A program made the translations under genes and the position numbers. From Actinomycetota bacterium (lineage in GTDB: Bacteria > Actinomycetota > Acidimicrobiia > Acidimicrobiales > RAAP-2), in contig JAJPJD010000049.1 of NCBI GenBank assembly GCA_021324355.1, positions 124,001 to 188,000 on the forward strand: DNA of 64,000 nt, in the 5' to 3' direction. The number at the start of each line of letters is the position of its first letter. The first letter of the stretch is position 1. Below the pieces are notes generated by a model. That model had not been told where the DNA came from and ran no database searches. It saw nothing but the letters and a program-made list of their open reading frames with translations. Of this stretch, positions 1 through 64,000 are shown piece after piece.

Positions 1-3
1 GGT

Positions 4-24
4 GGTCACTCGGCGCGAGTGACC
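4..24. repeat. Perfect 9-bp inverted repeat
   Basis: GGTCACTCG at 4-12 and CGAGTGACC at 16-24 are exact reverse complements around a 3-nt centre. The element lies upstream of the first gene and may be the terminator of a gene outside the window or an operator; no T-run follows, so an operator is slightly more likely. Only the symmetry is seen; the role is inferred. Confidence 0.4.
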
Positions 25-196
25 GTTGAGACCCAAGTACCGCCGACCGCTGCTGGTGGGATGGTTCCTCGCCAGCTCGGCGCCGACGGAAACGGGGCAC
101 CCAGGTGCTCGAATGAGGGCAGTCGCGTCGGCGGTGCTCAACGCAGGTCGACTGACCGGTGCGCCAGGCCTCGGAGGATTGGGGAAGTATGTCGGT

Positions 197-1069
197 GTGC
201 CCGATGACCAAGTCAGTTCAGGCGAGGAGGTCAGTGCGGCAACCTCGCCACGCTGGCGGTGGGACCCGTCGCTGTATGCCGGGAGCGCTCGGTTCTACCC
301 GATCGGCCGGGTCGAGTACCCCCAGGACATGGTCCTCGCCCTCGTCGATGCACTCAGCCTCGACGGCTGCGGGACTCTCATCGATGTCGGGTGCGGCCCC
401 GGTTCGCTGACGCTGCCTCTCGCGCCGCATGTAGACCACGCCATTGGAATCGACGCCGACGCCGACATGCTGGCAGAAGGGGCACGGCTGGCTCAGGAGC
501 GAGGGATTGCCAACGTGAGCTGGCGGCAGATGTTCGCTGAGGATCTGCCAGCAGACCTCTCGCCAGTGTCCGTCGTGACCTTTGCACAGTCGTTCCATTG
601 GTTCGACCGTCCCCGGGTCGCGGCTGCGGTACGAGGACTTCTGCAAGCGCGAGGAGCCGCTGTTCACGTTCATGCCAGCACGACGCAAGGGATCGACGGC
701 GAAACCGAGCTCTCCCGTCCCCGGCCGCCGTGGGAGAGGGTCGGCGAACTCGTCCGCCGCTATCTCGGCCCGCAACGTCGGGCGGGGCAGGGTGTACTGG
801 TGGCCGGCGATCACGTCGAGGAGGCAACCATTTACCGTGCCGCCGGGTTCAGCGGACCTCAACGGATCGAGATCTCCGGTCGCGTGGTTGAGCGCACGGT
901 CGACGAGGTGGTGGCGTCGGTCTTCTCAGTGTCCGGCTCTGCTCCACATCTGTTCGGCAACCACCTTGACCGCTTCGAAGCGGAGCTTCGCGCGCTGCTC
1001 GCCCCGGTCGCCGCCGACGGTCGATTCTGCGAGCAGATGCCGGCGATCATCGTGGACATCTGGCGCTGA
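197..1069 (+). CDS. Class I SAM-dependent methyltransferase
   Basis: A cytosolic Rossmann-fold methyltransferase of about 290 residues. Motif I reads LIDVGCGPGSLTLPL and is followed by the acidic post-motif-II segment GIDADADMLAEG; the motif AQSFHWFDRP is typical of the small-molecule methyltransferases related to UbiE and trans-aconitate methyltransferase. The substrate is unknown. The frame is open back to position 26. I place the start at the GTG at 197, because the conserved region (WDPSLYAGSARFYP) begins about 20 codons later and residues before it look unstructured; ATG 113 is an alternative. The gene stands alone, with a hairpin 26 bp after its stop and a tRNA gene convergent beyond. 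Confidence 0.75.
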   Translation: MPDDQVSSGEEVSAATSPRWRWDPSLYAGSARFYPIGRVEYPQDMVLALVDALSLDGCGTLIDVGCGPGSLTLPLAPHVDHAIGIDADADMLAEGARLAQERGIANVSWRQMFAEDLPADLSPVSVVTFAQSFHWFDRPRVAAAVRGLLQARGAAVHVHASTTQGIDGETELSRPRPPWERVGELVRRYLGPQRRAGQGVLVAGDHVEEATIYRAAGFSGPQRIEISGRVVERTVDEVVASVFSVSGSAPHLFGNHLDRFEAELRALLAPVAADGRFCEQMPAIIVDIWR

Positions 1070-1094
1070 GTCCCCTCCAATCCCAGATTTCGGA

Positions 1095-1113
1095 TCGGGC
1101 CCTTGTGGCCCGA
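1095..1113 (+). terminator. Candidate hairpin terminator after the methyltransferase gene
   Basis: TCGGGCC (1095-1101) and GGCCCGA (1107-1113) pair perfectly around a 5-nt loop, 26 bp downstream of the methyltransferase stop and between it and the convergent tRNA. There is no T-run, which is common in high-GC actinobacteria, so termination is inferred. A 12-bp palindrome CCAGGATCCTGG follows at 1120-1131. Confidence 0.35.
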
Positions 1114-1169
1114 AGGATCCCAGGATCCTGGCTGCCGCTGGCGGGGGCCCACCGGCGTTGAGGACCGAG

Positions 1170-1240
1170 AGCGGGTGACGGGAATCGAACCCGCATAACC
1201 AGCTTGGAAGGCTGGGGCTCTACCATTGAGCTACACCCGC
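1170..1240 (-). tRNA. tRNA-Gly(TCC)
   Basis: Read on the minus strand, the 71-nt element folds as a cloverleaf. The acceptor stem GCGGGTG pairs with CACCCGC, the D-arm contains TAGCTCAATGGTAGAGC, the anticodon stem CCAGC/GCTGG encloses the loop CTTCCAA with anticodon TCC, and the T-arm is GCGGGTTCGATTCCCGT. The discriminator is T and the CCA end is not encoded. The gene is convergent with the methyltransferase and divergent from glbO. Confidence 0.95.
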
Positions 1241-1390
1241 GGGGAAGCCGACCATGCAGTGTACGGGCCAGGAGCTGGCGGCCGCGAACCAGCCGCACAA
1301 GGCGGCGTCGGTGCATGCCTCCAGTCCCGGCCACAAGCTCCGGGTCGCATCGGACAACGCGCCGGAGCTGCTGAAGAGCGTCTACGTTCG

Positions 1391-1765
1391 GTGGCGGTGA
1401 GCTCGCTCTTCGACCGGGTGGGTGGCCAGCGCTTCTTCGACCAGCTGGTCGACCGGTTCTACGCGGCCGTCGAGAACGACCCAGTGCTTCGGCCGCTGTA
1501 TCCCGAGGACCTGACCGAGCCGAAGGAGCACCTGGCCCTGTTTCTGGGCCAGTACTGGGGTGGTCCCACCGTCTACAGCGACCGGCGAGGACACCCGCGC
1601 CTGCGGATGCGCCACGCGCCATTCGCCATCGGGCTGGCCGAGCGCAATGCCTGGTTGAGGCACATGGAGGCGGCAGTGCGGTCGTCGGACGCCGATCAGC
1701 AGGTCCAAGAGGAGCTGCTCGCCTACTTCGAGATGGCGTCGCGCACCCTCATCAACACTCGCTGA
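1391..1765 (+). CDS. glbO: Group II truncated haemoglobin (GlbO-type)
   Basis: A haem protein of 124 residues that binds O2 or other small ligands in the cytosol. It closely resembles mycobacterial GlbO, including the block QYWGGPTVYSDRRGHPRL and RMRHAPF with the proximal His75. The ligand-pocket residues typical of trHbO are all present: TyrB10 (Tyr24), TyrCD1 (Tyr37) and TrpG8 (Trp88). I chose the GTG at 1391 because the family begins a few residues before the SLFDRVGG segment; GTG 1397 is also possible. Upstream ATGs in this frame fall inside or next to the tRNA gene and are rejected. It is monocistronic, facing the minus-strand propeller gene. In the family, roles include oxygen handling and nitrosative-stress defence. 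Confidence 0.93.
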   Translation: MAVSSLFDRVGGQRFFDQLVDRFYAAVENDPVLRPLYPEDLTEPKEHLALFLGQYWGGPTVYSDRRGHPRLRMRHAPFAIGLAERNAWLRHMEAAVRSSDADQQVQEELLAYFEMASRTLINTR

Positions 1766-1775
1766 GGGGGCGCTC

Positions 1776-3167
1776 TCAGCCGGCGAAGGCCTCCACCCGG
1801 TCGAGGCCGGGGACCAGGAGCTTCCCGTCGCCGACCGCCGGGGTGGGGAAGTGGTTGGCTTCCGGTCCCACGGCCAGGCGCTGAACGATCGAGCCGGTCC
1901 GTTGGTCGAGCCCGTAGAGGACGCCGTCGGCACCGATCGACCAGACCAGCCCGCCAGCCACGATCGGTGGCCCTCCGCCTGCGCTCTGCCATCGCACCGA
2001 CAGCGAAGGGGGAGCGCGCTGGACCGAGACCGCCTCGATCCCGGCCTGGCAGGGCAGGTACGCCACGGCCCCCACGACGGCCGGACCCCCGTCGACGTCG
2101 CCACCGCAGAACCCGTCGAGCGATGCCAGCTGCCCACCGATGCCTCCGAGGTGCGCGGCCGAGAGCAGGTAGGCGGTCTGGGACTTCCCGGCCTGGACGA
2201 TGAGCCCGTCGGGGAGGAGGGCCGGCGCCGACGATCCCAGATCACGGTCGTGCGCGTTGTCGGAGGCCCAGTCGGCAGGGGCAAAGAACTGCAGCTCGTC
2301 CAGCTGGGGCGAGAGCTCGACGACCGAGTCGCTCCCGTCATAGGGAGCGGCAGCTGAGACGGTCGAGCCGTTGCCGACGGCGAACCACAGGTCACCGTTC
2401 GGTTCGACCAGGGGAGCGGCACCGCCCATCCAGACCGCTCCCTGGCGCTCGCCCGGAGCCGGATCGACCTCGTAGTCGACCAGCGGGCCGCCGGTCTCGG
2501 GCACGCCTACGACCCATCCGTGGTAGTCGGAGCAGTCGCCGTAGTTGCCGCCGTAACCGAAGACGACCCGCCCCTGGTCGAGGGCGAGGCCGACTCGCTG
2601 AAGCATCGCGGCGGCGTCGGCCCCCGGCGGGTCGACGTCTTGGCGCAGCTCGACAGACCCGTTGGCCACCCGCAGGCCGACGAGCTGGTGCACTCGCCCT
2701 GCCGGCGACGCCAGGTCGGCCACCACGAACACCTCCCCTCTGGCCGGGTCGATCACCGGGGTTGAGGTGATGCCGACGGTCGGCGAGATGTCCCCGCACG
2801 GCAGCGCCGCCGAGTCCACCGGCGTCCCGACGTGGGTTGCCCACCGGACCCGGCCGTTGCTGGCGTTCAGGCCGTAGACGGTGTCGTTCTCGGTTGCCAC
2901 CACGACGGTCTGGCCGAGCACCAACGGCTCCCCGAAGAGCTGGCCGTCGAGGGCCGGGGAGGTCCACACCCGGTGGGGGTGGGCGAGGTCGATCGGACCG
3001 GCGACCCCATGGCCCTCGGGGTCGCCGTGGTAGACGGTCCAGTTCTCGGCAGGGCGGGCCCGTCGCGCCCTGGGCGCTGGGCTGGCGAGGGCGCTCCAGG
3101 ACAACGCCGCGACCAGGGACAACGCCACGACGCCACGTGGTGCCCAGCGGCCGCTTCCCGGAGCCAC
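1776..3167 (-). CDS. Secreted PQQ-like beta-propeller repeat protein
   Basis: A 463-residue protein with an N-terminal export signal: basic start, hydrophobic VVALSLVAALSWSALA, then an ASPAPRA region that could be cleaved. The rest consists of repeated blades with the pattern VVVATENDTVYGLNASNG and LLVPGLDRVEAF, typical of the PQQ-enzyme-like/BamB-like propeller superfamily. No quinoprotein active site can be identified, so a binding or scaffold role outside the membrane is more likely than PQQ catalysis. The start is GTG (3165-3167). It is divergent from the MFS exporter and shares a 131-bp intergenic region with it; the MerR-type dyad there could influence both. The ligand is unknown. Confidence 0.75.
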   Translation of the reverse strand: MAPGSGRWAPRGVVALSLVAALSWSALASPAPRARRARPAENWTVYHGDPEGHGVAGPIDLAHPHRVWTSPALDGQLFGEPLVLGQTVVVATENDTVYGLNASNGRVRWATHVGTPVDSAALPCGDISPTVGITSTPVIDPARGEVFVVADLASPAGRVHQLVGLRVANGSVELRQDVDPPGADAAAMLQRVGLALDQGRVVFGYGGNYGDCSDYHGWVVGVPETGGPLVDYEVDPAPGERQGAVWMGGAAPLVEPNGDLWFAVGNGSTVSAAAPYDGSDSVVELSPQLDELQFFAPADWASDNAHDRDLGSSAPALLPDGLIVQAGKSQTAYLLSAAHLGGIGGQLASLDGFCGGDVDGGPAVVGAVAYLPCQAGIEAVSVQRAPPSLSVRWQSAGGGPPIVAGGLVWSIGADGVLYGLDQRTGSIVQRLAVGPEANHFPTPAVGDGKLLVPGLDRVEAFAG

Positions 3168-3230
3168 GGCCCATCATCGCTGCTCGGACGGCGTCGCGAG
3201 CGCGCGTCGGCGCACTCCGGTAGCCTACCG

Positions 3231-3246
3231 TTGACGTTAACGTAAG
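3231..3246. promoter_or_regulatory. Putative MerR-family operator
   Basis: TTGACGTTAACGTAAG is an imperfect dyad centred on the perfect palindrome ACGTTAACGT (3234-3243). The form TTnACGTnnACGTnAA is known for some MerR-family regulators such as LiuR. It lies 53 bp upstream of the MFS gene whose operon ends in a MerR gene, so autoregulation by that protein is inferred. A TAGCCT sequence at 3221-3226 could be the -10 element. Confidence 0.5.
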
Positions 3247-3269
3247 ACTTGGAGGAGGGTGGTCGACCG

Positions 3270-3302
3270 GTGGCAGGACCAACGACGGCAGTGGCGAAAT
3301 GA
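3270..3302 (+). CDS. Possible 10-codon leader ORF of the MFS exporter gene
   Basis: A GTG start at 3270 is preceded by a strong ribosome-binding site (GGAGGAGGG at 3251-3259). The frame encodes MAGPTTAVAK and stops at 3300-3302, overlapping the MFS start as ATGA. The MFS ATG itself has no good ribosome-binding site, so this ORF may deliver ribosomes by translational coupling. No homology can be judged at this length. Confidence 0.35.
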   Translation: MAGPTTAVAK

Positions 3303-5092
3303 GCGTGCTCGGAACCGACGGCGCCAACGGGAGCCGTCCCGGCCGGCTCGACCGTCGCTACGAGCCGATCCAGGACCGGGATCGCTACAAGTGGATCGCG
3401 CTGTCCAACACCACGCTCGGCGTGCTCATGGCCACCATCGACAGCTCGATCATGCTGATCGCGCTGCCCGACATCTTCCGAGGCATCCATATCAACCCGT
3501 TGCTGCCCGGGAACAGCTTCTACCTGCTTTGGATGATCCTCAGCTTCTTGGTGGTGAGCGGTGTTCTGGTGGTGAGCCTCGGGCGGCTGGGCGACATGTA
3601 CGGCCGAGTCCGGATGTACAACCTTGGCTTCGCCATCTACACCGCGTTCTCGCTCCTGCTCACCATCACCTGGATGTCCGGCCGGGGGGCAGCGTGGTAC
3701 CTGGTGGTGATGCGGGTGTTCCAGGGCGTCGGGTCGGCGTTCCTCGTCGCCAACTCGGCGGCCATCCTGACCGATGCGTTTCCCGAGAACCAGCGCGGGA
3801 TGGCCCTCGGGATCAACCAAGTCTCGGCGATCTCGGGGTCCTTCATCGGCCTCATCCTCGGAGGCGTGCTCGCTCCAATCAACTGGCGCCTGATCTTCCT
3901 GGTCTCGGTGCCGATCGGGTTGTTCGGCACCGTGTGGGCTTACCTCAAGCTCAAGGAGGTCCCGCGCCACCCGGAAGCCCACATCGACTGGCCGGGCAAC
4001 ATCACCTTCGCGCTCGGCCTGATCGGTCTCATGGTCGGCATCACCTACGGGATCCAGCCGCATGGCACTCACGTCATGGGTTGGACCAGCCCTCTGGTGA
4101 TCGGCTGTCTGAGTGGCGGAGTCGTGCTGCTGATCGCCTTTGCGATCATCGAGACGAAGGTCCCAGACCCGATGTTCCGCTTGCCGCTGTTCCGCATCCG
4201 CGCTTTCACTGCTGGGAGCTTCTCGTCGCTCTTGGCGGCGATCGGCCGGGGCGGGCTCATGTTCATGCTGATCATCTGGCTGCAGGGGATCTGGCTTCCG
4301 CTGCACGGGTACGACTTCGCCCAGACCCCGTTGTGGGCCGGCATCTACATGCTCCCGTTGACTGGCGGGTTCCTGCTCGCCGGGCCCATCTCGGGGATGC
4401 TGTCGGACCGCTACGGCTCGCGCCCGTTCGCGACCGGCGGGATGATCGCGGCGGCGGTCAGCTTCGGCCTGCTCGAGCTCCTCCCGGTGAACTTCCCCTA
4501 CGTCGTCTTTGCACTGCTCCTGCTGATGAACGGCCTGTCGATGGGGGCGTTCGCCTCGCCAAACCGTGCCGGCGTGATGAACAGCCTTCCGGCCCAGCAC
4601 CGGGGAGTGGGCGCGGGCATGAACGCGACCTTCATGAACTCTGCTCAGGTTCTGTCGATCGGCATCTTCTTCACGCTCATGATCGTCGGCCTCTCCGGGA
4701 CCCTTTCGACCAACCTCCTCCACGGGTTGGTGGCCCAGGGAGTCCCCCGGGCCGACGCCCTGAGAGTCGCCCACCTGCCTCCGGTGTCGACGCTGTTCGC
4801 AGCGTTCCTCGGGTACAGCCCGATGGAGCACCTGCTCGGCCCGTCGGTGCTCCATCACCTGAGCGCGGCCAAGGTGCACCTCCTCACCAGCCGCAGCTAC
4901 TTCCCGAAGTTGATCTCGAGCGCCTTCTCAAACGGGCTGCACACGGCGTTCGACTTCTCGGTGGTCGCCTGCCTGGTCGCGGCGGTGACCTCGTGGATGC
5001 GAGGCGGCAAGTACGTCTACCGCGAGCCGGAGACGCGTCCCGCCGCCGGGCGGGCCGAGACGGCTGAGCCGGCAGTGGTCGAGGTGTCGTGA
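3299..5092 (+). CDS. MFS drug/metabolite exporter, DHA2 (EmrB/QacA)-type
   Basis: A 597-residue inner-membrane proton-coupled exporter with about 14 hydrophobic segments. Motif A of the major facilitator superfamily is visible as GRLGDMYGRVRMY, and the antiporter motif C region is SGSFIGLILGGVLAP, both as in DHA2 multidrug exporters. Substrate cannot be inferred. The extended last loop before the final helix (about residues 500-550) is soluble and slightly unusual. The downstream merR gene overlaps the stop by 1 nt (TGATG), so the pair forms one operon in which the regulator probably senses the exported compound. A MerR-like operator lies upstream. Confidence 0.88.
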   Translation: MSVLGTDGANGSRPGRLDRRYEPIQDRDRYKWIALSNTTLGVLMATIDSSIMLIALPDIFRGIHINPLLPGNSFYLLWMILSFLVVSGVLVVSLGRLGDMYGRVRMYNLGFAIYTAFSLLLTITWMSGRGAAWYLVVMRVFQGVGSAFLVANSAAILTDAFPENQRGMALGINQVSAISGSFIGLILGGVLAPINWRLIFLVSVPIGLFGTVWAYLKLKEVPRHPEAHIDWPGNITFALGLIGLMVGITYGIQPHGTHVMGWTSPLVIGCLSGGVVLLIAFAIIETKVPDPMFRLPLFRIRAFTAGSFSSLLAAIGRGGLMFMLIIWLQGIWLPLHGYDFAQTPLWAGIYMLPLTGGFLLAGPISGMLSDRYGSRPFATGGMIAAAVSFGLLELLPVNFPYVVFALLLLMNGLSMGAFASPNRAGVMNSLPAQHRGVGAGMNATFMNSAQVLSIGIFFTLMIVGLSGTLSTNLLHGLVAQGVPRADALRVAHLPPVSTLFAAFLGYSPMEHLLGPSVLHHLSAAKVHLLTSRSYFPKLISSAFSNGLHTAFDFSVVACLVAAVTSWMRGGKYVYREPETRPAAGRAETAEPAVVEVS

Positions 5093-5577
5093 TGGGCACG
5101 GAGCAGTCGTCGGACGTGGTGGCAGCTGACCGGCCCCTGCGGATTGGCGAGGTCGCCCGCCAGACCGGCGTCACCCCTCGCACCCTGCGCTACTGGGAGG
5201 AGATCGGCCTGCTCGAGCCGGCCGCCTATCGCGAGAGCGGGGAGCGGCTGTACTCGCCGGCCGAGCGGGATCGGGTCCTGCACATCCGGGAGCTGCAGGA
5301 CCTGCTCGGCCTGACGCTGGCCGAGATCCAAGACGTGCTGGCGTCCGAGGACACCGTCGAGCGGGCTCGCCGGGCGGCGCGGGCCGACGCCCCCACGCTG
5401 AAGCGGCTCCAGCTGCTCTCAGATGCCATCGAGGCCAATCGCCGTCTGGTCGAGCGGATCAACGACCGCCTCCAGCGGGTCATCGAGTTCCGGGACGAGT
5501 GCATCGAGCGGGGCAACAGGATGGCAGCCCGGCGGGCCGAGCTCGAGTCCCAGCTCAGCCGAGCTGGCAAGGGCTAG
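5092..5577 (+). CDS. MerR-family transcriptional regulator
   Basis: A 161-residue DNA-binding regulator. The winged helix-turn-helix starts with LRIGEVARQTGVTPRTLRYW and continues through the second wing (ERLYSPAERDRVLHIRELQ). A long coiled coil (about residues 85-130) should form the dimer, and the short C-terminal part has no cysteine cluster, which argues against a metal sensor. The ATG at 5092 overlaps the MFS stop. It probably controls the MFS operon through the dyad at 3231-3246. Its stop overlaps the convergent oxidoreductase gene by 4 nt. Confidence 0.88.
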   Translation: MGTEQSSDVVAADRPLRIGEVARQTGVTPRTLRYWEEIGLLEPAAYRESGERLYSPAERDRVLHIRELQDLLGLTLAEIQDVLASEDTVERARRAARADAPTLKRLQLLSDAIEANRRLVERINDRLQRVIEFRDECIERGNRMAARRAELESQLSRAGKG

Positions 5578-7034
5578 GCCCGGGCCGGGGCGGGTGGCCC
5601 CGAACGCTCCCCGCCCAGCGGGTGTCCAAGGTCGGCCAGCGCGCGCTGGGCGGCCCACAGGCCGCACATGCCGTGGACGCCGCCGCCCGGCGGCGTCGAG
5701 GCTGAGCACAGGTAGACACCGCGAATGGGCGTGCGGTAGGGGTTCCAGCGCATGGTCGGGCCCACCAGCGTCCGGCGCAGGCCGGCCGCGCCGCCGTTGA
5801 TGTGCCCGCCCACGTAGTTGGGGTTGTAGGCCTCCATGTCCACCGCAGTCATGGTGGACCGGGCGAGGATCAGGTCCCGGAACCCCGGCGCGAACCGTTC
5901 GATCTGGGCCTCGATGGCATCGGTCATGTCCACCGGCGAACCGGGAGGAACGTGGCAGTAGCCCCAGAGAGTGTGGGCACCGGCCGGGGCCCGCTCGGGG
6001 TCGACCACGCCAGGCTGGGCGACGAGGACGAAGGGCTGCTCGGGGTGGCGGCTGGCGTGGACCGCGGCCTCGCTGCGTGCCACCTCTTCGTAGGTTCCGC
6101 CGACATGGACCGTCCCGGCCGCACGGCAGGCCTCGGCCTCCCACGGGACCGGTCCGGACAGGCTCCAGTCGACCTTGCACACGCCGGGGCCGTAACCGAA
6201 GCGCCCCAGTGCCCGGCGGCGGCGGCCGTCGATGCGGTCCCCGGCCAGATCGAGGAGCTGGCGCGGCGAGACGTCGAGCAGGATCGCCTTGGACCTCGGG
6301 AGCTCGTCCAGATGGGTTACCCAGGCCCCGGTGTGGACCTGGCCGCCAAGCGCTCCCAGCTCGGCGCAGAGCGCGTCGACAATCCGCCCGGATCCCCCGG
6401 CGACGACTGGCCAGCCCACCCGGTGTGCCAGCGCCACCAGCACCAGACCGAATGCTGCCGACAGCGGTGCGCTGAGCGGGAGCATGGCGTGCGCGCAGGC
6501 GCCGGCCAAGAGGGCTCGGCCCTCCTCGGTCCCGAAGCGGTCGGCGAGCCGACTGGCGGGGCGCAGGCCTCGAAGGGCGAACCGGGCCACCGAGACGGGG
6601 TGCTCGGGGATCGAGCGGATCGGGCCGAGGAGCGCCGGGAGCAGGTGGTCGAGGTCCGCAACCAGCCGACCCACGACCGAACGGTAGGTCCGGGCGTCGG
6701 CACCCAGCTGTTCTGCGGTGCGCTCGACTGAGTCCTGGACCGCCGCCGCCCGGTCTCCACCGAGCGGATGGGCGAAGGCGGCCGGCGGAGTCTTCAGGTG
6801 GACGCCCCTGGCCACCAGGTCGATCTCGGCGAAGAACGGTGAGGCTGCCAGGAGCGGGTGGACGGCCGCGCAGACGTCGTGGCGGAACCCCGGCAGGGTC
6901 AGTTCTGCCGTCCGACACCCGCCCCCCGGGGAGTCGGCCCCTTCGAACACCTCGACCTCGAGGCCAGCCCGGGCCAGGACCACGGCCGCTGCGAGCCCAT
7001 TCGGGCCCGAGCCGACCACGCAGACGTCGGGCAC
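5574..7034 (-). CDS. FAD-dependent oxidoreductase, phytoene-dehydrogenase-like
   Basis: A 486-residue flavoprotein of the COG1233 phytoene desaturase/amine-oxidase-like group. The dinucleotide-binding motif CVVGSGPNGLAAAVVLARAG is at the extreme N-terminus, with FEGADSPGGGCRT following, and the C-terminal FAD-binding part contains GVYLCSASTPPGGGVHGMCG. Such proteins desaturate or dehydrogenate hydrophobic substrates. I set the start at GTG 7034, just before the Rossmann strand; the longer frame to 7118 would put the TetR operator inside the gene. It is divergent from the P450 gene across a 118-bp region holding that operator, so it may belong to the same regulon. It could oxidise a hydroxylated intermediate made by the P450; that is inference. 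Confidence 0.85.
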   Translation of the reverse strand: MPDVCVVGSGPNGLAAAVVLARAGLEVEVFEGADSPGGGCRTAELTLPGFRHDVCAAVHPLLAASPFFAEIDLVARGVHLKTPPAAFAHPLGGDRAAAVQDSVERTAEQLGADARTYRSVVGRLVADLDHLLPALLGPIRSIPEHPVSVARFALRGLRPASRLADRFGTEEGRALLAGACAHAMLPLSAPLSAAFGLVLVALAHRVGWPVVAGGSGRIVDALCAELGALGGQVHTGAWVTHLDELPRSKAILLDVSPRQLLDLAGDRIDGRRRRALGRFGYGPGVCKVDWSLSGPVPWEAEACRAAGTVHVGGTYEEVARSEAAVHASRHPEQPFVLVAQPGVVDPERAPAGAHTLWGYCHVPPGSPVDMTDAIEAQIERFAPGFRDLILARSTMTAVDMEAYNPNYVGGHINGGAAGLRRTLVGPTMRWNPYRTPIRGVYLCSASTPPGGGVHGMCGLWAAQRALADLGHPLGGERSGPPAPARA

Positions 7035-7073
7035 GGCGGGGCAGCGTACCGTCCGCACCGGGGCTCGCTGGTC

Positions 7074-7101
7074 TTGACGGTGCCCGACTCGGTGGTAACT
7101 T
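7074..7101 (+). promoter_or_regulatory. Promoter of the P450 operon
   Basis: A -35-like TTGACG (7074-7079) and a -10-like TAACTT (7096-7101) are separated by 16 bp. The inverted repeat at 7102-7123 begins directly after the -10, so it would cover the transcription start, the classic position for repression. Not experimentally known; judged from element match and spacing. Confidence 0.5.
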
Positions 7102-7123
7102 GGTGAGTGAGCTAACACTTACT
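7102..7123. promoter_or_regulatory. TetR-type operator, copy 1 (P450 operon)
   Basis: GGTGAGTG (7102-7109), six bases, then CACTTACT (7116-7123). The right arm is identical to copy 2 at 12524-12545 and the left arm matches it at 6 of 8 positions, with the same 6-bp spacer length. It lies between the divergent FAD oxidoreductase and P450 genes. The likely binder is the TetR protein encoded at 8420. Confidence 0.65.
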
Positions 7124-7152
7124 TCATGGGGAGGGACCGAGCAGGTGCTGGC

Positions 7153-8361
7153 GTGACTGTCGAGTACGCCCTCGACTTCTTCGACCCGGCCGTGCAGCGC
7201 GACCCGTACCCGGCCTACGCGGCCATGCGGGAGCTAGGTCCCGTGCTGTGGAACCCGCTCATGGGCGCCTGGATGGTCTGGCGCTACGACGACGTCCTGG
7301 GGGTGCTGAACGAGTGGGAGCGCTATTCGTCGACCGCCATTGGGGGGCGTTCCCGGCGGCAGCCGGGCGAGGGTGCCGAGTCTGACGACAGCTTCGGGGC
7401 TCCGACCATGCTGACCAGCGACCCGCCGGACCACACCCGCTACCGCGGCGTTGTGGCGCGGGCGTTCACGCCGCGAGCGATCGCTGCCCAGGAGCCGGCG
7501 CTGCGGGAGCTGGCGGCGGCGCTGCTCGCCGGCCTGGCGGGAACCGGGTCGTGCGAGGTGGTTGCCTCGCTCTCCTCGCCGTTGCCGGTTCTGGCCATCG
7601 CCACCATGCTCGGTGTCGATCAGGCCGACGTCGTGAGCTTCCGAGACTGGTCCGACGACATCGTCGCCCGGGGCGACCTGCCGACCGACGAGGAGCAGCG
7701 TCTGGCTCGGGCCGCATCGGCGGCCCTGCGCGCCTACTTCTCACGCGAGGTGCAACGCCGCCATCACAAGACCAGCGACGGGACAGATCTGCTGTCCCGG
7801 CTGGTCGAGGCCAACCAGGGAGGGTCGCTCAGCGATGCCGAGCTGTTGGCCTCGTGCATCTTGTTGCTCGTCGCTGGCAACGAGACGACCACCAATCTGA
7901 TTTCGAACATGACGCTCCAGCTTGGTCTTCATCGTGACCAGCGTGACCTGCTTGTTCGCGACCTGGGTTTGATGCCGTCGGCGGTCGAAGAGACCGTTCG
8001 CTTCGACGGACCCGTCCACTGGACGCTTCGCCTGGCCACCGAGGACGTGGAGGTGCAGGGACAGCCGATCAGATCTGGAGAGATGGTTCTGGCCCTGATC
8101 GCAGCGGCCAACCGAGATCCGGACATCTATGACGATCCGGACACCTACGACATCGCCCGAGGCTCGACGACCCATCTCGGGTTCGGGCACGGGATCCATT
8201 ACTGCCTCGGCTCCTCGCTGGCCCGGCTCGAGGCCCGGGTCGCCATGGAGGCCCTGCTCGAGGTGGCTCCCCGTTATCGGGTGGTGCTCGGCGAGGGCGA
8301 ACCCCGCTACACCAGGTCCAATCTCCGCAGCCCCAGAGCGTTGCGGATCACACGGTCATGA
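7153..8361 (+). CDS. Cytochrome P450
   Basis: A soluble haem-thiolate monooxygenase of 402 residues that needs ferredoxin and reductase partners, neither of which is in the window. Visible motifs are the I-helix oxygen-activation sequence AGNETTTN (about residues 240-247), the ExxR pair Glu280-Arg283, and the haem loop FGHGIHYCLG with Cys351 as axial ligand. The overall form is that of bacterial CYP families acting on terpenoids, steroids or fatty compounds. I prefer GTG 7153 over ATG 7126, because the operator ends at 7123 and AGCAGG precedes the GTG. It is first in the P450-TetR-esterase-BVMO series and probably performs the initial hydroxylation. Confidence 0.93.
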   Translation: MTVEYALDFFDPAVQRDPYPAYAAMRELGPVLWNPLMGAWMVWRYDDVLGVLNEWERYSSTAIGGRSRRQPGEGAESDDSFGAPTMLTSDPPDHTRYRGVVARAFTPRAIAAQEPALRELAAALLAGLAGTGSCEVVASLSSPLPVLAIATMLGVDQADVVSFRDWSDDIVARGDLPTDEEQRLARAASAALRAYFSREVQRRHHKTSDGTDLLSRLVEANQGGSLSDAELLASCILLLVAGNETTTNLISNMTLQLGLHRDQRDLLVRDLGLMPSAVEETVRFDGPVHWTLRLATEDVEVQGQPIRSGEMVLALIAAANRDPDIYDDPDTYDIARGSTTHLGFGHGIHYCLGSSLARLEARVAMEALLEVAPRYRVVLGEGEPRYTRSNLRSPRALRITRS

Positions 8362-8419
8362 ACCAGGCGGCCGCCCAAGTCTCGGCTGGCTGGGCCAGCG
8401 CCCAGGGGTGGGGATAGCG

Positions 8420-9091
8420 ATGGCTCGGCGCCGGATGTCGGCCGATCAACGCAAGGCCCAGTTGGCCGACAAGGCCAAGCAGGTCTTCTTGGAGGGCGGG
8501 TACCGAGGGACCACAACCAAGGATGTGGCGGCCGCCGCCGGGGTGAGCGAAGCGCTGGTGGTCAAGCACTTCGGCTCCAAAGAGGAGCTGTTCCGCCACT
8601 CGATGATCGAGCCGCTGCTGCAGATGCTGAGCGAGGCCGTGCGCCGGGAACCGCCGGTCGGCGCTGATGTCGCCCAGCGCTGGACCAGCCTGCACGACTT
8701 CTACCGCGCCTGGTCGGTGGTGGTGCGCGATGAGGGCCCGCTCCTATGGGCCGTGCTCCGTGAGGCCCAGGAGTTCCCCGACGCCATTGCCTCCATCGCG
8801 GAGCTGTTCCGGAGTCACATCGTGCAGGTGGCCGAGAAGATCGCTCGCTCGCTCGAGCGGGAGAACTTCAGAGAGTTCGACGTGGAAGTGGCGACCTATA
8901 TGGGCTTGGCCGGCGCCACCATTGCCGGGCTCATGCGTGGTGACCCCGAGCCATTCCTCGATGAGGTTGTCGACCTGATCTTCCTGGGGATCTTGACCCC
9001 GGCCGGCCGCCGGGAGCTCGCCGAGGCCGGGGGGCGTCTCGGGCGTGCCGGCGGGTCGCGGCTGCCATCGTCAGCCGATCGAGAGGACTGA
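8420..9091 (+). CDS. TetR-family repressor of the oxidation/uptake cluster
   Basis: A 223-residue regulator with an N-terminal helix-turn-helix (DVAAAAGVSEALVVKHFGSK, about residues 33-52) and an all-helical ligand-binding domain ending in a short polar tail. It sits 58 bp after the P450 and 4 bp before the esterase gene, within the operon. The two matching inverted repeats at 7102 and 12524 are good candidates for its operators, so it may coordinate degradation and import. The inducer is presumably a substrate or an intermediate. GTG 8408 is an alternative start four codons upstream. Confidence 0.9.
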   Translation: MARRRMSADQRKAQLADKAKQVFLEGGYRGTTTKDVAAAAGVSEALVVKHFGSKEELFRHSMIEPLLQMLSEAVRREPPVGADVAQRWTSLHDFYRAWSVVVRDEGPLLWAVLREAQEFPDAIASIAELFRSHIVQVAEKIARSLERENFREFDVEVATYMGLAGATIAGLMRGDPEPFLDEVVDLIFLGILTPAGRRELAEAGGRLGRAGGSRLPSSADRED

Positions 9092-9095
9092 TGCA

Positions 9096-10583
9096 GTGAA
9101 CGTCACGGCAGACATCGAACAGGGCCGGGTCTCGGGTGTGAGGGAACGGGGTGTGAGCCGCTTCCTCGGCCTCCCGTATGCCGCCGCCCCGTTCGGGGAC
9201 CGTCGCCTGCGGCCGCCGGAGCCGCCACCGCGCTGGCCGGGCGTCCGAGACGCCAGCTGGTTCGGGCCGACGGTTCCCAAGAGTCCGTATCCGTGGCCGT
9301 TTGACCAGCTGTTCGAGGAGCCGGAGATCGCGGGGGAAGACTGCCTCAACCTGAACATCTGGACCCCCGAGCCATCGGCGAGCCTTCCGGTGTTCGTCTG
9401 GGTCCACGGGGGTGCCTTCGTGAACGGCTCGGGAGCGGTCCCCCAGTACGACGGGACGGCGTTCGCCCGAGACGGCGTGGTGACCGTGACCATCAACTAC
9501 CGGCTCGGCGCCGACGGGTTCCTCGACACCGGTGACGAGCACCCCAACATCGGCATCCTCGACCAGCTCGCGGCGCTTCGCTGGGTCAAGGAGAACATCG
9601 CGGCCTTTGGCGGTGACCCGGATCGGGTCACCGTGGGGGGAGAGTCGGCTGGGGCGATGAGCGTCGCCACCCTCATCGCCTGTCCGGCCGCCACGGGGCT
9701 GTTCGGGCGAGCCATCCTGGAGAGCGGCGCCGGGCACCACGCACTGACCAGGCCGACCGCGCAGCGGGTGGCAGCCGAGCTGGCCTCCCGGCTCGGCGTG
9801 CCGGCCACCCGCCCGGGGATCGCCTCGGCGCCGCTCTCCGCACTGCTGGCGACCCAAGCCGCCTTGTCGGCCGAGATTCAGCAGGCCCCCGATCCCGGCC
9901 GCTGGGCCGAGCTGGCCGCCAATCGGATGCCCTTCGAGCCGGTGGTCGACGGTTCGACCGTCCCGGCGTTGCCCATCGAGGGGGTTCGCAGCGGCGCCGG
10001 GGCCGAGGTCCCGGTGCTCATCGGGACCAACCGTGACGAGAACCTGCTCTTCTTGGCCCCGAGCGGCGCTCTGGACGTGGTGGACGCTGCGATGCTCCGA
10101 GCGACAGTCGCCGGCTACGGCTTCGCCGATCCGGAATCGGTGGTGGCTGCCTATGCCGAGGCCGATCGGTCGTGGTCGCCGGGAGGAGTGCTGGCGGCGG
10201 TGACCACGGACTGGATGTTCCGAATCCCGGCTATCCGCTTCGCCGAGGCCCGGCATGCCGCGCCGGCCAGCACGCACGTGTACGAGTTCTGCTGGCCCTC
10301 GCCGGTCCGTGGCGGGACCCTCGGGGCGTGCCATTTCCTCGAGATCCCGTTCGTGTTCGACACCCTGGCCACCCCGGGCGCAGAGCTGTTCACCGGACCA
10401 GACGCGCCGCAGGAGCTAGCCGACGAGGTGCACGGGAGCTGGGTCCGGTTCATCAGCGGTGATGACCTGGGCTGGCAGCCGTACACGCCGGCCAGCAGAA
10501 CCGTCCGCATCTTTGGCGGTCAAGAACCGATCGAGGAGGACCCGGGCCGAGCTCGGCGCGAGCTGTGGGAGGGCCTCCGCTAG
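9096..10583 (+). CDS. Type-B carboxylesterase
   Basis: A 495-residue alpha/beta-hydrolase of the carboxylesterase type-B family. It has the early motif FLGLPYAAAPFGDRRL, the oxyanion-hole segment VWVHGGAFVNGSG, and the nucleophile elbow GGESAGAMS with Ser184. The EDCLNLNIW block is diagnostic of the family. The GTG at 9096 is preceded by GAGAGGA, and the stop of the TetR gene is only 4 bp before. In front of a BVMO it is the natural candidate to hydrolyse the ester or lactone product. A second member of the family lies at 60589. Confidence 0.9.
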   Translation: MNVTADIEQGRVSGVRERGVSRFLGLPYAAAPFGDRRLRPPEPPPRWPGVRDASWFGPTVPKSPYPWPFDQLFEEPEIAGEDCLNLNIWTPEPSASLPVFVWVHGGAFVNGSGAVPQYDGTAFARDGVVTVTINYRLGADGFLDTGDEHPNIGILDQLAALRWVKENIAAFGGDPDRVTVGGESAGAMSVATLIACPAATGLFGRAILESGAGHHALTRPTAQRVAAELASRLGVPATRPGIASAPLSALLATQAALSAEIQQAPDPGRWAELAANRMPFEPVVDGSTVPALPIEGVRSGAGAEVPVLIGTNRDENLLFLAPSGALDVVDAAMLRATVAGYGFADPESVVAAYAEADRSWSPGGVLAAVTTDWMFRIPAIRFAEARHAAPASTHVYEFCWPSPVRGGTLGACHFLEIPFVFDTLATPGAELFTGPDAPQELADEVHGSWVRFISGDDLGWQPYTPASRTVRIFGGQEPIEEDPGRARRELWEGLR

Positions 10584-10655
10584 CTCGAGCCCGAGGACCC
10601 TGGATTGTTGAGCAGCATCGGCACGGTGCACCGAGAGAAAGGCGAGCACCCGATC

Positions 10656-12470
10656 ATGACCACCACGACCTTCGACAAGGAGGCCATCGTCAGGAAGTAC
10701 GCCTACGAGCGTGACAAGCGCTTGCGGCCTGACGGTCCGGACCAGTACGTCCGGCTGACCGGGCGGTTCGCCCACTATGCACAAGACCCCTACATGCCGA
10801 TCGTCGAGCGGGAGCCGGTCACCGACGACGTCACCTTCGCATTCATCGGCGGGGGGTTCGCTGGGCTCCTGGTCGGTGCCCGCCTGAAGCAGGCCGGCAT
10901 CGAGAGCGTCCGAATCATCGACAAGGCGGGTGACTTCGGCGGCACCTGGTACTGGAACCGGTACCCGGGTGCGATGTGCGACACCGCATCGCTGGTCTAC
11001 ATGCCGCTGCTCGAGGAGACCGACTACATGCCGACCGAGAAGTACGCCCACGGCCCGGAGATCCTCGATCACTGCCGTCGGATCGGCAAGCAGTTCGATC
11101 TCTACACCAACGCGCTATTCCATACCCAGGTCACCGACCTGTGGTGGGACGAGGAGCGCCGCCGGTGGCGGATCCGGACAAATCGTGGGGACGACTTCAC
11201 CGCTCGCTTCGTCGGCATGGGCACCGGGCCACTCCAGGTGCCCAAGCTGCCGGGGATCCCAGGGATCGAGGACTTCGCCGGCCACTCCTTCCACACCAGC
11301 CGTTGGGACTACGCGTACACCGGCGGCAGCCCCGAGGGTTCGCCCATGGATCGTCTGGCCGACAAGACGGTGGCGATCATCGGGACCGGCGCGACCGCCG
11401 TCCAGTGCGTCCCGGAGCTGGCCAGGGCGTGCAAGGAGCTCTACGTGTTCCAGCGAACCCCGTCATCGGTGGACGTCCGGGGCAACCACCCGCTTGACCC
11501 CGCCTGGTTCGCCAAGGTCGCCTCGCCCGGCTGGCAGCAGCGGTGGCTGGACAACTTCACTGCCAACTGGGAAGCGCTGGCCGGAGTGGCTGTCGACGAG
11601 GAGCTCGACGACCTCGTCCAGGATGGCTGGACCGACCTGGCGCGCCGGCTGCGAGCCATCATGCGGAGCATCCCTCCACAAGAGCGCTCGGTGGAGCGCA
11701 TGATGGAGGCGTTCGAGGACGCCGACATCGCCAAGATGGAGGAGATTCGATCCCGGGTCGGCGAGATCGTCTCCGATCCGCGGACGGCCGAGAGCCTCAA
11801 GCCGTGGTATCGCCAGCTCTGCAAGCGGCCGTGCTTCCACGACGAGTACCTCCAGGCCTTCAACTTCCCCAACGTCCACCTCATCGACACCGACGGCAAG
11901 GGCGTCGAGCGGATCACCGAACGGGGCGTCGTCGCCGCCGGGACCCTCTACGAGGTGGACTGCATCATCTACGCATCAGGGTTCTTCGTGGAGTTCGGGA
12001 CCGGCCTTCCCGAGCGGGCGGGGTACGACCCCAGAGGCCGGGGCGGGACTCCGCTGTCTGCGCACTGGGCCGACGGGATGCGGACCCTCCACGGCATCTA
12101 CGTCCATGGCTTCCCGAACCTCTTCCTCGTCCAGCTCGGCCAGGGCGCGGCGCTCGCCTCGAACGTCCCCCACAACTACGTGGAGAGCTCCAAGACGATC
12201 GCCCATGTCGTACGTCACGCGCTCACCGGCGGTTTCGACGTCGTCGAGGCGACTGCCCAGGCCGAGGAGGCCTGGGTCGACCTGTTGGTCACGCACGGCC
12301 GAGCGTTCGGTTCCGAGGACTGCACGCCCGGCTACTACAACAACGAGGGCCGACCGGCCGGGCCGAAGGAGCGACGGAACTTCGGCTATCCGTTCGGCGC
12401 AATGGCCTTCTTCCGGCTGATGGAGGACTGGCGGCGCTCGGGCAGCTTCGACGGCCTGCAGTTCGGGTGA
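10656..12470 (+). CDS. Baeyer-Villiger monooxygenase (class B flavoprotein)
   Basis: A 604-residue FAD/NADPH enzyme that inserts oxygen next to a carbonyl, turning ketones into esters or lactones. The FAD Rossmann motif FIGGGFAGLLVGARL starts near residue 63 and the NADPH motif AIIGTGATAVQ near residue 241. Between them lies the BVMO fingerprint FAGHSFHTSRWD (residues 207-218), which fits FxGxxxHxxxW[P/D]. The long N-terminal extension (about 60 residues) matches the larger BVMOs such as phenylacetone and cyclododecanone types. ATG 10656 is chosen because of the GAGAAAGGCGAG upstream. It is last gene of the first operon, immediately before the importer operon. Confidence 0.92.
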   Translation: MTTTTFDKEAIVRKYAYERDKRLRPDGPDQYVRLTGRFAHYAQDPYMPIVEREPVTDDVTFAFIGGGFAGLLVGARLKQAGIESVRIIDKAGDFGGTWYWNRYPGAMCDTASLVYMPLLEETDYMPTEKYAHGPEILDHCRRIGKQFDLYTNALFHTQVTDLWWDEERRRWRIRTNRGDDFTARFVGMGTGPLQVPKLPGIPGIEDFAGHSFHTSRWDYAYTGGSPEGSPMDRLADKTVAIIGTGATAVQCVPELARACKELYVFQRTPSSVDVRGNHPLDPAWFAKVASPGWQQRWLDNFTANWEALAGVAVDEELDDLVQDGWTDLARRLRAIMRSIPPQERSVERMMEAFEDADIAKMEEIRSRVGEIVSDPRTAESLKPWYRQLCKRPCFHDEYLQAFNFPNVHLIDTDGKGVERITERGVVAAGTLYEVDCIIYASGFFVEFGTGLPERAGYDPRGRGGTPLSAHWADGMRTLHGIYVHGFPNLFLVQLGQGAALASNVPHNYVESSKTIAHVVRHALTGGFDVVEATAQAEEAWVDLLVTHGRAFGSEDCTPGYYNNEGRPAGPKERRNFGYPFGAMAFFRLMEDWRRSGSFDGLQFG

Positions 12471-12523
12471 GCGCCGGGGCCTGAGCGCACCCGGCGGCCA
12501 GGCCCCGACCCTTGTCAAGAGAA

Positions 12524-12545
12524 AGTAAGTGTGTTATCACTTACT
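12524..12545. promoter_or_regulatory. TetR-type operator, copy 2 (importer operon)
   Basis: AGTAAGTG (12524-12531), spacer TGTTAT, CACTTACT (12538-12545): a perfect inverted repeat with 8-bp arms. It is the best-conserved partner of the element at 7102. A -35-like TTGTCA lies at 12512-12517, and a -10 such as TATCAC (12535-12540) would fall inside the repeat, consistent with repression. Confidence 0.7.
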
Positions 12546-12630
12546 AACTTCGGTGGTGACCCGGGTGCGCAGTTCGGTGGCAACCGGTGCCCATCGGCAC
12601 CAAGGCAGTCCGTGACCAATTGGGGGACCC

Positions 12631-13854
12631 ATGCATCGCACCACGGCGTCGCGTCTGGCGGCCGTCGGCGCCACACTGGCGCTCACGGCGACCGCCTGGA
12701 TGGCAGGGGCGAGCTCCGGCTCGGCCGGAGCGGCCAGCAAGGCCACCAGATCGAGCAGCATCGTGATCGGCGTGGCCAACAACGAGGGCCAGGGCATCTC
12801 GGTGCCCGAGTTCCGCTACGGGGCGCTGGCGGCGGTCAAGTACTTGAACGCGACCGGGGGTATTCACGGCCACCAGCTGAAGGTCGTCACCTGCATCGAT
12901 GACGGCTCGCCGGAGGGTTCGATCAACTGCGCGAACAAATTCGTCGCGGCTCATGCCGCCGTCTACTTCGCCGGGATCGACGACGGGGCGGACTCGGCCA
13001 TCCCCATCCTCAGCTCGGCAAACATCCCGTATGTGACCGAGTTTCCCTGGGGGAGCGTCCAGCGGACCAGTGCTGATTCGTTCGCGCTGGGCGGAGGCGA
13101 CACCGCATTCTTCATCGCCCCACTCCACGCCTTAAAGGAAGCCGGCGCGAGCAACGTCGCGCAGTTCTACTACGACATCCCGACCTCCCAGGCCCTGCTC
13201 CCGATCGTTCAGGCCATCGCGTCCGGGCTCGGCTTGAAGGTGATCCCGATCGCAGTCTCGGCGACCAACCCGGACTGGACGTCTGCCGTCGCGACCGCCC
13301 AGGCCGATGGCGCGAAGTCCATGTGGGGCATCCTCCAGGAGTCCGACTGCACCAACCTGGTCCGGGCAGCCCGTTCGGCTGGCTTCCATGGCCCGATCGC
13401 AGTCGGTTCGTGCTCGGCGTACATCAACGCGCTGGGGAACCAGGCGGCGGGCACGCTCACCGTGTGGCCCTACTACTTCCCTCAGCTGTACTCGGTGGCC
13501 CCAGCATCGATCAAACCGCAGATCAAGACCTACGAGAAGTACATGGACGCGTCCGGGTACAAGAAGGACCTGAACGGCTTCGCCACTGCCTCGTTCGCGT
13601 CGATGGTCGAGTTGGGCGAGGTGATGAAGGGGATCGACGGACCGGTGAGTGGCGCCAGCCTCCTGGCCGCGCTCAAGACCGCCGATGTCCCGGGCTTCAT
13701 GGGCCCCCAGGTCGACTGCGCCGCCCATGTCTTCGGTGCCACCGAGCCGGCCGGCTGCAATGCCAAGGTCCTCCTGCTCAAGGTGGTGGCGACCCGCACA
13801 GGACCGGTGCGCAAGCTCGAGCAGGCCGGGTACCTGAACACCGCGGCCGGCTGA
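12631..13854 (+). CDS. ABC importer substrate-binding protein (LivK/periplasmic-binding type I)
   Basis: A 407-residue exported binding protein. The signal peptide spans about residues 1-36 (hydrophobic AAVGATLALTATAWMAG, then small residues ending AGAASKA). No lipobox cysteine is present, so attachment to the membrane by lipid is not evident. The mature part starts with IVIGVANNEGQGISVPEF and has the two-lobed fold of the branched-chain amino acid receptor family, which also binds aromatic acids, amides and other organics. It is first gene of the importer operon behind operator copy 2. In this setting the ligand is more likely the compound attacked by the P450/BVMO than an amino acid. Confidence 0.88.
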   Translation: MHRTTASRLAAVGATLALTATAWMAGASSGSAGAASKATRSSSIVIGVANNEGQGISVPEFRYGALAAVKYLNATGGIHGHQLKVVTCIDDGSPEGSINCANKFVAAHAAVYFAGIDDGADSAIPILSSANIPYVTEFPWGSVQRTSADSFALGGGDTAFFIAPLHALKEAGASNVAQFYYDIPTSQALLPIVQAIASGLGLKVIPIAVSATNPDWTSAVATAQADGAKSMWGILQESDCTNLVRAARSAGFHGPIAVGSCSAYINALGNQAAGTLTVWPYYFPQLYSVAPASIKPQIKTYEKYMDASGYKKDLNGFATASFASMVELGEVMKGIDGPVSGASLLAALKTADVPGFMGPQVDCAAHVFGATEPAGCNAKVLLLKVVATRTGPVRKLEQAGYLNTAAG

Positions 13855-13890
13855 GGCGGGGCACCGACCAGAGCCGCGCCGGGGCCAGCG

Positions 13891-16758
13891 GTGAAAGACG
13901 GCCTGATCTTCCTCCTCACCGGCTTTGGCGGGGGATCGATCTTCGCCGCCTTGGCCCTCGGCCTGGTCCTGATCTATAAGGCCACCGGGGTCATCAACTT
14001 CGCCGCCGGGGCGATGGGTGCATGGTGCGCCTACGTCTACAACGACTTGCACACGGCCGGGACTCTGGCCTTTCCGGTGATCGGCCTGCCCGGGTCGGCG
14101 CACCTGTTCGGGTCGGGCCTAGGCGTCGTCCCGTCGTTGGTGGTCGCCGCCCTCTACGGCGGGCTGCTCGGGGCCGCGACCTACCTGCTCGTGTTCCGCC
14201 CCATCCGGACCGCCCCGGTCTTGGCAAAGGTGGTCGCCTCGGTCGGGGTCATGCTGGCCGTTCAGGCCCTGATCGTCGAGCGGTTCGGTGACACCCCGGT
14301 GGTTGTCGACCCGATCTTGCCGGCGTCGACCGTCCGGATCGGCAACCTCGGGATCCCTGAGCAAGTGTTCTGGCTGGCCGGGATCGTCCTGGTGGTCACC
14401 GTCGGCTTGACCGTCTGGTTCCGCGTCTCGCGGACCGGACTGGCCATGCGGGCCGCGTCGACGAGCGAATTCAGCGCCTCACTGGCCGGGTTCTCGCCCA
14501 ACCGCCTCGGTGCCATCGCCTGGACCGGCGCGTCGTGCCTGGTCGGCTTCCTCGTGGTGTTGGCCACCCCGATCGCCGGCCTGAATGACACCAGCTACAC
14601 CTTGTACGTCGTCCCGGCGCTGGCCTGCGCCCTGGTCGGCCGGCTCACCTCCATCGGGCCGGCGGTGCTCGCGGGCCTTGGCCTCGGGATGGTCGATGCC
14701 GAGATCACCTTCTTGTCCTCCAAGCCTTGGTGGCCGTCGTGGGCCAACACCAGCGTCTCGGACGCGATCCCCTTCGTGGTGATCGTGGTCACCCTGTTCC
14801 TCCTGGGCAAGTCGCTGCCGTCGCGCGACGACGCACCAAGGAGCCGATTGCCGCGGGTGCCCCGGCCGAGGGTGCGCCCGGTCGTGGTTGTGGCGCTCAT
14901 GGCCGTCGGGGTGGGGATCCTGGCCGGCACCGGGGGAACGATCCGCTTCGGCTTCATCGTCACCTTGTCGATGGTGGTGGTGTCTCTGTCGATCGTCGTG
15001 TTGACCGGGCTGCTCGGCCAGGTCTCGCTGGCCCAGGCGGCGTTCGCCGGCATCGGGGGCTTCGCACTGTCCAAGTTCAGTATCGAGCTCGGGATCGGGT
15101 TTCCGTGGGCCCCCCTGCTGGCGGCGGTGGTGGCCGCGGTGGTGGGGGTGATCGCCGGCCTCCCTGCCCTGCGGATCCGGGGCATCCAGTTGGCGGTGGT
15201 GACCGTTGCCATGGCGTTCGCCTTCGAGCAGGTGCTCTTCTCGAATCCCTCGTTCAACGGTTCGAGCGGCAACCCGGTGGCCGAGCCGAGGCTCTTCGGA
15301 TGGGATCTGTCGATCAGGGCAGGCTCGGACATCGCCCGCCTGCCGTTCGGCATCCTGTGCCTCGTCGTGGTCTGCCTGGCCAGCCTGGCTGTCACCAACC
15401 TCATGCGCAGCAGCACCGGCCGACGCTTTCTGGCGGTTCGCTCCAACGAGCGTGCCAGCGCCGCGGTGGGCATCGGCGTGACCGCGACCAAGCTGATCGG
15501 GTTCGGCCTCTCAGCCTTCCTCGCCGGTCTTGGAGGCACGCTGATCACCTACAGCTACGGGTCGGTCTCGGTCGAGTCCTTCACCACGCTGGTCGGCATC
15601 TCGTGGCTGGTGTTCGCCTACCTGGGTGGTATCACCAGCGTGGGCGGAGCTGTCAGCTCGGCGACCTTCGTCACCTTGGGCATCGCGTTCGTCATCGTGA
15701 ACAAGTTCGTTGCCGCGTCCAACGAGGCCTACCTCCTGGTCTCGGCGGTGGGGCTCGTCGTGTCGGTGATCTTCAACCCCGAGGGGCTGGCCGGTCGGTG
15801 GCGGGCCCTCGTGGCCAGGACGCCACTCGGGCGGCGGGGAACGGTCCGTCGGCGCGCTGCCGTGACCGAGCCGGAGGGTCCGCCCGACGGCCCCTGGGCC
15901 CCTCCTGACCCAGCCGAGCTCCAACCACTCATCCGGGAGGCCCGGCTGGCGATCTCCGGCCTGACCGTCCGATATGGCGGGCTGGTCGCCCTGGACGGCC
16001 TCAGCCTCGTCGTTGGCTCGGGCCAGGTGGTGGGCCTGATCGGTGCCAACGGTGCCGGCAAGACCACCGCGATCGACGCGATCAGCGGCTTCGCCCCCTA
16101 CCGAGGCACCGTCGAGCTCTGCGGGGTGTCGCTCGACGGCGATGGGCCGCACCTGCGGGCCCGGGCCGGGGTGGCCCGTACCTGGCAGTCCTCGGAGCTG
16201 TTCGACGACCTGACCGTGCTCGAGAACATGCAGGTGGCCAGCGAGAGCGGCTCGGTCGCGGCGGCGCTGCGCGACTGCGTGTGGCCACGGCGCGCCGGGA
16301 GCGAGCAGGCCAAGGGCTGGCTGGAATGGTTCGGCCTGGAGGAGACCGCCGACCGCTCCCCGGAGGAGCTGAGCTTGGGCCAGCGCAAGCTGGTGAGCCT
16401 GGCCCGAGCCCTCGCTCGGGGCCCCAGGATCGTCCTGGCCGACGAACCGGCGGCCGGGCTCTCGACCGCCGAGACCGCGGTCCTCGGGCGGGCATTACGG
16501 CGGCTGGTCGCCACCCACGACATCGGGGTGCTGCTCGTCGACCACGATGTCGGCCTGGTCACCGAGATCTGCGACTACGTCTACGTCCTCAGCTTCGGAA
16601 CCCTGATCGCCGAAGGGACGCCGGCCGAGGTCCGCGCCGACCCCTCCGTGATCGCGTCCTACCTCGGGGCGGAGTTCCAGGCTGTCGACCAGCTGGGCCC
16701 ACCCGGCGCCGGTCCCGGCGGGCCCAGCGCGCTCGCTCCGACCACGAGTGGGGACTGA
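13891..16758 (+). CDS. Fused Liv-type ABC permease-permease-ATPase (LivH-LivM-LivG)
   Basis: A 955-residue inner-membrane protein combining three usually separate subunits. Residues 1-300 form a LivH-like permease, about 320-640 a LivM-like permease (LVLTG-type core SIVVLTGLLGQVSLAQAAFA), and about 685-930 an ATPase. The ATPase has Walker A GANGAGKTT (about 714-722), signature LSLGQ (about 827), Walker B IVLADEP and the switch HDVG. A charged, proline-rich linker (about 650-685) joins permease and ATPase. The GTG start is 36 bp after the binding-protein stop. Permease/ATPase fusions of this family occur in actinobacteria, but a complete H-M-G chain is less usual. The partner LivF follows at once. 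Confidence 0.9.
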   Translation: MKDGLIFLLTGFGGGSIFAALALGLVLIYKATGVINFAAGAMGAWCAYVYNDLHTAGTLAFPVIGLPGSAHLFGSGLGVVPSLVVAALYGGLLGAATYLLVFRPIRTAPVLAKVVASVGVMLAVQALIVERFGDTPVVVDPILPASTVRIGNLGIPEQVFWLAGIVLVVTVGLTVWFRVSRTGLAMRAASTSEFSASLAGFSPNRLGAIAWTGASCLVGFLVVLATPIAGLNDTSYTLYVVPALACALVGRLTSIGPAVLAGLGLGMVDAEITFLSSKPWWPSWANTSVSDAIPFVVIVVTLFLLGKSLPSRDDAPRSRLPRVPRPRVRPVVVVALMAVGVGILAGTGGTIRFGFIVTLSMVVVSLSIVVLTGLLGQVSLAQAAFAGIGGFALSKFSIELGIGFPWAPLLAAVVAAVVGVIAGLPALRIRGIQLAVVTVAMAFAFEQVLFSNPSFNGSSGNPVAEPRLFGWDLSIRAGSDIARLPFGILCLVVVCLASLAVTNLMRSSTGRRFLAVRSNERASAAVGIGVTATKLIGFGLSAFLAGLGGTLITYSYGSVSVESFTTLVGISWLVFAYLGGITSVGGAVSSATFVTLGIAFVIVNKFVAASNEAYLLVSAVGLVVSVIFNPEGLAGRWRALVARTPLGRRGTVRRRAAVTEPEGPPDGPWAPPDPAELQPLIREARLAISGLTVRYGGLVALDGLSLVVGSGQVVGLIGANGAGKTTAIDAISGFAPYRGTVELCGVSLDGDGPHLRARAGVARTWQSSELFDDLTVLENMQVASESGSVAAALRDCVWPRRAGSEQAKGWLEWFGLEETADRSPEELSLGQRKLVSLARALARGPRIVLADEPAAGLSTAETAVLGRALRRLVATHDIGVLLVDHDVGLVTEICDYVYVLSFGTLIAEGTPAEVRADPSVIASYLGAEFQAVDQLGPPGAGPGGPSALAPTTSGD

Positions 16759-16762
16759 GCAG

Positions 16763-17488
16763 GTGGGACCGAGACCGGCCATCGAGGTCGAGGACCTGAC
16801 CGCCGGCTACCACGGGATGGCCGTGCTCCGCGGCCTGTCGATCACGGCCCATTTCGGCGCGGTGACCGCGCTGCTCGGCGCGAACGGCGCCGGCAAGACG
16901 ACCCCGCTGCTCACGATCGCCGGGTTCGTTCGGCCGATGGCGGGCCGGGTCCTGGTGATGGGCCAGCCGATCGAGCGCCGGGCCCCCCACGAGCTCGTCC
17001 GCATGGGCCTGAGCCTGGTCCCAGAGGGCCGCGGGCTGGTGTACGAGCTGACGGTCAGCGAGAACCTCCGCCTCCACACCCGGCGCGGCGCAAAGCCGCT
17101 CGTGGGCGACGTGCTTGACCTGTTCCCGGCACTACGCCAGCTCGCCTCGCGCCGGGCCGGCCTTTTGTCGGGAGGTGAGCAGCAGATGCTGGCGTTGGCC
17201 TGTGCGATCGTCTCAGGCGGCCGGGTGCTCCTGATCGACGAGATGAGCCACGGGCTGGCGCCGGTCGTGGTGGAGCGGCTCCTCCCGACCGTGCGAGCCG
17301 TAGCCCAGGAGCGAGATTTGGCGGTGGTCCTGGTGGAGCAGCAGGTGGACGCCGCGCTGCGGGTCGCCGACTTCGTGTACGTGCTCAACCGGGGCCAGGT
17401 CGCGCTGGCCGGCACTGCCCAGGAGATCGGGGGTCGGACCGACGTGGTCGAGGCCAGCTATCTGGGGGTGACCGAGCCCGGCCGTTGA
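16763..17488 (+). CDS. Liv-type ABC importer ATPase (LivF)
   Basis: A 241-residue cytosolic ATPase that should pair with the ATPase domain of the fused permease. It shows Walker A GANGAGKTTP, Q-loop and LivF-type segment LVPEGRGLVYELTVSENL, signature LSGGEQQMLALA, Walker B VLLIDEMSHGLAP and a switch region (VEQQV) with Gln in place of the usual His, as is normal in LivF. The Walker A threonines are followed by Pro instead of the usual Thr or Leu. GTG 16763 is chosen (GGGGA eight bases upstream); GTG 16748 would overlap the preceding gene. Confidence 0.9.
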   Translation: MGPRPAIEVEDLTAGYHGMAVLRGLSITAHFGAVTALLGANGAGKTTPLLTIAGFVRPMAGRVLVMGQPIERRAPHELVRMGLSLVPEGRGLVYELTVSENLRLHTRRGAKPLVGDVLDLFPALRQLASRRAGLLSGGEQQMLALACAIVSGGRVLLIDEMSHGLAPVVVERLLPTVRAVAQERDLAVVLVEQQVDAALRVADFVYVLNRGQVALAGTAQEIGGRTDVVEASYLGVTEPGR

Positions 17489-17536
17489 GCGCCCCACCGG
17501 GCCGCAGGCTGGCGACCCGATGAGGCCCGTGGAAAA

Positions 17537-17552
17537 GCGAACATATGTTCGC
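17537..17552. promoter_or_regulatory. LexA (SOS) box
   Basis: GCGAACATATGTTCGC is a perfect 16-bp palindrome matching the actinobacterial/Bacillus-type SOS box CGAACnnnnGTTCG. It stands 14 bp ahead of the first gene of a mutagenesis cassette. A -10-like TACCCT at 17553-17558 follows it directly, so LexA would block RNA polymerase. Confidence 0.88.
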
Positions 17553-17566
17553 TACCCTCTCTGGGG

Positions 17567-18253
17567 GTGAGCGTCGGCACCCCCCTGCCCCGGCTGTCCG
17601 ACCAGGGCCCGGTCCTGGCCGGTGCGCAGGTGCTCCCGGCCCCCGGTCCGCTCGCACCGTTCCTGCCCGGCTCGGGGCTCCGTCGCGGCAGCTTGGTCAG
17701 CCTCTCAGGCCAAGGGAAGACCACCCTGGCGCTCTCCCTCCTCTCAGCGCCGGTCGCCCAGGGGGCATGGGCGGCGGTGGTGGGGCTGCCGGAGCTCGGC
17801 GTCGAGGCGGCGGCAGTGATGGGAGTGGACCTGACCAGAGTGGCGCTTGTCCCCGAGCCCGGCCCGTCCTGGCCGAACGTCCTGGCCGTCCTCCTCGACT
17901 CCCTCGACCTGGTGGTGGTCAGGCCTCCCCGGCGGCCGCGCCCCGCCGAGGCCCGCCGCCTCGTCGCCCGGGCCCGGGCCGGCCGTGCCGTCCTCTGCGT
18001 GCTCGGGGGTTGGCCGGAGGCACCGGACGTGGCCCTGGCGGCCGAGACCGAGGCGTGGGTCGGGCTGGGCCGGGGGTCGGGCTGGCTCCGGGCCCGCCGC
18101 GGCCGGGTGGTCGTCACCGGCCGCGGCAGCGCCGGGCGGCCGATCGCCGTGCCCTGCTGGCTCCCCGGTCCCGACGGCCAGCTGGCGGCCCGTGGCCCGG
18201 CCGGGATGGCAGTCGCGCCGGAAGCCCCCGAGGCAGCGCCGTGGGCGGGGTAG
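17567..18253 (+). CDS. imuA': ImuA'-type mutasome protein
   Basis: A 228-residue RecA/SulA-like protein of the SOS mutagenesis cassette. In mycobacteria ImuA' works with ImuB and DnaE2 in damage-induced translesion synthesis. Here a degenerate P-loop is visible (SLVSLSGQGKTTLALSLL, about residues 42-59), followed by strands such as WAAVVGLPELGVEAA. The GTG lies 8 nt after the -10-like TACCCT with no clear ribosome-binding site, so the mRNA may be leaderless. The stop overlaps imuB by 13 nt. The assignment rests on both sequence form and gene order. Confidence 0.82.
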   Translation: MSVGTPLPRLSDQGPVLAGAQVLPAPGPLAPFLPGSGLRRGSLVSLSGQGKTTLALSLLSAPVAQGAWAAVVGLPELGVEAAAVMGVDLTRVALVPEPGPSWPNVLAVLLDSLDLVVVRPPRRPRPAEARRLVARARAGRAVLCVLGGWPEAPDVALAAETEAWVGLGRGSGWLRARRGRVVVTGRGSAGRPIAVPCWLPGPDGQLAARGPAGMAVAPEAPEAAPWAG

Positions 18254-19788
18254 TCCGGACCCTGGCAGCCTGGTGCCCGGACTGGCCGGTCACCGCAGCC
18301 GGCTTCGGGGCCGACGTCCCGGTGGCGGTGGTGGCGGCCGGCCGGGTGGTCGCGTGCTCGGCTGCTGCCCGCGACGCTGGGGTGCTGCTCGGCATGCGTC
18401 GCCGGGCTGCCGAGGCGAGCTGTCCTGGTCTGCGCATCGTCCGGCGCGACGAGGGCCGGGAGGCTCGCGCCTTCGAGCCGGTGGTGGTCGCGGTCTCGGC
18501 GCTCGTCCCAGCGGTGGAGGTGACTCGGCCGGGGCTGCTGTCCCTGGCGGTCTTCGGCCCGGCCCGCTACCACGGCGGCGAGCAGCCGCTCGCGGCGGCG
18601 GTGGCCGCCCGGGCGCAGGCGGCAGTCGCCGCCGCCTGCGGCGTCCCCGAGCCGGTGGTGCAGGTGGGGATCGCCGACGGTCCCTTCGCCGCCGGGTTGG
18701 CCGCCCGCCGGCAGGCAGTGGTCCCACCCTCGGGCACCGCCGCGTTCTTGGCCCCCTTCCCGGTGACGGTCCTGGGCCGACCCGAGCTGGCCGGGCTCCT
18801 CGTACGCCTGGGCATCAGGACCCTGGGGGCCTTGGCGGCGCTGGAGGAGGGCCCGGTGGCGGCCCGGTTCGGGCCGGAGGGAGTGAGGGCCCACCGCCTG
18901 GCCCGGGGGCTGGACGACCGGCCGCTGCGCCTGGAGGCCCCGCCGGCCGCGCTGGTCGCCACGGCCGAGCTCGACCCGCCGGCCGAGCGCGTCGACGTCG
19001 CCGCCTTCGCCGGACGGCGGCTCGGCCAGGAGCTCGCGGTTCAGCTGGAGGCGGCCGGGCTGGCCTGCACCCTGCTCGAGGTCGAGATCGAGACCGAGCA
19101 CGGCGAGCGGCTCGTCCGACGGTGGCGAGCCGAGGTCGATCTCGACGCCTCGGCCATGGGGGAGCGGCTGCGCTGGCAACTGGAGGGGTGGCTGTCGGGG
19201 ACCGCTGTCGAGGCCCCGAGCGCGGGGGTCACCCGCCTGCAGCTCCGGGCGGTTGCCGTGGCGCCGGCGGCCGGGCGCCAGGTGGGGTTCTGGGGCGGGC
19301 GCTCGGACGCCGATCGGCGGGCCGTCCGGGGGCTCGACCGGCTGCGGGCCATGCTCGGCCCCGAGGCGGTGCTCACCGGGATGGTGGTCGGGGGTCGGGG
19401 ACCGGGCGACCGGGCGCTGCTGGTCCCGTGGGGGGACACCCGGCCGGCGGCCCCCGAGCGTGCCCCGTGGCCGGGCGCCCACCCGGTGCCCCCGCCGGCA
19501 CTGGTGCACCGGCCCCCCCGCCCGGCCCTGGTCACCGGGGGTGACGGCCGGCCGGTCGGGGTGAGCGCCCGGGGATGCCTGAGCGGCCTCCCCGAGCAGG
19601 TGGCGGTGGAGGGAGGTCGGCCGAGCCCCGTCGTGGCATGGGCCGGGCCGTGGCTCTACGACGAGCGGTGGTGGGATCCGCCCGCCCGTCGCCGCCTGGC
19701 GCGGTTCCAGCTGGTCGACGAGGACCAGCACGCCTACCTGTGCTGCGTCGAGCGCACTCGGTGGTTCGTCGAGGCCACCTATGACTGA
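18241..19788 (+). CDS. imuB: ImuB, catalytically inactive Y-family polymerase homologue
   Basis: A 515-residue adaptor of the mutasome. It begins with VRTLAAWCPDWPVTAAG, in which the acidic metal-binding residues of active Y-family polymerases are missing. The little-finger-like part and the characteristic C-terminus (PWLYDERWWDPPARRRLARFQ and CCVERTRWFVEATYD) match ImuB. By analogy with mycobacteria it bridges the beta clamp, ImuA' and DnaE2. The GTG start overlaps imuA' and the stop overlaps dnaE2 by 8 nt, so the three genes are translationally coupled under the LexA box. Confidence 0.9.
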   Translation: MGGVVRTLAAWCPDWPVTAAGFGADVPVAVVAAGRVVACSAAARDAGVLLGMRRRAAEASCPGLRIVRRDEGREARAFEPVVVAVSALVPAVEVTRPGLLSLAVFGPARYHGGEQPLAAAVAARAQAAVAAACGVPEPVVQVGIADGPFAAGLAARRQAVVPPSGTAAFLAPFPVTVLGRPELAGLLVRLGIRTLGALAALEEGPVAARFGPEGVRAHRLARGLDDRPLRLEAPPAALVATAELDPPAERVDVAAFAGRRLGQELAVQLEAAGLACTLLEVEIETEHGERLVRRWRAEVDLDASAMGERLRWQLEGWLSGTAVEAPSAGVTRLQLRAVAVAPAAGRQVGFWGGRSDADRRAVRGLDRLRAMLGPEAVLTGMVVGGRGPGDRALLVPWGDTRPAAPERAPWPGAHPVPPPALVHRPPRPALVTGGDGRPVGVSARGCLSGLPEQVAVEGGRPSPVVAWAGPWLYDERWWDPPARRRLARFQLVDEDQHAYLCCVERTRWFVEATYD

Positions 19789-22700
19789 CCGGGCCGACTA
19801 CGCCGAACTGCACGCCCACTCCAACTTCAGCTTCCTGGACGGCGCGTCTCACCCCGAGGAACTGGTCCACGAGGCCGCCCGGCTGGGTCTCGGGGCGCTG
19901 GCCCTCACCGACCACAACGGCCTCTACGGCGTGGTCCGCTTCGCCGAGGCGGCCCGGGCCCGGGGGCTGCCCACCGTGCTCGGCGCCGAGCTGACCCTCG
20001 ACCTCGGGCGCCCCCAGCACGGGGTCGCCGACCCCGAGGGAACCCACCTGGTCGTCTTGGCCCGCGGCCCCGAGGGCTATGCCCGCCTCAGCCGGGCCAT
20101 CGCCCAGGCCCAGCTGGCCGGGGGAGAGAAGGGACGGCCGACCTTCGACCTCGAGACGCTCTTCGACGCCCACGGCGGCCAGTGGCTGGTGCTCACCGGG
20201 TGCCGCAAGGGGGTGGTCCCGGCGGCGCTGGCCGCCGAGGGCCCAGCCGCGGCCGCCCGGGCTCTCGACCGGCTGGTGGAGGGGTTCGGGCGGGACAACG
20301 TCGCGGTCGAACTCACCGACCACGGCCAGCCGCTCGACTCGGCTCGCAACGACGCGCTGGCCCGGCTCTCCGTCTCCCGGCGGATCGACCCGGTGGCCAC
20401 GGCCAATGCCCACTACGCCCGCCCCTCGGGCCACCGGGTCGCCGCCGCCCTGGCCTCGGTGCGGGCCCGGCGCTCCCTCGACCAGATGGACGGCTGGCTC
20501 CCGGGGGGCCCGGGCGCCCACCTGCGCTCGCCGGCCGAGCAGGCTCGGCGGTTCGCCCGGTACCCCGGCGCGGTCGAGCGGGCGGGCGAGCTCGGCCGGG
20601 CCCTGGCCTTCGACCTGCGGCTGGTGGCCCCCGGGCTGCCGCCGTTCCCGGTCCCCGAGGGCCTGGACGAGCAGCGCTACCTGACCGTCCTGGTGGAGGA
20701 AGGGGCGGCCCGTCGCTACGGGCCCCGGGGGGCCGAGCGGGTGCCTGGCGCGTGGGCCCAGCTCGACCACGAGCTGGACGTCATCGCGACCCTCGGGTTC
20801 GCTGGGTACTTCCTGGTGGTGTGGGACATCGTCCAGTTCTGCCGGCGCCAGGGCATCTACTGCCAGGGGCGGGGCTCCGCTGCCAACTCGGCGGTCTGCT
20901 TCGCCCTCGGGATCACCAACGCCGACGCGGTACGGCTCGGCTTGCTCTTCGAGCGGTTCTTGTCCCCCGAGCGCGACGGGCCGCCGGACATCGACGTCGA
21001 CATCGAGAGCGGCCGGCGGGAGGAGGTGATCCAGTACGTCTACGACCGCTACGGCCGCTCCCATGCCGCCCAGGTGGCCAACGTCATCACCTACCGGCCC
21101 CGCTCGGCCGTGCGCGACGTTGGCAAGGCGCTTGGCTACGCCCAGGGGACGGTGGATGGATGGTCCCGCCGCATGGAGCCCCGGCGCCCGCTCGCCCAGG
21201 CCGGCCCCGACGGCGAGGTCCCGGCCCCGGTTCTCGAGCTGGCCGCCAGGATCGAAGGGTTCCCCCGCCACCTGGGGGTCCACTCCGGCGGGATGGTCAT
21301 CTGCGACCGCCCGGTGGTGGAGGTCTGCCCGGTGGAGTGGGCCCGGGCGCCGGGGCGGACCGTGCTGCAGTGGGACAAGGAGGACTGCGCGGCGGTCGGC
21401 CTGGTCAAGTTCGACCTGCTGGGGCTGGGGATGCTGGAGGCGCTGCATCGGGCGGTGGACCTGGTGGCGGCCTCCGGTGGCCCCACCGTGGACCTGGCCG
21501 AGCTCCCCCAGGAGCCCGAGGTCTACGACATGCTCTGTGCGGCCGACACGGTCGGGGTGTTCCAGGTGGAGAGCCGGGCCCAGATGGGCACCCTGCCGCG
21601 CCTGCGGCCCCGGTGCTTCTACGACCTGGTGATCGAGGTGGCGCTCATCCGGCCCGGCCCCATCCAGGGCGACTCCGTCCACCCCTACCTGCGCCGCCGC
21701 AACCACGAGGAGGAGGTCACCTACCTCCATCCGCTGCTCGAGCGGTGCCTCGAGCGGACCCTCGGGGTCCCGGTGTTCCAGGAGCAGCTGATGCAGATGG
21801 CCATCGACGTGGCCGGCTTCACCCCGGCCGAGTCCGATCGCCTCCGCCAGGCCATGGGGTCCAAGCGCTCGGCCCAGCGGATGGAGGAGCTGCGGGAGCG
21901 CTTCTACGCCGGGATGGCCGCCCGGGGGATCGTGGGCCGGGTGGCCGACGAGATCTTCGCCAAGATGGCTGCCTTCTCCTCCTTCGGGTTCCCCGAGTCC
22001 CACGCGGTGTCCTTCGCCTACCTGGTCTACGCCTCGGCCTGGCTGAAACTGCACTACCCGGCGGCGTTCACCGCCGCGCTGCTCAACTCCCAGCCGATGG
22101 GGTTCTGGTCGCCGCGGACCCTGGTGGCCGACGCCCGCCGCCACGGGGTGGAGGTGCGCCGGGCCGAGGTCAACGCGAGTGGGGTGGAGGCGGGGCTCGA
22201 GCCCACCGAGGTGCCCGGCCGGCCGGCCATCCGGCTCGGGATCGGTGGGATCCGGGGCCTGGGGGAGGCCGCGGCCGCCCGGGTTGCCGCCGGTCGCCCC
22301 TACCGGGACCTGGAGGACCTGGCCCGGCGGGCCCAGCTGAGCGTTGGTCAGCTGGAGGCGCTGGCCATGGCCGGGGCGACGGCCAGCCTGGACGGCGGAG
22401 ACCGACGGGCGTCGCTCTGGGCGGCTGGCGCCCTGGGGCGGCTCGGCCCCGCCGGTCTGCCCGGGATGGTGGTCGGGGCGACCGCCCCCCCGCTGCCGGC
22501 GCTGGACCGGGTGGAGCAGACCGTGGCCGACCTGTGGGCGACCGGGGTCTTAGTCGACTCCTCCCTGACCGAGCTGGTCCGAGACGAGCTCGACCGGCGG
22601 GGCGTGGTGACGGCGGCCGAGCTGGCCGGGGTCGAGCATGGCCGTCGGGTCGAGGTGGCCGGGGTGGTGACCCACCGTCAGCGCCCCGAGACGGCCAACG

Positions 22701-22915
22701 GGGTCACCTTCGTCAACCTGGAGGACGAGACCGGGCTGGTGAACGTGGTCTGCTCGGTGGGGGTCTGGGCCCGCTATCGCCAGGTGGCCTGCTCGGCCGG
22801 CGCCCTGGTGGTTCGGGGCGTGGTCGAGTCCCGAGGCGGGGTGGTCAACGTGGTCGCCCAGCGGATCGAGCCCCTGGCACTGGCGGCGCCGACCCGCGCT
22901 CGGGACTTCGGGTGA
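19781..22915 (+). CDS. dnaE2: Error-prone DNA polymerase III alpha subunit DnaE2
   Basis: A 1044-residue C-family polymerase used for translesion synthesis after damage. The N-terminal PHP domain starts with YAELHAHSNFSFLDGASHP, followed by the polymerase palm with GRGSAANSAVCFALGIT and the catalytic PDIDVDIE (about residues 404-411). A helix-hairpin region and an OB-fold (about 950-1000, VEVAGVVTHRQRP) complete it. Length near 1050 residues and the cassette position distinguish it from replicative DnaE1 (about 1150-1200). The ATG sits inside the last codons of imuB. Confidence 0.96.
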   Translation: MTDRADYAELHAHSNFSFLDGASHPEELVHEAARLGLGALALTDHNGLYGVVRFAEAARARGLPTVLGAELTLDLGRPQHGVADPEGTHLVVLARGPEGYARLSRAIAQAQLAGGEKGRPTFDLETLFDAHGGQWLVLTGCRKGVVPAALAAEGPAAAARALDRLVEGFGRDNVAVELTDHGQPLDSARNDALARLSVSRRIDPVATANAHYARPSGHRVAAALASVRARRSLDQMDGWLPGGPGAHLRSPAEQARRFARYPGAVERAGELGRALAFDLRLVAPGLPPFPVPEGLDEQRYLTVLVEEGAARRYGPRGAERVPGAWAQLDHELDVIATLGFAGYFLVVWDIVQFCRRQGIYCQGRGSAANSAVCFALGITNADAVRLGLLFERFLSPERDGPPDIDVDIESGRREEVIQYVYDRYGRSHAAQVANVITYRPRSAVRDVGKALGYAQGTVDGWSRRMEPRRPLAQAGPDGEVPAPVLELAARIEGFPRHLGVHSGGMVICDRPVVEVCPVEWARAPGRTVLQWDKEDCAAVGLVKFDLLGLGMLEALHRAVDLVAASGGPTVDLAELPQEPEVYDMLCAADTVGVFQVESRAQMGTLPRLRPRCFYDLVIEVALIRPGPIQGDSVHPYLRRRNHEEEVTYLHPLLERCLERTLGVPVFQEQLMQMAIDVAGFTPAESDRLRQAMGSKRSAQRMEELRERFYAGMAARGIVGRVADEIFAKMAAFSSFGFPESHAVSFAYLVYASAWLKLHYPAAFTAALLNSQPMGFWSPRTLVADARRHGVEVRRAEVNASGVEAGLEPTEVPGRPAIRLGIGGIRGLGEAAAARVAAGRPYRDLEDLARRAQLSVGQLEALAMAGATASLDGGDRRASLWAAGALGRLGPAGLPGMVVGATAPPLPALDRVEQTVADLWATGVLVDSSLTELVRDELDRRGVVTAAELAGVEHGRRVEVAGVVTHRQRPETANGVTFVNLEDETGLVNVVCSVGVWARYRQVACSAGALVVRGVVESRGGVVNVVAQRIEPLALAAPTRARDFG

Positions 22916-22966
22916 CCGGGCGCGCCCCGCCGAGCCGCCCGCTCCCCGGCACCGCCAGGCCGCGGG

Positions 22967-22980
22967 CGACCGGCCGGTCG
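22967..22980. repeat. Short palindrome between convergent genes
   Basis: CGACCGGCCGGTCG is a perfect 14-bp palindrome between the stops of dnaE2 and the convergent secreted-protein gene. It could form a short terminator hairpin for both, but lacks a T-run. Confidence 0.25.
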
Positions 22981-22996
22981 AGCTGGTGCCCGGCGA

Positions 22997-23326
22997 CTAC
23001 GGGGTGCCCTGGGGGTTGCCGCAGAGCGTGGCGTTGTTGGCGCCGGTTCCCGGCCCGTCGGCGCCGTTGCCGTTCTGGGCGTTGCCCGGGTACGGGACGT
23101 GGCCCGAGGTGCCATTGCCGAAGTTGAAGCCCTTGCCGAAGGCACCGAACGCGCCGTGCCCGGCGCACACGGTCTGGCCGGTCGCGACCGCGTACCCCGG
23201 AGGGGTGCTGCCGTTCGACGCCGCGCTGGGGGCGGCCATGCCCACCACCGTGGCCAGCGGCAGCGCCGCCAGCACGGCCAGGTACCGCCAACGCCGCAGC
23301 GTCCGCACCGTCGTGATCGTCCGCAT
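22997..23326 (-). CDS. Small secreted Gly/Asn-rich protein
   Basis: A 109-residue exported protein of unknown function. A basic N-region (TVRTLRRWRY) and hydrophobic stretch LAVLAALPLATVVGMAA lead to a likely cleavage site at SAAS. The mature peptide of about 70 residues is rich in Gly and Asn (GKGFNFGNGTSGH, NAQNGNGADGPGTGAN) and contains two cysteines (VCAGHG, LCGNPQ) that could form a disulphide. ATG 23326 has a purine-rich GAGGGGGACGAG upstream. It has no operon partner and I recognise no family. Confidence 0.65.
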   Translation of the reverse strand: MRTITTVRTLRRWRYLAVLAALPLATVVGMAAPSAASNGSTPPGYAVATGQTVCAGHGAFGAFGKGFNFGNGTSGHVPYPGNAQNGNGADGPGTGANNATLCGNPQGTP

Positions 23327-23419
23327 CGTTCTCGTCCCCCTCGTCCTCCTCGCGCCCTGTGTGGTCGGGGCCCTAGTATCGCTCACCGACCGTCGCTGGG
23401 GGCGGTTCGGCGCCGGGCC

Positions 23420-24580
23420 TCAGCCGGCCGGCGAGCACAGCGACTGGACCAGGTCGGCCGCCAGCTGGCCCCGGCCCAGCTCGGCGATCGCCTCGGCCAT
23501 GGACCGGGCCGCCGCCCGGTAGGTGCCGTCGTCGAGGACCGTGGCCACCGCCGCTCCGATCGCCTCGGGGGTGGCTCCGGTGGGCAGGGTGATCCCGGCG
23601 CCGCAGGCCTGCACCCGGTCGGCGTTGAGCGGCTGCTCCCGCCCCTGGGGGATGCACACCAGGGGGACCCCATGGGCGAGGGAGGCCATGACCGTGCTCA
23701 GCCCGGCGTGGCTGACCACCGCCGAGACCTGCGGGAGCACGGCCGCGTGGGGCAGGTGGTCGCGCACGACCACGTTGGCCGGGAGGCTCGGAAGGTCCAC
23801 CGCGACCCGGCCCAGGGTGACCAGGGCCCGCACCGGCAGGCGCCCCAGTGCCTCGAGGATCGGCGGGAACGCCGCCGCCTGCCCCATCGGGGTGGTGCTC
23901 AGGGACACGAGCACCAGCGGCCGGCGGTCGTCGACCGCAAAGCCCAGGTCCCCGGGCGCCGGGGGCGGGTCCGGGTCGAGGATGGGGCCGACGTAGCAGG
24001 TGGCGTCGGTCACCGGCGGGTCGGGGTAGTCGAAGCTCTGGGGCACCAGCACCAGCACCCGGGCCAGCCGCTCGAGCTGCCCCAAGACAGCCGGCGGGGG
24101 GAGCTCGGGGAGGCCGAGGGCCGCCCGGCAGCGGTTCACGTCCACCGACATGTCGGCCCACAGGGTGACGAAGGGCTGGTAGAGGACGTGGACCAGGACC
24201 GCGGTGGGGATGCCGAGCACCTCGGCCGCCACCAGGCCGGCGCCGGTCATGCAGTCGACCACCAGCGCGCTGGGCTCGACCTCGGCCGCCACCGCCAGGA
24301 TGTCGCGTCCGGTGGCCAGGCCGTTGCGGATCTCGTCGAAGCGCTGCGGGTCGTCCTCCAGGGTCACGCCGTCGGGCCAGGGCTCGACCGAGGGGTAGCT
24401 GCGCAGGGTGGCCCCGGCGGCAGTCATCCCGTCGTGCAGGGCACTGCGACCGGCGGGCTCGGCGTCGGCCAGGAACACCACCTCGTGGCCGGCACGGGTC
24501 AGCCGGGCGGCCAAGGCCAGGGCCGGGGTCAGGTTGCCGCCGCCGCCCCAGCTCACCACCAGGATGCGGCCGGCAGCCAT
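23420..24580 (-). CDS. MGT-type glycosyltransferase (GT1-like)
   Basis: A 386-residue GT-B-fold enzyme resembling macrolide or sterol glycosyltransferases that move a nucleotide-activated sugar to a lipophilic acceptor. The N-terminal domain opens ILVVSWGGGGNLTPALALA, with HEVVFLADAEPAG following. The C-terminal donor-binding domain shows VSHAGLSTVMASLAHGVPLV and IPQGREQPLNADRV, the GT1 signature with the HxG segment. The start ATG 24580 overlaps the SRPBCC stop by 1 nt. It is third gene of the TetR-SRPBCC-glycosyltransferase operon. Acceptor and donor are unknown. Confidence 0.85.
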   Translation of the reverse strand: MAAGRILVVSWGGGGNLTPALALAARLTRAGHEVVFLADAEPAGRSALHDGMTAAGATLRSYPSVEPWPDGVTLEDDPQRFDEIRNGLATGRDILAVAAEVEPSALVVDCMTGAGLVAAEVLGIPTAVLVHVLYQPFVTLWADMSVDVNRCRAALGLPELPPPAVLGQLERLARVLVLVPQSFDYPDPPVTDATCYVGPILDPDPPPAPGDLGFAVDDRRPLVLVSLSTTPMGQAAAFPPILEALGRLPVRALVTLGRVAVDLPSLPANVVVRDHLPHAAVLPQVSAVVSHAGLSTVMASLAHGVPLVCIPQGREQPLNADRVQACGAGITLPTGATPEAIGAAVATVLDDGTYRAAARSMAEAIAELGRGQLAADLVQSLCSPAG

Positions 24581-25056
24581 CACGACCCCGCTTGGCCCTC
24601 GGCGAGCGTCCGGATGCGCTCGAGGGTCTGGCGCATGGCCTGCTCGCGGCGGCGGTCCCGGTCCTTCATCAAGAAGTCCTCGGCGATGCGGGCGCTGAGC
24701 GGGAGCCAGTGGACACAGAAGGACTCGGTGAGCTCGACGCCGCCGTCGGACGGCTCGATCCGGTAGGTCCAGGTGGTCATCTCCCGGCCCCGCACCAGGG
24801 TGGACCAGCTGAGCTCCTTGCCCTGCACTGCCGTCTTCACCTGGCACGCCACCGACCACTGCATCCGGCCGTAGCGGTTCCAGCCCCGAAAGCGCGCTCC
24901 TGGGGTGGCCGGCGAGGACGCACCGTCCTCCCAGGCGACCCGGTAGCACTCCGGGCTCCACTCGCCCATGCGCTCGAGGTCGGCGATGAGGGACCAGACC
25001 CGTTCGGCTGGCGCATCGATGTGGATCTGGACGGCCCCGCTTCGGGCAGTTCTCAT
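24580..25056 (-). CDS. SRPBCC/START-like lipid- or polyketide-binding protein
   Basis: A 158-residue helix-grip protein. The typical opening VQIHIDAPAERVWSLIADLERMGEWSPEC is followed by strands GARFRGWNRYG and ELSWSTLVRGREMTTWTYRI and a long C-terminal helix. Members bind hydrophobic ligands in a cavity and include polyketide cyclases. The ATG overlaps the TetR stop as ATGA and its own stop overlaps the glycosyltransferase start, so all three are coupled. The protein may hold the acceptor for the glycosyltransferase; that is inference. Confidence 0.8.
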   Translation of the reverse strand: MRTARSGAVQIHIDAPAERVWSLIADLERMGEWSPECYRVAWEDGASSPATPGARFRGWNRYGRMQWSVACQVKTAVQGKELSWSTLVRGREMTTWTYRIEPSDGGVELTESFCVHWLPLSARIAEDFLMKDRDRRREQAMRQTLERIRTLAEGQAGS

Positions 25057-25679
25057 GGCGGATCCCCCCTTTGGGCTCGCTGTTTGTTGGTCACGTGCTC
25101 GTAAGCCATGTCGGCCACGACGTCGATCAGCCGTGCCCAACGCTCCCCGCCGGGGTCGTTGGCCATCTGCTGGCTGACCAGTCCGGTGCTGAGCGCGGTC
25201 AACAGGTCCTCGTCCTGCTGGTCACCGACCAGCCCCACGTCGGCCAGGTCCTCCCGGAACAGCCGGAGCGCCTCGACGGCTTTGGCATAGGACCCTGGCG
25301 AGGGTTCGAAGCCGGGGATGGTCCGTTGGAACAGCAGCTGGTAGCGGACCGGGTCCTGGGTGCAGAAGTCGAAGTAGGTGTGAAAGGTCGCCCGCAGGCG
25401 TGCCCGGGGCTCTGCCGGCAGGCCCACCCGGCGAGCCCTGATGTGCTGGAGGAACTGGTCGTTGCCCTGGGCGAACATGGCGTCGTAGATGTCGTGCTTG
25501 GAGCCGAAGTACGAGTACAAGGAGGGGACCCGCATCCCCACCCGGGCGGCCAGGTCGCCCAAGGACAGCCCGGCCAGGCCCTTCTTCCTCGCCACCTCCC
25601 ACGCTGCCTCGAGGATCTCCGACTGGGTGGCCTGATGCCGCCGAGCTCGACGATCTCCGCTCGGATTACCTAATACCAT
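25053..25679 (-). CDS. TetR-family regulator
   Basis: A 208-residue repressor heading an operon with an SRPBCC protein and a glycosyltransferase. The N-terminal helix-turn-helix is LGDLAARVGMRVPSLYSYFG, after the leading helix QSEILEAAWEVARKKG. The C-terminal domain (about residues 80-205) should bind the inducer. Its ATG lies within a perfect palindrome and follows a -10 element at leaderless distance, so the protein most likely represses itself by covering its own transcription start. Confidence 0.9.
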   Translation of the reverse strand: MVLGNPSGDRRARRHQATQSEILEAAWEVARKKGLAGLSLGDLAARVGMRVPSLYSYFGSKHDIYDAMFAQGNDQFLQHIRARRVGLPAEPRARLRATFHTYFDFCTQDPVRYQLLFQRTIPGFEPSPGSYAKAVEALRLFREDLADVGLVGDQQDEDLLTALSTGLVSQQMANDPGGERWARLIDVVADMAYEHVTNKQRAQRGDPP

Positions 25680-25683
25680 TAGG
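25669..25683. promoter_or_regulatory. Operator of the TetR-SRPBCC-glycosyltransferase operon
   Basis: CCTAAT-ACC-ATTAGG is a perfect inverted repeat that contains the start codon (25677-25679) of the TetR gene. It lies directly after the -10 element, so binding would block transcription initiation. It is AT-rich against a GC-rich background, which makes chance less likely. Confidence 0.65.
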
Positions 25684-25686
25684 AAT

Positions 25687-25716
25687 ATCTATAGGGCGCT
25701 CGACCACGGCCGTCAA
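25687..25716 (-). promoter_or_regulatory. Sigma70-type promoter giving a leaderless mRNA
   Basis: On the minus strand TTGACG (25716-25711) and TATAGAT (25693-25687) are separated by exactly 17 bp. The -10 ends 7 nt before the A of the TetR ATG, so transcription would begin at or next to the start codon. No ribosome-binding site precedes that ATG. Confidence 0.7.
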
Positions 25717-25814
25717 GGGGGCGTCCGGTGGCCGCCAGCGGGGCTGGTTGGTAGCGTCGGTCGGTCGTTGCGGGTCCGGCCGGGCTGAGCGGCCGGCCAC
25801 GTCTTCCCCTGCCC

Positions 25815-26450
25815 ATGAACTACCTCGCCCACCTGGCGGTGGCGGCTGCGAGCTCGGCGTCGCCCCGCTACGCGCTGGGGGCGGTCCTGAGCGACCTGTG
25901 CGCCCTGTCCGGCCTGCGGTGCGCCTATCCCCGGCTGACCGGGGAGCTGGCAGCTGGCCTCCGGTGCCACCGGGCCGCCGATCGGGCGTTCCACGCCGAC
26001 CCGGCGTTCCTGGCCGGCGCCGGGTCGCTGCGAGCGGCGGCCCTGGCCGCTGGCCTGCCACCGGGCGCCAGCCGGGCGATCGGCCACGCTGGCTGGGAGC
26101 TCCTCCTCGACGGCTCCCCGGCGCTGGCCTGGGCCGGGAGTGGCCTGGTGGCGGCGCTCGGGGAGTGGCCGGCGGCCAGCCCGGCCTTCGACGCGGCTGG
26201 CCAGGCCACCTGGCGCCACCTGGCCGAGCGGCTGGCCGCCGAGCGCCCCTGGACCGCCTACCGCGACCCCGAGGCGGTGGCCGAGCGGCTGTGGCGCGCC
26301 CTCGATCGTCGGCCGCGGCTCGCCTTCGCCCGCCACCACCGGCCGGCGGTGGCGGCTCTGTTGGCGGAGGCCCGTCCGCTGGTCTTGGCGGAGGCGACCG
26401 CGCTCTTGGCGCGGGTCATCGGCCGGCTGGCCGACGAGCCGGGGGTCTGA
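25815..26450 (+). CDS. AcpH-like (DUF479) protein, function uncertain
   Basis: A 211-residue protein beginning MNYLAHLAVAAASSAS, the form seen at the start of acyl-carrier-protein phosphodiesterases (AcpH). GAVLSDL and GLRCHRAADRAFH match the positions of the family's metal-site residues (D and H) only loosely. If correct it would act on phosphopantetheine-linked or similar phosphodiesters in the cytosol, but overall similarity as judged by eye is weak. It is divergent from the TetR operon. Its 3' end overlaps the convergent HMCES-like gene by 35 nt. Confidence 0.55.
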   Translation: MNYLAHLAVAAASSASPRYALGAVLSDLCALSGLRCAYPRLTGELAAGLRCHRAADRAFHADPAFLAGAGSLRAAALAAGLPPGASRAIGHAGWELLLDGSPALAWAGSGLVAALGEWPAASPAFDAAGQATWRHLAERLAAERPWTAYRDPEAVAERLWRALDRRPRLAFARHHRPAVAALLAEARPLVLAEATALLARVIGRLADEPGV

Positions 26451-27168
26451 CGGCCGGTGCCGGCGGGTCTGCGCCGGCCCCCGACCGCGGTGCCAGCGTG
26501 TCCGGGGTGTCGTGGCGCGGGTTGTTGACCAGGTCGGACACCTCGACCAGGGCGAGCTGGCCGGGCGGGGGCGGCCGGAGGAGTCGCCCCGCCACCTCGG
26601 GTTCGAGGGCCTGGGGCGCGAGCCACCCCGCCCAGTCCTCGGGGCGCACGACCACCGGCATGCGGTCGTGGACGGCCGAGAGGTCGGGGTTGGCCATGGT
26701 GGTCACGATCGCCACCGTGCGCAGCACCTGGCCGTCGGGGCCGTGCCAGATCTCCCAGATCCCGGCCAGGGCCATGAGCGACCCGTCGACCGGCCGCACG
26801 AAGAACGGGCGGCCCCGTCGGCCCGTTGCCGTCGGGTCCCGCCGCCACTCGAAGAACCCGTTGGCCGGGACCAGGCACCGGCGCCGCTGGAAGGCGGCCC
26901 GGAACGAAGGAGCGCTGGCCACCGTCTCGGCCCGGGCGTTGATCAGCCGGTGGCCCGTGCTCGGGTTCGTGGCCCAGCTGGGGACCAGGCCCCAGCGCAG
27001 GGTGCCCAGCTTGCGGCTCTCGCCGTCGCGCGAGCTCACCACCGAGAGCACCTGTTGGGACGGGGCCACGTTGTAGCGGGCGTCGGGCCCCCCCGGGGCG
27101 ACCTCGTCGACGCCGAAGGCGCGAGCCACTCGCTCCGACGGCTCGTAGAGGGCGAACCGGCCGCACAC
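26416..27168 (-). CDS. yedK: SOS response-associated peptidase, HMCES/YedK family
   Basis: A 250-residue SRAP-domain protein that captures abasic sites in single-stranded DNA by forming a thiazolidine crosslink through Cys2. The second residue is indeed Cys (start VCGRFALY), which fixes the GTG start at 27168. Other hallmarks are INARAETV, RCLVPANGFFEW with the catalytic Glu, and VHDRMPVVV with the conserved His. The C-terminal 20 residues are a proline/arginine-rich tail. The LLM gene upstream in the alphabet of coordinates (27173-28012) is transcribed first and ends 4 bp before this start, so they form one transcript. Confidence 0.93.
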   Translation of the reverse strand: MCGRFALYEPSERVARAFGVDEVAPGGPDARYNVAPSQQVLSVVSSRDGESRKLGTLRWGLVPSWATNPSTGHRLINARAETVASAPSFRAAFQRRRCLVPANGFFEWRRDPTATGRRGRPFFVRPVDGSLMALAGIWEIWHGPDGQVLRTVAIVTTMANPDLSAVHDRMPVVVRPEDWAGWLAPQALEPEVAGRLLRPPPPGQLALVEVSDLVNNPRHDTPDTLAPRSGAGADPPAPAVRPPARRPAGR

Positions 27169-27172
27169 GGCG

Positions 27173-28012
27173 TCAGGCCAGCTCGGCGAAGGCTCGGGCG
27201 ATCGGCTCCAGCTGGGCGGCCCGGTGGGGGGTCGGCAGGGGCACGATCGCCAGGTCCAGCCCGAGCTCGGCCATCGCGGCTGCCGTCTGCACCGCCGGCC
27301 CGGGGTCGCCGTCTCGGCCCAGCCGGATGTGACTCGAGATGGTGAGCTCGGCCGGGTCCCGTCCGAGCTCCTGGCAGTGGTGGCGGAGCACCTCGACCTT
27401 GCGCCCGAACTCCTCGACCGTGCCGCCGACGAAGTTCCAGTGCTGGGCGTAGCGGGCGGCGGTTCGCAGGGTGCGCCGCTCGCCGCTGCCGCCGATGCAG
27501 ATCGGCGGGTGCGGCCGCTGGGGTCCCTTGGGCTCGCAGCGAGCGTCGCGCAAGGTGAAGAAGCGCCCGGTGAGCGTGGTCCGCTCGGTGGAGAGCAGGC
27601 CGATGAGCACCTGGCACGCCTCCTCCAGGCGGTTACTGCGCTCGGCCGGGCTGCCCAGGGCGATGCCGTAGGCACCCGACTCCTGCTCGTTCCAGCCGGC
27701 GCCGATCCCGAGCTCGAGGCGGCCGGCCGAGATGATGTCGATGGTGGCCGCCATGTTGGCCAGGACCGCCGGGTGCCGGTAGTGGATCCCGGTGACCAGC
27801 ACCCCCAACCGGAGCCGGCGGGTCGCCTGGGCCAGGGCGGCCAGGGTCACCCAGCCCTCGAGGCAGGGTCCGTCGGTGTTGCCCACGATCGGGTAGAAGT
27901 GGTCGAAGGTCCAGCCGGACTCGAACGCCTCGATCTCGTCGGCGGCCCGCCAGACCTCGAGCATGTCCGACCAGGTGGTGTGCTGGGGAGCGGTTTTGAA
28001 CGCCAGGCGCAT
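27173..28012 (-). CDS. LLM-class F420-dependent oxidoreductase
   Basis: A 279-residue TIM-barrel oxidoreductase of the luciferase-like family. It starts MRLAFKTAPQHTTWSDM and contains GWTFDHFYPIVG, LGVLVTGIHYRHPAVLANMAATIDIIS and GRLELGIGAGWNEQESGAYG, a run seen in predicted F420-dependent enzymes. Members transfer hydride between F420 and varied substrates; the substrate here is unknown. A second enzyme of the same subgroup is at 51350. It is transcribed ahead of the HMCES gene with a 4-bp gap. ATG 28012 is chosen because the family begins exactly there. Confidence 0.88.
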   Translation of the reverse strand: MRLAFKTAPQHTTWSDMLEVWRAADEIEAFESGWTFDHFYPIVGNTDGPCLEGWVTLAALAQATRRLRLGVLVTGIHYRHPAVLANMAATIDIISAGRLELGIGAGWNEQESGAYGIALGSPAERSNRLEEACQVLIGLLSTERTTLTGRFFTLRDARCEPKGPQRPHPPICIGGSGERRTLRTAARYAQHWNFVGGTVEEFGRKVEVLRHHCQELGRDPAELTISSHIRLGRDGDPGPAVQTAAAMAELGLDLAIVPLPTPHRAAQLEPIARAFAELA

Positions 28013-28066
28013 CGGCCTGACTCTAGGCCCCCGCCGCCCGCGGCCCACTGCCGGCCATCGGTCGGT

Positions 28067-28095
28067 GTTCACCAAGAGTTCACCGGGAGTTCGCG
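28067..28095 (+). promoter_or_regulatory. PHO box (PhoP-type direct repeats)
   Basis: Three direct repeats in strict 11-bp register begin at 28067 (GTTCACC), 28078 (GTTCACC) and 28089 (GTTCGCG). This is the arrangement and sequence of the actinobacterial PHO box bound by PhoP-type response regulators under phosphate limitation. It lies 75-104 bp ahead of a PHS-type phosphate permease gene, which fits. Confidence 0.75.
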
Positions 28096-28170
28096 CTCCG
28101 GTCAGCCACCGATGACCTCTCCGTTACCTGCCCCCGCGATGCTCACAGAGCGGAGGAGATGAGGCGACCG

Positions 28171-29706
28171 GTGGAGCAACCCGAGGCAGTTCCCACCCAT
28201 CGAGGAGCACCGGCGGTGGTGCCTCGGCCGGCGGCCCCGGCCAGCCCCGGCGCCATGGCGACCGTGAGCGACCTGCTCAACGAGGCGCCGAGGACCCGCT
28301 TCCACCGCCGAGCAGTCATCGTCTCGGGGGTCGGGGTCTTCACCGACGCCTACGACCTGTTCGTGATCAGCACGGTGGCGGCCTTGGTCCACGCCCAGTG
28401 GCACCTGGCGACCACCGAGACCAGCTGGGTCACCGGCTCGGCCATCCTGGGCGCCTTCATCGGGGCGCTCGTGTTCGGCCGGATCGCCGACCTGGCCGGG
28501 CGAAAGAGCGTCTACGCCGCAGTGGCCGTGGTGATGGTGGTCGGGGCGCTCACCTCGGCCTTCGCCAACGGGGTGGTGTGGCTGGTCGCGGCCCGGTTCG
28601 TCCTCGGGCTCGGCATCGGAGGGGACTACCCGGTCTCGGCAGTCCTCATGAGCGAGTACGCCAACCGCGACGACCGCGGCCGGATGGTGGGCTTGGTCTT
28701 CTCGATGCAGGCGCTCGGCCTGGTGGTGGGGCCGCTGGTCGGCCTGGCCCTCTTGTCGGGCAGCGTGAGCCACGACCTCACCTGGCGCCTCATGCTCGGG
28801 TTCGGTGCGATCCCGGCGGCCGCCGTCTTGTACCTGCGGACCAGGATGCCCGAGTCTCCTCGGTTCCAGGCTCGGGTCCGGGGGCGGACCGAGCGGGCAG
28901 CCGCAGAGCTGGCCCGGTTCTCGCAGGGCGCGGTGGCCGCCCGCACCGTCTCGGCCGAGACGGTGGAGCGGGTGGGGGTCGGCTCCCTGCTCACCAGCGG
29001 CCGCACCCTCCGCCTGGTGCTCGGGACCGCCGGTGCGTGGTTCCTCTTCGACTACGCCTACTACGGCAACACCCTGTCGCTGCCGGCGATCCTCAAAGAC
29101 GTCGCTCCTGGCGCCAGCCTGGTCACCAACCTGCTGCTCACGCTCATCTTGTTCAGCGGGTTTGCGGTCCCCGGCTACGTGCTGGCGTTCGCTCGGATGG
29201 ACCGCATCGGCCACCGACGGCTGCAGCTGATCGGGTTCTCGGTCATGGCGGCCGCCTTCGTCGTCTTGGGCGCGGTCCCGGCGCTCACGACCACCGTGGC
29301 TCCGTTCATCGCACTGTTCGGCGTCAGCTACTTCTTCATCGAGTTCGGGCCCAACACCACGACCTTCGTGCTGCCCTCGGAACTGTTCCCGGTGAGCGTC
29401 CGCACCACCGGTCACGGCATCGCGGCCGGGATCGGCAAGCTCGGCGCCTTCATCGGGGTCTTCTTGGTCCCGGTGCTCGAGCAGCGGATCGGCTTGCGAG
29501 GGATGCTGCTGGTGGCCGGGGCGGCGGCGGTGGCCGGCTACCTGGTGACCCTCCTGCTGCCCGAGCCGGCGCGTCGGAACTTAGAGGACGTGGCGGCCGA
29601 GCGGCCCCAGGTCCGGACGGCGGGCGCCGGTCCGGGCGCGGGCTGGCGCCCGGCGGGTCGGCTGGGCGCCAGCCGGGCAGTCGCCCCCAGCCGGGCCCTG
29701 CGCTAG
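28171..29706 (+). CDS. MFS transporter of the phosphate:H+ symporter (PHS) type
   Basis: A 511-residue inner-membrane carrier with about 12 helices. The segment GLGIGGDYPVSAVLMSEYAN with following RDDRGRMVG is the PHS-family signature seen in fungal and bacterial phosphate permeases; FTDAYDLF is the matching first-helix motif. Sugar or organic-acid carriers of the wider superfamily remain possible. The upstream PHO box supports phosphate. GTG 28171 is preferred, because ATG 28159 directly abuts the GGAGGAG; the first about 40 residues are a disordered cytosolic tail in either case. Confidence 0.82.
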   Translation: MEQPEAVPTHRGAPAVVPRPAAPASPGAMATVSDLLNEAPRTRFHRRAVIVSGVGVFTDAYDLFVISTVAALVHAQWHLATTETSWVTGSAILGAFIGALVFGRIADLAGRKSVYAAVAVVMVVGALTSAFANGVVWLVAARFVLGLGIGGDYPVSAVLMSEYANRDDRGRMVGLVFSMQALGLVVGPLVGLALLSGSVSHDLTWRLMLGFGAIPAAAVLYLRTRMPESPRFQARVRGRTERAAAELARFSQGAVAARTVSAETVERVGVGSLLTSGRTLRLVLGTAGAWFLFDYAYYGNTLSLPAILKDVAPGASLVTNLLLTLILFSGFAVPGYVLAFARMDRIGHRRLQLIGFSVMAAAFVVLGAVPALTTTVAPFIALFGVSYFFIEFGPNTTTFVLPSELFPVSVRTTGHGIAAGIGKLGAFIGVFLVPVLEQRIGLRGMLLVAGAAAVAGYLVTLLLPEPARRNLEDVAAERPQVRTAGAGPGAGWRPAGRLGASRAVAPSRALR

Positions 29707-29733
29707 GCCCCCGGCGGGCGTACCCTGGCCTCG

Positions 29734-29787
29734 ATGGCTCGACGACCAAGGAGGCTGGAGCGGCCGGCGGCGGGTGCGGTCCGGTGA
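29734..29787 (+). CDS. Possible 17-codon leader ORF ahead of the DUF664 gene
   Basis: An ATG at 29734 lies 7 nt after a -10-like TACCCT (29721-29726). The frame encodes MARRPRRLERPAAGAVR and its TGA (29785-29787) overlaps the next start as GTGA. A leaderless, arginine-rich leader peptide that couples translation is possible. No homology can be assessed. Confidence 0.3.
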   Translation: MARRPRRLERPAAGAVR

Positions 29788-30290
29788 CCGGGCCCCAGGT
29801 CCTGGCCGAGGCCTACGGCCGCATCGGCCAGATGGTGCACGACGCGCTGGAGGGGCTGCGCGAGGAGGAGCTCGGGTTCCGGGTCGATGCCGGTGCGAAC
29901 CCCATTGTCTGGCTGGTCTGGCACCTGGCCCGGGTCCAAGACGACCACGTGGCCGAGGTGGCCGGGCGGGAACAGGTGTGGACCAGCCAGGGCTGGGCCG
30001 ACCGGTTCGGCCTGGACCTGCCGGTCGCCGACCACGGCTACGGGCACCGGCCCGAGCAGGTCGCGCTGGTCCACGCCGACCCGGCGACGCTGCTCGGGTA
30101 CTACGACGCGGTCGAGCGGGCGACGCTCGAGTACCTCGGAGGGCTCAGCGATGCCGACCTCGACCGGGTGGTGGACACCCGCTGGGACCCCCCGGTGACC
30201 CTCGGGGTCCGGCTGGTCAGCGTCATCTGCGACGACGTGGCCCACGCCGGCCAGGCGGCCTACGTGCGGGGGGTGATCGAGCGCCGGTGA
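29784..30290 (+). CDS. DinB-fold protein, DUF664 (mycothiol-dependent type)
   Basis: A 168-residue four-helix-bundle protein. WLVWHLARVQDDHVAEVAG and the later DDVAHAGQAAYVRG supply the histidines expected for the metal site of DinB/YfiT proteins, and the YEYL-like EYLGGLSDADLDRVVD region fits DUF664. Some relatives are mycothiol-dependent transferases or isomerases; the substrate is unknown here. Start GTG 29784 is supported by the lack of any upstream in-frame start. Its stop is 6 bp from the convergent aminotransferase stop. Confidence 0.82.
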   Translation: MTGPQVLAEAYGRIGQMVHDALEGLREEELGFRVDAGANPIVWLVWHLARVQDDHVAEVAGREQVWTSQGWADRFGLDLPVADHGYGHRPEQVALVHADPATLLGYYDAVERATLEYLGGLSDADLDRVVDTRWDPPVTLGVRLVSVICDDVAHAGQAAYVRGVIERR

Positions 30291-30296
30291 GCCGGC

Positions 30297-31670
30297 TCAG
30301 TGCCAGGCCGGGGCGGCGGCGAGGACCGAGCGCAGCGCCGCCACCATCGCTTCGATCTCCTCTCCTCCGCAGATGAGCGGCGGCGCCAGCTGGACGACCA
30401 GGTCGCCCCGGTCGTCGGCCCGGCAGATCAGGCCGGCGTCGAGCAGGGCGGCGGGCAGGTAGCCGCGCCCGAGGCGCTCCCGCGCCGCAGGCTCGAACCG
30501 CTGGCGGGTGGCCTGGTCCTGCACCAGCTCGATGGCGTAGAAGTAGCCGTCGCCGCGCACGTCGCCCACGATCCGCAGGTCGCGTAGGGACTCGAGGCCG
30601 GCCCGCAGCGACGCCTCGGTCCCTCGGACGTGGTCCAAGATGCGGTCGCGCTCGAAGACCTCCAGGTTGGCCAGCGCCACCGCGCAGCTGACGGGGTGGC
30701 CGGCGAAGGTGAACCCGTGGCTGAAGCTGGTGCCGGGCCGCAGGAACGGCTCGGCCAGCCGGTCGCTCACGATCATCGCCCCGAGCGGGGCGTAGCCGCT
30801 GGTGAGCCCCTTGGCCACGGTGATGATGTCGGGCTGGTAGTGGTAGCGCTGGGCGCCGAACCACTCGCCCAGCCGGCCGAAGGCGCAGATGACCTCGTCT
30901 GAGACGAGCAGGACCCCGTGGCGGTCGCAGATCTGGCGGACCCGCTCGAGGTAGCCCGGCGGGGGCGGGAAGCAGCCGCCGGCGTTCTGCACTGGCTCCA
31001 GGTAGACGGCGGCCACGGTGTCGGGGCCCTCCCGTTCGATGGCCCGGTCGATCGCGTCGGCCGCCCATCGGCCGAAGGCAACCAGGTCGTCGGCGTGCTC
31101 GGGCGCCCGGTAGAAGTTGGTGTTGGGGACCTGGACGGTGGAGGGCACCAGGGGCTCGAACGGGGTCTTGAGCGCCGGGACCCCGGTGATCGACAGCGCG
31201 CCCATCGAGGTCCCGTGGTAGGCGGTGGCTCGGCTCACGACCTTGGTCCGGGCTGGCTGGCCGATGAGCCGGAAGTACTGGCGGGCCAGCTTCCACGCCG
31301 ACTCGACTGCCTCGGAGCCCCCGGAGGTGAAGAAGACTCGGTTGAGGTCGCCGGGCGCGAGCGAGGCCAGCCGCTCGGCCAGCTCGATCGCTCTGGGGTG
31401 GGCGTAGCCCCACAGCGGGAAGTACGCGAGTTCGGCCGCCTGCTTGGCCGCTGCCTGGGCGAGCTCGTGGCGCCCGTGGCCGATCTGGGTGGTGAACAGC
31501 CCGGACAGGCCGTCGAGGTAGCGCCGGCCGCGCTGGTCCCAGACGTAGGCGCCCTCGCCGCGCACGATGACCGGAACCTCGTGGCGGTCGTCGTAGGCGC
31601 CGAGCCGGGAGAAGTGCAGCCACAGGTGCCGGCGGGCCCGCTGGTCGAGGTCGGCGCCGTCCCTCCCCAC
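30297..31670 (-). CDS. Class III PLP-dependent aminotransferase
   Basis: A 457-residue fold-type I aminotransferase of the omega-amino acid:pyruvate type. Visible are the N-terminal WDQRGRRYLDGLSGLFTTQIGHG, cofactor phosphate-binding FTSGGSEAVESAWKLARQY, the Asp that holds the pyridine ring in LVSDEVICAFGR, and the Schiff-base Lys in TVAKGLTSGYAPLGAM. Such enzymes act on putrescine, beta-alanine or other terminal amines with pyruvate as acceptor, giving alanine. The divergent neighbour is alanine dehydrogenase, which could recycle that alanine to pyruvate. Confidence 0.92.
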   Translation of the reverse strand: MGRDGADLDQRARRHLWLHFSRLGAYDDRHEVPVIVRGEGAYVWDQRGRRYLDGLSGLFTTQIGHGRHELAQAAAKQAAELAYFPLWGYAHPRAIELAERLASLAPGDLNRVFFTSGGSEAVESAWKLARQYFRLIGQPARTKVVSRATAYHGTSMGALSITGVPALKTPFEPLVPSTVQVPNTNFYRAPEHADDLVAFGRWAADAIDRAIEREGPDTVAAVYLEPVQNAGGCFPPPPGYLERVRQICDRHGVLLVSDEVICAFGRLGEWFGAQRYHYQPDIITVAKGLTSGYAPLGAMIVSDRLAEPFLRPGTSFSHGFTFAGHPVSCAVALANLEVFERDRILDHVRGTEASLRAGLESLRDLRIVGDVRGDGYFYAIELVQDQATRQRFEPAARERLGRGYLPAALLDAGLICRADDRGDLVVQLAPPLICGGEEIEAMVAALRSVLAAAPAWH

Positions 31671-31870
31671 CGTTCACCCCCCGCTGTCGGGCTGCCGGCG
31701 GTTCCGGCGCGCCCTGTGTGCCGTCCGTGCGCCGGTTGGCCGCCATGGCCGGCTCCGTGCGCCCATGCTACCGAGGCCCGCTCCGGTCGACCGCCCGAGG
31801 CGGCCGTCTCGGCGAGCGCTGGCGTGGCCCACGACCGCCGATACCGGCCTCGGCTCTAGGGTGGTCGGCG

Positions 31871-31933
31871 GTGCGGACGAGCCGAGCCACCGGCAGCGGC
31901 CCCATGGTGGGGCCGACGAGGGGGGAGCAGTGA
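31871..31933 (+). CDS. Possible 20-codon leader ORF ahead of ald
   Basis: GTG 31871 stands 8 nt after a -10-like TAGGGT (31857-31862). The frame encodes a 20-residue peptide (contains TGSGPMVGPTRGEQ) and its TGA overlaps the ald start as GTGA. Because ald has its own strong GGGGGAG site, coupling is only a possibility. The rest of the 259-bp gap shows nothing else. Confidence 0.25.
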   Translation: MRTSRATGSGPMVGPTRGEQ

Positions 31934-33048
31934 TCGTCGGGGTCCCCCGGGAGCGCCTGAGCGACGAGTACCGGGTCGCCCTCACCCCGGCCGGGGTCCG
32001 CGAACTCACCGCCGCCGGCCACCAGGTCCTGGTGGAGCAGGACGCCGGGGCCGGGTGCGCGATCCCCGACGCCGACTTCGTCCGCACCGGCGCCCAGATC
32101 GTGGCCGACCCCGACGAGCTGTGGGGCGCTGCCGACCTGGTCCTCAAGGTCAAGCAGCCGATCGAGGAGGAGTTCGGGCGACTCAAGCTCCGGCGGGGCC
32201 AGACCCTGTTCACCTTCCTCCACCTGGCCGCCGACCGGGCGTGCACCGACGCCTTGGTCGAGGCCGGCAACACCGCCATCGCCTATGAGACCGTCCAGCT
32301 GGCCGACGGCTCGCTTCCGCTGCTCGTGCCCATGAGCGAGGTCGCTGGGCGGATGGCGCCGCTGGTTGCGGCCAACCTGCTCATGCGACCGGCCGGCGGC
32401 AGCGGGGTCCTCGCCCCGGGGGTGCCGGGGGTGGCCGCCGCCAAGGTGGTGATCCTGGGGGCGGGCATCGCCGGCATGGCCGCCGCCACCTTGGCGGTCG
32501 GCTTGCACTGCCGGGTCTTTGTCCTCGACCGCGACCTGCAGAAGCTGCGCGCCGCCGACCACCACTTCCGGGGCGCGCTCGAGACCGTCGCGTCCAGCGC
32601 GCACGCGATCGAGGAGGCCTGCCTCGACGCCGACGTCGTCATCGGGGCGGTGCTCGTGGTGGGGGCCAAGACCCCGACCCTGGTGCCCGACGAGCTGGTG
32701 GCCGAGATGCCCGAGGGCTCGGTGCTGGTCGACATCTCGGTCGACCAGGGCGGGTGCTTCGAGTCCTCGCATCCGACGACCCACTCGCACCCGACCTTCG
32801 AGGCCCACGGCTCGCTCTTCTACTGCGTGGCCAACATGCCCGGTGCCGTTCCCCACAGCTCGACCCACGCCCTGACCAACGCCACCCTGCCCTACACCCT
32901 GGAGATCGCCGCCTCGGGCTGGCGGAAGGCGGCGGCCGCCGATCCGGCCCTCGCCCGGGGGGTGAACGTGGTCGAGGGCCACGTCACCTACCGCCCGGTG
33001 GCCGAAGCCCACCAGTTGGGCTACACCGAGCTGGCGACGCTGTTGTGA
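31930..33048 (+). CDS. ald: Alanine dehydrogenase
   Basis: A 372-residue NAD-dependent enzyme interconverting L-alanine and pyruvate plus ammonia. Arg15 and Lys75 match the pyruvate-binding residues of known alanine dehydrogenases and His98 fits the catalytic histidine (FTFLHLAAD). The NAD-binding motif is VVILGAGIAGMAAATLA, and VLVDISVDQGGCFESS is diagnostic. The first codon is GTG with GGGGGAG 4-9 bp upstream. It is divergent from a class III aminotransferase that could supply alanine. Length and motifs are fully normal. Confidence 0.97.
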   Translation: MIVGVPRERLSDEYRVALTPAGVRELTAAGHQVLVEQDAGAGCAIPDADFVRTGAQIVADPDELWGAADLVLKVKQPIEEEFGRLKLRRGQTLFTFLHLAADRACTDALVEAGNTAIAYETVQLADGSLPLLVPMSEVAGRMAPLVAANLLMRPAGGSGVLAPGVPGVAAAKVVILGAGIAGMAAATLAVGLHCRVFVLDRDLQKLRAADHHFRGALETVASSAHAIEEACLDADVVIGAVLVVGAKTPTLVPDELVAEMPEGSVLVDISVDQGGCFESSHPTTHSHPTFEAHGSLFYCVANMPGAVPHSSTHALTNATLPYTLEIAASGWRKAAAADPALARGVNVVEGHVTYRPVAEAHQLGYTELATLL

Positions 33049-33060
33049 GCGCCGGTGCGC

Positions 33061-33861
33061 TCAGGGGTTGTTCGTGGTGATGAAGGCGACCATGGCGTCG
33101 ATGTACTGCTGGGGGATGAACCCGCGCATGATCGCCGAGAGGTGACCCTTGCCCGGCAGCACGACGTTGGTGAAGTTCCTCGCCTCGCGCCACAGCCGGT
33201 GGGTCTTGGCGTAGGGGCGGTCGAACTCGCCGTTGACGGCCAGGATCGGGATGTCCAGCGAGGCGAGGTCGATCGAGGCCGACAGGGCCCGCTGACGGGC
33301 GAGGAAGGCCGACCGGTCGACCGGGCCGGGCGGCCGGCCGGCATTGCCGACCTCCTGGCCGGGGGTCGACGGACGGCTCCGGAACTGGGCCGTCGCCTCC
33401 GCCTCGTCGGGGGCCTGGCCCTCGCGGTCGGGCGGGACACTGCCCGACCACTCCTCGGTCTCGACCAAGCCCGAGCCGCCGAAGCTGGCGGAGAGGAACC
33501 GCTCCGGATGGGTTGCCAGGATCCCGGCGGTCACGAACCCGCCCATCGAGTACCCGCCGATGTGCGCCTTGTCGATGCCCTGGGCGTCCATGAACTCCAC
33601 CACGTCGGCCGCCATCTTCTCCCGGCCGCCCTCGGGCCCGGCCTCGCTCAGCCCGTGGCCCCGCATGTCCAGGCCGATCACCCGGTTGGTCGGGGCCAGG
33701 GCCGGCGCGATGCCGTTCACGAACCAGTTGCCCACCGCACTGCCGCCGGCCCCGTGGATCAGGATGACCGGCGTCCCGGCGCCCATCTCCACCCAGTGGA
33801 GCTTGGTGCCGTCCGAGACACAGAAGTAGTGGTCGGTCCAGGTTGCCGGCTCGGTGCTCAC
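33061..33861 (-). CDS. Alpha/beta-hydrolase
   Basis: A 266-residue hydrolase. The oxyanion segment is VILIHGAGGSAVGNW, the nucleophile elbow HIGGYSMGGFV supplies the Ser, NGEFDRPYAK is the acid-residue region, and LPGKGHLSAI carries the catalytic His. The central lid contains a proline/glutamate-rich insert (PPDREGQAPDEAEATAQ). Substrate cannot be predicted. It is convergent with ald (12-bp gap) and has no operon partner. Confidence 0.87.
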   Translation of the reverse strand: MSTEPATWTDHYFCVSDGTKLHWVEMGAGTPVILIHGAGGSAVGNWFVNGIAPALAPTNRVIGLDMRGHGLSEAGPEGGREKMAADVVEFMDAQGIDKAHIGGYSMGGFVTAGILATHPERFLSASFGGSGLVETEEWSGSVPPDREGQAPDEAEATAQFRSRPSTPGQEVGNAGRPPGPVDRSAFLARQRALSASIDLASLDIPILAVNGEFDRPYAKTHRLWREARNFTNVVLPGKGHLSAIMRGFIPQQYIDAMVAFITTNNP

Positions 33862-34037
33862 GCCACCCCCCAGGTCTGCTCAGCCCGCGGTCGGGCTCGC
33901 TGCGACTCTAGGAGCGCCGTGGGAACGTTGCCAGCCGGAGTCCGCTCGGCAGCCGGCAGGGACCCGGTGCCGGGACCGGCCCGGCCCTCGAGGTGGCTGG
34001 CTGCCTCGTCATGCGGGCCCCTGGTGGGCGCCGTCAG

Positions 34038-34664
34038 GTGAGCGACCGGCACCCAACCCGGGCCCACGCCGGCCGGCCGAACACGACCAGCGGCCTGGTG
34101 GTGTGGCTGGTCCGCCACGCCGAGAGCGTCTGGAACCAGGCCGGTCTGGTCCAGGGCCAGGCCGACGCCCCGGGCCTCACCCCCTCGGGGGCTGCCCACG
34201 CCCGGGCGCTGGCGGAATTCCTGGCCGGAACCGGGGCTGCCGCGGTGGTGAGCAGCGACCTGCGCCGAGCGGTCGAGACGGCCCGCCCGATCGCCGCCCG
34301 CCTCGGGGCGACCCTGGTCACCGACCGGCGGCTGCGGGAGCGGAACCTGGGACGGCTGGAGGGCGGTCCGGCGTCGCTCCTCGGGCCCGAGCTGAGCGGC
34401 GACACCGCCACGGGCCAGGTCGACCCCGACGTCCGACCTGCCGGTGGCGAGACCCTGCGCGAGCTCTCCGCCCGGGTCGAGGACTGGCTCGAGGCGGTGC
34501 GGTGGTCGCCGCCGGCCCCGAGCTTCGTGGCCGTCACCCACGACGGCGTCCTTCGCGCGCTGCGGGCCCTGCTGTCCGGTCGCCCGCCCGAGGCGATGGC
34601 GGCACCGTCGATCCCCAACGGGGTGGTGTGGCGGGTCGAGCTGGGCGATGCCCGACCGGGGTAG
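34038..34664 (+). CDS. Histidine phosphatase superfamily protein
   Basis: A 208-residue phosphatase of the phosphoglycerate-mutase-like family. The catalytic RHAES motif is at residues 26-30 (LVVWLVRHAESVW), AVVSSDLRRAVETARPIAA holds the second arginine, RERNLGRLEGG the acidic residue, and FVAVTHDGVLRAL the second histidine. The family includes phosphatases for sugar phosphates and cobalamin or nucleotide precursors; none is favoured. The frame continues upstream to 33993; GTG 34038 leaves a 20-residue lead before the core strand. The Fur gene follows after 53 bp. Confidence 0.82.
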   Translation: MSDRHPTRAHAGRPNTTSGLVVWLVRHAESVWNQAGLVQGQADAPGLTPSGAAHARALAEFLAGTGAAAVVSSDLRRAVETARPIAARLGATLVTDRRLRERNLGRLEGGPASLLGPELSGDTATGQVDPDVRPAGGETLRELSARVEDWLEAVRWSPPAPSFVAVTHDGVLRALRALLSGRPPEAMAAPSIPNGVVWRVELGDARPG

Positions 34665-34717
34665 CGAGGTGCCGGCGACGCGGGACCCCGCCCAGGGCCC
34701 AGCCCTATCCTGGGCCC

Positions 34718-35254
34718 ATGCGCAAGCCTGCTGCCGTCGCCGAAAAGGCGGCCGCCGGGTTCGGTTCGGTGGACGAGGTGCTGGCGCTCGTGCGGAGTCG
34801 AGGCGGCCGGGCCACCTCGTCTCGCAGGATCCTGCTCGAGGTGCTCTTCGACTCCTCCGACCACCTGAGCGTGGAGGAGCTCACGGCGGCGGTGCAGGAC
34901 CGGGCGCCCGACGTGCACGTCTCGACCATCTACCGCAACCTCGAGGATCTCCAGCGGCTCGGCGTGGTGGTCCACTCCCATCTGGGGCACGGGCCGGCCA
35001 CCTATCAGCTGGCCTCCTTGGCCCATGCCCACTTCGTCTGCGAGCGCTGTGGCCGGCGGTTCGAGGCCTCCGACGACCTCTTCCGGGGGTTGGCCCGGGC
35101 GGCCAAGGCTCGGCTCGGGTTCGCCATCAACCCCCACCACTTCGCCATCCAGGGTCGATGCGCCGACTGCCAGGCCGAGCCGGACGACGCAGCGGCGCTC
35201 GATCCGTCCGAGCCCGGCCGGGGGTCCACCTGGACCGGGGGCCGAGAGGCCTGA
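34718..35254 (+). CDS. Fur-family metalloregulator
   Basis: A 178-residue metal-responsive repressor. The winged helix spans about residues 20-85 (SVEELTAAVQ, VSTIYRNLEDLQRLGVV). The dimer domain has the structural zinc site Cys108-x2-Cys111 and Cys148-x2-Cys151, and a histidine-rich sensor area (HSHLGHG, LAHAHF, NPHHF). Whether it senses iron, zinc or peroxide cannot be decided; the four-cysteine site fits Fur and Zur. TATCCT lies 6 nt before the ATG with no ribosome-binding site, so the mRNA is probably leaderless. The CoA-transferase gene follows after 3 bp. Confidence 0.9.
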   Translation: MRKPAAVAEKAAAGFGSVDEVLALVRSRGGRATSSRRILLEVLFDSSDHLSVEELTAAVQDRAPDVHVSTIYRNLEDLQRLGVVVHSHLGHGPATYQLASLAHAHFVCERCGRRFEASDDLFRGLARAAKARLGFAINPHHFAIQGRCADCQAEPDDAAALDPSEPGRGSTWTGGREA

Positions 35255-35257
35255 GCG

Positions 35258-36661
35258 ATGCAGCGGGCGACCATCGAGCGAGCGGTGCGCCTGGCAGGCC
35301 TCGAGCTGCCGGGAGATGCCGACTTCGAGGTCACCGGGGACGAGCCGGTCCTGCCGTCTCCCCACTACCTGGCGACCGGGGCAGCCTGTGCCCGGGTGCT
35401 CACCGGGCTCGCGGCCGCCGAGCTGTGGCGGACCCGGACCGGGGAGTCCCAGGCGATCTCGGTGGACGCCGCCCACGCCGCGGCCGCCCTGCGCTCCTAC
35501 ATGCACCTGCGGCTGCTCGACCGAGCACAGAGCCCGAGCGTCGAGCTGACCACCCGCCAGCGCGTCCTCACCGGCATCGTGCGAGCCCGGGACGGCCGCT
35601 ACGTCCAGCTCCACCAGTCGTTCAACGACGGACCGGCAATCCTGGAGGAGCTGGGCCTCCGGGAGGACCCGACCAGGGAGGAGGTCGAGGCCGCGGTGGC
35701 CCGGCGGGACGCGTTCGAGCTGGAGGCGGCGTTCATCGCCCGCCGGGTGTGCGGCGGAGTGGTCATGAGCAAAGAGGAGTGGGCCGCGCACCCTCAGGGG
35801 CAGGCCATCGGGACCTGGCCGGTGGTGCGGATCACCCGGATCGGCGACGCTCCGCCGGAGCCCCTGGTCGACGGCGACCGGCCGGCCTCCGGGGTGCGGG
35901 TGCTCGACCTGACCCGGGTCTTGGCCGGTCCGACCTGCGCCAAGACCCTGGCCGAGCATGGCGCCGACGTCCTGCACGTGACCGCGCCGCACCTCGATCG
36001 GCCGGGCCCGTTCGACATCGAGACCGGGATCGGCAAGCGGCAGACGAGCCTGGATCTCAACGTCCCCGAACAGGCTGACACGATGCGAGCCCTCATCGCC
36101 GAGGCGGACGTCTTCTCGCAGGGCTACCGGCTCGGCACGCTCGCCCGCCGAGGCCTGTCGCCCGAGGACCTGGCACGGCTGCGGCCGGGGATCGTGTACG
36201 TGTCAGAGAACTGCTACGGCCACGTCGGCCCGTGGTCCGAGCGTCCCGGATGGGAGCAGCTGGGACAGGCCGCGACCGGGATGTCCTACCGCGAGGGGCT
36301 GGCCTCGGAGGGTGGGGTTCCCCGGCTCGCCCCGGCGGCGGTGAACGACTACACGACCGGGTTCCTGGCTGCCTACGGCGCGATGATCGCCCTGGCTCGG
36401 CGGGCAAGCGAGGGAGGGTCCTGGCACGTGCAGGCCTCTTTGTCGCAGACCTGCATGTGGTACCAGCGCCTGGGTGACGACAATGCCATGGACCGGGCCG
36501 ACCCGGGCGACGTGCGACGGTTCGTGGCCCAGATGCCGACCGAGCATTTCGGGCGCATCGAGTACCTCCGCCCGGCGCTGTCCATGTCGGTCACCGAGCC
36601 GCACTGGGACCTGCCGCCAGCGCCCAGCGGAACCCATGAGCCGGCCTGGCTGGCGCGCTGA
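35258..36661 (+). CDS. Family III (CaiB/BaiF) CoA-transferase, rearranged domain order
   Basis: A 467-residue protein of the formyl-CoA transferase family, which moves CoA between organic acids. The normal N-terminal signature GVRVLDLTRVLAGPTCAKTL begins only near residue 212, followed by ETGIGKRQTSLDLN and PAAVNDYTTGFLAAYGAM, where the Asp is the likely catalytic residue. The first about 200 residues (AELWRTRTGESQAISVD, RDGRYVQLHQSF) resemble the usual C-terminal half. The protein therefore appears permuted relative to standard members. It is transcribed with the Fur-family gene just upstream. Confidence 0.82.
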   Translation: MQRATIERAVRLAGLELPGDADFEVTGDEPVLPSPHYLATGAACARVLTGLAAAELWRTRTGESQAISVDAAHAAAALRSYMHLRLLDRAQSPSVELTTRQRVLTGIVRARDGRYVQLHQSFNDGPAILEELGLREDPTREEVEAAVARRDAFELEAAFIARRVCGGVVMSKEEWAAHPQGQAIGTWPVVRITRIGDAPPEPLVDGDRPASGVRVLDLTRVLAGPTCAKTLAEHGADVLHVTAPHLDRPGPFDIETGIGKRQTSLDLNVPEQADTMRALIAEADVFSQGYRLGTLARRGLSPEDLARLRPGIVYVSENCYGHVGPWSERPGWEQLGQAATGMSYREGLASEGGVPRLAPAAVNDYTTGFLAAYGAMIALARRASEGGSWHVQASLSQTCMWYQRLGDDNAMDRADPGDVRRFVAQMPTEHFGRIEYLRPALSMSVTEPHWDLPPAPSGTHEPAWLAR

Positions 36662-36789
36662 GGCGTGACGGCGCGCCCGCCATCGGGCGTCGTGCCTGCT
36701 CGGGTGGTGCGACCCGAGCCGACCCTCAGTGGTGCCGCGGTGCCTGGCACCGGTTGCCACCGCCCGCTGGGGGGTCGGTGACCCGAGGA

Positions 36790-37119
36790 ATGCCCAGCTC
36801 GACCACCCTCAGACTGGTGCGGGAAGGGTTCGGTCTCGAGCTGCATCGCGGCCCGTTCGACGTCGTCGTCGACGGCGAGCGAGCGGCCACCATCGAGCCG
36901 CACGGCACGACGGAGGTGCCGATCGAACCGGGTCGTCACACCCTGAAGGTCCAAAGAGGCCGGTACTCGAGTAGAACCGTGACGTTCGAGGCGGCCGAGC
37001 AGACGACCACCGAGTTCCGCTGCTACGGCGCCAACCTCTGGCCGATCTACGTCGCGTCCCTCATCGTCCCGACGGTCGGGATCGCGCTGCACGAGCGGCC
37101 CTCGGTGGAGCGGCCCTGA
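36790..37119 (+). CDS. Small membrane-anchored protein with PEGA-like domain
   Basis: A 109-residue protein of unknown function. Residues 10-70 form a short beta domain (FDVVVDGERAATIEPHGTTE, VPIEPGRHTLKVQRGRYSS) resembling PEGA-type surface domains, and residues 80-100 a single hydrophobic helix (LWPIYVASLIVPTVGIAL) near the C-terminus. ATG 36790 is chosen; ATG-less extension to 36754 is possible. No operon partner: the CoA-transferase stop is 128 bp upstream. Confidence 0.55.
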   Translation: MPSSTTLRLVREGFGLELHRGPFDVVVDGERAATIEPHGTTEVPIEPGRHTLKVQRGRYSSRTVTFEAAEQTTTEFRCYGANLWPIYVASLIVPTVGIALHERPSVERP

Positions 37120-37159
37120 GCCGGCGGTGGCCCGGCGGCGCGCACCGGGTGGGGAGCGC

Positions 37160-37440
37160 TCAGACCACCAGCGTGTCGACCTCGTACCGGGCGATCTGGC
37201 GGTCGGCGGTGACGATCCGCAGCCCGAGTTCGAGGGCCTGGGCCACCAGGAGCCGGTCGAATGGGTCACGGTGAAGCGGCGGAAGGGCCGGCTCGAGGCG
37301 TGCTCGCACCCAGCGCGGCGAGACGCGCCGCCGGCACCCCTCGGCGGGCGATGACGACCTCCCTCCGGCGGCGACGTGGTCCAACAGGCGCGACAGATGG
37401 GTCTTGGCCTGGTGGACACCAACGGACTTCGCCGTGAACC
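37160..37440 (-). pseudogene. Decayed Phd-VapC toxin-antitoxin remnant
   Basis: On the minus strand the frame first reads SVGVHQAKTHLSRLLDHVAA, the N-terminal core of a Phd/YefM antitoxin. One missing G after GCCGCCGGAGG shifts the frame; restoring it gives EVVIARRGVPAARLAAL, the expected continuation. The current frame then runs straight into HRDPFDRLLVAQALELGL and VTADRQIARYEVD, the C-terminal third of a PIN-domain VapC toxin. So the antitoxin C-terminus and the toxin N-terminal two thirds are missing. No start codon with a ribosome-binding site is apparent. I read this as a dead module made by a deletion plus a frameshift. Confidence 0.7.
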
Positions 37441-37567
37441 GTCTATGGCCACGGTCCGTGGCGTCCTCGTGGTGCTGGGCGTCAGCGGCCCGGCGGACCG
37501 GCTTCGACCTTCGGCTGCGGTCCCTTGGACCATCAGGCGGCCGACGGTCGACCCGCTCTGCCGCCGG

Positions 37568-40500
37568 TCAGGCGACCTCGGCGGCCTCGAGATCGAACGC
37601 CCGCCACATCTGCGCGTAGCGACCACCGGCCGCCACCAGCTGGTCGTGCGTGCCCTCCTCCACCACCCGGCCGGCGTCCATGACCACGATTCGGTCAGCC
37701 CGCCGGGCGGTCTGGAGGCGGTGGGCGATGAGGATGGTGGTCCGGCCGCTCGCCACCACCCCCATGGCCCGGTTGACCCGAGCCTCAGTGGCCAAGTCGA
37801 GGTTCGAGGTGGCCTCGTCGAGGAGCAGGATGGCTGGGTTCACCAGCTGGGCCCGGGCCAGGCACAGCAGCTGGCGCTGGCCGATCGACAGCGACCGGCC
37901 CCGCTCGGCCACCTGCTTCAGGTAGCCGCCCACGGCGACGATGAACTCGTGCGCGCCGACCGCCCTGGCCGCCGCCTCCACCTCGGCGTCGGTGGCCTCG
38001 GGGCGGCCGTAGGCGATGTTGTCGCGGATGGTGCCGCGGAACAAGAACGGCTCCTGGGGGACGTAACCCAGCTGGCGGCGGTAGGCGCCGAGGTCCACGT
38101 CCCGCAGATCGTTGCCGTCGACCAGCACGGCCCCGTCGGTGGGGTCGTAGAAGCGGGCGATCAGTTTCATCACGGTCGACTTGCCGGCCCCGGTCTCGCC
38201 CACCAAGGCAACCGTCTCGCCCGGTTCGATGTCCAGGTCGACGCCGCGCAGCGCTTCGGTGACCGCGCCGGCGTAGCGGAACCGCACGGCTCGCAGGGCG
38301 ATCCGGCCGCGCAGGCGGCCGGGGTCGATGGCGTCCGGGCGGACCGGGGTCTCCACCGGGGTGTCGAGGACGCCGCGGATCTTGCGCAGCCCGGCGCTCG
38401 CCTGCTGGTAGGTGTCGAACACCTGGGACAGCTGCTGGACCGGGGCGAACAGCAGCGTCAGGTACAAAAGGAACGCAGTCAGGCTTCCGATCGACAGCGT
38501 GCCGGCGTGGATCTCCTGGTTGCCCACCCCGAGCACGATGAGGATCGCGATGTTCCCGAGGAAGATCGCCAGGGAGAAGTAGATCGAGCTGATCTTGAGC
38601 GAGCGCAGGCCGGCGTCGCGATAGCCGGCGGTGAGGCCGACGAAGGTGTTTCGGTTGTGGTCCTCACGGCGGAAGGCCTTGGTGACCCGGACCCCCGAGA
38701 TGTTCTCCTGAAGGTCGGCGTTGACCGCGGCGATGCGGTCTCGCTGGAGGTCGTAGGCGCGGGTCGACTGGATCCGGTACCAGACCGTGGCCACCGCCAG
38801 CGGAGGGATCACCGTCAAGACGTAGAGCAGGAGGTGGACGTTGCGGGTCGCCAAGATGGCGACGACCCCGATGAACTGCACCAGGTAGACGAGGGCGTTC
38901 AGCAGACCGGACTGGAGGAGCTGGGCCAGGGTGTCCACGTCGGAGCTCATCCTGGTCAGGATCCGCCCTGTCATCTCGTGGTCGTAGAAGCTCATCCCCA
39001 GCCGCTGCAGGTGGGCAAAGATCCGCACCCGCATCGAGTAGAGCATTCGCTCGGCTGTCCTTCCGGTCCACAGCGTCTCGGCCCACATGTCGGCCCAGTC
39101 GGCCATGGTGATCACGAAGAACAACGCCGACAGCACGAACAGCGCCCGCTCGGCATGATGGACGATGACGCTGTTGACCGAGCTGCCGGTGAACGACGGC
39201 CCGACCAGGCCGGCCGCCGCGTCGAGGACCACCAGCACCACCCCGACCGCCAGCTGGGGCAGGAAGGGTCTGAGGAAGCGACCGAACCGGAAGGGCTGGT
39301 CGAGCTGGCGGTTCGCCTCGGCCAGCGAGGGATCGGGCTGGTCGACCACCGGCGGCAGTGCCTCGATGGCCGCCAGCAGCTCGGGGGTCGGGGGCGCCGA
39401 CAGCCCGGCCCGCATCCCGCCACCGCCGCCACCACCGCCGCCCATGCCGCGGCCCATGCCCATGCCGGTCGGACCGCCGAGCGCGCCGAGGGTATCGGGG
39501 GAGGGGAGCCCGGAGAGGCCATCGGCGTGCTCGGCGCGCCATGCCGACGCGGTGACCGAGCCGCCTTCGGCCTCGGCATGGCGGCTCAGCTCGACCCCGT
39601 CACCCTCGGCGTCCTCGCCCGGCCCCGAGAGCAGCTCGCTGTAGAGGGTGCAGCGGGCCATGAGCTCCTCGTGGGTCCCCGAGTCGATGACCCGGCCGTC
39701 TTCGAGGACGACGATGCGGTCGGCCAGGTGGAGCGTGGAACGGCGGTGGGCGATGAGGATGGTGGTCCGGCCGACCATGAGCCGGCGGAGCGTGGCATGG
39801 ATCTCCTCTTCGACCTTGGCGTCGATCGAGGAGGTGGCGTCGTCGAGCAACAGGATCCGGGGGTCGGTGAGCAGCGCACGCGCCAGGGTGATCCGTTGGC
39901 GCTGGCCACCCGACAGCAGCAGACCCCGCTCCCCGACGACGGTGTCGTAGCCGTCGGGGAGCGTCTCGATGAAGCGGTGTGCTTCGGCGGCCCGGGCAGC
40001 CGCCTCGATCTCGGCGTCGGTGGCCTCGGGGCGGCCGTAGGCGATGTTGGCCCGGACGGTGTCGGAGAACAAGAACGCGTCCTCGAACACCACCCCGATC
40101 TGGCGGCGCAGGGAGTCGAAGGTGACGTCCCGCACGTCGATCCCGTCGATCTGGACACTCCCGCTCTGGGGGTCGTAGAAGCGGGGCAGCAGCTGGGCGA
40201 CGGTCGATTTGCCCGACCCCGACGCACCGACCAGCGCGACCGTCTCGCCCGGCTCCACCTCGAGGTCGAAGCCGTCCAGCACCGGTTCGGACCGCAGGTA
40301 CCCGAAGCGGACGTTCTTGAAGCTGACCCGCCCCTGGACCTGCCCGAGCTCGACGGCGTCGGGCCGTTCGACGACCTCGGGCAGCGAGTCGAGCAGCTCG
40401 AGGACCCGCTCTGCCCCTGCCCTGGCTTGCTGGGCGGTGACCAGGACCCCGGCCATCTGGCGAGCCGGGGCGGTGAGCTGGGTGAGGTAGGCGAAGAAGG

Positions 40501-41425
40501 CCACCAGCGTGCCCACGCTCACCTCGCCGTGGAAGACCAGCCAGCCGCCGAGGAGCAAGACCGCGACCTGCCCCAGGGCGGGCACCGTCTGGAGGGTCGA
40601 GGTCCGCCGCGACCGAAGGCGCCAGTTGCGCATCCGTGATCCGTAGAGGCGGTCGAGGGCCTGGGTGAGCCGGGAAAGCTCGCGTTCTTCTTGACCGAAG
40701 CCCTTCACCACCCGAACCCCGCTGACCGCGTCGTCGACCACGCCGACCATCTCGGCCATCCGCGCCTGCATCTCCCAGCTGGAGGGGTACACGACCCGAC
40801 GCATCCGGTAGGCGAGGAAGAACATGAGCGGGGCCACTGGCGCGACCACGGCGGTCAGCCGGAGCGAGAGGTGCAGCATGATCGCCAGGGCGAGCAGGAA
40901 CTGCAGGAGGTTGGACAGGACCTGCGGGGCCTGGGACAGCAGCATCCGGATGAGGTTGAGGTCCGAGTTGGTCCGAGACACCAGTTGGCCGGTCTGGAGC
41001 TTGTCGTGCCCGGCCAGGTCCAGGCCCTGGAGGTGCTCGAAGACGATGTTGCGCAGGTCGTAGTTGGTGTCCCAGCTCACCCGTCCGGCGGAGAACCGGC
41101 GGAGGCCCCCGAAGGCGAAGCGCGCCGCGTACACGACACCCAGCGCGACCAGCAGCGGATCGATGCTGTCGCGGTGGTGGAGGATCGCGCTGTCGATCAC
41201 CACCTTCTGGAGGAGTGGCGCGACCGACTCCATGATCGCCGACAGCACCGAAGCGAGCAGCGCGAACGCGATCAGCCGTCGGTGCGCCCACCACAGTGGC
41301 GCGAGGCGGCGGAGCCACCCACCGGCGTCCGGCCCCCGGATGAGCTCCTTGTGGACCTCGACCTCGCGTCGCCGGCGGGCCCGGTCCGTCCGCTCGGACG
41401 CGCCACGGTCAAGGCTCGCTCGCAT
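37568..41425 (-). CDS. Fused heterodimeric-type ABC exporter (TMD-NBD-TMD-NBD)
   Basis: A 1285-residue inner-membrane exporter in which two half-transporters are joined by a disordered linker (about residues 600-710, with a run of nine glycines at 662-670). NBD1 has Walker A GASGSGKST (400-408), signature LSGGQ (504-508) and Walker B LLLDD with Asp529 where the catalytic Glu normally sits. NBD2 has Walker A GETGAGKST (1076-1084), variant signature LSIGQ (1179-1183) and intact Glu1204. One degenerate site is typical of heterodimeric exporters; mycobacterial Rv0194 has a comparable fused form. It is divergent from the Pls-type synthetase over 179 bp and could export its product or lipids. Confidence 0.93.
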   Translation of the reverse strand: MRASLDRGASERTDRARRRREVEVHKELIRGPDAGGWLRRLAPLWWAHRRLIAFALLASVLSAIMESVAPLLQKVVIDSAILHHRDSIDPLLVALGVVYAARFAFGGLRRFSAGRVSWDTNYDLRNIVFEHLQGLDLAGHDKLQTGQLVSRTNSDLNLIRMLLSQAPQVLSNLLQFLLALAIMLHLSLRLTAVVAPVAPLMFFLAYRMRRVVYPSSWEMQARMAEMVGVVDDAVSGVRVVKGFGQEERELSRLTQALDRLYGSRMRNWRLRSRRTSTLQTVPALGQVAVLLLGGWLVFHGEVSVGTLVAFFAYLTQLTAPARQMAGVLVTAQQARAGAERVLELLDSLPEVVERPDAVELGQVQGRVSFKNVRFGYLRSEPVLDGFDLEVEPGETVALVGASGSGKSTVAQLLPRFYDPQSGSVQIDGIDVRDVTFDSLRRQIGVVFEDAFLFSDTVRANIAYGRPEATDAEIEAAARAAEAHRFIETLPDGYDTVVGERGLLLSGGQRQRITLARALLTDPRILLLDDATSSIDAKVEEEIHATLRRLMVGRTTILIAHRRSTLHLADRIVVLEDGRVIDSGTHEELMARCTLYSELLSGPGEDAEGDGVELSRHAEAEGGSVTASAWRAEHADGLSGLPSPDTLGALGGPTGMGMGRGMGGGGGGGGGMRAGLSAPPTPELLAAIEALPPVVDQPDPSLAEANRQLDQPFRFGRFLRPFLPQLAVGVVLVVLDAAAGLVGPSFTGSSVNSVIVHHAERALFVLSALFFVITMADWADMWAETLWTGRTAERMLYSMRVRIFAHLQRLGMSFYDHEMTGRILTRMSSDVDTLAQLLQSGLLNALVYLVQFIGVVAILATRNVHLLLYVLTVIPPLAVATVWYRIQSTRAYDLQRDRIAAVNADLQENISGVRVTKAFRREDHNRNTFVGLTAGYRDAGLRSLKISSIYFSLAIFLGNIAILIVLGVGNQEIHAGTLSIGSLTAFLLYLTLLFAPVQQLSQVFDTYQQASAGLRKIRGVLDTPVETPVRPDAIDPGRLRGRIALRAVRFRYAGAVTEALRGVDLDIEPGETVALVGETGAGKSTVMKLIARFYDPTDGAVLVDGNDLRDVDLGAYRRQLGYVPQEPFLFRGTIRDNIAYGRPEATDAEVEAAARAVGAHEFIVAVGGYLKQVAERGRSLSIGQRQLLCLARAQLVNPAILLLDEATSNLDLATEARVNRAMGVVASGRTTILIAHRLQTARRADRIVVMDAGRVVEEGTHDQLVAAGGRYAQMWRAFDLEAAEVA

Positions 41426-41532
41426 CTCGGCCGTGAACTGTAGCCGATCAAACTATTCGAGTGCCTAATCAGTTCGGACCGACCGGGGGTCCTGGCCGGA
41501 ACGGGCCACCCGGGCAGGCATGTTGCAGCGGC

Positions 41533-41587
41533 GTCATGTAGCTGTCATCGAACTGTCTCTAGAATCTCAGGGAATTCTCAGGTTCAG
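41533..41587 (+). promoter_or_regulatory. Five 11-bp direct repeats and promoter of the peptide synthetase
   Basis: Units in exact 11-bp register begin GTCAT (41533), GTCAT (41544), GTCTC (41555), CTCAG (41566) and CTCAG (41577). The first two resemble the PhoB half-site CTGTCAT. A good -10, TAGAAT (41560-41565), lies within the array while no -35 is present 17 bp upstream, so the promoter probably needs an activator of the OmpR/PhoB family. The predicted start near 41572 leaves a 33-nt leader with GGGGAGG before the ATG. Confidence 0.55.
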
Positions 41588-41604
41588 TTCGAGCGGGGAG
41601 GCCG

Positions 41605-44600
41605 ATGACTGCACGACCAGGGACGTTGAGTCCACCGCGACTCGGGGCCGAGCGGCCACACTCCCAGGTGCTGCCCCATGGTACCGAGGCGGTGTCCGGA
41701 CCCGTCGACCGCCGGTCGGTCCTCGACGGGCCGCCGGCCCCGGCGCCACGAACGCTGGTCGAGGTGTTCGACGCGACGCGCCGTGCCTGGCCGACCAACG
41801 TCGCGCTCGAGGACCACACCCGGTGCCTCACCTACGACGAAGCCTGGGAGCGCGCCGGCGCGCTGGCCGAGGAACTGGCCGCCCTGGGCATCGGGGTGGG
41901 GGACCGGGTCGGGATCCATGTCCAAAGCGGAACGGTCGAGCTCTACCTGGCGGTCCTGGGCGTGCTGCGCAGCGGGGCCGCGTACGTGCCGGTCGAGGCC
42001 GAGGACCCCGACCGGCGGGCCGCCACGGTCTTCGCCGAGGCCGACGTGGCAGCGGTGGTGGGCCCCCACGGGGTGCGAGTGCGCCATCGCGGCCGGGGGC
42101 GCCAGGGCCCGCCCGGGATCGACGACGACTGCTGGGTGATCTTCACCTCGGGCTCCACCGGCACCCCCAAGGGGGTGGCGGTCCGGCACCGCTCGGCGGC
42201 GGCGTTCGTCGACGCCGAGGCGCACTTCCTGCGGGTGCTCCCGACCGACCGGGTCCTGGGCGGACTGTCGGTGGCCTTCGACGCCAGCTGCGAGGAGATG
42301 TGGCTCGCCTGGCGCAACGGCGCCGCCCTGGTCGCCTGCCCGCGCTCGGTGGTCCGAGCCGGCGGCGACCTCGGCGCGTGGCTGGCGGCACAGCGCGTGT
42401 CGGTGCTCTCGACCGTGCCCAGCCTCGCGGCACTGCTGGACCCCGAGGCCCTGAGCGGCGTGCGGCTCGTGGTGCTCGGCGGGGAGGCGTGCCCGGAGCA
42501 GTTGGGATGGCGCTTGGCCGATGGCGGGCGGGAGGTCTGGAACACCTACGGCCCCACCGAGTCCACGGTCGTCTCAGCGGCCGCTCGGGTCACACCGGGC
42601 GAGCCGATCCTCATCGGCCAGCCGCTCGCCGGTGAGCGGCTGGCGGTGGTCGACGACGCCGGCCGGCCGGTGGAAGCTGGCGAGCCCGGCGAGCTGGTGA
42701 TCGCCGGGGTCGGGCTCGGCCGCTACCTCGACCGGCGCCTCGACGCGGCCCGCTACGCGCCGCTCCCGTCGCTCGGGTGGGGGCGGGCCTATCGGACCGG
42801 CGATCGGGCCCGCCTGGTCTCAGGAGGCATCGCGTTCCTGGGGCGGGCGGACGACCAGGTCAAGCTGTCGGGGCGGCGGATCGAGCTGGGTGAGGTCGAC
42901 CGGCACCTCGCTGCTGCCCCCGGCGTCCGTTCCGCCGCGGCTGCCGTGCGGACGACGCCGGCGGGGAACTCGATGCTGGTCGGCTACGTCACCGGCGCCC
43001 CCGACCCCGACGAGGTCCGCCGCTTCGTGGCCGAGCGGCTGCCCGCCGGCGTGGTTCCGGCAATCGTGGTGCTCGATCAGCTCCCGACCACGACCGCGGG
43101 CAAGGTGGACCGAGAGGCGTTGCCCTGGCCGCCCCCGGGGGCCGAGGCCGGTTCCCGCCCGGCAGGGCGCGGCACCAGGGCCTGGCTGGCGGAGCGGTGG
43201 GCCGAGCAGCTCGGAGAGGTCCCCATCGACGACCAGTCCGACTTCTTCGAGCTCGGCGGGACCTCGATGGCGGCCGCCAAGCTGGTGTCGGCCCTGCGGG
43301 CCCGCTTCCCTGCCCTCGCGGTGGCCGACCTCTACCAGCACCGTCGCTTGGGGGACCTGGCCGATCACCTGGAGCGGCTGTCGCAGGTCAGCGCGACCGC
43401 CACCGACTCGCTCGCCCACGGCCGCCGCTTCGCGGCCGGCCAGCTGGCCGGGGTGGCGGCCCTGTTCGTCCTCGACGCGCTGGGCTGGGTGCTGGCCGTG
43501 CTCGCCTTCGATCAGCTGCTCGGGGTCGGGCTGCGGGTGGGGTGGGTCCCGCTGGTCTTGGCCTGGGCCCTGCTCGAGACCGCGCCAGGCAACGCGCTCG
43601 TGGTCGTCGGCTGCCGCCGCCTCCTGCTCCGTGACCTCTCGCCCGGCCGGTACCCGCGGGACGGCTGGCTGGCCTGGCGGATCTGGTTCGTCGAGCGGCT
43701 GGCCGACCGCCACCACCTGGAGGAGCTCGAAGGCACCCCGATGGCGGCTCGCTACGCCCGGTTGCTCGGCGTCCCGGTCGGGCGAGGTGCTTGCCTGGGC
43801 ACCCTGCCGTCGCCGGCTTGCCTGGTGACCATCGGTGCCGGGGCCACCCTCGAGGCCGACGTCGACCTGTACGGCTGGGTGGTCGAGGGCAGCGAACTCG
43901 TGGTGGGCACCATCGAGATCGGGCCAGGGGCCCGGGTGGGCACGAGGGCCGCCCTCATGCCCGGGGCCCGGGTCGGAGCCGACGCGGAGATCGAGCCGGG
44001 GAGCGTGGTCAGCGCGACGGTGCCGGCCGGCGAGCGCTGGTCGGGCGTGCCCGCTCGACCCGACGGCCGGAGCCGCCAGGGCTGGCCACCGGCCCGGGAG
44101 CCGGCGCCTCCCAGCCGCTGGTGGAGCCTCGCCTACCTGGGAGCCATGGCCCTCATCGCCCTGGTGCCGTTGGTCTCGGCAGTCCCCGGGCTGGTGCTCC
44201 TCGACCGGCTGGGCGGCTTCCAGTCCTGGCCGCAGGCGGTGCGGCTGGCACTCGAATGGTCACCGGTGCTGGCGGCAGTGTTCCTCGCCGCCTACGCCCT
44301 CGTGGTCGGCCTGGGATGCCGGTGGGTGGCGCACCTCATCCAGCCCGGCTGGCACCCGGCCACCAGCTGGACGTCCTGGGCCCTGTGGGTCCACGGTTCG
44401 CTGCTCGAGGCCACCCACGTCGTGCTGTTCCCCCTCTACTCGACGGTCTACACCCGGTGGTGGCTCCGGCTGCTCGGGGTCCGGGTCGGGCGGCGCAGCG
44501 AAGTCTGCACTGCGGTCGGGGTGAGCCGGTTGGTCGAGATCGGCGAGACCAGCTTCCTCACCGACGACGTGGTCTTCGCCTGCTCACGGGCCGGCTGGGG

Positions 44601-45495
44601 CTGGCTCGAGGTGCGACCGAGCGAGGTGGCCAGCCGGAGCTTCGTCGGCAACAGCGCGATCTTGCGCCCGTCGACCCGGTTGGGGGAGGGGACCTTGGTG
44701 GGCGTGCTCTCGGTCCCGCCGCTGCGGTGCGAGGCGGGGACCTCGTGGTTGGGTGCACCGTCGTTCGAGCTGCCCCGGGTGGTCGAGCCAGCCGACCCGA
44801 AGCGGACGACCGATCCACCCGGAGCCGTGGTGCTGGCCCGCGGTCTCGTCGAGATCGTCCGGGTCCTCCTGCCGGCCACGCTGTCGCTGTGCCTCGGCGC
44901 GGCGGTCCTGGGCTCGCTCGAGGTCCTGGCCACCCGGGCCGGGTGGGCAGGGCTGGTGGTTGGCGCACCGGTCGTGGTGGTACTGGCCGCGCTGGCGGCA
45001 GGGGCCCTGACCGTCGCCGCCAAGTGGGTCGTGATCGGCCGGTACGAGCCTGGCGAGCACCCCTTGTGGTCCACCTTCGTGTGGCGAGACGAGATCGTCA
45101 ACTCCCTCCACGAGCAGCTGGCAGGGGCCTGGCTGCTCACGGCGGCCCTGGCCACGCCGATCATGAACGCGTACCTCCGGGCCATGGGGGCTGCCGTCGG
45201 CCCCGAGGCCTGGGTCGAGACGCTCTCGGTGGCCGACTTCGCCCTGGTCGACGTGGGCCGCGGGGTCGCGATCAACCGAGGGGCGTGCATCGAGACCCAC
45301 CTGTTCCACGACCGACTGATGCGCCTCGGACCGGCCAGATTGGCCGAGGGCGTGACCCTTGGCCCCCACGCGGTCGTCCTGCTCGACGCCGAGGTCGGCG
45401 CCGGTGCCAGCGTCGGGGCCCGTTCGGTGGTCCTGCGGGCCGAGCGGCTCCCGGCGGGCACCCGGTGGCTGGGGATCCCGGTCCGAGTCGAGTGA
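41605..45495 (+). CDS. Pls/PosA-type membrane non-ribosomal peptide synthetase
   Basis: A 1296-residue single-module synthetase with the architecture and length of epsilon-poly-L-lysine synthetase (Pls). The adenylation domain has A3 FTSGSTGTPKG (about 180), A5 NTYGPTEST (about 313), A7 YRTGDRARL and the A10 Lys in TTTAGKVDREAL. The carrier domain has FFELGGTSM (Ser near 553). No condensation or thioesterase domain follows. Instead there are six hydrophobic helices in three pairs (near 613-668, 846-907, 1086-1140) separating three soluble domains with hexapeptide-like repeats (such as GARVGADAEIEPGSVV). In Pls these three tandem domains catalyse iterative amide bond formation. A4 segment FDASCEEMWLAW retains the amino-acid-binding Asp. 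The monomer is not predictable. Confidence 0.9.
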   Translation: MTARPGTLSPPRLGAERPHSQVLPHGTEAVSGPVDRRSVLDGPPAPAPRTLVEVFDATRRAWPTNVALEDHTRCLTYDEAWERAGALAEELAALGIGVGDRVGIHVQSGTVELYLAVLGVLRSGAAYVPVEAEDPDRRAATVFAEADVAAVVGPHGVRVRHRGRGRQGPPGIDDDCWVIFTSGSTGTPKGVAVRHRSAAAFVDAEAHFLRVLPTDRVLGGLSVAFDASCEEMWLAWRNGAALVACPRSVVRAGGDLGAWLAAQRVSVLSTVPSLAALLDPEALSGVRLVVLGGEACPEQLGWRLADGGREVWNTYGPTESTVVSAAARVTPGEPILIGQPLAGERLAVVDDAGRPVEAGEPGELVIAGVGLGRYLDRRLDAARYAPLPSLGWGRAYRTGDRARLVSGGIAFLGRADDQVKLSGRRIELGEVDRHLAAAPGVRSAAAAVRTTPAGNSMLVGYVTGAPDPDEVRRFVAERLPAGVVPAIVVLDQLPTTTAGKVDREALPWPPPGAEAGSRPAGRGTRAWLAERWAEQLGEVPIDDQSDFFELGGTSMAAAKLVSALRARFPALAVADLYQHRRLGDLADHLERLSQVSATATDSLAHGRRFAAGQLAGVAALFVLDALGWVLAVLAFDQLLGVGLRVGWVPLVLAWALLETAPGNALVVVGCRRLLLRDLSPGRYPRDGWLAWRIWFVERLADRHHLEELEGTPMAARYARLLGVPVGRGACLGTLPSPACLVTIGAGATLEADVDLYGWVVEGSELVVGTIEIGPGARVGTRAALMPGARVGADAEIEPGSVVSATVPAGERWSGVPARPDGRSRQGWPPAREPAPPSRWWSLAYLGAMALIALVPLVSAVPGLVLLDRLGGFQSWPQAVRLALEWSPVLAAVFLAAYALVVGLGCRWVAHLIQPGWHPATSWTSWALWVHGSLLEATHVVLFPLYSTVYTRWWLRLLGVRVGRRSEVCTAVGVSRLVEIGETSFLTDDVVFACSRAGWGWLEVRPSEVASRSFVGNSAILRPSTRLGEGTLVGVLSVPPLRCEAGTSWLGAPSFELPRVVEPADPKRTTDPPGAVVLARGLVEIVRVLLPATLSLCLGAAVLGSLEVLATRAGWAGLVVGAPVVVVLAALAAGALTVAAKWVVIGRYEPGEHPLWSTFVWRDEIVNSLHEQLAGAWLLTAALATPIMNAYLRAMGAAVGPEAWVETLSVADFALVDVGRGVAINRGACIETHLFHDRLMRLGPARLAEGVTLGPHAVVLLDAEVGAGASVGARSVVLRAERLPAGTRWLGIPVRVE

Positions 45496-45500
45496 GCCCG

Positions 45501-46103
45501 ATGGGGCTGCCACGGCTGGTGCTCCTCGACGCCCGCTGCCGTGGTCTCGACCCGGCCGGCTTGCGCCGGTGGGCCCGGGAGGTGAGCGCCACGAGGGAGG
45601 GCCGTTCCAGTCGCTCCTACCGCTACCCGCTCGCGCTGGTCGGGTGGCATCACCGGCCACTCGGTGTGGATCTCGAGCGGGTCGAGCCCTGTGAGCCGTC
45701 GTTCGCCGAGCTGATCTGCACGCCTTGGGAGCGGGCGCTGCTGGCCGGGGCAGCCGATCCGGACCGCTTCCTCGCGTCGCTGTGGTCGTCCAAGGAAGCC
45801 CTGGCCAAGCTGCTGGGCGACCCGCTGCACTCGGTCCCGAGCCAGGTTCCCTCGCCGCTCTCGTGGCCCGATGACCACCACAGAGCGCTCCGGGCGGCGC
45901 CGGTCGCGCTGCCCGACGGCTTCGTCGGGTGGGCCTGCTGGCGAGCCACGCCACCGCAGCGCCCCGACCCGGCGCTGGTCTTGCGTCCGGCGTTGGCCGA
46001 GGCCGAGTGGCCGGTCCGTCAACCGGCAGGCGTGGCGGCGGCGTCGACCCAGCGCTGGCCGTCCCAGCGAACCGAGGCCACCCATCCCCCCCCGTCCCAG
46101 TAG
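45501..46103 (+). CDS. Sfp-type 4'-phosphopantetheinyl transferase
   Basis: A 200-residue enzyme that loads the phosphopantetheine arm onto carrier domains. The magnesium-binding motif GVDLERVEP has Asp57 and Glu59, and LWSSKEALAKLLG supplies the Lys98-Glu99-Lys103 block. It begins 5 bp after the synthetase stop, so it almost certainly activates that carrier domain. GTG 45492, overlapping the synthetase stop, is an alternative start. The C-terminal about 30 residues (QPAGVAAASTQRWPSQRTE) lie in DNA shared with the convergent DUF2510 gene and may not be functional. Confidence 0.85.
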   Translation: MGLPRLVLLDARCRGLDPAGLRRWAREVSATREGRSSRSYRYPLALVGWHHRPLGVDLERVEPCEPSFAELICTPWERALLAGAADPDRFLASLWSSKEALAKLLGDPLHSVPSQVPSPLSWPDDHHRALRAAPVALPDGFVGWACWRATPPQRPDPALVLRPALAEAEWPVRQPAGVAAASTQRWPSQRTEATHPPPSQ

Positions 46104-46540
46104 GCGAGCACGCCGGCGTCACCCACCACCGGGTACCAACCGGGAGCCCTCCCGGCCGGAGGCACCACCACCGCGCTGGCCTGGAACCTGGGCAGGGCCC
46201 CTCCCTCCTCGGCCAGCACCGCGCCGCGCCAAGTCTCGGCGGTGGCCGGGAAGGTCGGCACCGGCGCTCCTCGCGCACCGGCGTGTCCCTCTCGCCGGCG
46301 CCGGCGAACCCGCAGCGCCAGGACCACGCCGAGGAGCGCCGCGATCAGCAGCCCGGCACCGATGTCGATCAGGTCGCGGGGGTTGAGGCCCCAGGACTCG
46401 GGGAACCCGGGCAGCGGTTGGCCGGTGGCGAGCGGCCGGTGGTGCGCCGGGCGGGTGGCTGCGGCCGCACCCCCCGGCAAGACGAACGCGCTGAGTGAGA
46501 TCAGCGGCAGGACGATCCGGGTGGCGGTCCGATGGCACAC
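46019..46540 (-). CDS. Membrane protein with C-terminal DUF2510 domain
   Basis: A 173-residue protein. An N-terminal signal or anchor (RIVLPLISLSAFVLPGGAAAA) is followed by an extracytoplasmic loop, a second helix (IDIGAGLLIAALLGVVLALRV), a basic RRRRREG stop-transfer and a cytosolic tail. The tail ends in a DUF2510 domain (PGWYPVVGDAGVLAYWDGGG and WDGQRW), common in actinobacterial membrane proteins. The GTG at 46540 has a strong GGGAGGGG site. Its 3' end overlaps the convergent transferase gene by 85 nt, an unusually long overlap. Function unknown. Confidence 0.75.
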   Translation of the reverse strand: MCHRTATRIVLPLISLSAFVLPGGAAAATRPAHHRPLATGQPLPGFPESWGLNPRDLIDIGAGLLIAALLGVVLALRVRRRRREGHAGARGAPVPTFPATAETWRGAVLAEEGGALPRFQASAVVVPPAGRAPGWYPVVGDAGVLAYWDGGGWVASVRWDGQRWVDAAATPAG

Positions 46541-46691
46541 AGCGCCCCTCCCTGGCGACGACGGCGAGCTTTGCAGGCCACGGAGGCGGTGGCGCGGATG
46601 CCCCCGGCCGGGCAGCCCAGCGGCGCTCCGACCACTCTGAGTGGTCACAGTCGAGGCCCCGGGCGCCCCGGTGTTCTGGTACGAAGGGGCC

Positions 46692-47621
46692 ATGAGCCTC
46701 CCGACTGCCACCCTGGGCCGCACCGGCCTCACCGTCACCACGCTCGGCTACGGGGCGATGGAGCTCCGGGGCCCGGCCGGGGGCCGAGGTCGGGAGATCG
46801 ACGACGCGACTGCGGGCCGGATCCTCAACGCGGTGCTCGACGCTGGGATCTCGCTCATCGACACCTCACCGGATTACGGACGCTCCGAGGAGCTCATCGG
46901 CACCTACCTGGCTGCCCGGCGGGACGAGTTCGTGCTCACCACCAAGTGCGGGTGCCCGGTCAGCCCGGACGGGCGCCCGACCTCGGGCGAGCACGTCTTC
47001 AGCCGCGAGAACGTCCGAGCCGGGGTCGAGCAGAGCCTGCGCAGGATGCGCACCGACCACCTCGACGCGGTGCAGTTCCACCTCAGCCCGTCGTGGAGCA
47101 CGTTGATGGCGCACGACTCGGTGGCCGAGCTCCAGGACCTCCAGCGCGAGGGGAAGGTCCGGTTCATCGGCATGTCCGGGACGCTCCCTGCCATCGAGGA
47201 GCACATCGCGACCGGCATCTTCGACGTCTTCCAGATCCCCTACTCGGCGCTCGAGCGCGACCACGAGGAGATCATCAGTCGAGCCGCCCGGGCCGGGGCC
47301 GGGACGATCATCCGCGGCGGGGTGGCCAGGGGCGCGCCGGTGGCCGACCCCGAACGGATCAGGCGGCTGCCCGGGCGCTTCGCTGAGGCCTACGCGGCCC
47401 GGCGCGAGCGGTTCGAGCGGGCCAGGTTGGCCGAGCTGGCTGAAGGGATGACGCCGATGGAGTTCATGCTCCGTTTCACCATCAGCCACCCCGACCTGCA
47501 CACCACCATCGTGGGCACGGCCAACCCCGAGCACCTGGCGGCGAACCTTGAGGCGGCGGCCAAGGGCCCGCTGCCCGACGACCTGTACCAGGAGGCCAAG
47601 CGCCGGCTGGCCGCGGCCTGA
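46692..47621 (+). CDS. Aldo/keto reductase
   Basis: A 309-residue NADPH-dependent TIM-barrel reductase. The catalytic tetrad is complete: Asp57, Tyr62 (LIDTSPDYGRSEELIG), Lys85 (VLTTKCG) and His130 (LDAVQFH). C-terminal IVGTANPEHLAANL matches the cofactor loop. Members reduce aldehydes and ketones; the substrate is unknown. TACGAA lies 6 nt before the ATG without a ribosome-binding site, suggesting a leaderless mRNA. It is monocistronic, 81 bp ahead of the acyl-CoA synthetase. Confidence 0.92.
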   Translation: MSLPTATLGRTGLTVTTLGYGAMELRGPAGGRGREIDDATAGRILNAVLDAGISLIDTSPDYGRSEELIGTYLAARRDEFVLTTKCGCPVSPDGRPTSGEHVFSRENVRAGVEQSLRRMRTDHLDAVQFHLSPSWSTLMAHDSVAELQDLQREGKVRFIGMSGTLPAIEEHIATGIFDVFQIPYSALERDHEEIISRAARAGAGTIIRGGVARGAPVADPERIRRLPGRFAEAYAARRERFERARLAELAEGMTPMEFMLRFTISHPDLHTTIVGTANPEHLAANLEAAAKGPLPDDLYQEAKRRLAAA

Positions 47622-47702
47622 TGGCCGCGAGGCCAGCTGGGTAGCGTTGGGGGTCGGCCGCCATCGGGGTACCGGTCGTGGGTGGCGGCGGGGGTGGGAG
47701 CC

Positions 47703-49266
47703 ATGGACTCTCCGCAGTGGAGCGTCGCCGAGGTGGTGCGGTCACAGGCACGCGAGCGTCCCGACCAACCCGCCATCACCACCCGAGACGAGGTGATCAG
47801 CTGGCGGGAACTGGAGCTTCGGGCCAACAAGGTCGCGGCGGGGCTGGCTGCAGGTGGCGTGGAGCCGGGCGAGCGGGTGGCCTTCGTCGGGAAGAGCTCG
47901 CCGGCCTACTTCGAGCTGTTGTTCGGGGCGGCGAAGCTCGGCGCGGTGGTGGTGGCAGTCAACTGGCGCCTCCACCCGGGCGAGATGGCCCTCATCGTCC
48001 GCGATGCCGGGGCCCGCGTGCTCGTGATCGACGCCGAGCTGGGAGTGCCCGAGGAGCTGGTCGCCTCGGTGCGCACCACGGTGGTGGTCGGTGGCTCGCC
48101 GGCCGCCGGCCTCCAGGCCTACGCCGACTGGCTCGCCGGACCGCCAGCGCCTGACCCGGGGCACCGGGGGCGCCCCGAGGAGGTGGCGCTGCAGCTGTAC
48201 ACCTCGGGAACCACCGGGCTGCCCAAGGGGGCGATGTTGACCAACGCCAGCATGGGCTTCTTGGCCGGGGTGGCGGGCTCCATGTTCGGCATCGACGCGA
48301 ACTCGGTGAGCCTGGTGGTGCTGCCCACCTTCCACATCGGGGGGGGCCGGCTACGCCCTGGTCGGGATGACCCAGGGGTGCCACACCGTGGTGTTGCGGG
48401 ACTTCGACCCGCCCGAGGTCCTCGACGCGCTCCGGCGCTACCGGGTGACCAACGCCTTCTTCGTGCCCGCCATGCTGGCCGCGCTGTGCGCGGTGCCCGG
48501 GGCGGCGGACCACGACTACGGGTCGTTGCGTTCCATCATCTACGGCGCGTCCCCGATCACCGAGGAGGCGCTGCGCCGAGCGATGGCCACCTTCCGATGC
48601 CCCTTCATCCAGGTGTACGGCATGACCGAGACGTCCGGGGCGATCACCCAGCTGCCGGCGGCCGACCACGACCCCGGCGGCAGCCGAGCCCACCTCCTGC
48701 GATCGGCCGGCAAGCCGTTCGACTGGGTGGAGCTCAAGATCGTCGACCCGGCGAGCGGCGCGGAGCTGCCAGCGGGCTCGGTGGGGGAGCTGTGGACCCG
48801 CTCGCCCCAGAACATGGCCGGGTACTGGAACAACCCGGCGGCGACCGAGGAGACCATCACCAAAGACGGCTGGCTCAAGACCGGCGACGCCGGCTACCTC
48901 GACGAGGAGGGGTACTTGTTCTTGACCGACCGGGTGAAGGACATGATCGTGACCGGAGGCGAGAACGTCTACCCGATCGAGGTCGAGAACGTGCTGGCCG
49001 AGCATCCCAAGGTGGCCGACGTCGCAGTCATCGGCGTGCCCGACGAGCGGTGGGGCGAGACGGTGAAGGCAGTCGTGGTTCCGGCGCCGGGTGCCGCGCT
49101 CGACGCGGCCGAGCTGATCGAGTTCGCCCGGCAGCGGATCGCGCACTTCAAGTGCCCGACCTCGGTCGATTTCGTCGACGCGTTGCCACGCAATCCCTCG
49201 GGCAAGATCCTCAAGCGGGAGTTGCGCGAGCCCTACTGGCAGGGGATGGACCGAAGAGTCGGCTGA
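47703..49266 (+). pseudogene. Acyl-CoA synthetase (AMP-binding), frameshifted in a G-tract
   Basis: Two frames together encode a normal about 520-residue acid-CoA ligase. The first (from ATG 47703) carries the P-loop LYTSGTTGLPKGAM and ends at VLPTFHIGG; the second (visible from 48367) carries IYGASPITEEALRR, VYGMTETSG, the hinge LKTGDAGYLDEEGY, GGENVYPIEVENVL and the catalytic Lys in NPSGKILKREL. The break is at eight consecutive G (48339-48346); seven would restore an uninterrupted reading through HIGGAGYALVGMTQG. It is either a true +1 mutation, a slippage-prone tract or an assembly error. The mutase genes downstream suggest that it activates a carboxylic acid for them. Confidence 0.85.
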
Positions 49267-49278
49267 CCGGGGCACCGG

Positions 49279-49291
49279 TAACATCGCCGCG
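49279..49291 (+). promoter_or_regulatory. Candidate leaderless promoter of the mutase operon
   Basis: TAACAT (49279-49284) is a -10-like hexamer 7 nt before the GTG start of the mutase gene. There is no ribosome-binding site, and the upstream gene ends at 49266. Inferred leaderless start. Confidence 0.4.
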
Positions 49292-50920
49292 GTGGACCAC
49301 AGGGCCGAGTGGGAAGCGGGCTACGCCCGGTCGCCGCTCCGAGACGTGCCCTTCGAGACCATCTCGGGCATCCCCCTTGCGCCGGTCTACGGACCCGACG
49401 ACGGCGAGTTCCCCGGCGTATGGCCCTACACCAGGGGGCCGTACCCCTCCATGTACCGCTCGCGTCTGTGGACCATGCGCCAGTTCGCCGGGTTCGGGAC
49501 GGCGCGCGACACCAACCGTCGGTTCAAGGAGCTGCTGGCCGCTGGCGGCAATGGGCTGTCCACCGCCTTCGACATGCCCACGCTGCTCGGCCGGGACTCC
49601 GATGACCCGCTGGCCAAGGGCGAGGTGGGCCGGGCCGGGGTGGCGATCGACACCCAGGACGACATGGCGGTGCTGTTCGAGGGGATCCCGCTTGGTTCGG
49701 TGAGCACGTCGATGACCATCAACTCGGCCGCGGCGGTGCTGATGGCCATGTACATCGGGGTTGCCGACGCCACCGGGGTCGATCGGGCCGCGTTGTCCGG
49801 CACCATCCAGAACGACATCTTGAAGGAGTACCAGGCGCAGAAGGAGTACGTCTTTCCGCCGCGCCCGAGCGTGCGCCTGGCCGCCGACCTCATCGCCTTC
49901 TGCGCCGCCGAGCTGCCCCGGTGGCACCCGGTCTCGGTCTCCGGCTACCACATCCGCGAGGCCGGCTCCACGGCCGTCCAGGAGCTGGCCTTCACCCTGG
50001 CCAACGGGTTCGCCTATGTCGAGGCGGCCCGGGGAGAGGGCCTGGCGATCGACGAGTTCGCGCCCCGCCTCAGTTTCTTCTTCAACGCCCACATCGACTT
50101 CTTCGAGGAGATCGCCAAGTACCGGGCGGCCCGCCGCATCTGGGCTCGCTGGCTGCGCGACCGCTATGGCGCCTCCGACCCACGGTCGATGCAGCTGCGG
50201 TTCCACACCCAGACCGCCGGGGTCTCGCTCACCGCGCAACAGCCGGAGGTGAACCTGGCCCGGGTGGCCATCGAGGCGCTGGCCGGGGTGCTGGGGGGAA
50301 CCCAGAGCCTCCATACCGATGCCTACGACGAGGCGCTGGCGCTGCCGACCGAGCGGGCCGCTCGCCTCGCCCTGCGGACCCAGCAGGTCATCGCCGAGGA
50401 GACCGGGGTCCCCCATGTCGCCGACCCGCTCGGCGGGTCGTGGTACGTGGAGTCGCTCACTGACGAGCTGGAGGCCCGGGCCGAGGACGTCTTCGCCCAC
50501 CTGCTCGAGGCCGGCTCCGGCTCGATGCTCGATGGCGTGATCGCGTGCATCGAGGACGGCTGGTTCTGCGCCCAGATCGCCGACGCCGCCTATGAGTTCC
50601 AGACCAAGTTGGCCGATCGGCGCTGGATCCTGGTCGGGGTGAACGGGTACACCGAGGGCGACGATGACCTCCCGCCGACGCTGTACATCGATCCGGCGGT
50701 GGAGGCGGCACAGCTCGAGAGCCTGGCCCGGGTCCGTCGGGCCCGTGACGACGACCGGGTCCGCCGCTGCCTCGAACGCCTGCGGCGCGATGCCGCCGAT
50801 CCGACCGTGAACCTGATGCCGGCGCTGATCGAGGCGGCTGCGGCCCGCGTCAGTGTGGGGGAGGCGATGGCCGCGCTGGGCGAGGTGTTCGGCACCTGGC
50901 TCGAGCGCTCGGCGGTGTAG
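49292..50920 (+). CDS. Acyl-CoA mutase large subunit, isobutyryl-CoA-mutase-like
   Basis: A 542-residue B12-dependent carbon-skeleton mutase lacking the B12-binding domain, which is a separate gene. GPYPSMYRSRLWTMRQ, AFDMPTLLG and SGTIQNDILKEYQAQ are family blocks. At the two substrate-selecting positions it has Phe65 (RQFAGF, where methylmalonyl-CoA mutase has Tyr) and Gln183 (where that enzyme has Arg). These are the residues known for isobutyryl-CoA mutase, so methylmalonyl-CoA is unlikely; 2-hydroxyisobutyryl-CoA mutase has Ile at the first position. Pivalyl-type substrates remain possible. The TAGTG overlap links it to the small subunit. Confidence 0.9.
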   Translation: MDHRAEWEAGYARSPLRDVPFETISGIPLAPVYGPDDGEFPGVWPYTRGPYPSMYRSRLWTMRQFAGFGTARDTNRRFKELLAAGGNGLSTAFDMPTLLGRDSDDPLAKGEVGRAGVAIDTQDDMAVLFEGIPLGSVSTSMTINSAAAVLMAMYIGVADATGVDRAALSGTIQNDILKEYQAQKEYVFPPRPSVRLAADLIAFCAAELPRWHPVSVSGYHIREAGSTAVQELAFTLANGFAYVEAARGEGLAIDEFAPRLSFFFNAHIDFFEEIAKYRAARRIWARWLRDRYGASDPRSMQLRFHTQTAGVSLTAQQPEVNLARVAIEALAGVLGGTQSLHTDAYDEALALPTERAARLALRTQQVIAEETGVPHVADPLGGSWYVESLTDELEARAEDVFAHLLEAGSGSMLDGVIACIEDGWFCAQIADAAYEFQTKLADRRWILVGVNGYTEGDDDLPPTLYIDPAVEAAQLESLARVRRARDDDRVRRCLERLRRDAADPTVNLMPALIEAAAARVSVGEAMAALGEVFGTWLERSAV

Positions 50921-51324
50921 TGGGGGCTGGATCCCCTATCCGGGTCCTGCTGGCCAAGGTTGGGTTGGACGGCCACGATCGAGGCCTGCGGGTGGTGGCC
51001 CGGGTGCTGAGGGATGCCGGGTTCGAGGTGATCTACGCCGGCCTCCGCCAGACTCCCGAGACCCTGGCTGCGGCGGCGGTCCACGAAGACGTCGACGTGG
51101 TGGGGGTGTCGATGCACAACGGTGCCCACCTCACGCTGGCGCCGGCAGTGGTCGGCGCGTTGCGCGACGCCGGCCACCCGGTGCCGGTGGTGGTGGGGGG
51201 CATCGTCCCCGAGGTGGACCTGCCGGCGATGCGGGCGGCCGGGGTGGCCGCGGTGCTCGGCCCGGGGGCCTCCAACGAAGCGGTGGTGGCGGCGGTGCGC
51301 AGGGCCGCCGAGGACCCGAGCTGA
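50920..51324 (+). CDS. B12-binding small subunit of the acyl-CoA mutase
   Basis: A 134-residue Rossmann-like domain. The cobalamin motif DxHxxG is Asp17-His19-Gly22 (LAKVGLDGHDRGLRVVARVL), with His19 as lower ligand of base-off B12, followed by DVVGVSMHNGAH and VPVVVGGIVPEVD. Separate small subunits of this size occur in isobutyryl- and hydroxyisobutyryl-CoA mutases. GTG start overlaps the large-subunit stop by 1 nt. No G-protein chaperone (MeaB/MeaI) gene is nearby. Confidence 0.93.
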   Translation: MGAGSPIRVLLAKVGLDGHDRGLRVVARVLRDAGFEVIYAGLRQTPETLAAAAVHEDVDVVGVSMHNGAHLTLAPAVVGALRDAGHPVPVVVGGIVPEVDLPAMRAAGVAAVLGPGASNEAVVAAVRRAAEDPS

Positions 51325-51349
51325 CCGGGCTGCGCAGCGCTGGCGCGGC

Positions 51350-52261
51350 TCAGCGAAAGTGGGCTGCGACCTCCTCGATGAACAGGTCGCAGGTGTCCTT
51401 TCGGCGTTCGAGCGAGCCCAGGGTGAAGTCCGGGATGATCAGCTCGTCGGCCCCGGCGTCCCGGTACCGGCCGACGATGTCCACCACCTCGCTCGGCGTT
51501 CCCACGATGGCCGGCTGGCCGCCCATCCCCCCGCGCCGCTCGGCCAGCCACGACTCGTCGGTGGAGAGGAACAAGAGGGCCTGGGTCGACACCGACACCG
51601 CGCTGGCCGGCCGGCCGACGTCCTCCAGGTGACGCCGGAGGACCCCGACTTTGTGCGCGAGGACCTCCGGGGTGGTCCAAGAGTTCCACTGGTCGGCGAA
51701 GCGAGCCGCGATCCGCATGGTCCGGCGCTCCCCGCCGCCACCGATCAACAAGGGGAGAGGCTGCTGGAGCGGTGGCGGCTGGTTGGGGGCGTTGGTCACG
51801 GTGAAGTACGAGCCGCTGACGGTGGTCCGGGGTTGGCGCAGCATCGACCAGAGGATCTCGACTGCCTCCTCGAAGCGGTCCAGGCGCTCGCGGACCGTAC
51901 CGAGTGGGATCCCGTAGGCGGCGTGCTCGTTCTCCTGCCACCCGGCACCCACCCCCAGCACGAGGCGCCCGTTGCTGACCCGGTCGAGCGCACTGGCCAT
52001 CTTGGCCAGCACCGCCGGGTGGCGATAGGTGACGCTGGTCACCAGCGGAGCGAGGCGGAGCCTGGGCACCGACGCCGCCAGCGCGCTGAGGACGACCCAG
52101 CACTCCAAGGTGTCGCCGTCGGCCGGCTCTGCACCGGGCGCGTTGGGCATGAAGTGGTCGGCGAAGAAGACGCTGTCCCAGCCGGTGGCCTCGCAGTGGG
52201 AGACCAACTCCACGATCTCGTCGTAGGGCCGCATCGGAGACGGCCAGATGCCAAAGCGCAT
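51350..52261 (-). CDS. LLM-class F420-dependent oxidoreductase
   Basis: A 303-residue luciferase-like TIM barrel starting MRFGIWPSPMRPYDEIVELV. It has WDSVFFADHFMPNAPG, LAPLVTSVTYRHPAVLAKMASALDRVS and NGRLVLGVGAGWQENEHAAYG, the same order as the enzyme at 27173, so the two are paralogues of one F420-dependent subgroup. The substrate is unknown. It is convergent with the mutase operon (25-bp gap) and divergent from an SDR gene. Confidence 0.9.
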   Translation of the reverse strand: MRFGIWPSPMRPYDEIVELVSHCEATGWDSVFFADHFMPNAPGAEPADGDTLECWVVLSALAASVPRLRLAPLVTSVTYRHPAVLAKMASALDRVSNGRLVLGVGAGWQENEHAAYGIPLGTVRERLDRFEEAVEILWSMLRQPRTTVSGSYFTVTNAPNQPPPLQQPLPLLIGGGGERRTMRIAARFADQWNSWTTPEVLAHKVGVLRRHLEDVGRPASAVSVSTQALLFLSTDESWLAERRGGMGGQPAIVGTPSEVVDIVGRYRDAGADELIIPDFTLGSLERRKDTCDLFIEEVAAHFR

Positions 52262-52408
52262 GGGCTGTTCCTAGGGCATGGGGGAGCCCCGGGCAACTCC
52301 GCCCAAGACCCGGTCGGGGCCAGCGTCCGAGGCTGGCCATGGTGGCCGCAGCCGCCGGGACCGCTAGGTTGCGGCAGCGTTCCAGCGCACGGAGCACGGG
52401 AGGCCGAG

Positions 52409-53170
52409 GTGGTCGAGGGGATGGAACTGGCCGGCCGGGTGGCCGTGGTGACCGGGGCCAGCCGGGGGATCGGGCGGGCAGTTGCCGAGGGCCTGGCCGC
52501 GGCCGGGGCGGACGTAGTGGTGGCCAGCCGCAAGCTCGAGGCCTGCCAGGTGGCGGCAGAGAAGATCGAGGCCGCGACCGGACGTCGGGCCCTGGCGGTC
52601 TCGTGCAACGTCAGCCACTGGGACCAGTGCGAGCAGCTGGTCGAGGAGACCTACCGCACCTTCGGTCACTGCGAGGTCCTGGTCAACAACGCCGGCCTGT
52701 CACCCCTCTACCCCGACCTGGCCTCGGTCACCGAGGAGCTCTACGACAAGACCCACGCGGTGAACGCCAAGGGTCCGTTCCGGCTCGGTGCGTTGTTCGG
52801 GTCGAGGATGCACGCCGATCGGGGGGGATCGATCATCAACGTGAGCTCGGTCGCAGCCTGGCGCCCCGGCCCTGGTGACCTTCCCTACGCGATGGCCAAA
52901 GCCGGGCTCAACGCGCTGACCCTCGGGCTCGCCGGCGCCTTCGCCCCCCGTGTCCGGGCCAACACGGTGGTGCCCGGGCCCTTCGACACCGACGTGGCCA
53001 AGGCCTGGCCGCCCGGGGCCATCGAGGCGTTGGGCCGGGCCAACCCGATGGGGCGGATCGGACGGCCCGAGGACCTGGTCGGGCTGTGCGTGTTCTTGGC
53101 CAGTGACGCCTCCAGCTACGTGAACGGCGCCCAGATCCTCGTCGACGGGGGCGCGGCTCGCCACCTGTGA
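52409..53170 (+). CDS. Short-chain dehydrogenase/reductase
   Basis: A 253-residue NAD(P)-dependent Rossmann enzyme. The cofactor motif is VVTGASRGIGRAVAEGL, the structural NNAG is VLVNNAGLSPL, the catalytic Ser lies in IINVSSVAAW and Tyr-x3-Lys in LPYAMAKAGL. VPGPFDTDVAKAW and the C-terminal YVNGAQILVDGGAA are typical of the classical group. GTG 52409, with GGGAGG five bases upstream, is preferred over ATG 52421. Substrate unknown; related enzymes oxidise hydroxyacyl-CoA or alcohols. Confidence 0.93.
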   Translation: MVEGMELAGRVAVVTGASRGIGRAVAEGLAAAGADVVVASRKLEACQVAAEKIEAATGRRALAVSCNVSHWDQCEQLVEETYRTFGHCEVLVNNAGLSPLYPDLASVTEELYDKTHAVNAKGPFRLGALFGSRMHADRGGSIINVSSVAAWRPGPGDLPYAMAKAGLNALTLGLAGAFAPRVRANTVVPGPFDTDVAKAWPPGAIEALGRANPMGRIGRPEDLVGLCVFLASDASSYVNGAQILVDGGAARHL

Positions 53171-53218
53171 GCTGGCACGGCGCTTGAACGCCCTGGCCGG
53201 GGCGGCGACAGTAGGGGG

Positions 53219-53869
53219 GTGTCCGAGCCGTTCGATCCAGGCCGGCAGCGCGTCGAGACGCTCTCTTTGGACCGGCCCACCCTCGAGCAGGTCGCCCACG
53301 TGGCGACCGAGGCCTTCGTCGACGACCCGTTCTTCGTGTTCCTGAGCCCCAACCGGCGCCTGCGGCGCCGCGGCCTGCACATCTACTTTCGGGGGGCGGT
53401 TGGCTGCCTCGGCGAGCGCGGCGTGGTGCTCGGGGTGCGCGGCGAGGGCGGGCGGCTGGTCGGGGTGGCGGCGTTCGTCAAGCCCGACGGCTACCCGCTG
53501 CCGGTCTCAGCCCAGCTCCGCCAGGCGTTGGCCGCGCTGTGGGCGCTGCTGCCGCGGCCCCCCGCCCTGGTCGACGGGAGCCGCTACCTGTGGGCGATCG
53601 ACAAGGCCCACCCGCGTGAACGACTGTGGTATCTCGAGCTGCTGGCAGTTGACCCTTCCCTCCAGCGCCGGGGGATCGGCGGGGCGCTGCAGGAGCACCT
53701 CTACCAGCAGGCCGATCGGGACCAGCTGCCGAGCTACCTCGAGACCCAGAAGGAAGAGAACCTCGCCTACTACCGGCGCTTCGGCTACGAGCTGGTGTCC
53801 GAGCTGCGGCCGGTGCGACGGGGACCCCCGTTGTGGACGATGCGGCGGGAGCCTCGACCGGCCAGCTAA
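53219..53869 (+). CDS. GNAT-family N-acetyltransferase
   Basis: A 216-residue acetyl-CoA-dependent transferase. The acetyl-CoA-binding motif is LLAVDPSLQRRGIGGALQEH, preceded by strand WYLELLAV and followed by PSYLETQKEENLAYYRRFGYEL, the usual C-terminal element. The N-terminal part (LEQVAHVATEAFVDDPFFVFL) is typical of the subgroup with unknown acceptor. The GTG start is preceded by a G-run only, so initiation is uncertain by a few codons. It follows the SDR after 48 bp and may be cotranscribed. Confidence 0.85.
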   Translation: MSEPFDPGRQRVETLSLDRPTLEQVAHVATEAFVDDPFFVFLSPNRRLRRRGLHIYFRGAVGCLGERGVVLGVRGEGGRLVGVAAFVKPDGYPLPVSAQLRQALAALWALLPRPPALVDGSRYLWAIDKAHPRERLWYLELLAVDPSLQRRGIGGALQEHLYQQADRDQLPSYLETQKEENLAYYRRFGYELVSELRPVRRGPPLWTMRREPRPAS

Positions 53870-53954
53870 CCGGACGCGGTGCCGGGCTCGCCGGTTCCGG
53901 ACTGCCCGGGCCCGGGCCGGACTAGGGTGAGGCGACTCCGCCGGGGAGCCAGCT

Positions 53955-54671
53955 ATGACCACTTCGCCCCGATCCCGCCTCGCTCTGGCGCTGCTCGCCT
54001 CCACGCTGGCCGCGCTGTCCCTCGCCATGGCGAGCTGGGCCGGTGGGCCGGCCGGGGCGTCGACCCGTGGGGCCCTCGGGCTGGCCAAGAGCCGCTTGTT
54101 GCGGCTGTCCGACCTGCCGGCCGGGTGGAAGGCGGTGACCGGCGTGACGACCGGCGGCGGTGGCCCGTTTCCCGGCGCCGGTCAGCTCGCCCGCTGCATC
54201 GGCGTGCCGGCGTCGGTGATCACCGCCAAACCGCCGGAGGCTGACAGCCCGGACTTCCAGAACAAAGACGGCTCACTCGGGGTTCAAGACAGCGTCTCGG
54301 TCTTTTCGAGCGCCGGGCTCGCGACCGCCGAGCTCCACGCGATCGCCGACGCCAAGACGCCCTCGTGCATGGCAGCGTTCGCGAACACCCCGACCTTCAA
54401 GGCCAAGCTGCTCGGATCGGCCGGCCAGGGAGCGACGATCGGGACGATCTCGGTGGCCCCGCTCCCCTCCGGGCCCTCCGGCCTCGGGGCGGCCGGGTTC
54501 ACCATCTCGGTGCCGGTCCATGCCGGCCGGTCGACGGTCACCTCGGTGCTCACCGAGGTGTTCGCGGTCCGGGGCCGCCTCGGGGTGCAGGTCACCTTCG
54601 ACTCCTACGACGCCGCCTTCCCGGCGGCGCTGGCGAGGCGCCTGGTGGGGACGGCCGAGCGGCGGCTGTAG
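53955..54671 (+). CDS. Secreted protein of unknown function
   Basis: A 238-residue exported protein. The signal peptide (SRLALALLASTLAALSLAMA, cleavage near AGGPAGA) is clear. The mature part begins LAKSRLLRLSDLPAGWKAV, a phrase common in actinobacterial secreted or lipoprotein sensor-like domains, then a two-cysteine region (LARCIGV, TPSCMAAF) and a beta-rich C-terminus (TVTSVLTEVFAVRGRLGVQV). No lipobox. It is monocistronic and convergent with a small membrane-protein gene. TAGGGT at 53922-53927 may be its -10. Confidence 0.72.
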   Translation: MTTSPRSRLALALLASTLAALSLAMASWAGGPAGASTRGALGLAKSRLLRLSDLPAGWKAVTGVTTGGGGPFPGAGQLARCIGVPASVITAKPPEADSPDFQNKDGSLGVQDSVSVFSSAGLATAELHAIADAKTPSCMAAFANTPTFKAKLLGSAGQGATIGTISVAPLPSGPSGLGAAGFTISVPVHAGRSTVTSVLTEVFAVRGRLGVQVTFDSYDAAFPAALARRLVGTAERRL

Positions 54672-54677
54672 CGGGGG

Positions 54678-54920
54678 TCAGTGCCCCTCGGACCGGGAGC
54701 GCCGGGAGGTGATCCGGGCCCGACCGAGCCACACCACGCCGGTCAGGGCGAGCACGCCACAGATCGGCACCACCACGACCGCGGCGTGGTTGTGTGCCCG
54801 CAGGGCGAAGGTGATGCCCACGATGGCCAACGTCACCACCAGGACCTCTGGCGTGTCACCAACCAGGAAGTCCCACACCGCGAGGCCGGCGCGGGCCACC
54901 CACCGCAGGACCACCCTCAC
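54678..54920 (-). CDS. Small two-helix membrane protein
   Basis: An 80-residue protein with two hydrophobic helices, VLVVTLAIVGITFAL and AAVVVVPICGVLALTGVVWLG, and a basic C-terminal tail. Its GTG start overlaps the stop of the ExxE membrane-protein gene as GTGA, so it is translationally coupled and probably a partner of that protein. I recognise no family. Confidence 0.65.
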   Translation of the reverse strand: MRVVLRWVARAGLAVWDFLVGDTPEVLVVTLAIVGITFALRAHNHAAVVVVPICGVLALTGVVWLGRARITSRRSRSEGH

Positions 54921-55708
54921 GTGGGCACCGGGTCCCGTTCCCGCGACGCCGGGGCCGATCGCCTGGTCCGCCGCGTGATCCCGATGAGCACCATGGTGAG
55001 CACCGCGAAGCCGGCCACCAGCACCACCAAGGTGGCGTCGGATCCGGGCCAGCGCACCCCGGCGCCCTCGCCGACCCAGAAGATGCCGAAGCTGGTCAAC
55101 ATGACCCCGACCACCGTCTTGAGGAGGTTCTCGGGGACCTCGGAGAGCTGGCGGACGACCAGCGCCCCGACCCCGGCCACGAGGAGGGCGGCGGCGCCGG
55201 CAGCGGCAGCGGCCCACCCGATCCGGTGCTGGCTCGCGCCCAGGCCGATGACGATGAGCACGACCTCCATGCCTTCGACGAACACGCCCTTGAACGCGAC
55301 CACGAAACCCTGGGCCGCGCTCCTCCTGGCTTCCTGCTCGGCGGTGAGCGAACGCACCGTGGAGCGGAAGATGGCGTCCTCGTCGTGCAGGGCGATGAAG
55401 CCGGCCGATCGCAGGATCGCCTTGCGGAGCCAGGACAGTCCGAGCAGGAGCAGGATCGTGCCGGCAACCACTCGGAGGGTGTCGATCGGGGTGTAGTCGA
55501 CCAGCGCCACGCCGCCCCCACCGACCAGGACGCCCAGCACCGCCAGGGCAGCCAGCGCGCCCCGCAGGGCGCTCCGCCAGCCCCGGGTGGTGCCGACCGC
55601 GACCACGATGGTGAGTGCCTCGACCATCTCGACCAGGCTGGCGGCGAACACCGCGATGAGCAGCCCGACGAGCGAGGTCGTCGCCGGCGAGGTCGCTCCG
55701 AGGATCAC
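54917..55708 (-). CDS. Polytopic membrane protein with two ExxE motifs (COG4280-like)
   Basis: A 263-residue inner-membrane protein with about seven helices. Two pseudo-symmetrical helices carry paired acidic residues: SLVEMVEALTIVVAVG (Glu27, Glu30) and VFVEGMEVVLIVIGLG (Glu145, Glu148). The pattern recalls the REGLE motifs of FTR1 iron permeases, and I place it with the COG4280 group of uncharacterised membrane proteins. A metal-cation transport role is therefore plausible but unproven. Start is GTG 55708. It is followed by a coupled 80-residue membrane protein and preceded by a glycosyltransferase gene 167 bp away. Confidence 0.72.
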   Translation of the reverse strand: MILGATSPATTSLVGLLIAVFAASLVEMVEALTIVVAVGTTRGWRSALRGALAALAVLGVLVGGGGVALVDYTPIDTLRVVAGTILLLLGLSWLRKAILRSAGFIALHDEDAIFRSTVRSLTAEQEARRSAAQGFVVAFKGVFVEGMEVVLIVIGLGASQHRIGWAAAAAGAAALLVAGVGALVVRQLSEVPENLLKTVVGVMLTSFGIFWVGEGAGVRWPGSDATLVVLVAGFAVLTMVLIGITRRTRRSAPASRERDPVPT

Positions 55709-55874
55709 CCGCTCCCCCCGTTCCGTGGCGTGGGCTGGCGAGCGCTCCCGCTCGGCCCCCGCCCAGTCCGCACGCAGTGGATGTGTACACCCGCCGATCG
55801 CTCGAGAACAAGTTCACGAGCTGCTCTGGCCACGGCCCCCGCAGCTGGTTCTGGAGGTGCCATCGGACCCGACC

Positions 55875-57125
55875 CTACCGTCCCCGTTGCCGCCGGAGCA
55901 GCCTCGCCGGATCTGCTCGACCCACAGGCGCCGTCCGACGCTCGGCGAACAGCCGCTCGTAGGCGTCGACGACCTGGGCGATCGAGTGCGACTGCCGCAC
56001 CCGGTCCAGCGCGACCCGTCGCAGCTCGTCCCGTTGGCCGGGATCGCCAAGGAGCCGGCCGATGGCCTCGGCGAGGTCGTCGGGCGAGTTGGAGGCAGGA
56101 ACGACGCCGGCACCCCCCCCAAGCAGGTCGCCGCCGGCGCTCAGCGGCGCGACGCAGGGCACCCCGCAGGCCATGGCCTCCAGGAGCACGTTCGGCATCC
56201 CCTCGCGGTGGGAGGCCAGGCAGAACAGGTCGGCGGCCGCCAGGTACGGGCGGACGTCGGTCTGCGGCCCGGCGAAGCGCACCTGGCCGTGCAGCCCCGC
56301 TGCGTGGACCAGCCGTTCCAGCTCGCCCACGTAGAGGCGGTCCGCCGCCTCGACCGGTCCACCCACCAGCACCAAGGTGGCCACCGTGCCACGGTCCCGG
56401 AGCCGTCCGAGCGCCAGGAGGAGCCGATCGGTTCCCTTGCGGGGCTGGAGGTGCCCGATCGAGACGATGACCGGCTCGGACCCAAGACCAAGGGTGGTGC
56501 GCGCCGCGGCGCGCTCGTTCGGCGTTGGCGGGCCGAACCGCTTGGGATCGACCGGGACCGCGATGGTGGCGGCGTTCGGCAGACCCAGCGCGGCCAGCTC
56601 GGTCGCCATCGCCTCGGTCAGCACCACCTGCGCGCTCGGGCGGAGGGCCCGTCGTCTGAGGCGGCCCTTGGCGCCGGCGAGCGACCGGGTGGCGTCGCCC
56701 GCGGTGACCCAGGTGAACACCGAGACCCGGGCGAGCCCGGCGGCCCACGCGCACAGCGCGTAATCGGCGTCCATGAGGATGCTCAGCGCGTCGATCCGTC
56801 GTCGCCGGACCGCCAGCCACCACCACAGCCGGGCCAGCACGATCGCCTTGGCCAGGTTCCCACGGCTCGGCGGTCCCATCCGCCGCACCTCGACCCCGTC
56901 GATGCGCTCGTGAGGCGGGCTGGCTGGCACCCGCCGGGTCACGACCGTGACCTCCCAGCCCCGGTTGGCCAGCTCGATCGCGTGCAGCCGGGCCTGGGTG
57001 GTGGTCCCGCCGAGCGCTGGCAGGTAGTCGGGCACCGCCAGGACGAGCGTTCGGCGCCGGGCCCCCACGACGTCCGGCGGTCCGAGATCCCGGGGGACCG
57101 GGCTGGTCGGGGGGGTCGTGGGCAC
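55875..57125 (-). CDS. GT4-family glycosyltransferase
   Basis: A 416-residue GT-B enzyme using a nucleotide sugar. The acceptor domain has VLAVPDYLPALGGTTTQARL, the glycine loop typical of GT4; the donor domain has VSIGHLQPRKGTDRLLLAL and the E-x7-E motif in ASHREGMPNVLLEAMACGVP. Such enzymes build cell-surface polysaccharides or glycolipids. Start GTG 57125 leaves a 28-residue proline-rich lead; a start nearer RRRTLVLAVPDYL is possible. It is divergent from an SDR gene and has no sugar-biosynthesis genes nearby. Confidence 0.9.
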   Translation of the reverse strand: MPTTPPTSPVPRDLGPPDVVGARRRTLVLAVPDYLPALGGTTTQARLHAIELANRGWEVTVVTRRVPASPPHERIDGVEVRRMGPPSRGNLAKAIVLARLWWWLAVRRRRIDALSILMDADYALCAWAAGLARVSVFTWVTAGDATRSLAGAKGRLRRRALRPSAQVVLTEAMATELAALGLPNAATIAVPVDPKRFGPPTPNERAAARTTLGLGSEPVIVSIGHLQPRKGTDRLLLALGRLRDRGTVATLVLVGGPVEAADRLYVGELERLVHAAGLHGQVRFAGPQTDVRPYLAAADLFCLASHREGMPNVLLEAMACGVPCVAPLSAGGDLLGGGAGVVPASNSPDDLAEAIGRLLGDPGQRDELRRVALDRVRQSHSIAQVVDAYERLFAERRTAPVGRADPARLLRRQRGR

Positions 57126-57248
57126 CGGCCAGACCCTAGGGCCGGGCCGCGCCGCGCGGTCCGATGGGCGCGCCGCGCTGGTGGTGGTCGAAGATGGTGC
57201 GCGTGGCGCGGCGGTCCTGGCGACCGCCCCGAACCCCGAGGAGCCGCC

Positions 57249-58034
57249 ATGTCCCCGTTGTCCACTCTGGAGCGCAGCGTGCGCGGCCGGACGGTGCTCG
57301 TCACCGGAGCCGGCAGCGGGATCGGCCGAGCCACCGCGGCACTGTTCGCCGACCAAGGGGCCTCGGTGGCGGTCCTCGACATCGACGGCGACCGGGTGGC
57401 GGCGGTGGTCGGCGAGATCACAGGGGCCGGGGGCACCGCGGCCGGCTGGACGGTGGACGTGGCCGACCGGGTCCAGCTCCGAGACGTGGTGGGCGAGGTC
57501 GCCGAGACCTTCGGGGGGCTCGACATCGTGGTCAGCAACGCCGGCATCGCGGTTGCGACCCCGGTCGACTGCCCGGAGGAGGAGTTCGAGGCGGCCTGGG
57601 AGCGCACGGTCGCGGTCAACCTGCATGCTCCGGCACGCCTGATCCGCTACGCGGTGCCCTACCTCCAAGCCAGCGGGGCCGGGCGGGTGGTCACCGTCGC
57701 CTCGACCGAGGCAATCGTGGCCACCGCCGGACTTCCGGCCTACACCGCCACCAAGCACGGAGTGGTCGGGCTGACCAAGAGCCTGGCGGTGGAGCTCGGG
57801 CCCCGCGGGGTGACCGTGAACTGCGTGTGCCCGGGGCCGATCCTGACCGCGATGACCGAGGGCATCCCCGAGGACCGACGGGCGACGTACGCTCGTCGTC
57901 GGGTGGCGCTGCGCCGGTACGGGACAGCCGAGGAGGTGGCGCAGGTGATCCTGTCGCTCGCCCTGCCGTCGTCGAGCTACGTGACCGGGGCCGTCGTCGT
58001 GGTCGACGGCGGCATGTCGGTCCGCCACACCTGA
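57249..58034 (+). CDS. Short-chain dehydrogenase/reductase
   Basis: A 261-residue classical SDR. Cofactor motif VLVTGAGSGIGRATAALFA, acidic residue after strand 2 (VAVLDIDGDRV) favouring NAD, NAG at VVSNAGIAVA, Ser in VTVASTEAIV and catalytic Tyr/Lys in PAYTATKHGVVG. PGPILTAMTEGIPEDRR and YVTGAVVVVDGGMS complete it. ATG 57249 has GAGGAGCC upstream. It precedes a sulfatase gene by 118 bp; a functional link cannot be shown. Confidence 0.93.
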   Translation: MSPLSTLERSVRGRTVLVTGAGSGIGRATAALFADQGASVAVLDIDGDRVAAVVGEITGAGGTAAGWTVDVADRVQLRDVVGEVAETFGGLDIVVSNAGIAVATPVDCPEEEFEAAWERTVAVNLHAPARLIRYAVPYLQASGAGRVVTVASTEAIVATAGLPAYTATKHGVVGLTKSLAVELGPRGVTVNCVCPGPILTAMTEGIPEDRRATYARRRVALRRYGTAEEVAQVILSLALPSSSYVTGAVVVVDGGMSVRHT

Positions 58035-58152
58035 TGGGGCGGGCCGGCATGGCACGCCGGGGCCCTCTGGCAGGCTGTGGGGTCGTGGAGCGTCCCAGGG
58101 CGCGGCGAACCCATGCTGGTGGGCGTGGCCTGCTGGCCGAGGGAGACGGGGA

Positions 58153-59616
58153 GTGGTGACCAGCGCCCCCAACATCGTGGTGGTGATGTCGGACCAGCAC
58201 CGGGCCGACATGCTGGGGTGTGCCGGAGACCACAGCGTGGCCACCCCGGCCATCGACGCGCTGGCCGCCTCGGGCGTGCGCTTCTCCAGGGTCTCCTGCC
58301 AGGGTCCGCTGTGCATGCCGTCGCGGGCGTCGTTCCTCACCGAGCGCTACGTCCGAGACCACGGCGTGTACACGAACTGGTCGGAGGTCTCCGACGGCTG
58401 GCCGACGTACCTGTGGTGCCTGCGGGAGGCCGGGTACCACACGGTGCATCTCGGGAAGGCGCACTTGTACCGCGACGAGCTGACCGGGGCTCGCCACGTC
58501 GACGAGCTGGCGTGGCGGCTGCGAGCACTCGGGTTCTGCGAGGTGGTCGAGACCGGCGACAAGTTCCTGGGCGAGGTCGCCACCCGCTACAGCGACCATC
58601 TGGCGGCCTCTGGCCTCCTCGATGCCTACCGCCGGTTCATCGCCGAGCGCAGCTACCAGGGGGAGGCCGAGACCGGTCGCAATGCCACCAAATCGGTGCC
58701 GATGTGGGACGCCACCCCGGCCCCACTCCCGTTGGCAAGCTACGTCGACGTCTGGCACGGGGCCCTGGCCACCGAGTGGATCCTCTCCTACGACAAGGAC
58801 CAGCCGTTCTTCCTCTTCGTCGGCTTCCCTGGTCCCCACGACCCCTGGGATGCCCCGGCCGAAGCCTTGGCCCGCTACCAGGACGTGGACATCTCGATGC
58901 CGGCGTCGACGGCACGGCCCCAGCTCGAGGGGACGGGTCGCTACCGGGCGCTGCTCGAGTCCTTCCTGTGGCTCTCGGACTCGGCCACCATGACCACCGA
59001 TGCGATCAGATCGATGCGGCGGTCCTACGCCGCCGACATCACCGTGATCGACCAGGCAGTCGGGGAGATGGTGGCCGCGTTGGAGGCCCGGTCCCTCCTG
59101 GAGGACACCTGGTTCCTCTACACCACCGACCACGGGGAGATGGCCGGCAGCCATGGGCTCTTGTCCAAGTGCGTCCTGTACGAGCCGGCGGTCCGGGTCC
59201 CCCTGGTGGTTCGCCCTCCGGGGGGCTGCGCCCCCCGGGTGGTGGGGACCCTGGTCGAGCAGCTCGACGTGCCGGCGACGGTGCGCGAGCTGGCCGGGGC
59301 CCCGCCGCTGCCCGGGAGCGAGGGCCGTTCGCTGCTGGCCCACCTCGAGGGTGGGTCCTCCCCGCCCCGGCGGGTCGCGGTGTCGGAGAACTGGGGGTTC
59401 GCGTCCTTCGAGACCGATCGGTACCGGCTGGTGGTCGACGAGGACGCCGGCACGCCCTGCCAGCTGTTCGACCTCGACCAGGACCCGACCGAGGACGTCA
59501 ACCTGGTGGCCGACCCCGCGCTCTCCGAGGTGCTCGAGGAGCTGATGGAGGAGCTCGTTCGGCCGTTCCTGGCCATCCCCCCGGCTCGACCGGTGCCGAG
59601 CCTGTTCACCGGGTGA
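58153..59616 (+). CDS. Type I sulfatase (formylglycine-dependent)
   Basis: A 487-residue alkaline-phosphatase-superfamily hydrolase cleaving sulfate esters. The first metal site is in NIVVVMSDQHRADM, and the modification motif is Cys54-x-Pro-Ser-Arg58 (GPLCMPSRASFLTERY), where Cys must be oxidised to formylglycine. FFLFVGFPGPHDPW and WFLYTTDHGEMAGSHGLLSK supply further metal and sulfate-binding residues. No signal peptide is present, so it is probably cytosolic. No formylglycine-generating enzyme gene is in the window. Two successive GTGs (58153, 58156) may start it, after GGGAGACGGGGAG. The substrate, alkyl or choline sulfate or similar, is unknown. Confidence 0.92.
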   Translation: MVTSAPNIVVVMSDQHRADMLGCAGDHSVATPAIDALAASGVRFSRVSCQGPLCMPSRASFLTERYVRDHGVYTNWSEVSDGWPTYLWCLREAGYHTVHLGKAHLYRDELTGARHVDELAWRLRALGFCEVVETGDKFLGEVATRYSDHLAASGLLDAYRRFIAERSYQGEAETGRNATKSVPMWDATPAPLPLASYVDVWHGALATEWILSYDKDQPFFLFVGFPGPHDPWDAPAEALARYQDVDISMPASTARPQLEGTGRYRALLESFLWLSDSATMTTDAIRSMRRSYAADITVIDQAVGEMVAALEARSLLEDTWFLYTTDHGEMAGSHGLLSKCVLYEPAVRVPLVVRPPGGCAPRVVGTLVEQLDVPATVRELAGAPPLPGSEGRSLLAHLEGGSSPPRRVAVSENWGFASFETDRYRLVVDEDAGTPCQLFDLDQDPTEDVNLVADPALSEVLEELMEELVRPFLAIPPARPVPSLFTG

Positions 59617-59654
59617 GCGCTCGCGTGGCGCGTTGCGCTGGGTACATTCGGCCA

Positions 59655-60527
59655 ATGCCATCGACCAGCGCCAATGGGATCACGATCGAGTACGAGAGCA
59701 TCGGGGAGGAGAGCCGCCCGCCGTTGCTGCTGGTGGCCGGCCTCGGCGCCCAGCTCATCTCGTGGGACGACGAGCTGGTCGGGCTCTTGGTCGATCGAGG
59801 CTTTCGCGTCATCCGCTACGACAACCGCGATGTCGGCCGGTCGACCTGGTTCGACGGTCTGGGCGTTCCCAACGCGCTCGACGTGCTGTCGGGGACAGCC
59901 ACCGCGCCCTACCTCATCGCGGACATGGCCGATGACGCGGCTGGGCTCCTGGACGCGCTCGGGATCGAGCGGGCACACGTGGTCGGGGTCTCGATGGGCG
60001 GGATGATCGCCCAGAGCCTGGCGATCTGGCACCCCGACGCGGTGGCGACGCTGACCTCGATCATGTCGACGACCGGCGACCCTGCGGTGGGCGCGGCCCA
60101 CGACGACGCGGTGCAGCTCCTGTTGGCCGACCCGCCCACCGACCGCGACGGAGCCATCGCGGCGGCACTCGCCGGCTGGCGGGTGGTGGGGTCCCCCGGG
60201 TACCCGGCCGACGAGGCCCGCATCGCCGCCAACGCCGCAGCCGCCTACGACCGCGCCTGGCACCCCGACGGCACTGCTCGCCAGCTGGTCGCGGTGCTGG
60301 CATCGCCCGACCGCACGCCTGACCTGCGCCGGCTGGCGGTGCCGACGCTGGTGGTCCACGGGGACGCTGACCCGCTGATCGACCCGAGCGGGGGCGAGGC
60401 CACCGCCCAGGCGATCCCCGGGGCCGAGCTGTGGATGCTTCCCGGGGTCGGCCACGACCTGCCACCCCAGCTCTTTTCGGCCCTGGCCGACCGGCTGGCC
60501 GAGCACTGTGGGCTGGCCGGCCGGTGA
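59655..60527 (+). CDS. Alpha/beta-hydrolase
   Basis: A 290-residue hydrolase close to the haloalkane-dehalogenase/aclacinomycin-methylesterase-like group. LLLVAGLGAQLISWDDEL is the oxyanion-hole strand, VIRYDNRDVGRST is typical, HVVGVSMGGMIAQSLA has the nucleophile Ser, VVHGDADPLIDP the acid and LPGVGHDLP the His. TACATT lies 6 nt before the ATG without a ribosome-binding site, so a leaderless mRNA is likely. The esterase gene follows after 61 bp and may be cotranscribed. Confidence 0.9.
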   Translation: MPSTSANGITIEYESIGEESRPPLLLVAGLGAQLISWDDELVGLLVDRGFRVIRYDNRDVGRSTWFDGLGVPNALDVLSGTATAPYLIADMADDAAGLLDALGIERAHVVGVSMGGMIAQSLAIWHPDAVATLTSIMSTTGDPAVGAAHDDAVQLLLADPPTDRDGAIAAALAGWRVVGSPGYPADEARIAANAAAAYDRAWHPDGTARQLVAVLASPDRTPDLRRLAVPTLVVHGDADPLIDPSGGEATAQAIPGAELWMLPGVGHDLPPQLFSALADRLAEHCGLAGR

Positions 60528-60557
60528 GGCCCTCCCGGCCGGGCGAGGACCGAGACT

Positions 60558-60589
60558 GAAGGGACCGACGAGACAGAAGGGACCGACGA
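60558..60589 (+). repeat. Tandem 14-bp repeat over the esterase ribosome-binding site
   Basis: GAAGGGACCGACGA occurs at 60558-60571 and again at 60576-60589, an 18-bp period. The second copy ends in the A of the start codon, so the purine-rich ribosome-binding site AGAAGGGA is present twice. Confidence 0.6.
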
Positions 60590-62145
60590 TGTCGGCGATG
60601 ACCACCGTCGAGACCACCCACGGGCGGCTCCAGGGGGTCGAGGAAGGGGGAGTGCGGGTCTTCCGGGGTGTCCCCTACGCCAGTCCTCCGGTGGGCGAGC
60701 TGCGCTTCGCGGCCCCCCAGCCCCCACTCCCGTGGCCAGGCACCCGGCCGGCACTGGCGTTCGGGCCGGCGGCACCGCAGGTCCCGCCGGCCAGCCCGGT
60801 GGCCGGGGAGGTGCCGGCGGTCCAGGACGAGGACTGTCTGACCCTCAACATCTGGACCCCTGGGACCGACCAGGCCCGGCGGCCGGTGCTCGTGTGGGTG
60901 CACGGCGGTGGGTTCACCGGCGGGGCCGGCTCCCTCGCCCTCTACCACGGAGCCCGCCTGGCCGAGCGGGGCGACGTGGTGGTGGTCACCTTCAACTACC
61001 GGCTCGGGATCTTGGGGTTCTGCGCCCACCCGGGGCTTGGGAGCGACGACCCAGCATCGCCTCGGGCCAACTGGGGGCTCCTCGACCAGGTTGCGGCATT
61101 GCGATGGGTCAACGAGAACATCGCGGCCTTCGGGGGGGACCCGGACAACGTGACGGTGGTTGGCGAGTCAGCCGGCGGGATGTCGGTCTGCGACCTCATG
61201 GTGATGCCGGCCGCGGTCGGCCTCTTCCACCGGGCAGTGGTCCAGAGCGGCCCGCCAGTCGCGGTCTCGATGGCCGCGGCCGAAGCACGCACTGCTCGGT
61301 TGCTGGCGGTGCTCGGTCTGGCCCGGCCGGATGCGCTGCGGGAGGTCCCGGTCGCGGCCCTGCTCGACGCCCAGGCTCGGGTACTGGCCGGAGGCTCGGC
61401 GGCCGCGGAGGCCGACGGCGGCACCGGGGTGCCGGCCGGCCTCGCGCTGGCGCCGGTGGTCGACGGGACCAGCCTCCCCGAGGACCCGAGCGCGGTCTTC
61501 GAACGCGGCGGCTCGGCCCCGGTTCCCCTCCTCATCGGGACCAATCGGGACGAGGCCAAGCTGTTCTTGGTCGCCGATCCGCAGAACCGTCAGCCGGACG
61601 AGGCGACGGTGCGCCGGCGGCTCGACCGAGCGTTCGCAGCCGCCGGGGTGAGGCGTTCCCCCGAGCGAGTCCTCGACGCCTATCGCGCCGCTCGGTCGGC
61701 CCGGGGCGAGCCGACCGATCCTCGAGAGCTGTGGTCGGCCATCGAGACCGACCGGATCTTCCGGATCGGCTCGCTTCGGGCCGCCCAGGCCCACGCACAG
61801 GTGGCGCCGACCTACAGCTACCTGTTCACCTGGGAGTCCCCGGCCATGCACGGGGCGCTCGGAGCGTGTCACGCCCTCGAGATCCCCTTCGTCTTCGGGA
61901 CCCTCGATGCCCCGGGGATGGACCGCTTCGCCGGCTCGGGCGAGGACGCGTCGGCCTTGAGCCAGGTGATGATGGACGCCTGGCTGGCCTTCGCCCGCAC
62001 CGGCCGACCTGGGCACGCTGCGCTGCCCACCTGGCCCCCCTACGACTCCGGGAGGCGGGCCACCATGGTGCTGGGCCCGACGATCGAGGTGGTCGAGGGC
62101 CCGATGGACCAGGAGCGGGCCCTGTGGGAGGCGGCGGCCGTCTAG
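60589..62145 (+). CDS. Type-B carboxylesterase
   Basis: A 518-residue alpha/beta-hydrolase of the carboxylesterase type-B family. RVFRGVPYASPPVGELRF, EDCLTLNIWTPG, oxyanion segment VWVHGGGFTGGAG and nucleophile elbow VVGESAGGMSV are all present, and GACHALEIPFVFG contains the catalytic His. It is a paralogue of the enzyme at 9096 but lacks a neighbouring BVMO. No signal peptide. It is convergent with the MaoC-type gene (4-bp gap). Confidence 0.93.
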   Translation: MSAMTTVETTHGRLQGVEEGGVRVFRGVPYASPPVGELRFAAPQPPLPWPGTRPALAFGPAAPQVPPASPVAGEVPAVQDEDCLTLNIWTPGTDQARRPVLVWVHGGGFTGGAGSLALYHGARLAERGDVVVVTFNYRLGILGFCAHPGLGSDDPASPRANWGLLDQVAALRWVNENIAAFGGDPDNVTVVGESAGGMSVCDLMVMPAAVGLFHRAVVQSGPPVAVSMAAAEARTARLLAVLGLARPDALREVPVAALLDAQARVLAGGSAAAEADGGTGVPAGLALAPVVDGTSLPEDPSAVFERGGSAPVPLLIGTNRDEAKLFLVADPQNRQPDEATVRRRLDRAFAAAGVRRSPERVLDAYRAARSARGEPTDPRELWSAIETDRIFRIGSLRAAQAHAQVAPTYSYLFTWESPAMHGALGACHALEIPFVFGTLDAPGMDRFAGSGEDASALSQVMMDAWLAFARTGRPGHAALPTWPPYDSGRRATMVLGPTIEVVEGPMDQERALWEAAAV

Positions 62146-62149
62146 CGGG

Positions 62150-63013
62150 TCACGCCGGGACGAAGGTGCAGGCGCCCCGGTCGATCACCACCTGGCCGCT
62201 GCTCGACTCGGTGACGAAGACCGCCCGATCGCCGTCGACCCACATCTTCACGGTGAGGGCTTCGCCTGGGAACACCGGCTTGGAGAACCGGCCCTCCATG
62301 CTGCGGAATCGGGCCGGGTCGGACCCGCACAGGGTGTGCAGCAGCGCTCGGCCGGTGAAGCCGTAGGTGCACAAGCCGTGAAGGATCGGCTTGGGAAAGC
62401 CGGCCGCCTTGGCGAACTCCGGATCCGAGTGCAAGGGGTTGCGGTCCCCCGAGAGCCGGTAGAGCAGCGCCTGGTCGGGGCGGGTCTGGTAGGTGACCAC
62501 GTGGTCGGGTTGGCGCGCCGGGGGTTGGTTCTCGTCGCCGCTCGGCCCCCGGTCGCCCCCGAACCCACCCTCGCCCCGGATGAAGGCGTTCGAGGCCAGG
62601 CGGATGAGGGGCTCGCCGGTCTCGGCGTCGACCGACTCGGACTCGCTCGCCAGCAGCGCACCGGACCCCTTGTCGTAGACGCCCACCAGCCGGCCTCGGC
62701 TTCGAACCTTGCCCTCGACTGGGATCGGCCGGAGCAGCTCGATCCGTCGCCCGGCGTCGACCAGCATGGCCGGGTTGAAGGTGCCGACCCGGTTGCGCCC
62801 CCCACCGGCGGCTCCGATGATCACCGCGAAGGTGGGCAGCACCTTCTGCTCGACCCCGCGGGAGTTCTCGGTCGTGAAGGCGAGCTCGTAGCCGGTGGGG
62901 TCCTCGGCGCCGGCCCCCACCCCCAGCGCGTACAGCAGGGCGTCCTTGGAGGTCCAGGATCGCTCGATCCAGTCCCCCCACTCTCCAGTGGCGGCATTGG
63001 GGTCGATTGGCAT
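62150..63013 (-). CDS. MaoC-type double hot-dog enoyl-CoA hydratase
   Basis: A 287-residue protein with two hot-dog domains. The N-terminal half begins with the RSWTSKDALLYALGVGAG segment seen in peroxisomal-type hydratase 2; the C-terminal half holds the hydratase-2 motif YRLSGDRNPLHSDPEFAK with Asp190 and His195. Such enzymes hydrate trans-2-enoyl-CoA to the (R)-3-hydroxy form in fatty acid or steroid side-chain breakdown. ATG 63013 is chosen; ATG 63037 is possible. It stands alone but fits the acyl-CoA enzymes upstream. Confidence 0.92.
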   Translation of the reverse strand: MPIDPNAATGEWGDWIERSWTSKDALLYALGVGAGAEDPTGYELAFTTENSRGVEQKVLPTFAVIIGAAGGGRNRVGTFNPAMLVDAGRRIELLRPIPVEGKVRSRGRLVGVYDKGSGALLASESESVDAETGEPLIRLASNAFIRGEGGFGGDRGPSGDENQPPARQPDHVVTYQTRPDQALLYRLSGDRNPLHSDPEFAKAAGFPKPILHGLCTYGFTGRALLHTLCGSDPARFRSMEGRFSKPVFPGEALTVKMWVDGDRAVFVTESSSGQVVIDRGACTFVPA

Positions 63014-63165
63014 GTGGCACAGCCTCGCTCGGGTCATGCCACCGCGCTCGTCGCGGCGCCTCGAGCTTCCGGCGACCGAACGAGGCGGCAGCCTCTTTTC
63101 GGTGAGGTCCCGATGATGTCGTCCGGGCGACAGGTGGTCAAGGCTGGGCCGTCGGTGCGGCGCCG

Positions 63166-63585
63166 CTATCCCTCGGGGCGCAGTCGGGTCTCGATCGCCT
63201 CCAGCGAGCGCCACAGGCCCAGCGCCGGGAGCGCGTGGGGCCGGCACTCCCGGAGTCGGGCCGTCGCCTCGTCGAGGCTCATGCCCTCGAGCATGAGGTA
63301 GGCGATGGCGACCGCGGCGGTGCGGGACACCCCGGCCTGGCAGTAGACGCCCACCACCACTCCGGAGTCGGCCAGCTCCTTCACCCGGCGGGCGGCCTGC
63401 AGGATGGGCTCGTCCTGGTCACGCGCCAGGTCCTCGATCGGGATGTGGTCGACCGGGGTGGAGGAGCTGGCCGGGGTGGCCTCGGCGCGCAGGTCGACCA
63501 GGTGGGCGACCCCGCCAGCGACCATCGCGTGCACCTCGCCGGAGCTCCCGAGGCGCACCATCGGGTTCAGGCAGTCGATCGGCAT
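63166..63585 (-). CDS. Dual-specificity protein phosphatase-like protein
   Basis: A 139-residue cysteine-dependent phosphatase. The active-site loop VYCQAGVSRTAAVAIAYLM carries Cys82 and Arg88 in the CxxGxxR pattern, and IPIEDLARDQDEP supplies acidic residues for the general acid. Length and the LMLEGMSLDEATARLRECRP helix match eukaryotic-type DSPs found in bacteria. The substrate could be a phosphoprotein, lipid or sugar. ATG 63585; divergent from the partial SDR gene. Confidence 0.9.
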   Translation of the reverse strand: MPIDCLNPMVRLGSSGEVHAMVAGGVAHLVDLRAEATPASSSTPVDHIPIEDLARDQDEPILQAARRVKELADSGVVVGVYCQAGVSRTAAVAIAYLMLEGMSLDEATARLRECRPHALPALGLWRSLEAIETRLRPEG

Positions 63586-63750
63586 GGGTCGGTCCTCGTC
63601 GGGGTGGCACGGGGCGCCCTCGAGCCTCCTCGGGGCGCGCCGGTCGGGTTTGGGGGGCGCACGGGCTGTCGGCAGAATAGCGAGCGGATGTCGGCCCGAG
63701 CGCGCCCGGTGCGGACGGTGGGCTCCCAAGGACCGGTCGAAGGGGGAGCG

Positions 63751-64000
63751 GTGAGCGACAGACGGCTGGCCGGGCGGGTCGTGATTGTCACCGGGGCCAG
63801 CCGAGGCCCGGGCCGGCGCTGCGCCCTGGCACTGGGACGCGCCGGGGCGGTGGTGGCGCTGGTGGCCCGGGGCATGGGTCCAATGCCCGGCGGAAGTCTC
63901 CAGGAGACGGCGGAGCGGATCGAGGCCGCTGGCGGCCAGGCGCTCCCGCTGGCGTGCGACCTCACCGACCCCGACTCGCTCGAGGACGCGGTCCGGACGG
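63751..64000 (+). CDS. Short-chain dehydrogenase/reductase, 5' part only
   Basis: The first 83 codons of an SDR that runs off the window. VVIVTGASRGPGRRCALALG is the cofactor-binding motif, with Pro replacing the usual Ile in GxG, followed by ALVARGMGPMPGGSLQETAE and LPLACDLTDPDSLEDAV. The insertion after strand 2 (GMGPMPGGS) is typical of SDRs with a longer cofactor loop. GTG 63751 has GGGGGAG upstream; ATG 63688 is in frame but less likely. Confidence 0.82.
   Translation, partial: MSDRRLAGRVVIVTGASRGPGRRCALALGRAGAVVALVARGMGPMPGGSLQETAERIEAAGGQALPLACDLTDPDSLEDAVRT

Follow-up and report, generated by a model that had tools for sequence, protein, structure and literature searches.

A candidate TetR operator pair links a P450/Baeyer-Villiger monooxygenase/esterase operon to the adjoining LIV-type importer in uncultured Acidimicrobiales

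One TetR-family repressor very probably governs both a P450/Baeyer-Villiger monooxygenase (BVMO)/esterase operon and the adjoining operon of an ABC importer, as judged from the genomic sequences. The window, that is, the whole analysed stretch of 64,000 nucleotides, belongs to an Acidimicrobiales metagenome-assembled genome (MAG) of 2.45 Mb (64 contigs, 96% complete). The computational support comes from the sites themselves, their conservation, the synteny of the genes, the genome-wide uniqueness of the sites and the match between recognition helix and site. The arrangement is well supported and belongs to an ordinary type of bacterial regulation; the remaining interest lies in the substrate of the pathway and in the LIV-type importer.

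Candidate operators and the genes of the two operons

The pattern RGTRAGTG-N6-CACTTACT has exact matches at 7102-7123 and 12524-12545, where the initial annotation had placed two 22-bp sites. There is no third match in the window even at up to three mismatches (chance expectation 0.24 matches), and none of 100 shuffles reached four matches. Both sites had been described as matching inverted repeats. This holds for the second one, a perfect 8+6+8 palindrome, whereas the first, with the layout GGTGAGTG-AGCTAA-CACTTACT, is an imperfect palindrome with six of eight arm pairs matching. Scattered matches are absent from the host genome: at up to two mismatches the scan yields solely these two sites, and the remaining matches all have three mismatches and are about as frequent as those to a reversed-pattern control. 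The features of the locus are as follows.

7102-7123, plus strand: candidate operator 1, GGTGAGTGAGCTAACACTTACT, upstream of the oxidation operon; exact match
7153-8361, plus strand: cytochrome P450, 402 aa (Pfam PF00067)
8420-9091, plus strand: TetR-family regulator, 223 aa (PF00440), second gene of the oxidation operon
9096-10583, plus strand: type-B carboxylesterase, COesterase (PF00135, E=7e-94)
10656-12470, plus strand: type I BVMO, long-N-terminus branch, PtlE/5mq6-like
12524-12545, plus strand: candidate operator 2, AGTAAGTGTGTTATCACTTACT, upstream of the importer operon; exact match
12631-13854, plus strand: substrate-binding protein of the LIV/HAAT type (PF13458)
13891-16758, plus strand: fused LivH-LivM-LivG, 955 aa, one ORF (PF02653 twice, PF00005, PF12399)
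16748-17488, plus strand: LivF-type ATPase (PF00005) with Walker A and the LSGGEQ signature

All motifs sought in the P450, the esterase, the BVMO and the ATPases were found. The P450 contains the heme-ligand motif FxxGxxxCxG (FGHGIHYCLG), the I-helix threonine motif (AGNETT) and ExxR (ETVR). It probably starts at GTG 7153, an alternative being ATG 7126 directly downstream of operator 1, and its orthologs in four species are 66-67% identical. The carboxylesterase has the nucleophile motif GESAG and 68-71% identity to homologs in four species. The BVMO has the hallmarks of type I enzymes, defined as two GxGxxG/A Rossmann motifs (here GGGFAG and GTGATA) and the fingerprint FxGxxxHxxxW[PD] (here FAGHSFHTSRWD). 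Its best NCBIfam model is PtlE, neopentalenolactone D synthase (E=4e-216). However, the score of 718.7 bits misses the curated cutoff of 1100, and thus the protein is not filed as PtlE. The closest solved relative is PDB 5mq6 (E=1e-150), which we take to be a polycyclic ketone monooxygenase. Host contig 14 encodes at 23591-25339 (L157) another BVMO from this branch, 58% identical, with neither the operator nor other genes of the cluster.

The importer has the complete set of LIV/HAAT components: a Peripla_BP_6 binding protein, two BPD_transp_2 permeases and the LivG and LivF ATPases. The binding protein is 77-79% identical to homologs in four species and shows only weak similarity to amino-acid binders of known structure (best E=5e-7); its AlphaFold model (pLDDT 42) is too poor for use. 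The two permeases and the LivG ATPase form a single protein, and this fusion is kept across the genus. The regulon had been thought to comprise nine genes, but there are seven ORFs, because LivH, LivM and LivG are encoded by one of them; the earlier count probably listed the fused subunits separately. The divergent FAD oxidoreductase gene (5574-7118, minus strand), formerly considered as a possible tenth member, has to be dropped as well: no homolog was found at the loci of four relatives, and thus it is not a conserved member of the cluster.

Two further observations concern the importer and its surroundings. The LivH-LivM-LivG fusion aligns nearly end to end with other Acidimicrobiales stretches (L177-L179) at 47-52% identity. 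Directly downstream of the importer, at 17545-22915, an ImuB-like Y-family polymerase is followed by an error-prone DnaE2; these genes are not kept at this place in the relatives.

Conservation of the sites within the genus

The genus has six other genomes, and four of these have an ortholog of the TetR gene, in each case within a syntenic cluster. Each of these relatives has exactly two sites genome-wide, one in front of the oxidation operon's first gene, the other in front of the binding-protein gene (in G436 the front of the oxidation operon, with its site, lies on a separate contig). The sites of different species are identical at 19-22 of 22 positions, whereas the flanking 22-bp blocks, compared without gaps, agree at 2-12 of 22 positions, which is near random, the very close L057 and L058 being the one pair that departs from this. 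Operator 1 has 19-21 of 22 positions in common with the oxidation-operon sites of the four species, and operator 2 has 20-21 of 22 in common with their importer sites. The position of the palindromes, upstream of the regulator's own operon and of the candidate target genes, is kept in five species.

The other two members of the genus, G443 and G448, lack the TetR ortholog and the importer with its binding protein, and their P450 is merely 45% identical. Neither genome contains a site at up to one mismatch; G448 has one match with two mismatches. Hence, within the genus the site and the TetR gene co-occur in five genomes of five and are both absent in two of two.

The clusters of the relatives contain two additional genes, for a short-chain dehydrogenase (SDR) upstream of the P450 and for an epoxide hydrolase downstream of the BVMO, both absent from the operon in the window. 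As the dehydrogenase gene is missing, operator 1 directly precedes the P450 gene here. The nearest dehydrogenases of the host genome are 53% identical. A relative of the epoxide hydrolase (64-70% identity to the cluster enzyme) is found on host contig 29 at 14288-15398 (L075, L076). It is split into two adjoining pieces, the second of which contains stops, and possibly is frameshifted; contig 29 contains no operator site within three mismatches.

A search for a wider regulon yielded no additional sites in the genomes of the genus. In 397 genomes of the order, sites with one mismatch were not more frequent than in the reversed-pattern control, and when these sites were checked for nearby TetR genes, L022 alone had one, with a different helix. 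Elsewhere in the phylum, 17 stretches of other genomes encode relatives of the BVMO (52-67%), none of them with the P450, esterase and importer neighbours as a set, and where related SBP/LivHMG systems occur in the order, they come without the oxidation operon. Thus, in the genomes sampled, the BVMO/P450/esterase/importer combination looks specific to the genus. Literature searches produced no description of the regulon or the operator.

The TetR protein and the proposed control

As had been annotated initially, the first operon does encode a TetR regulator. It has the TetR_N helix-turn-helix (HTH) domain and an all-helical fold (AlphaFold pLDDT 82), and its best Foldseek matches are members of the TetR family. 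Its recognition helix is SEALVVKHFGSKEELF. In the orthologs from the genus the N-terminal HTH is near invariant, as against a full-length identity of 60-62%.

When GTDB genomes were scanned with the TetR alignment, the matches were members of the genus, some distant Mycobacterium proteins and one TetR at locus L081 from a 'Proteobacteria' MAG. The latter is 40% identical overall, and its recognition helix is identical (SEALVVKHFGSKE). A palindrome GGTGAGTG-N6-CACTTACC at L081:9934-9955 precedes its start codon by approximately 25 bp, the single match in 20.6 kb, and none of 60 simulated sequences has a match. Since this locus was found by the protein search alone, it provides an independent test. 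The neighbour at L081 is a divergent ORF whose product is predicted to be secreted, instead of the P450/BVMO operon. The site was not found with TetR homologs having other helices (SENLIFRYF in Mycobacterium, TKPLLYQHF in Acidimicrobiales, and similar ones), and the viral contigs searched contained no relatives of the TetR. The L096 TetR has a similar helix, SEALLYKHF (SEALLYKHFPSKESLF), and a related AGTAAGT palindrome just upstream of its gene, which suggests a family of operators with variable spacing. This palindrome, AGTAAGT-N4-ACTTACT, lies at L096:1685-1706, directly upstream of the HTH-coding stretch.

These observations make it highly probable that both palindromes are operators of the TetR encoded in the operon, through which the oxidation and importer operons would be under ligand-released repression. 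One could suppose that the palindromes are bound by some other regulator encoded elsewhere, the position of the TetR gene in the operon being coincidental, and indeed the host genome has further TetR-like proteins. However, the joint presence and joint absence of site and gene in the genus argue against this, as does the distant L081 protein, whose own gene is preceded by the site in other genomic surroundings, and we consider this explanation improbable.

Operator 1 is directly downstream of TTGACG (7074-7079) N16 TAACTT. Operator 2 begins 5 bp after TTGTCA (12513-12518), and thus would overlap the importer promoter. In a consensus scan no sigma-70 promoter reached the threshold at either operator, the hexamers being weak, and so the placement of the promoters is putative. 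Without inducer, a TetR dimer would occupy both palindromes. At 7102-7123 it would sit immediately after the -35/-10-like hexamers that precede the oxidation operon, at 12524-12545 it would cover the importer promoter region, and both operons, including tetR itself, would be blocked. An imported ligand or a pathway intermediate would then free TetR, and import and oxidation would be induced together. We infer TetR binding, repression, release by a ligand and the type of substrate; the choice of repression rather than activation follows the analogy with the family. The TetR-family proteins studied so far are mostly repressors, many of them freed by a small-molecule ligand (PMC3511530).

Even less probable is that the palindromes are RNA stem-loops, a leader hairpin or a terminator, rather than DNA operators. 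As RNA, the arms are able to form a stem that includes G-U wobbles, the R/T variation would preserve G-U on the plus-strand RNA, and 12545-12524 (minus strand) was flagged when terminators were scanned for. However, the stem has only three G-C pairs, the coding strand has no T run, and an Rfam search gave no match. Moreover, the TTGTCA hexamer 5 bp upstream of the importer palindrome would place the latter in the promoter, outside the transcript, and the L081 site also precedes a TetR gene. Chance or a recent duplication without function would agree with there being two copies only in the host genome, but is refuted by the sites being conserved in four species while their flanks are near random, and disagrees with the low expected number of matches in the window, so that it hardly deserves consideration. 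Thus the local TetR regulon proposed in the initial annotation gains support, on the sequence level, from the lack of scattered sites, the footprints in four species, the co-absence in two genomes and the L081 helix with its site.

Candidate pathway and known systems

The substrate would be taken up by the LIV-type ABC importer and hydroxylated by the P450. Oxidation to a ketone would follow, in the relatives by the short-chain dehydrogenase that is absent from the window's operon. The BVMO would then insert oxygen, and the carboxylesterase would hydrolyse the ester or lactone. Hydroxylation, dehydrogenation, Baeyer-Villiger oxidation and hydrolysis, joined in the relatives by an epoxide hydrolase, follow the scheme by which cyclic ketones and monoterpenoids are generally broken down (PMC7794910). 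The cluster likely serves to import an alicyclic or terpenoid-like ketone and to cleave it by way of the BVMO, and the substrate of the importer would be narrowed to compounds handled by the BVMO pathway. We tentatively suggest a more specific possibility, to which we give somewhat less than even weight: a TetR subfamily whose SEALVVKHFGSKE helix reads an operator code of its own (RGTRAGTG-N6-CACTYACY) may, in this uncultured Acidimicrobiales genus, control both the P450/SDR/BVMO/esterase/epoxide-hydrolase pathway for an alicyclic or terpenoid ketone and a LIV-type importer dedicated to that ketone. If true, both the pathway and the use of a LIV-type importer for such a ketone would be new. 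Regulatory logic that ties import to oxidation as cleanly as in these uncultured Acidimicrobiales can seldom be read from sequence alone, and the TetR with its candidate operators is a ready-made pair for a probable ketone/terpenoid sensor.

The closest models of the BVMO are PtlE of the pentalenolactone pathway and PDB 5mq6. They differ from the cluster described here in setting: PtlE acts in antibiotic biosynthesis, and the 5mq6 enzyme is from a fungus.

In Mycobacterium tuberculosis, EthR is the TetR-family repressor of the adjoining BVMO gene ethA, and it is known for controlling one gene from one intergenic region. The cluster considered here is similar in that a TetR-family regulator would control an adjoining BVMO gene. 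Unlike EthR, it has two separate palindromes, and a multi-enzyme operon and an ABC importer would be under one regulator. EthA and its repressor EthR are named in PMC5403819. The pdc cluster of Caenibius tardaugens, associated with progesterone, consists of a BVMO, a luciferase-like monooxygenase, TetR and LuxR, so that here, too, a catabolic BVMO adjoins a putative TetR repressor (PMC12239570). No importer is among these four genes, and the main text of the paper (PMC12239570) contains neither the word esterase nor the word P450. Degradation of limonene and carvone in Rhodococcus erythropolis DCL14 follows the same reaction logic: it proceeds via hydroxylation, a dehydrogenase, a BVMO yielding a lactone and a lactone hydrolase, and one of its branches includes an epoxide hydrolase (PMC7794910). 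The cluster described here differs from the DCL14 system by its LIV-type importer and by candidate TetR operators of its own.
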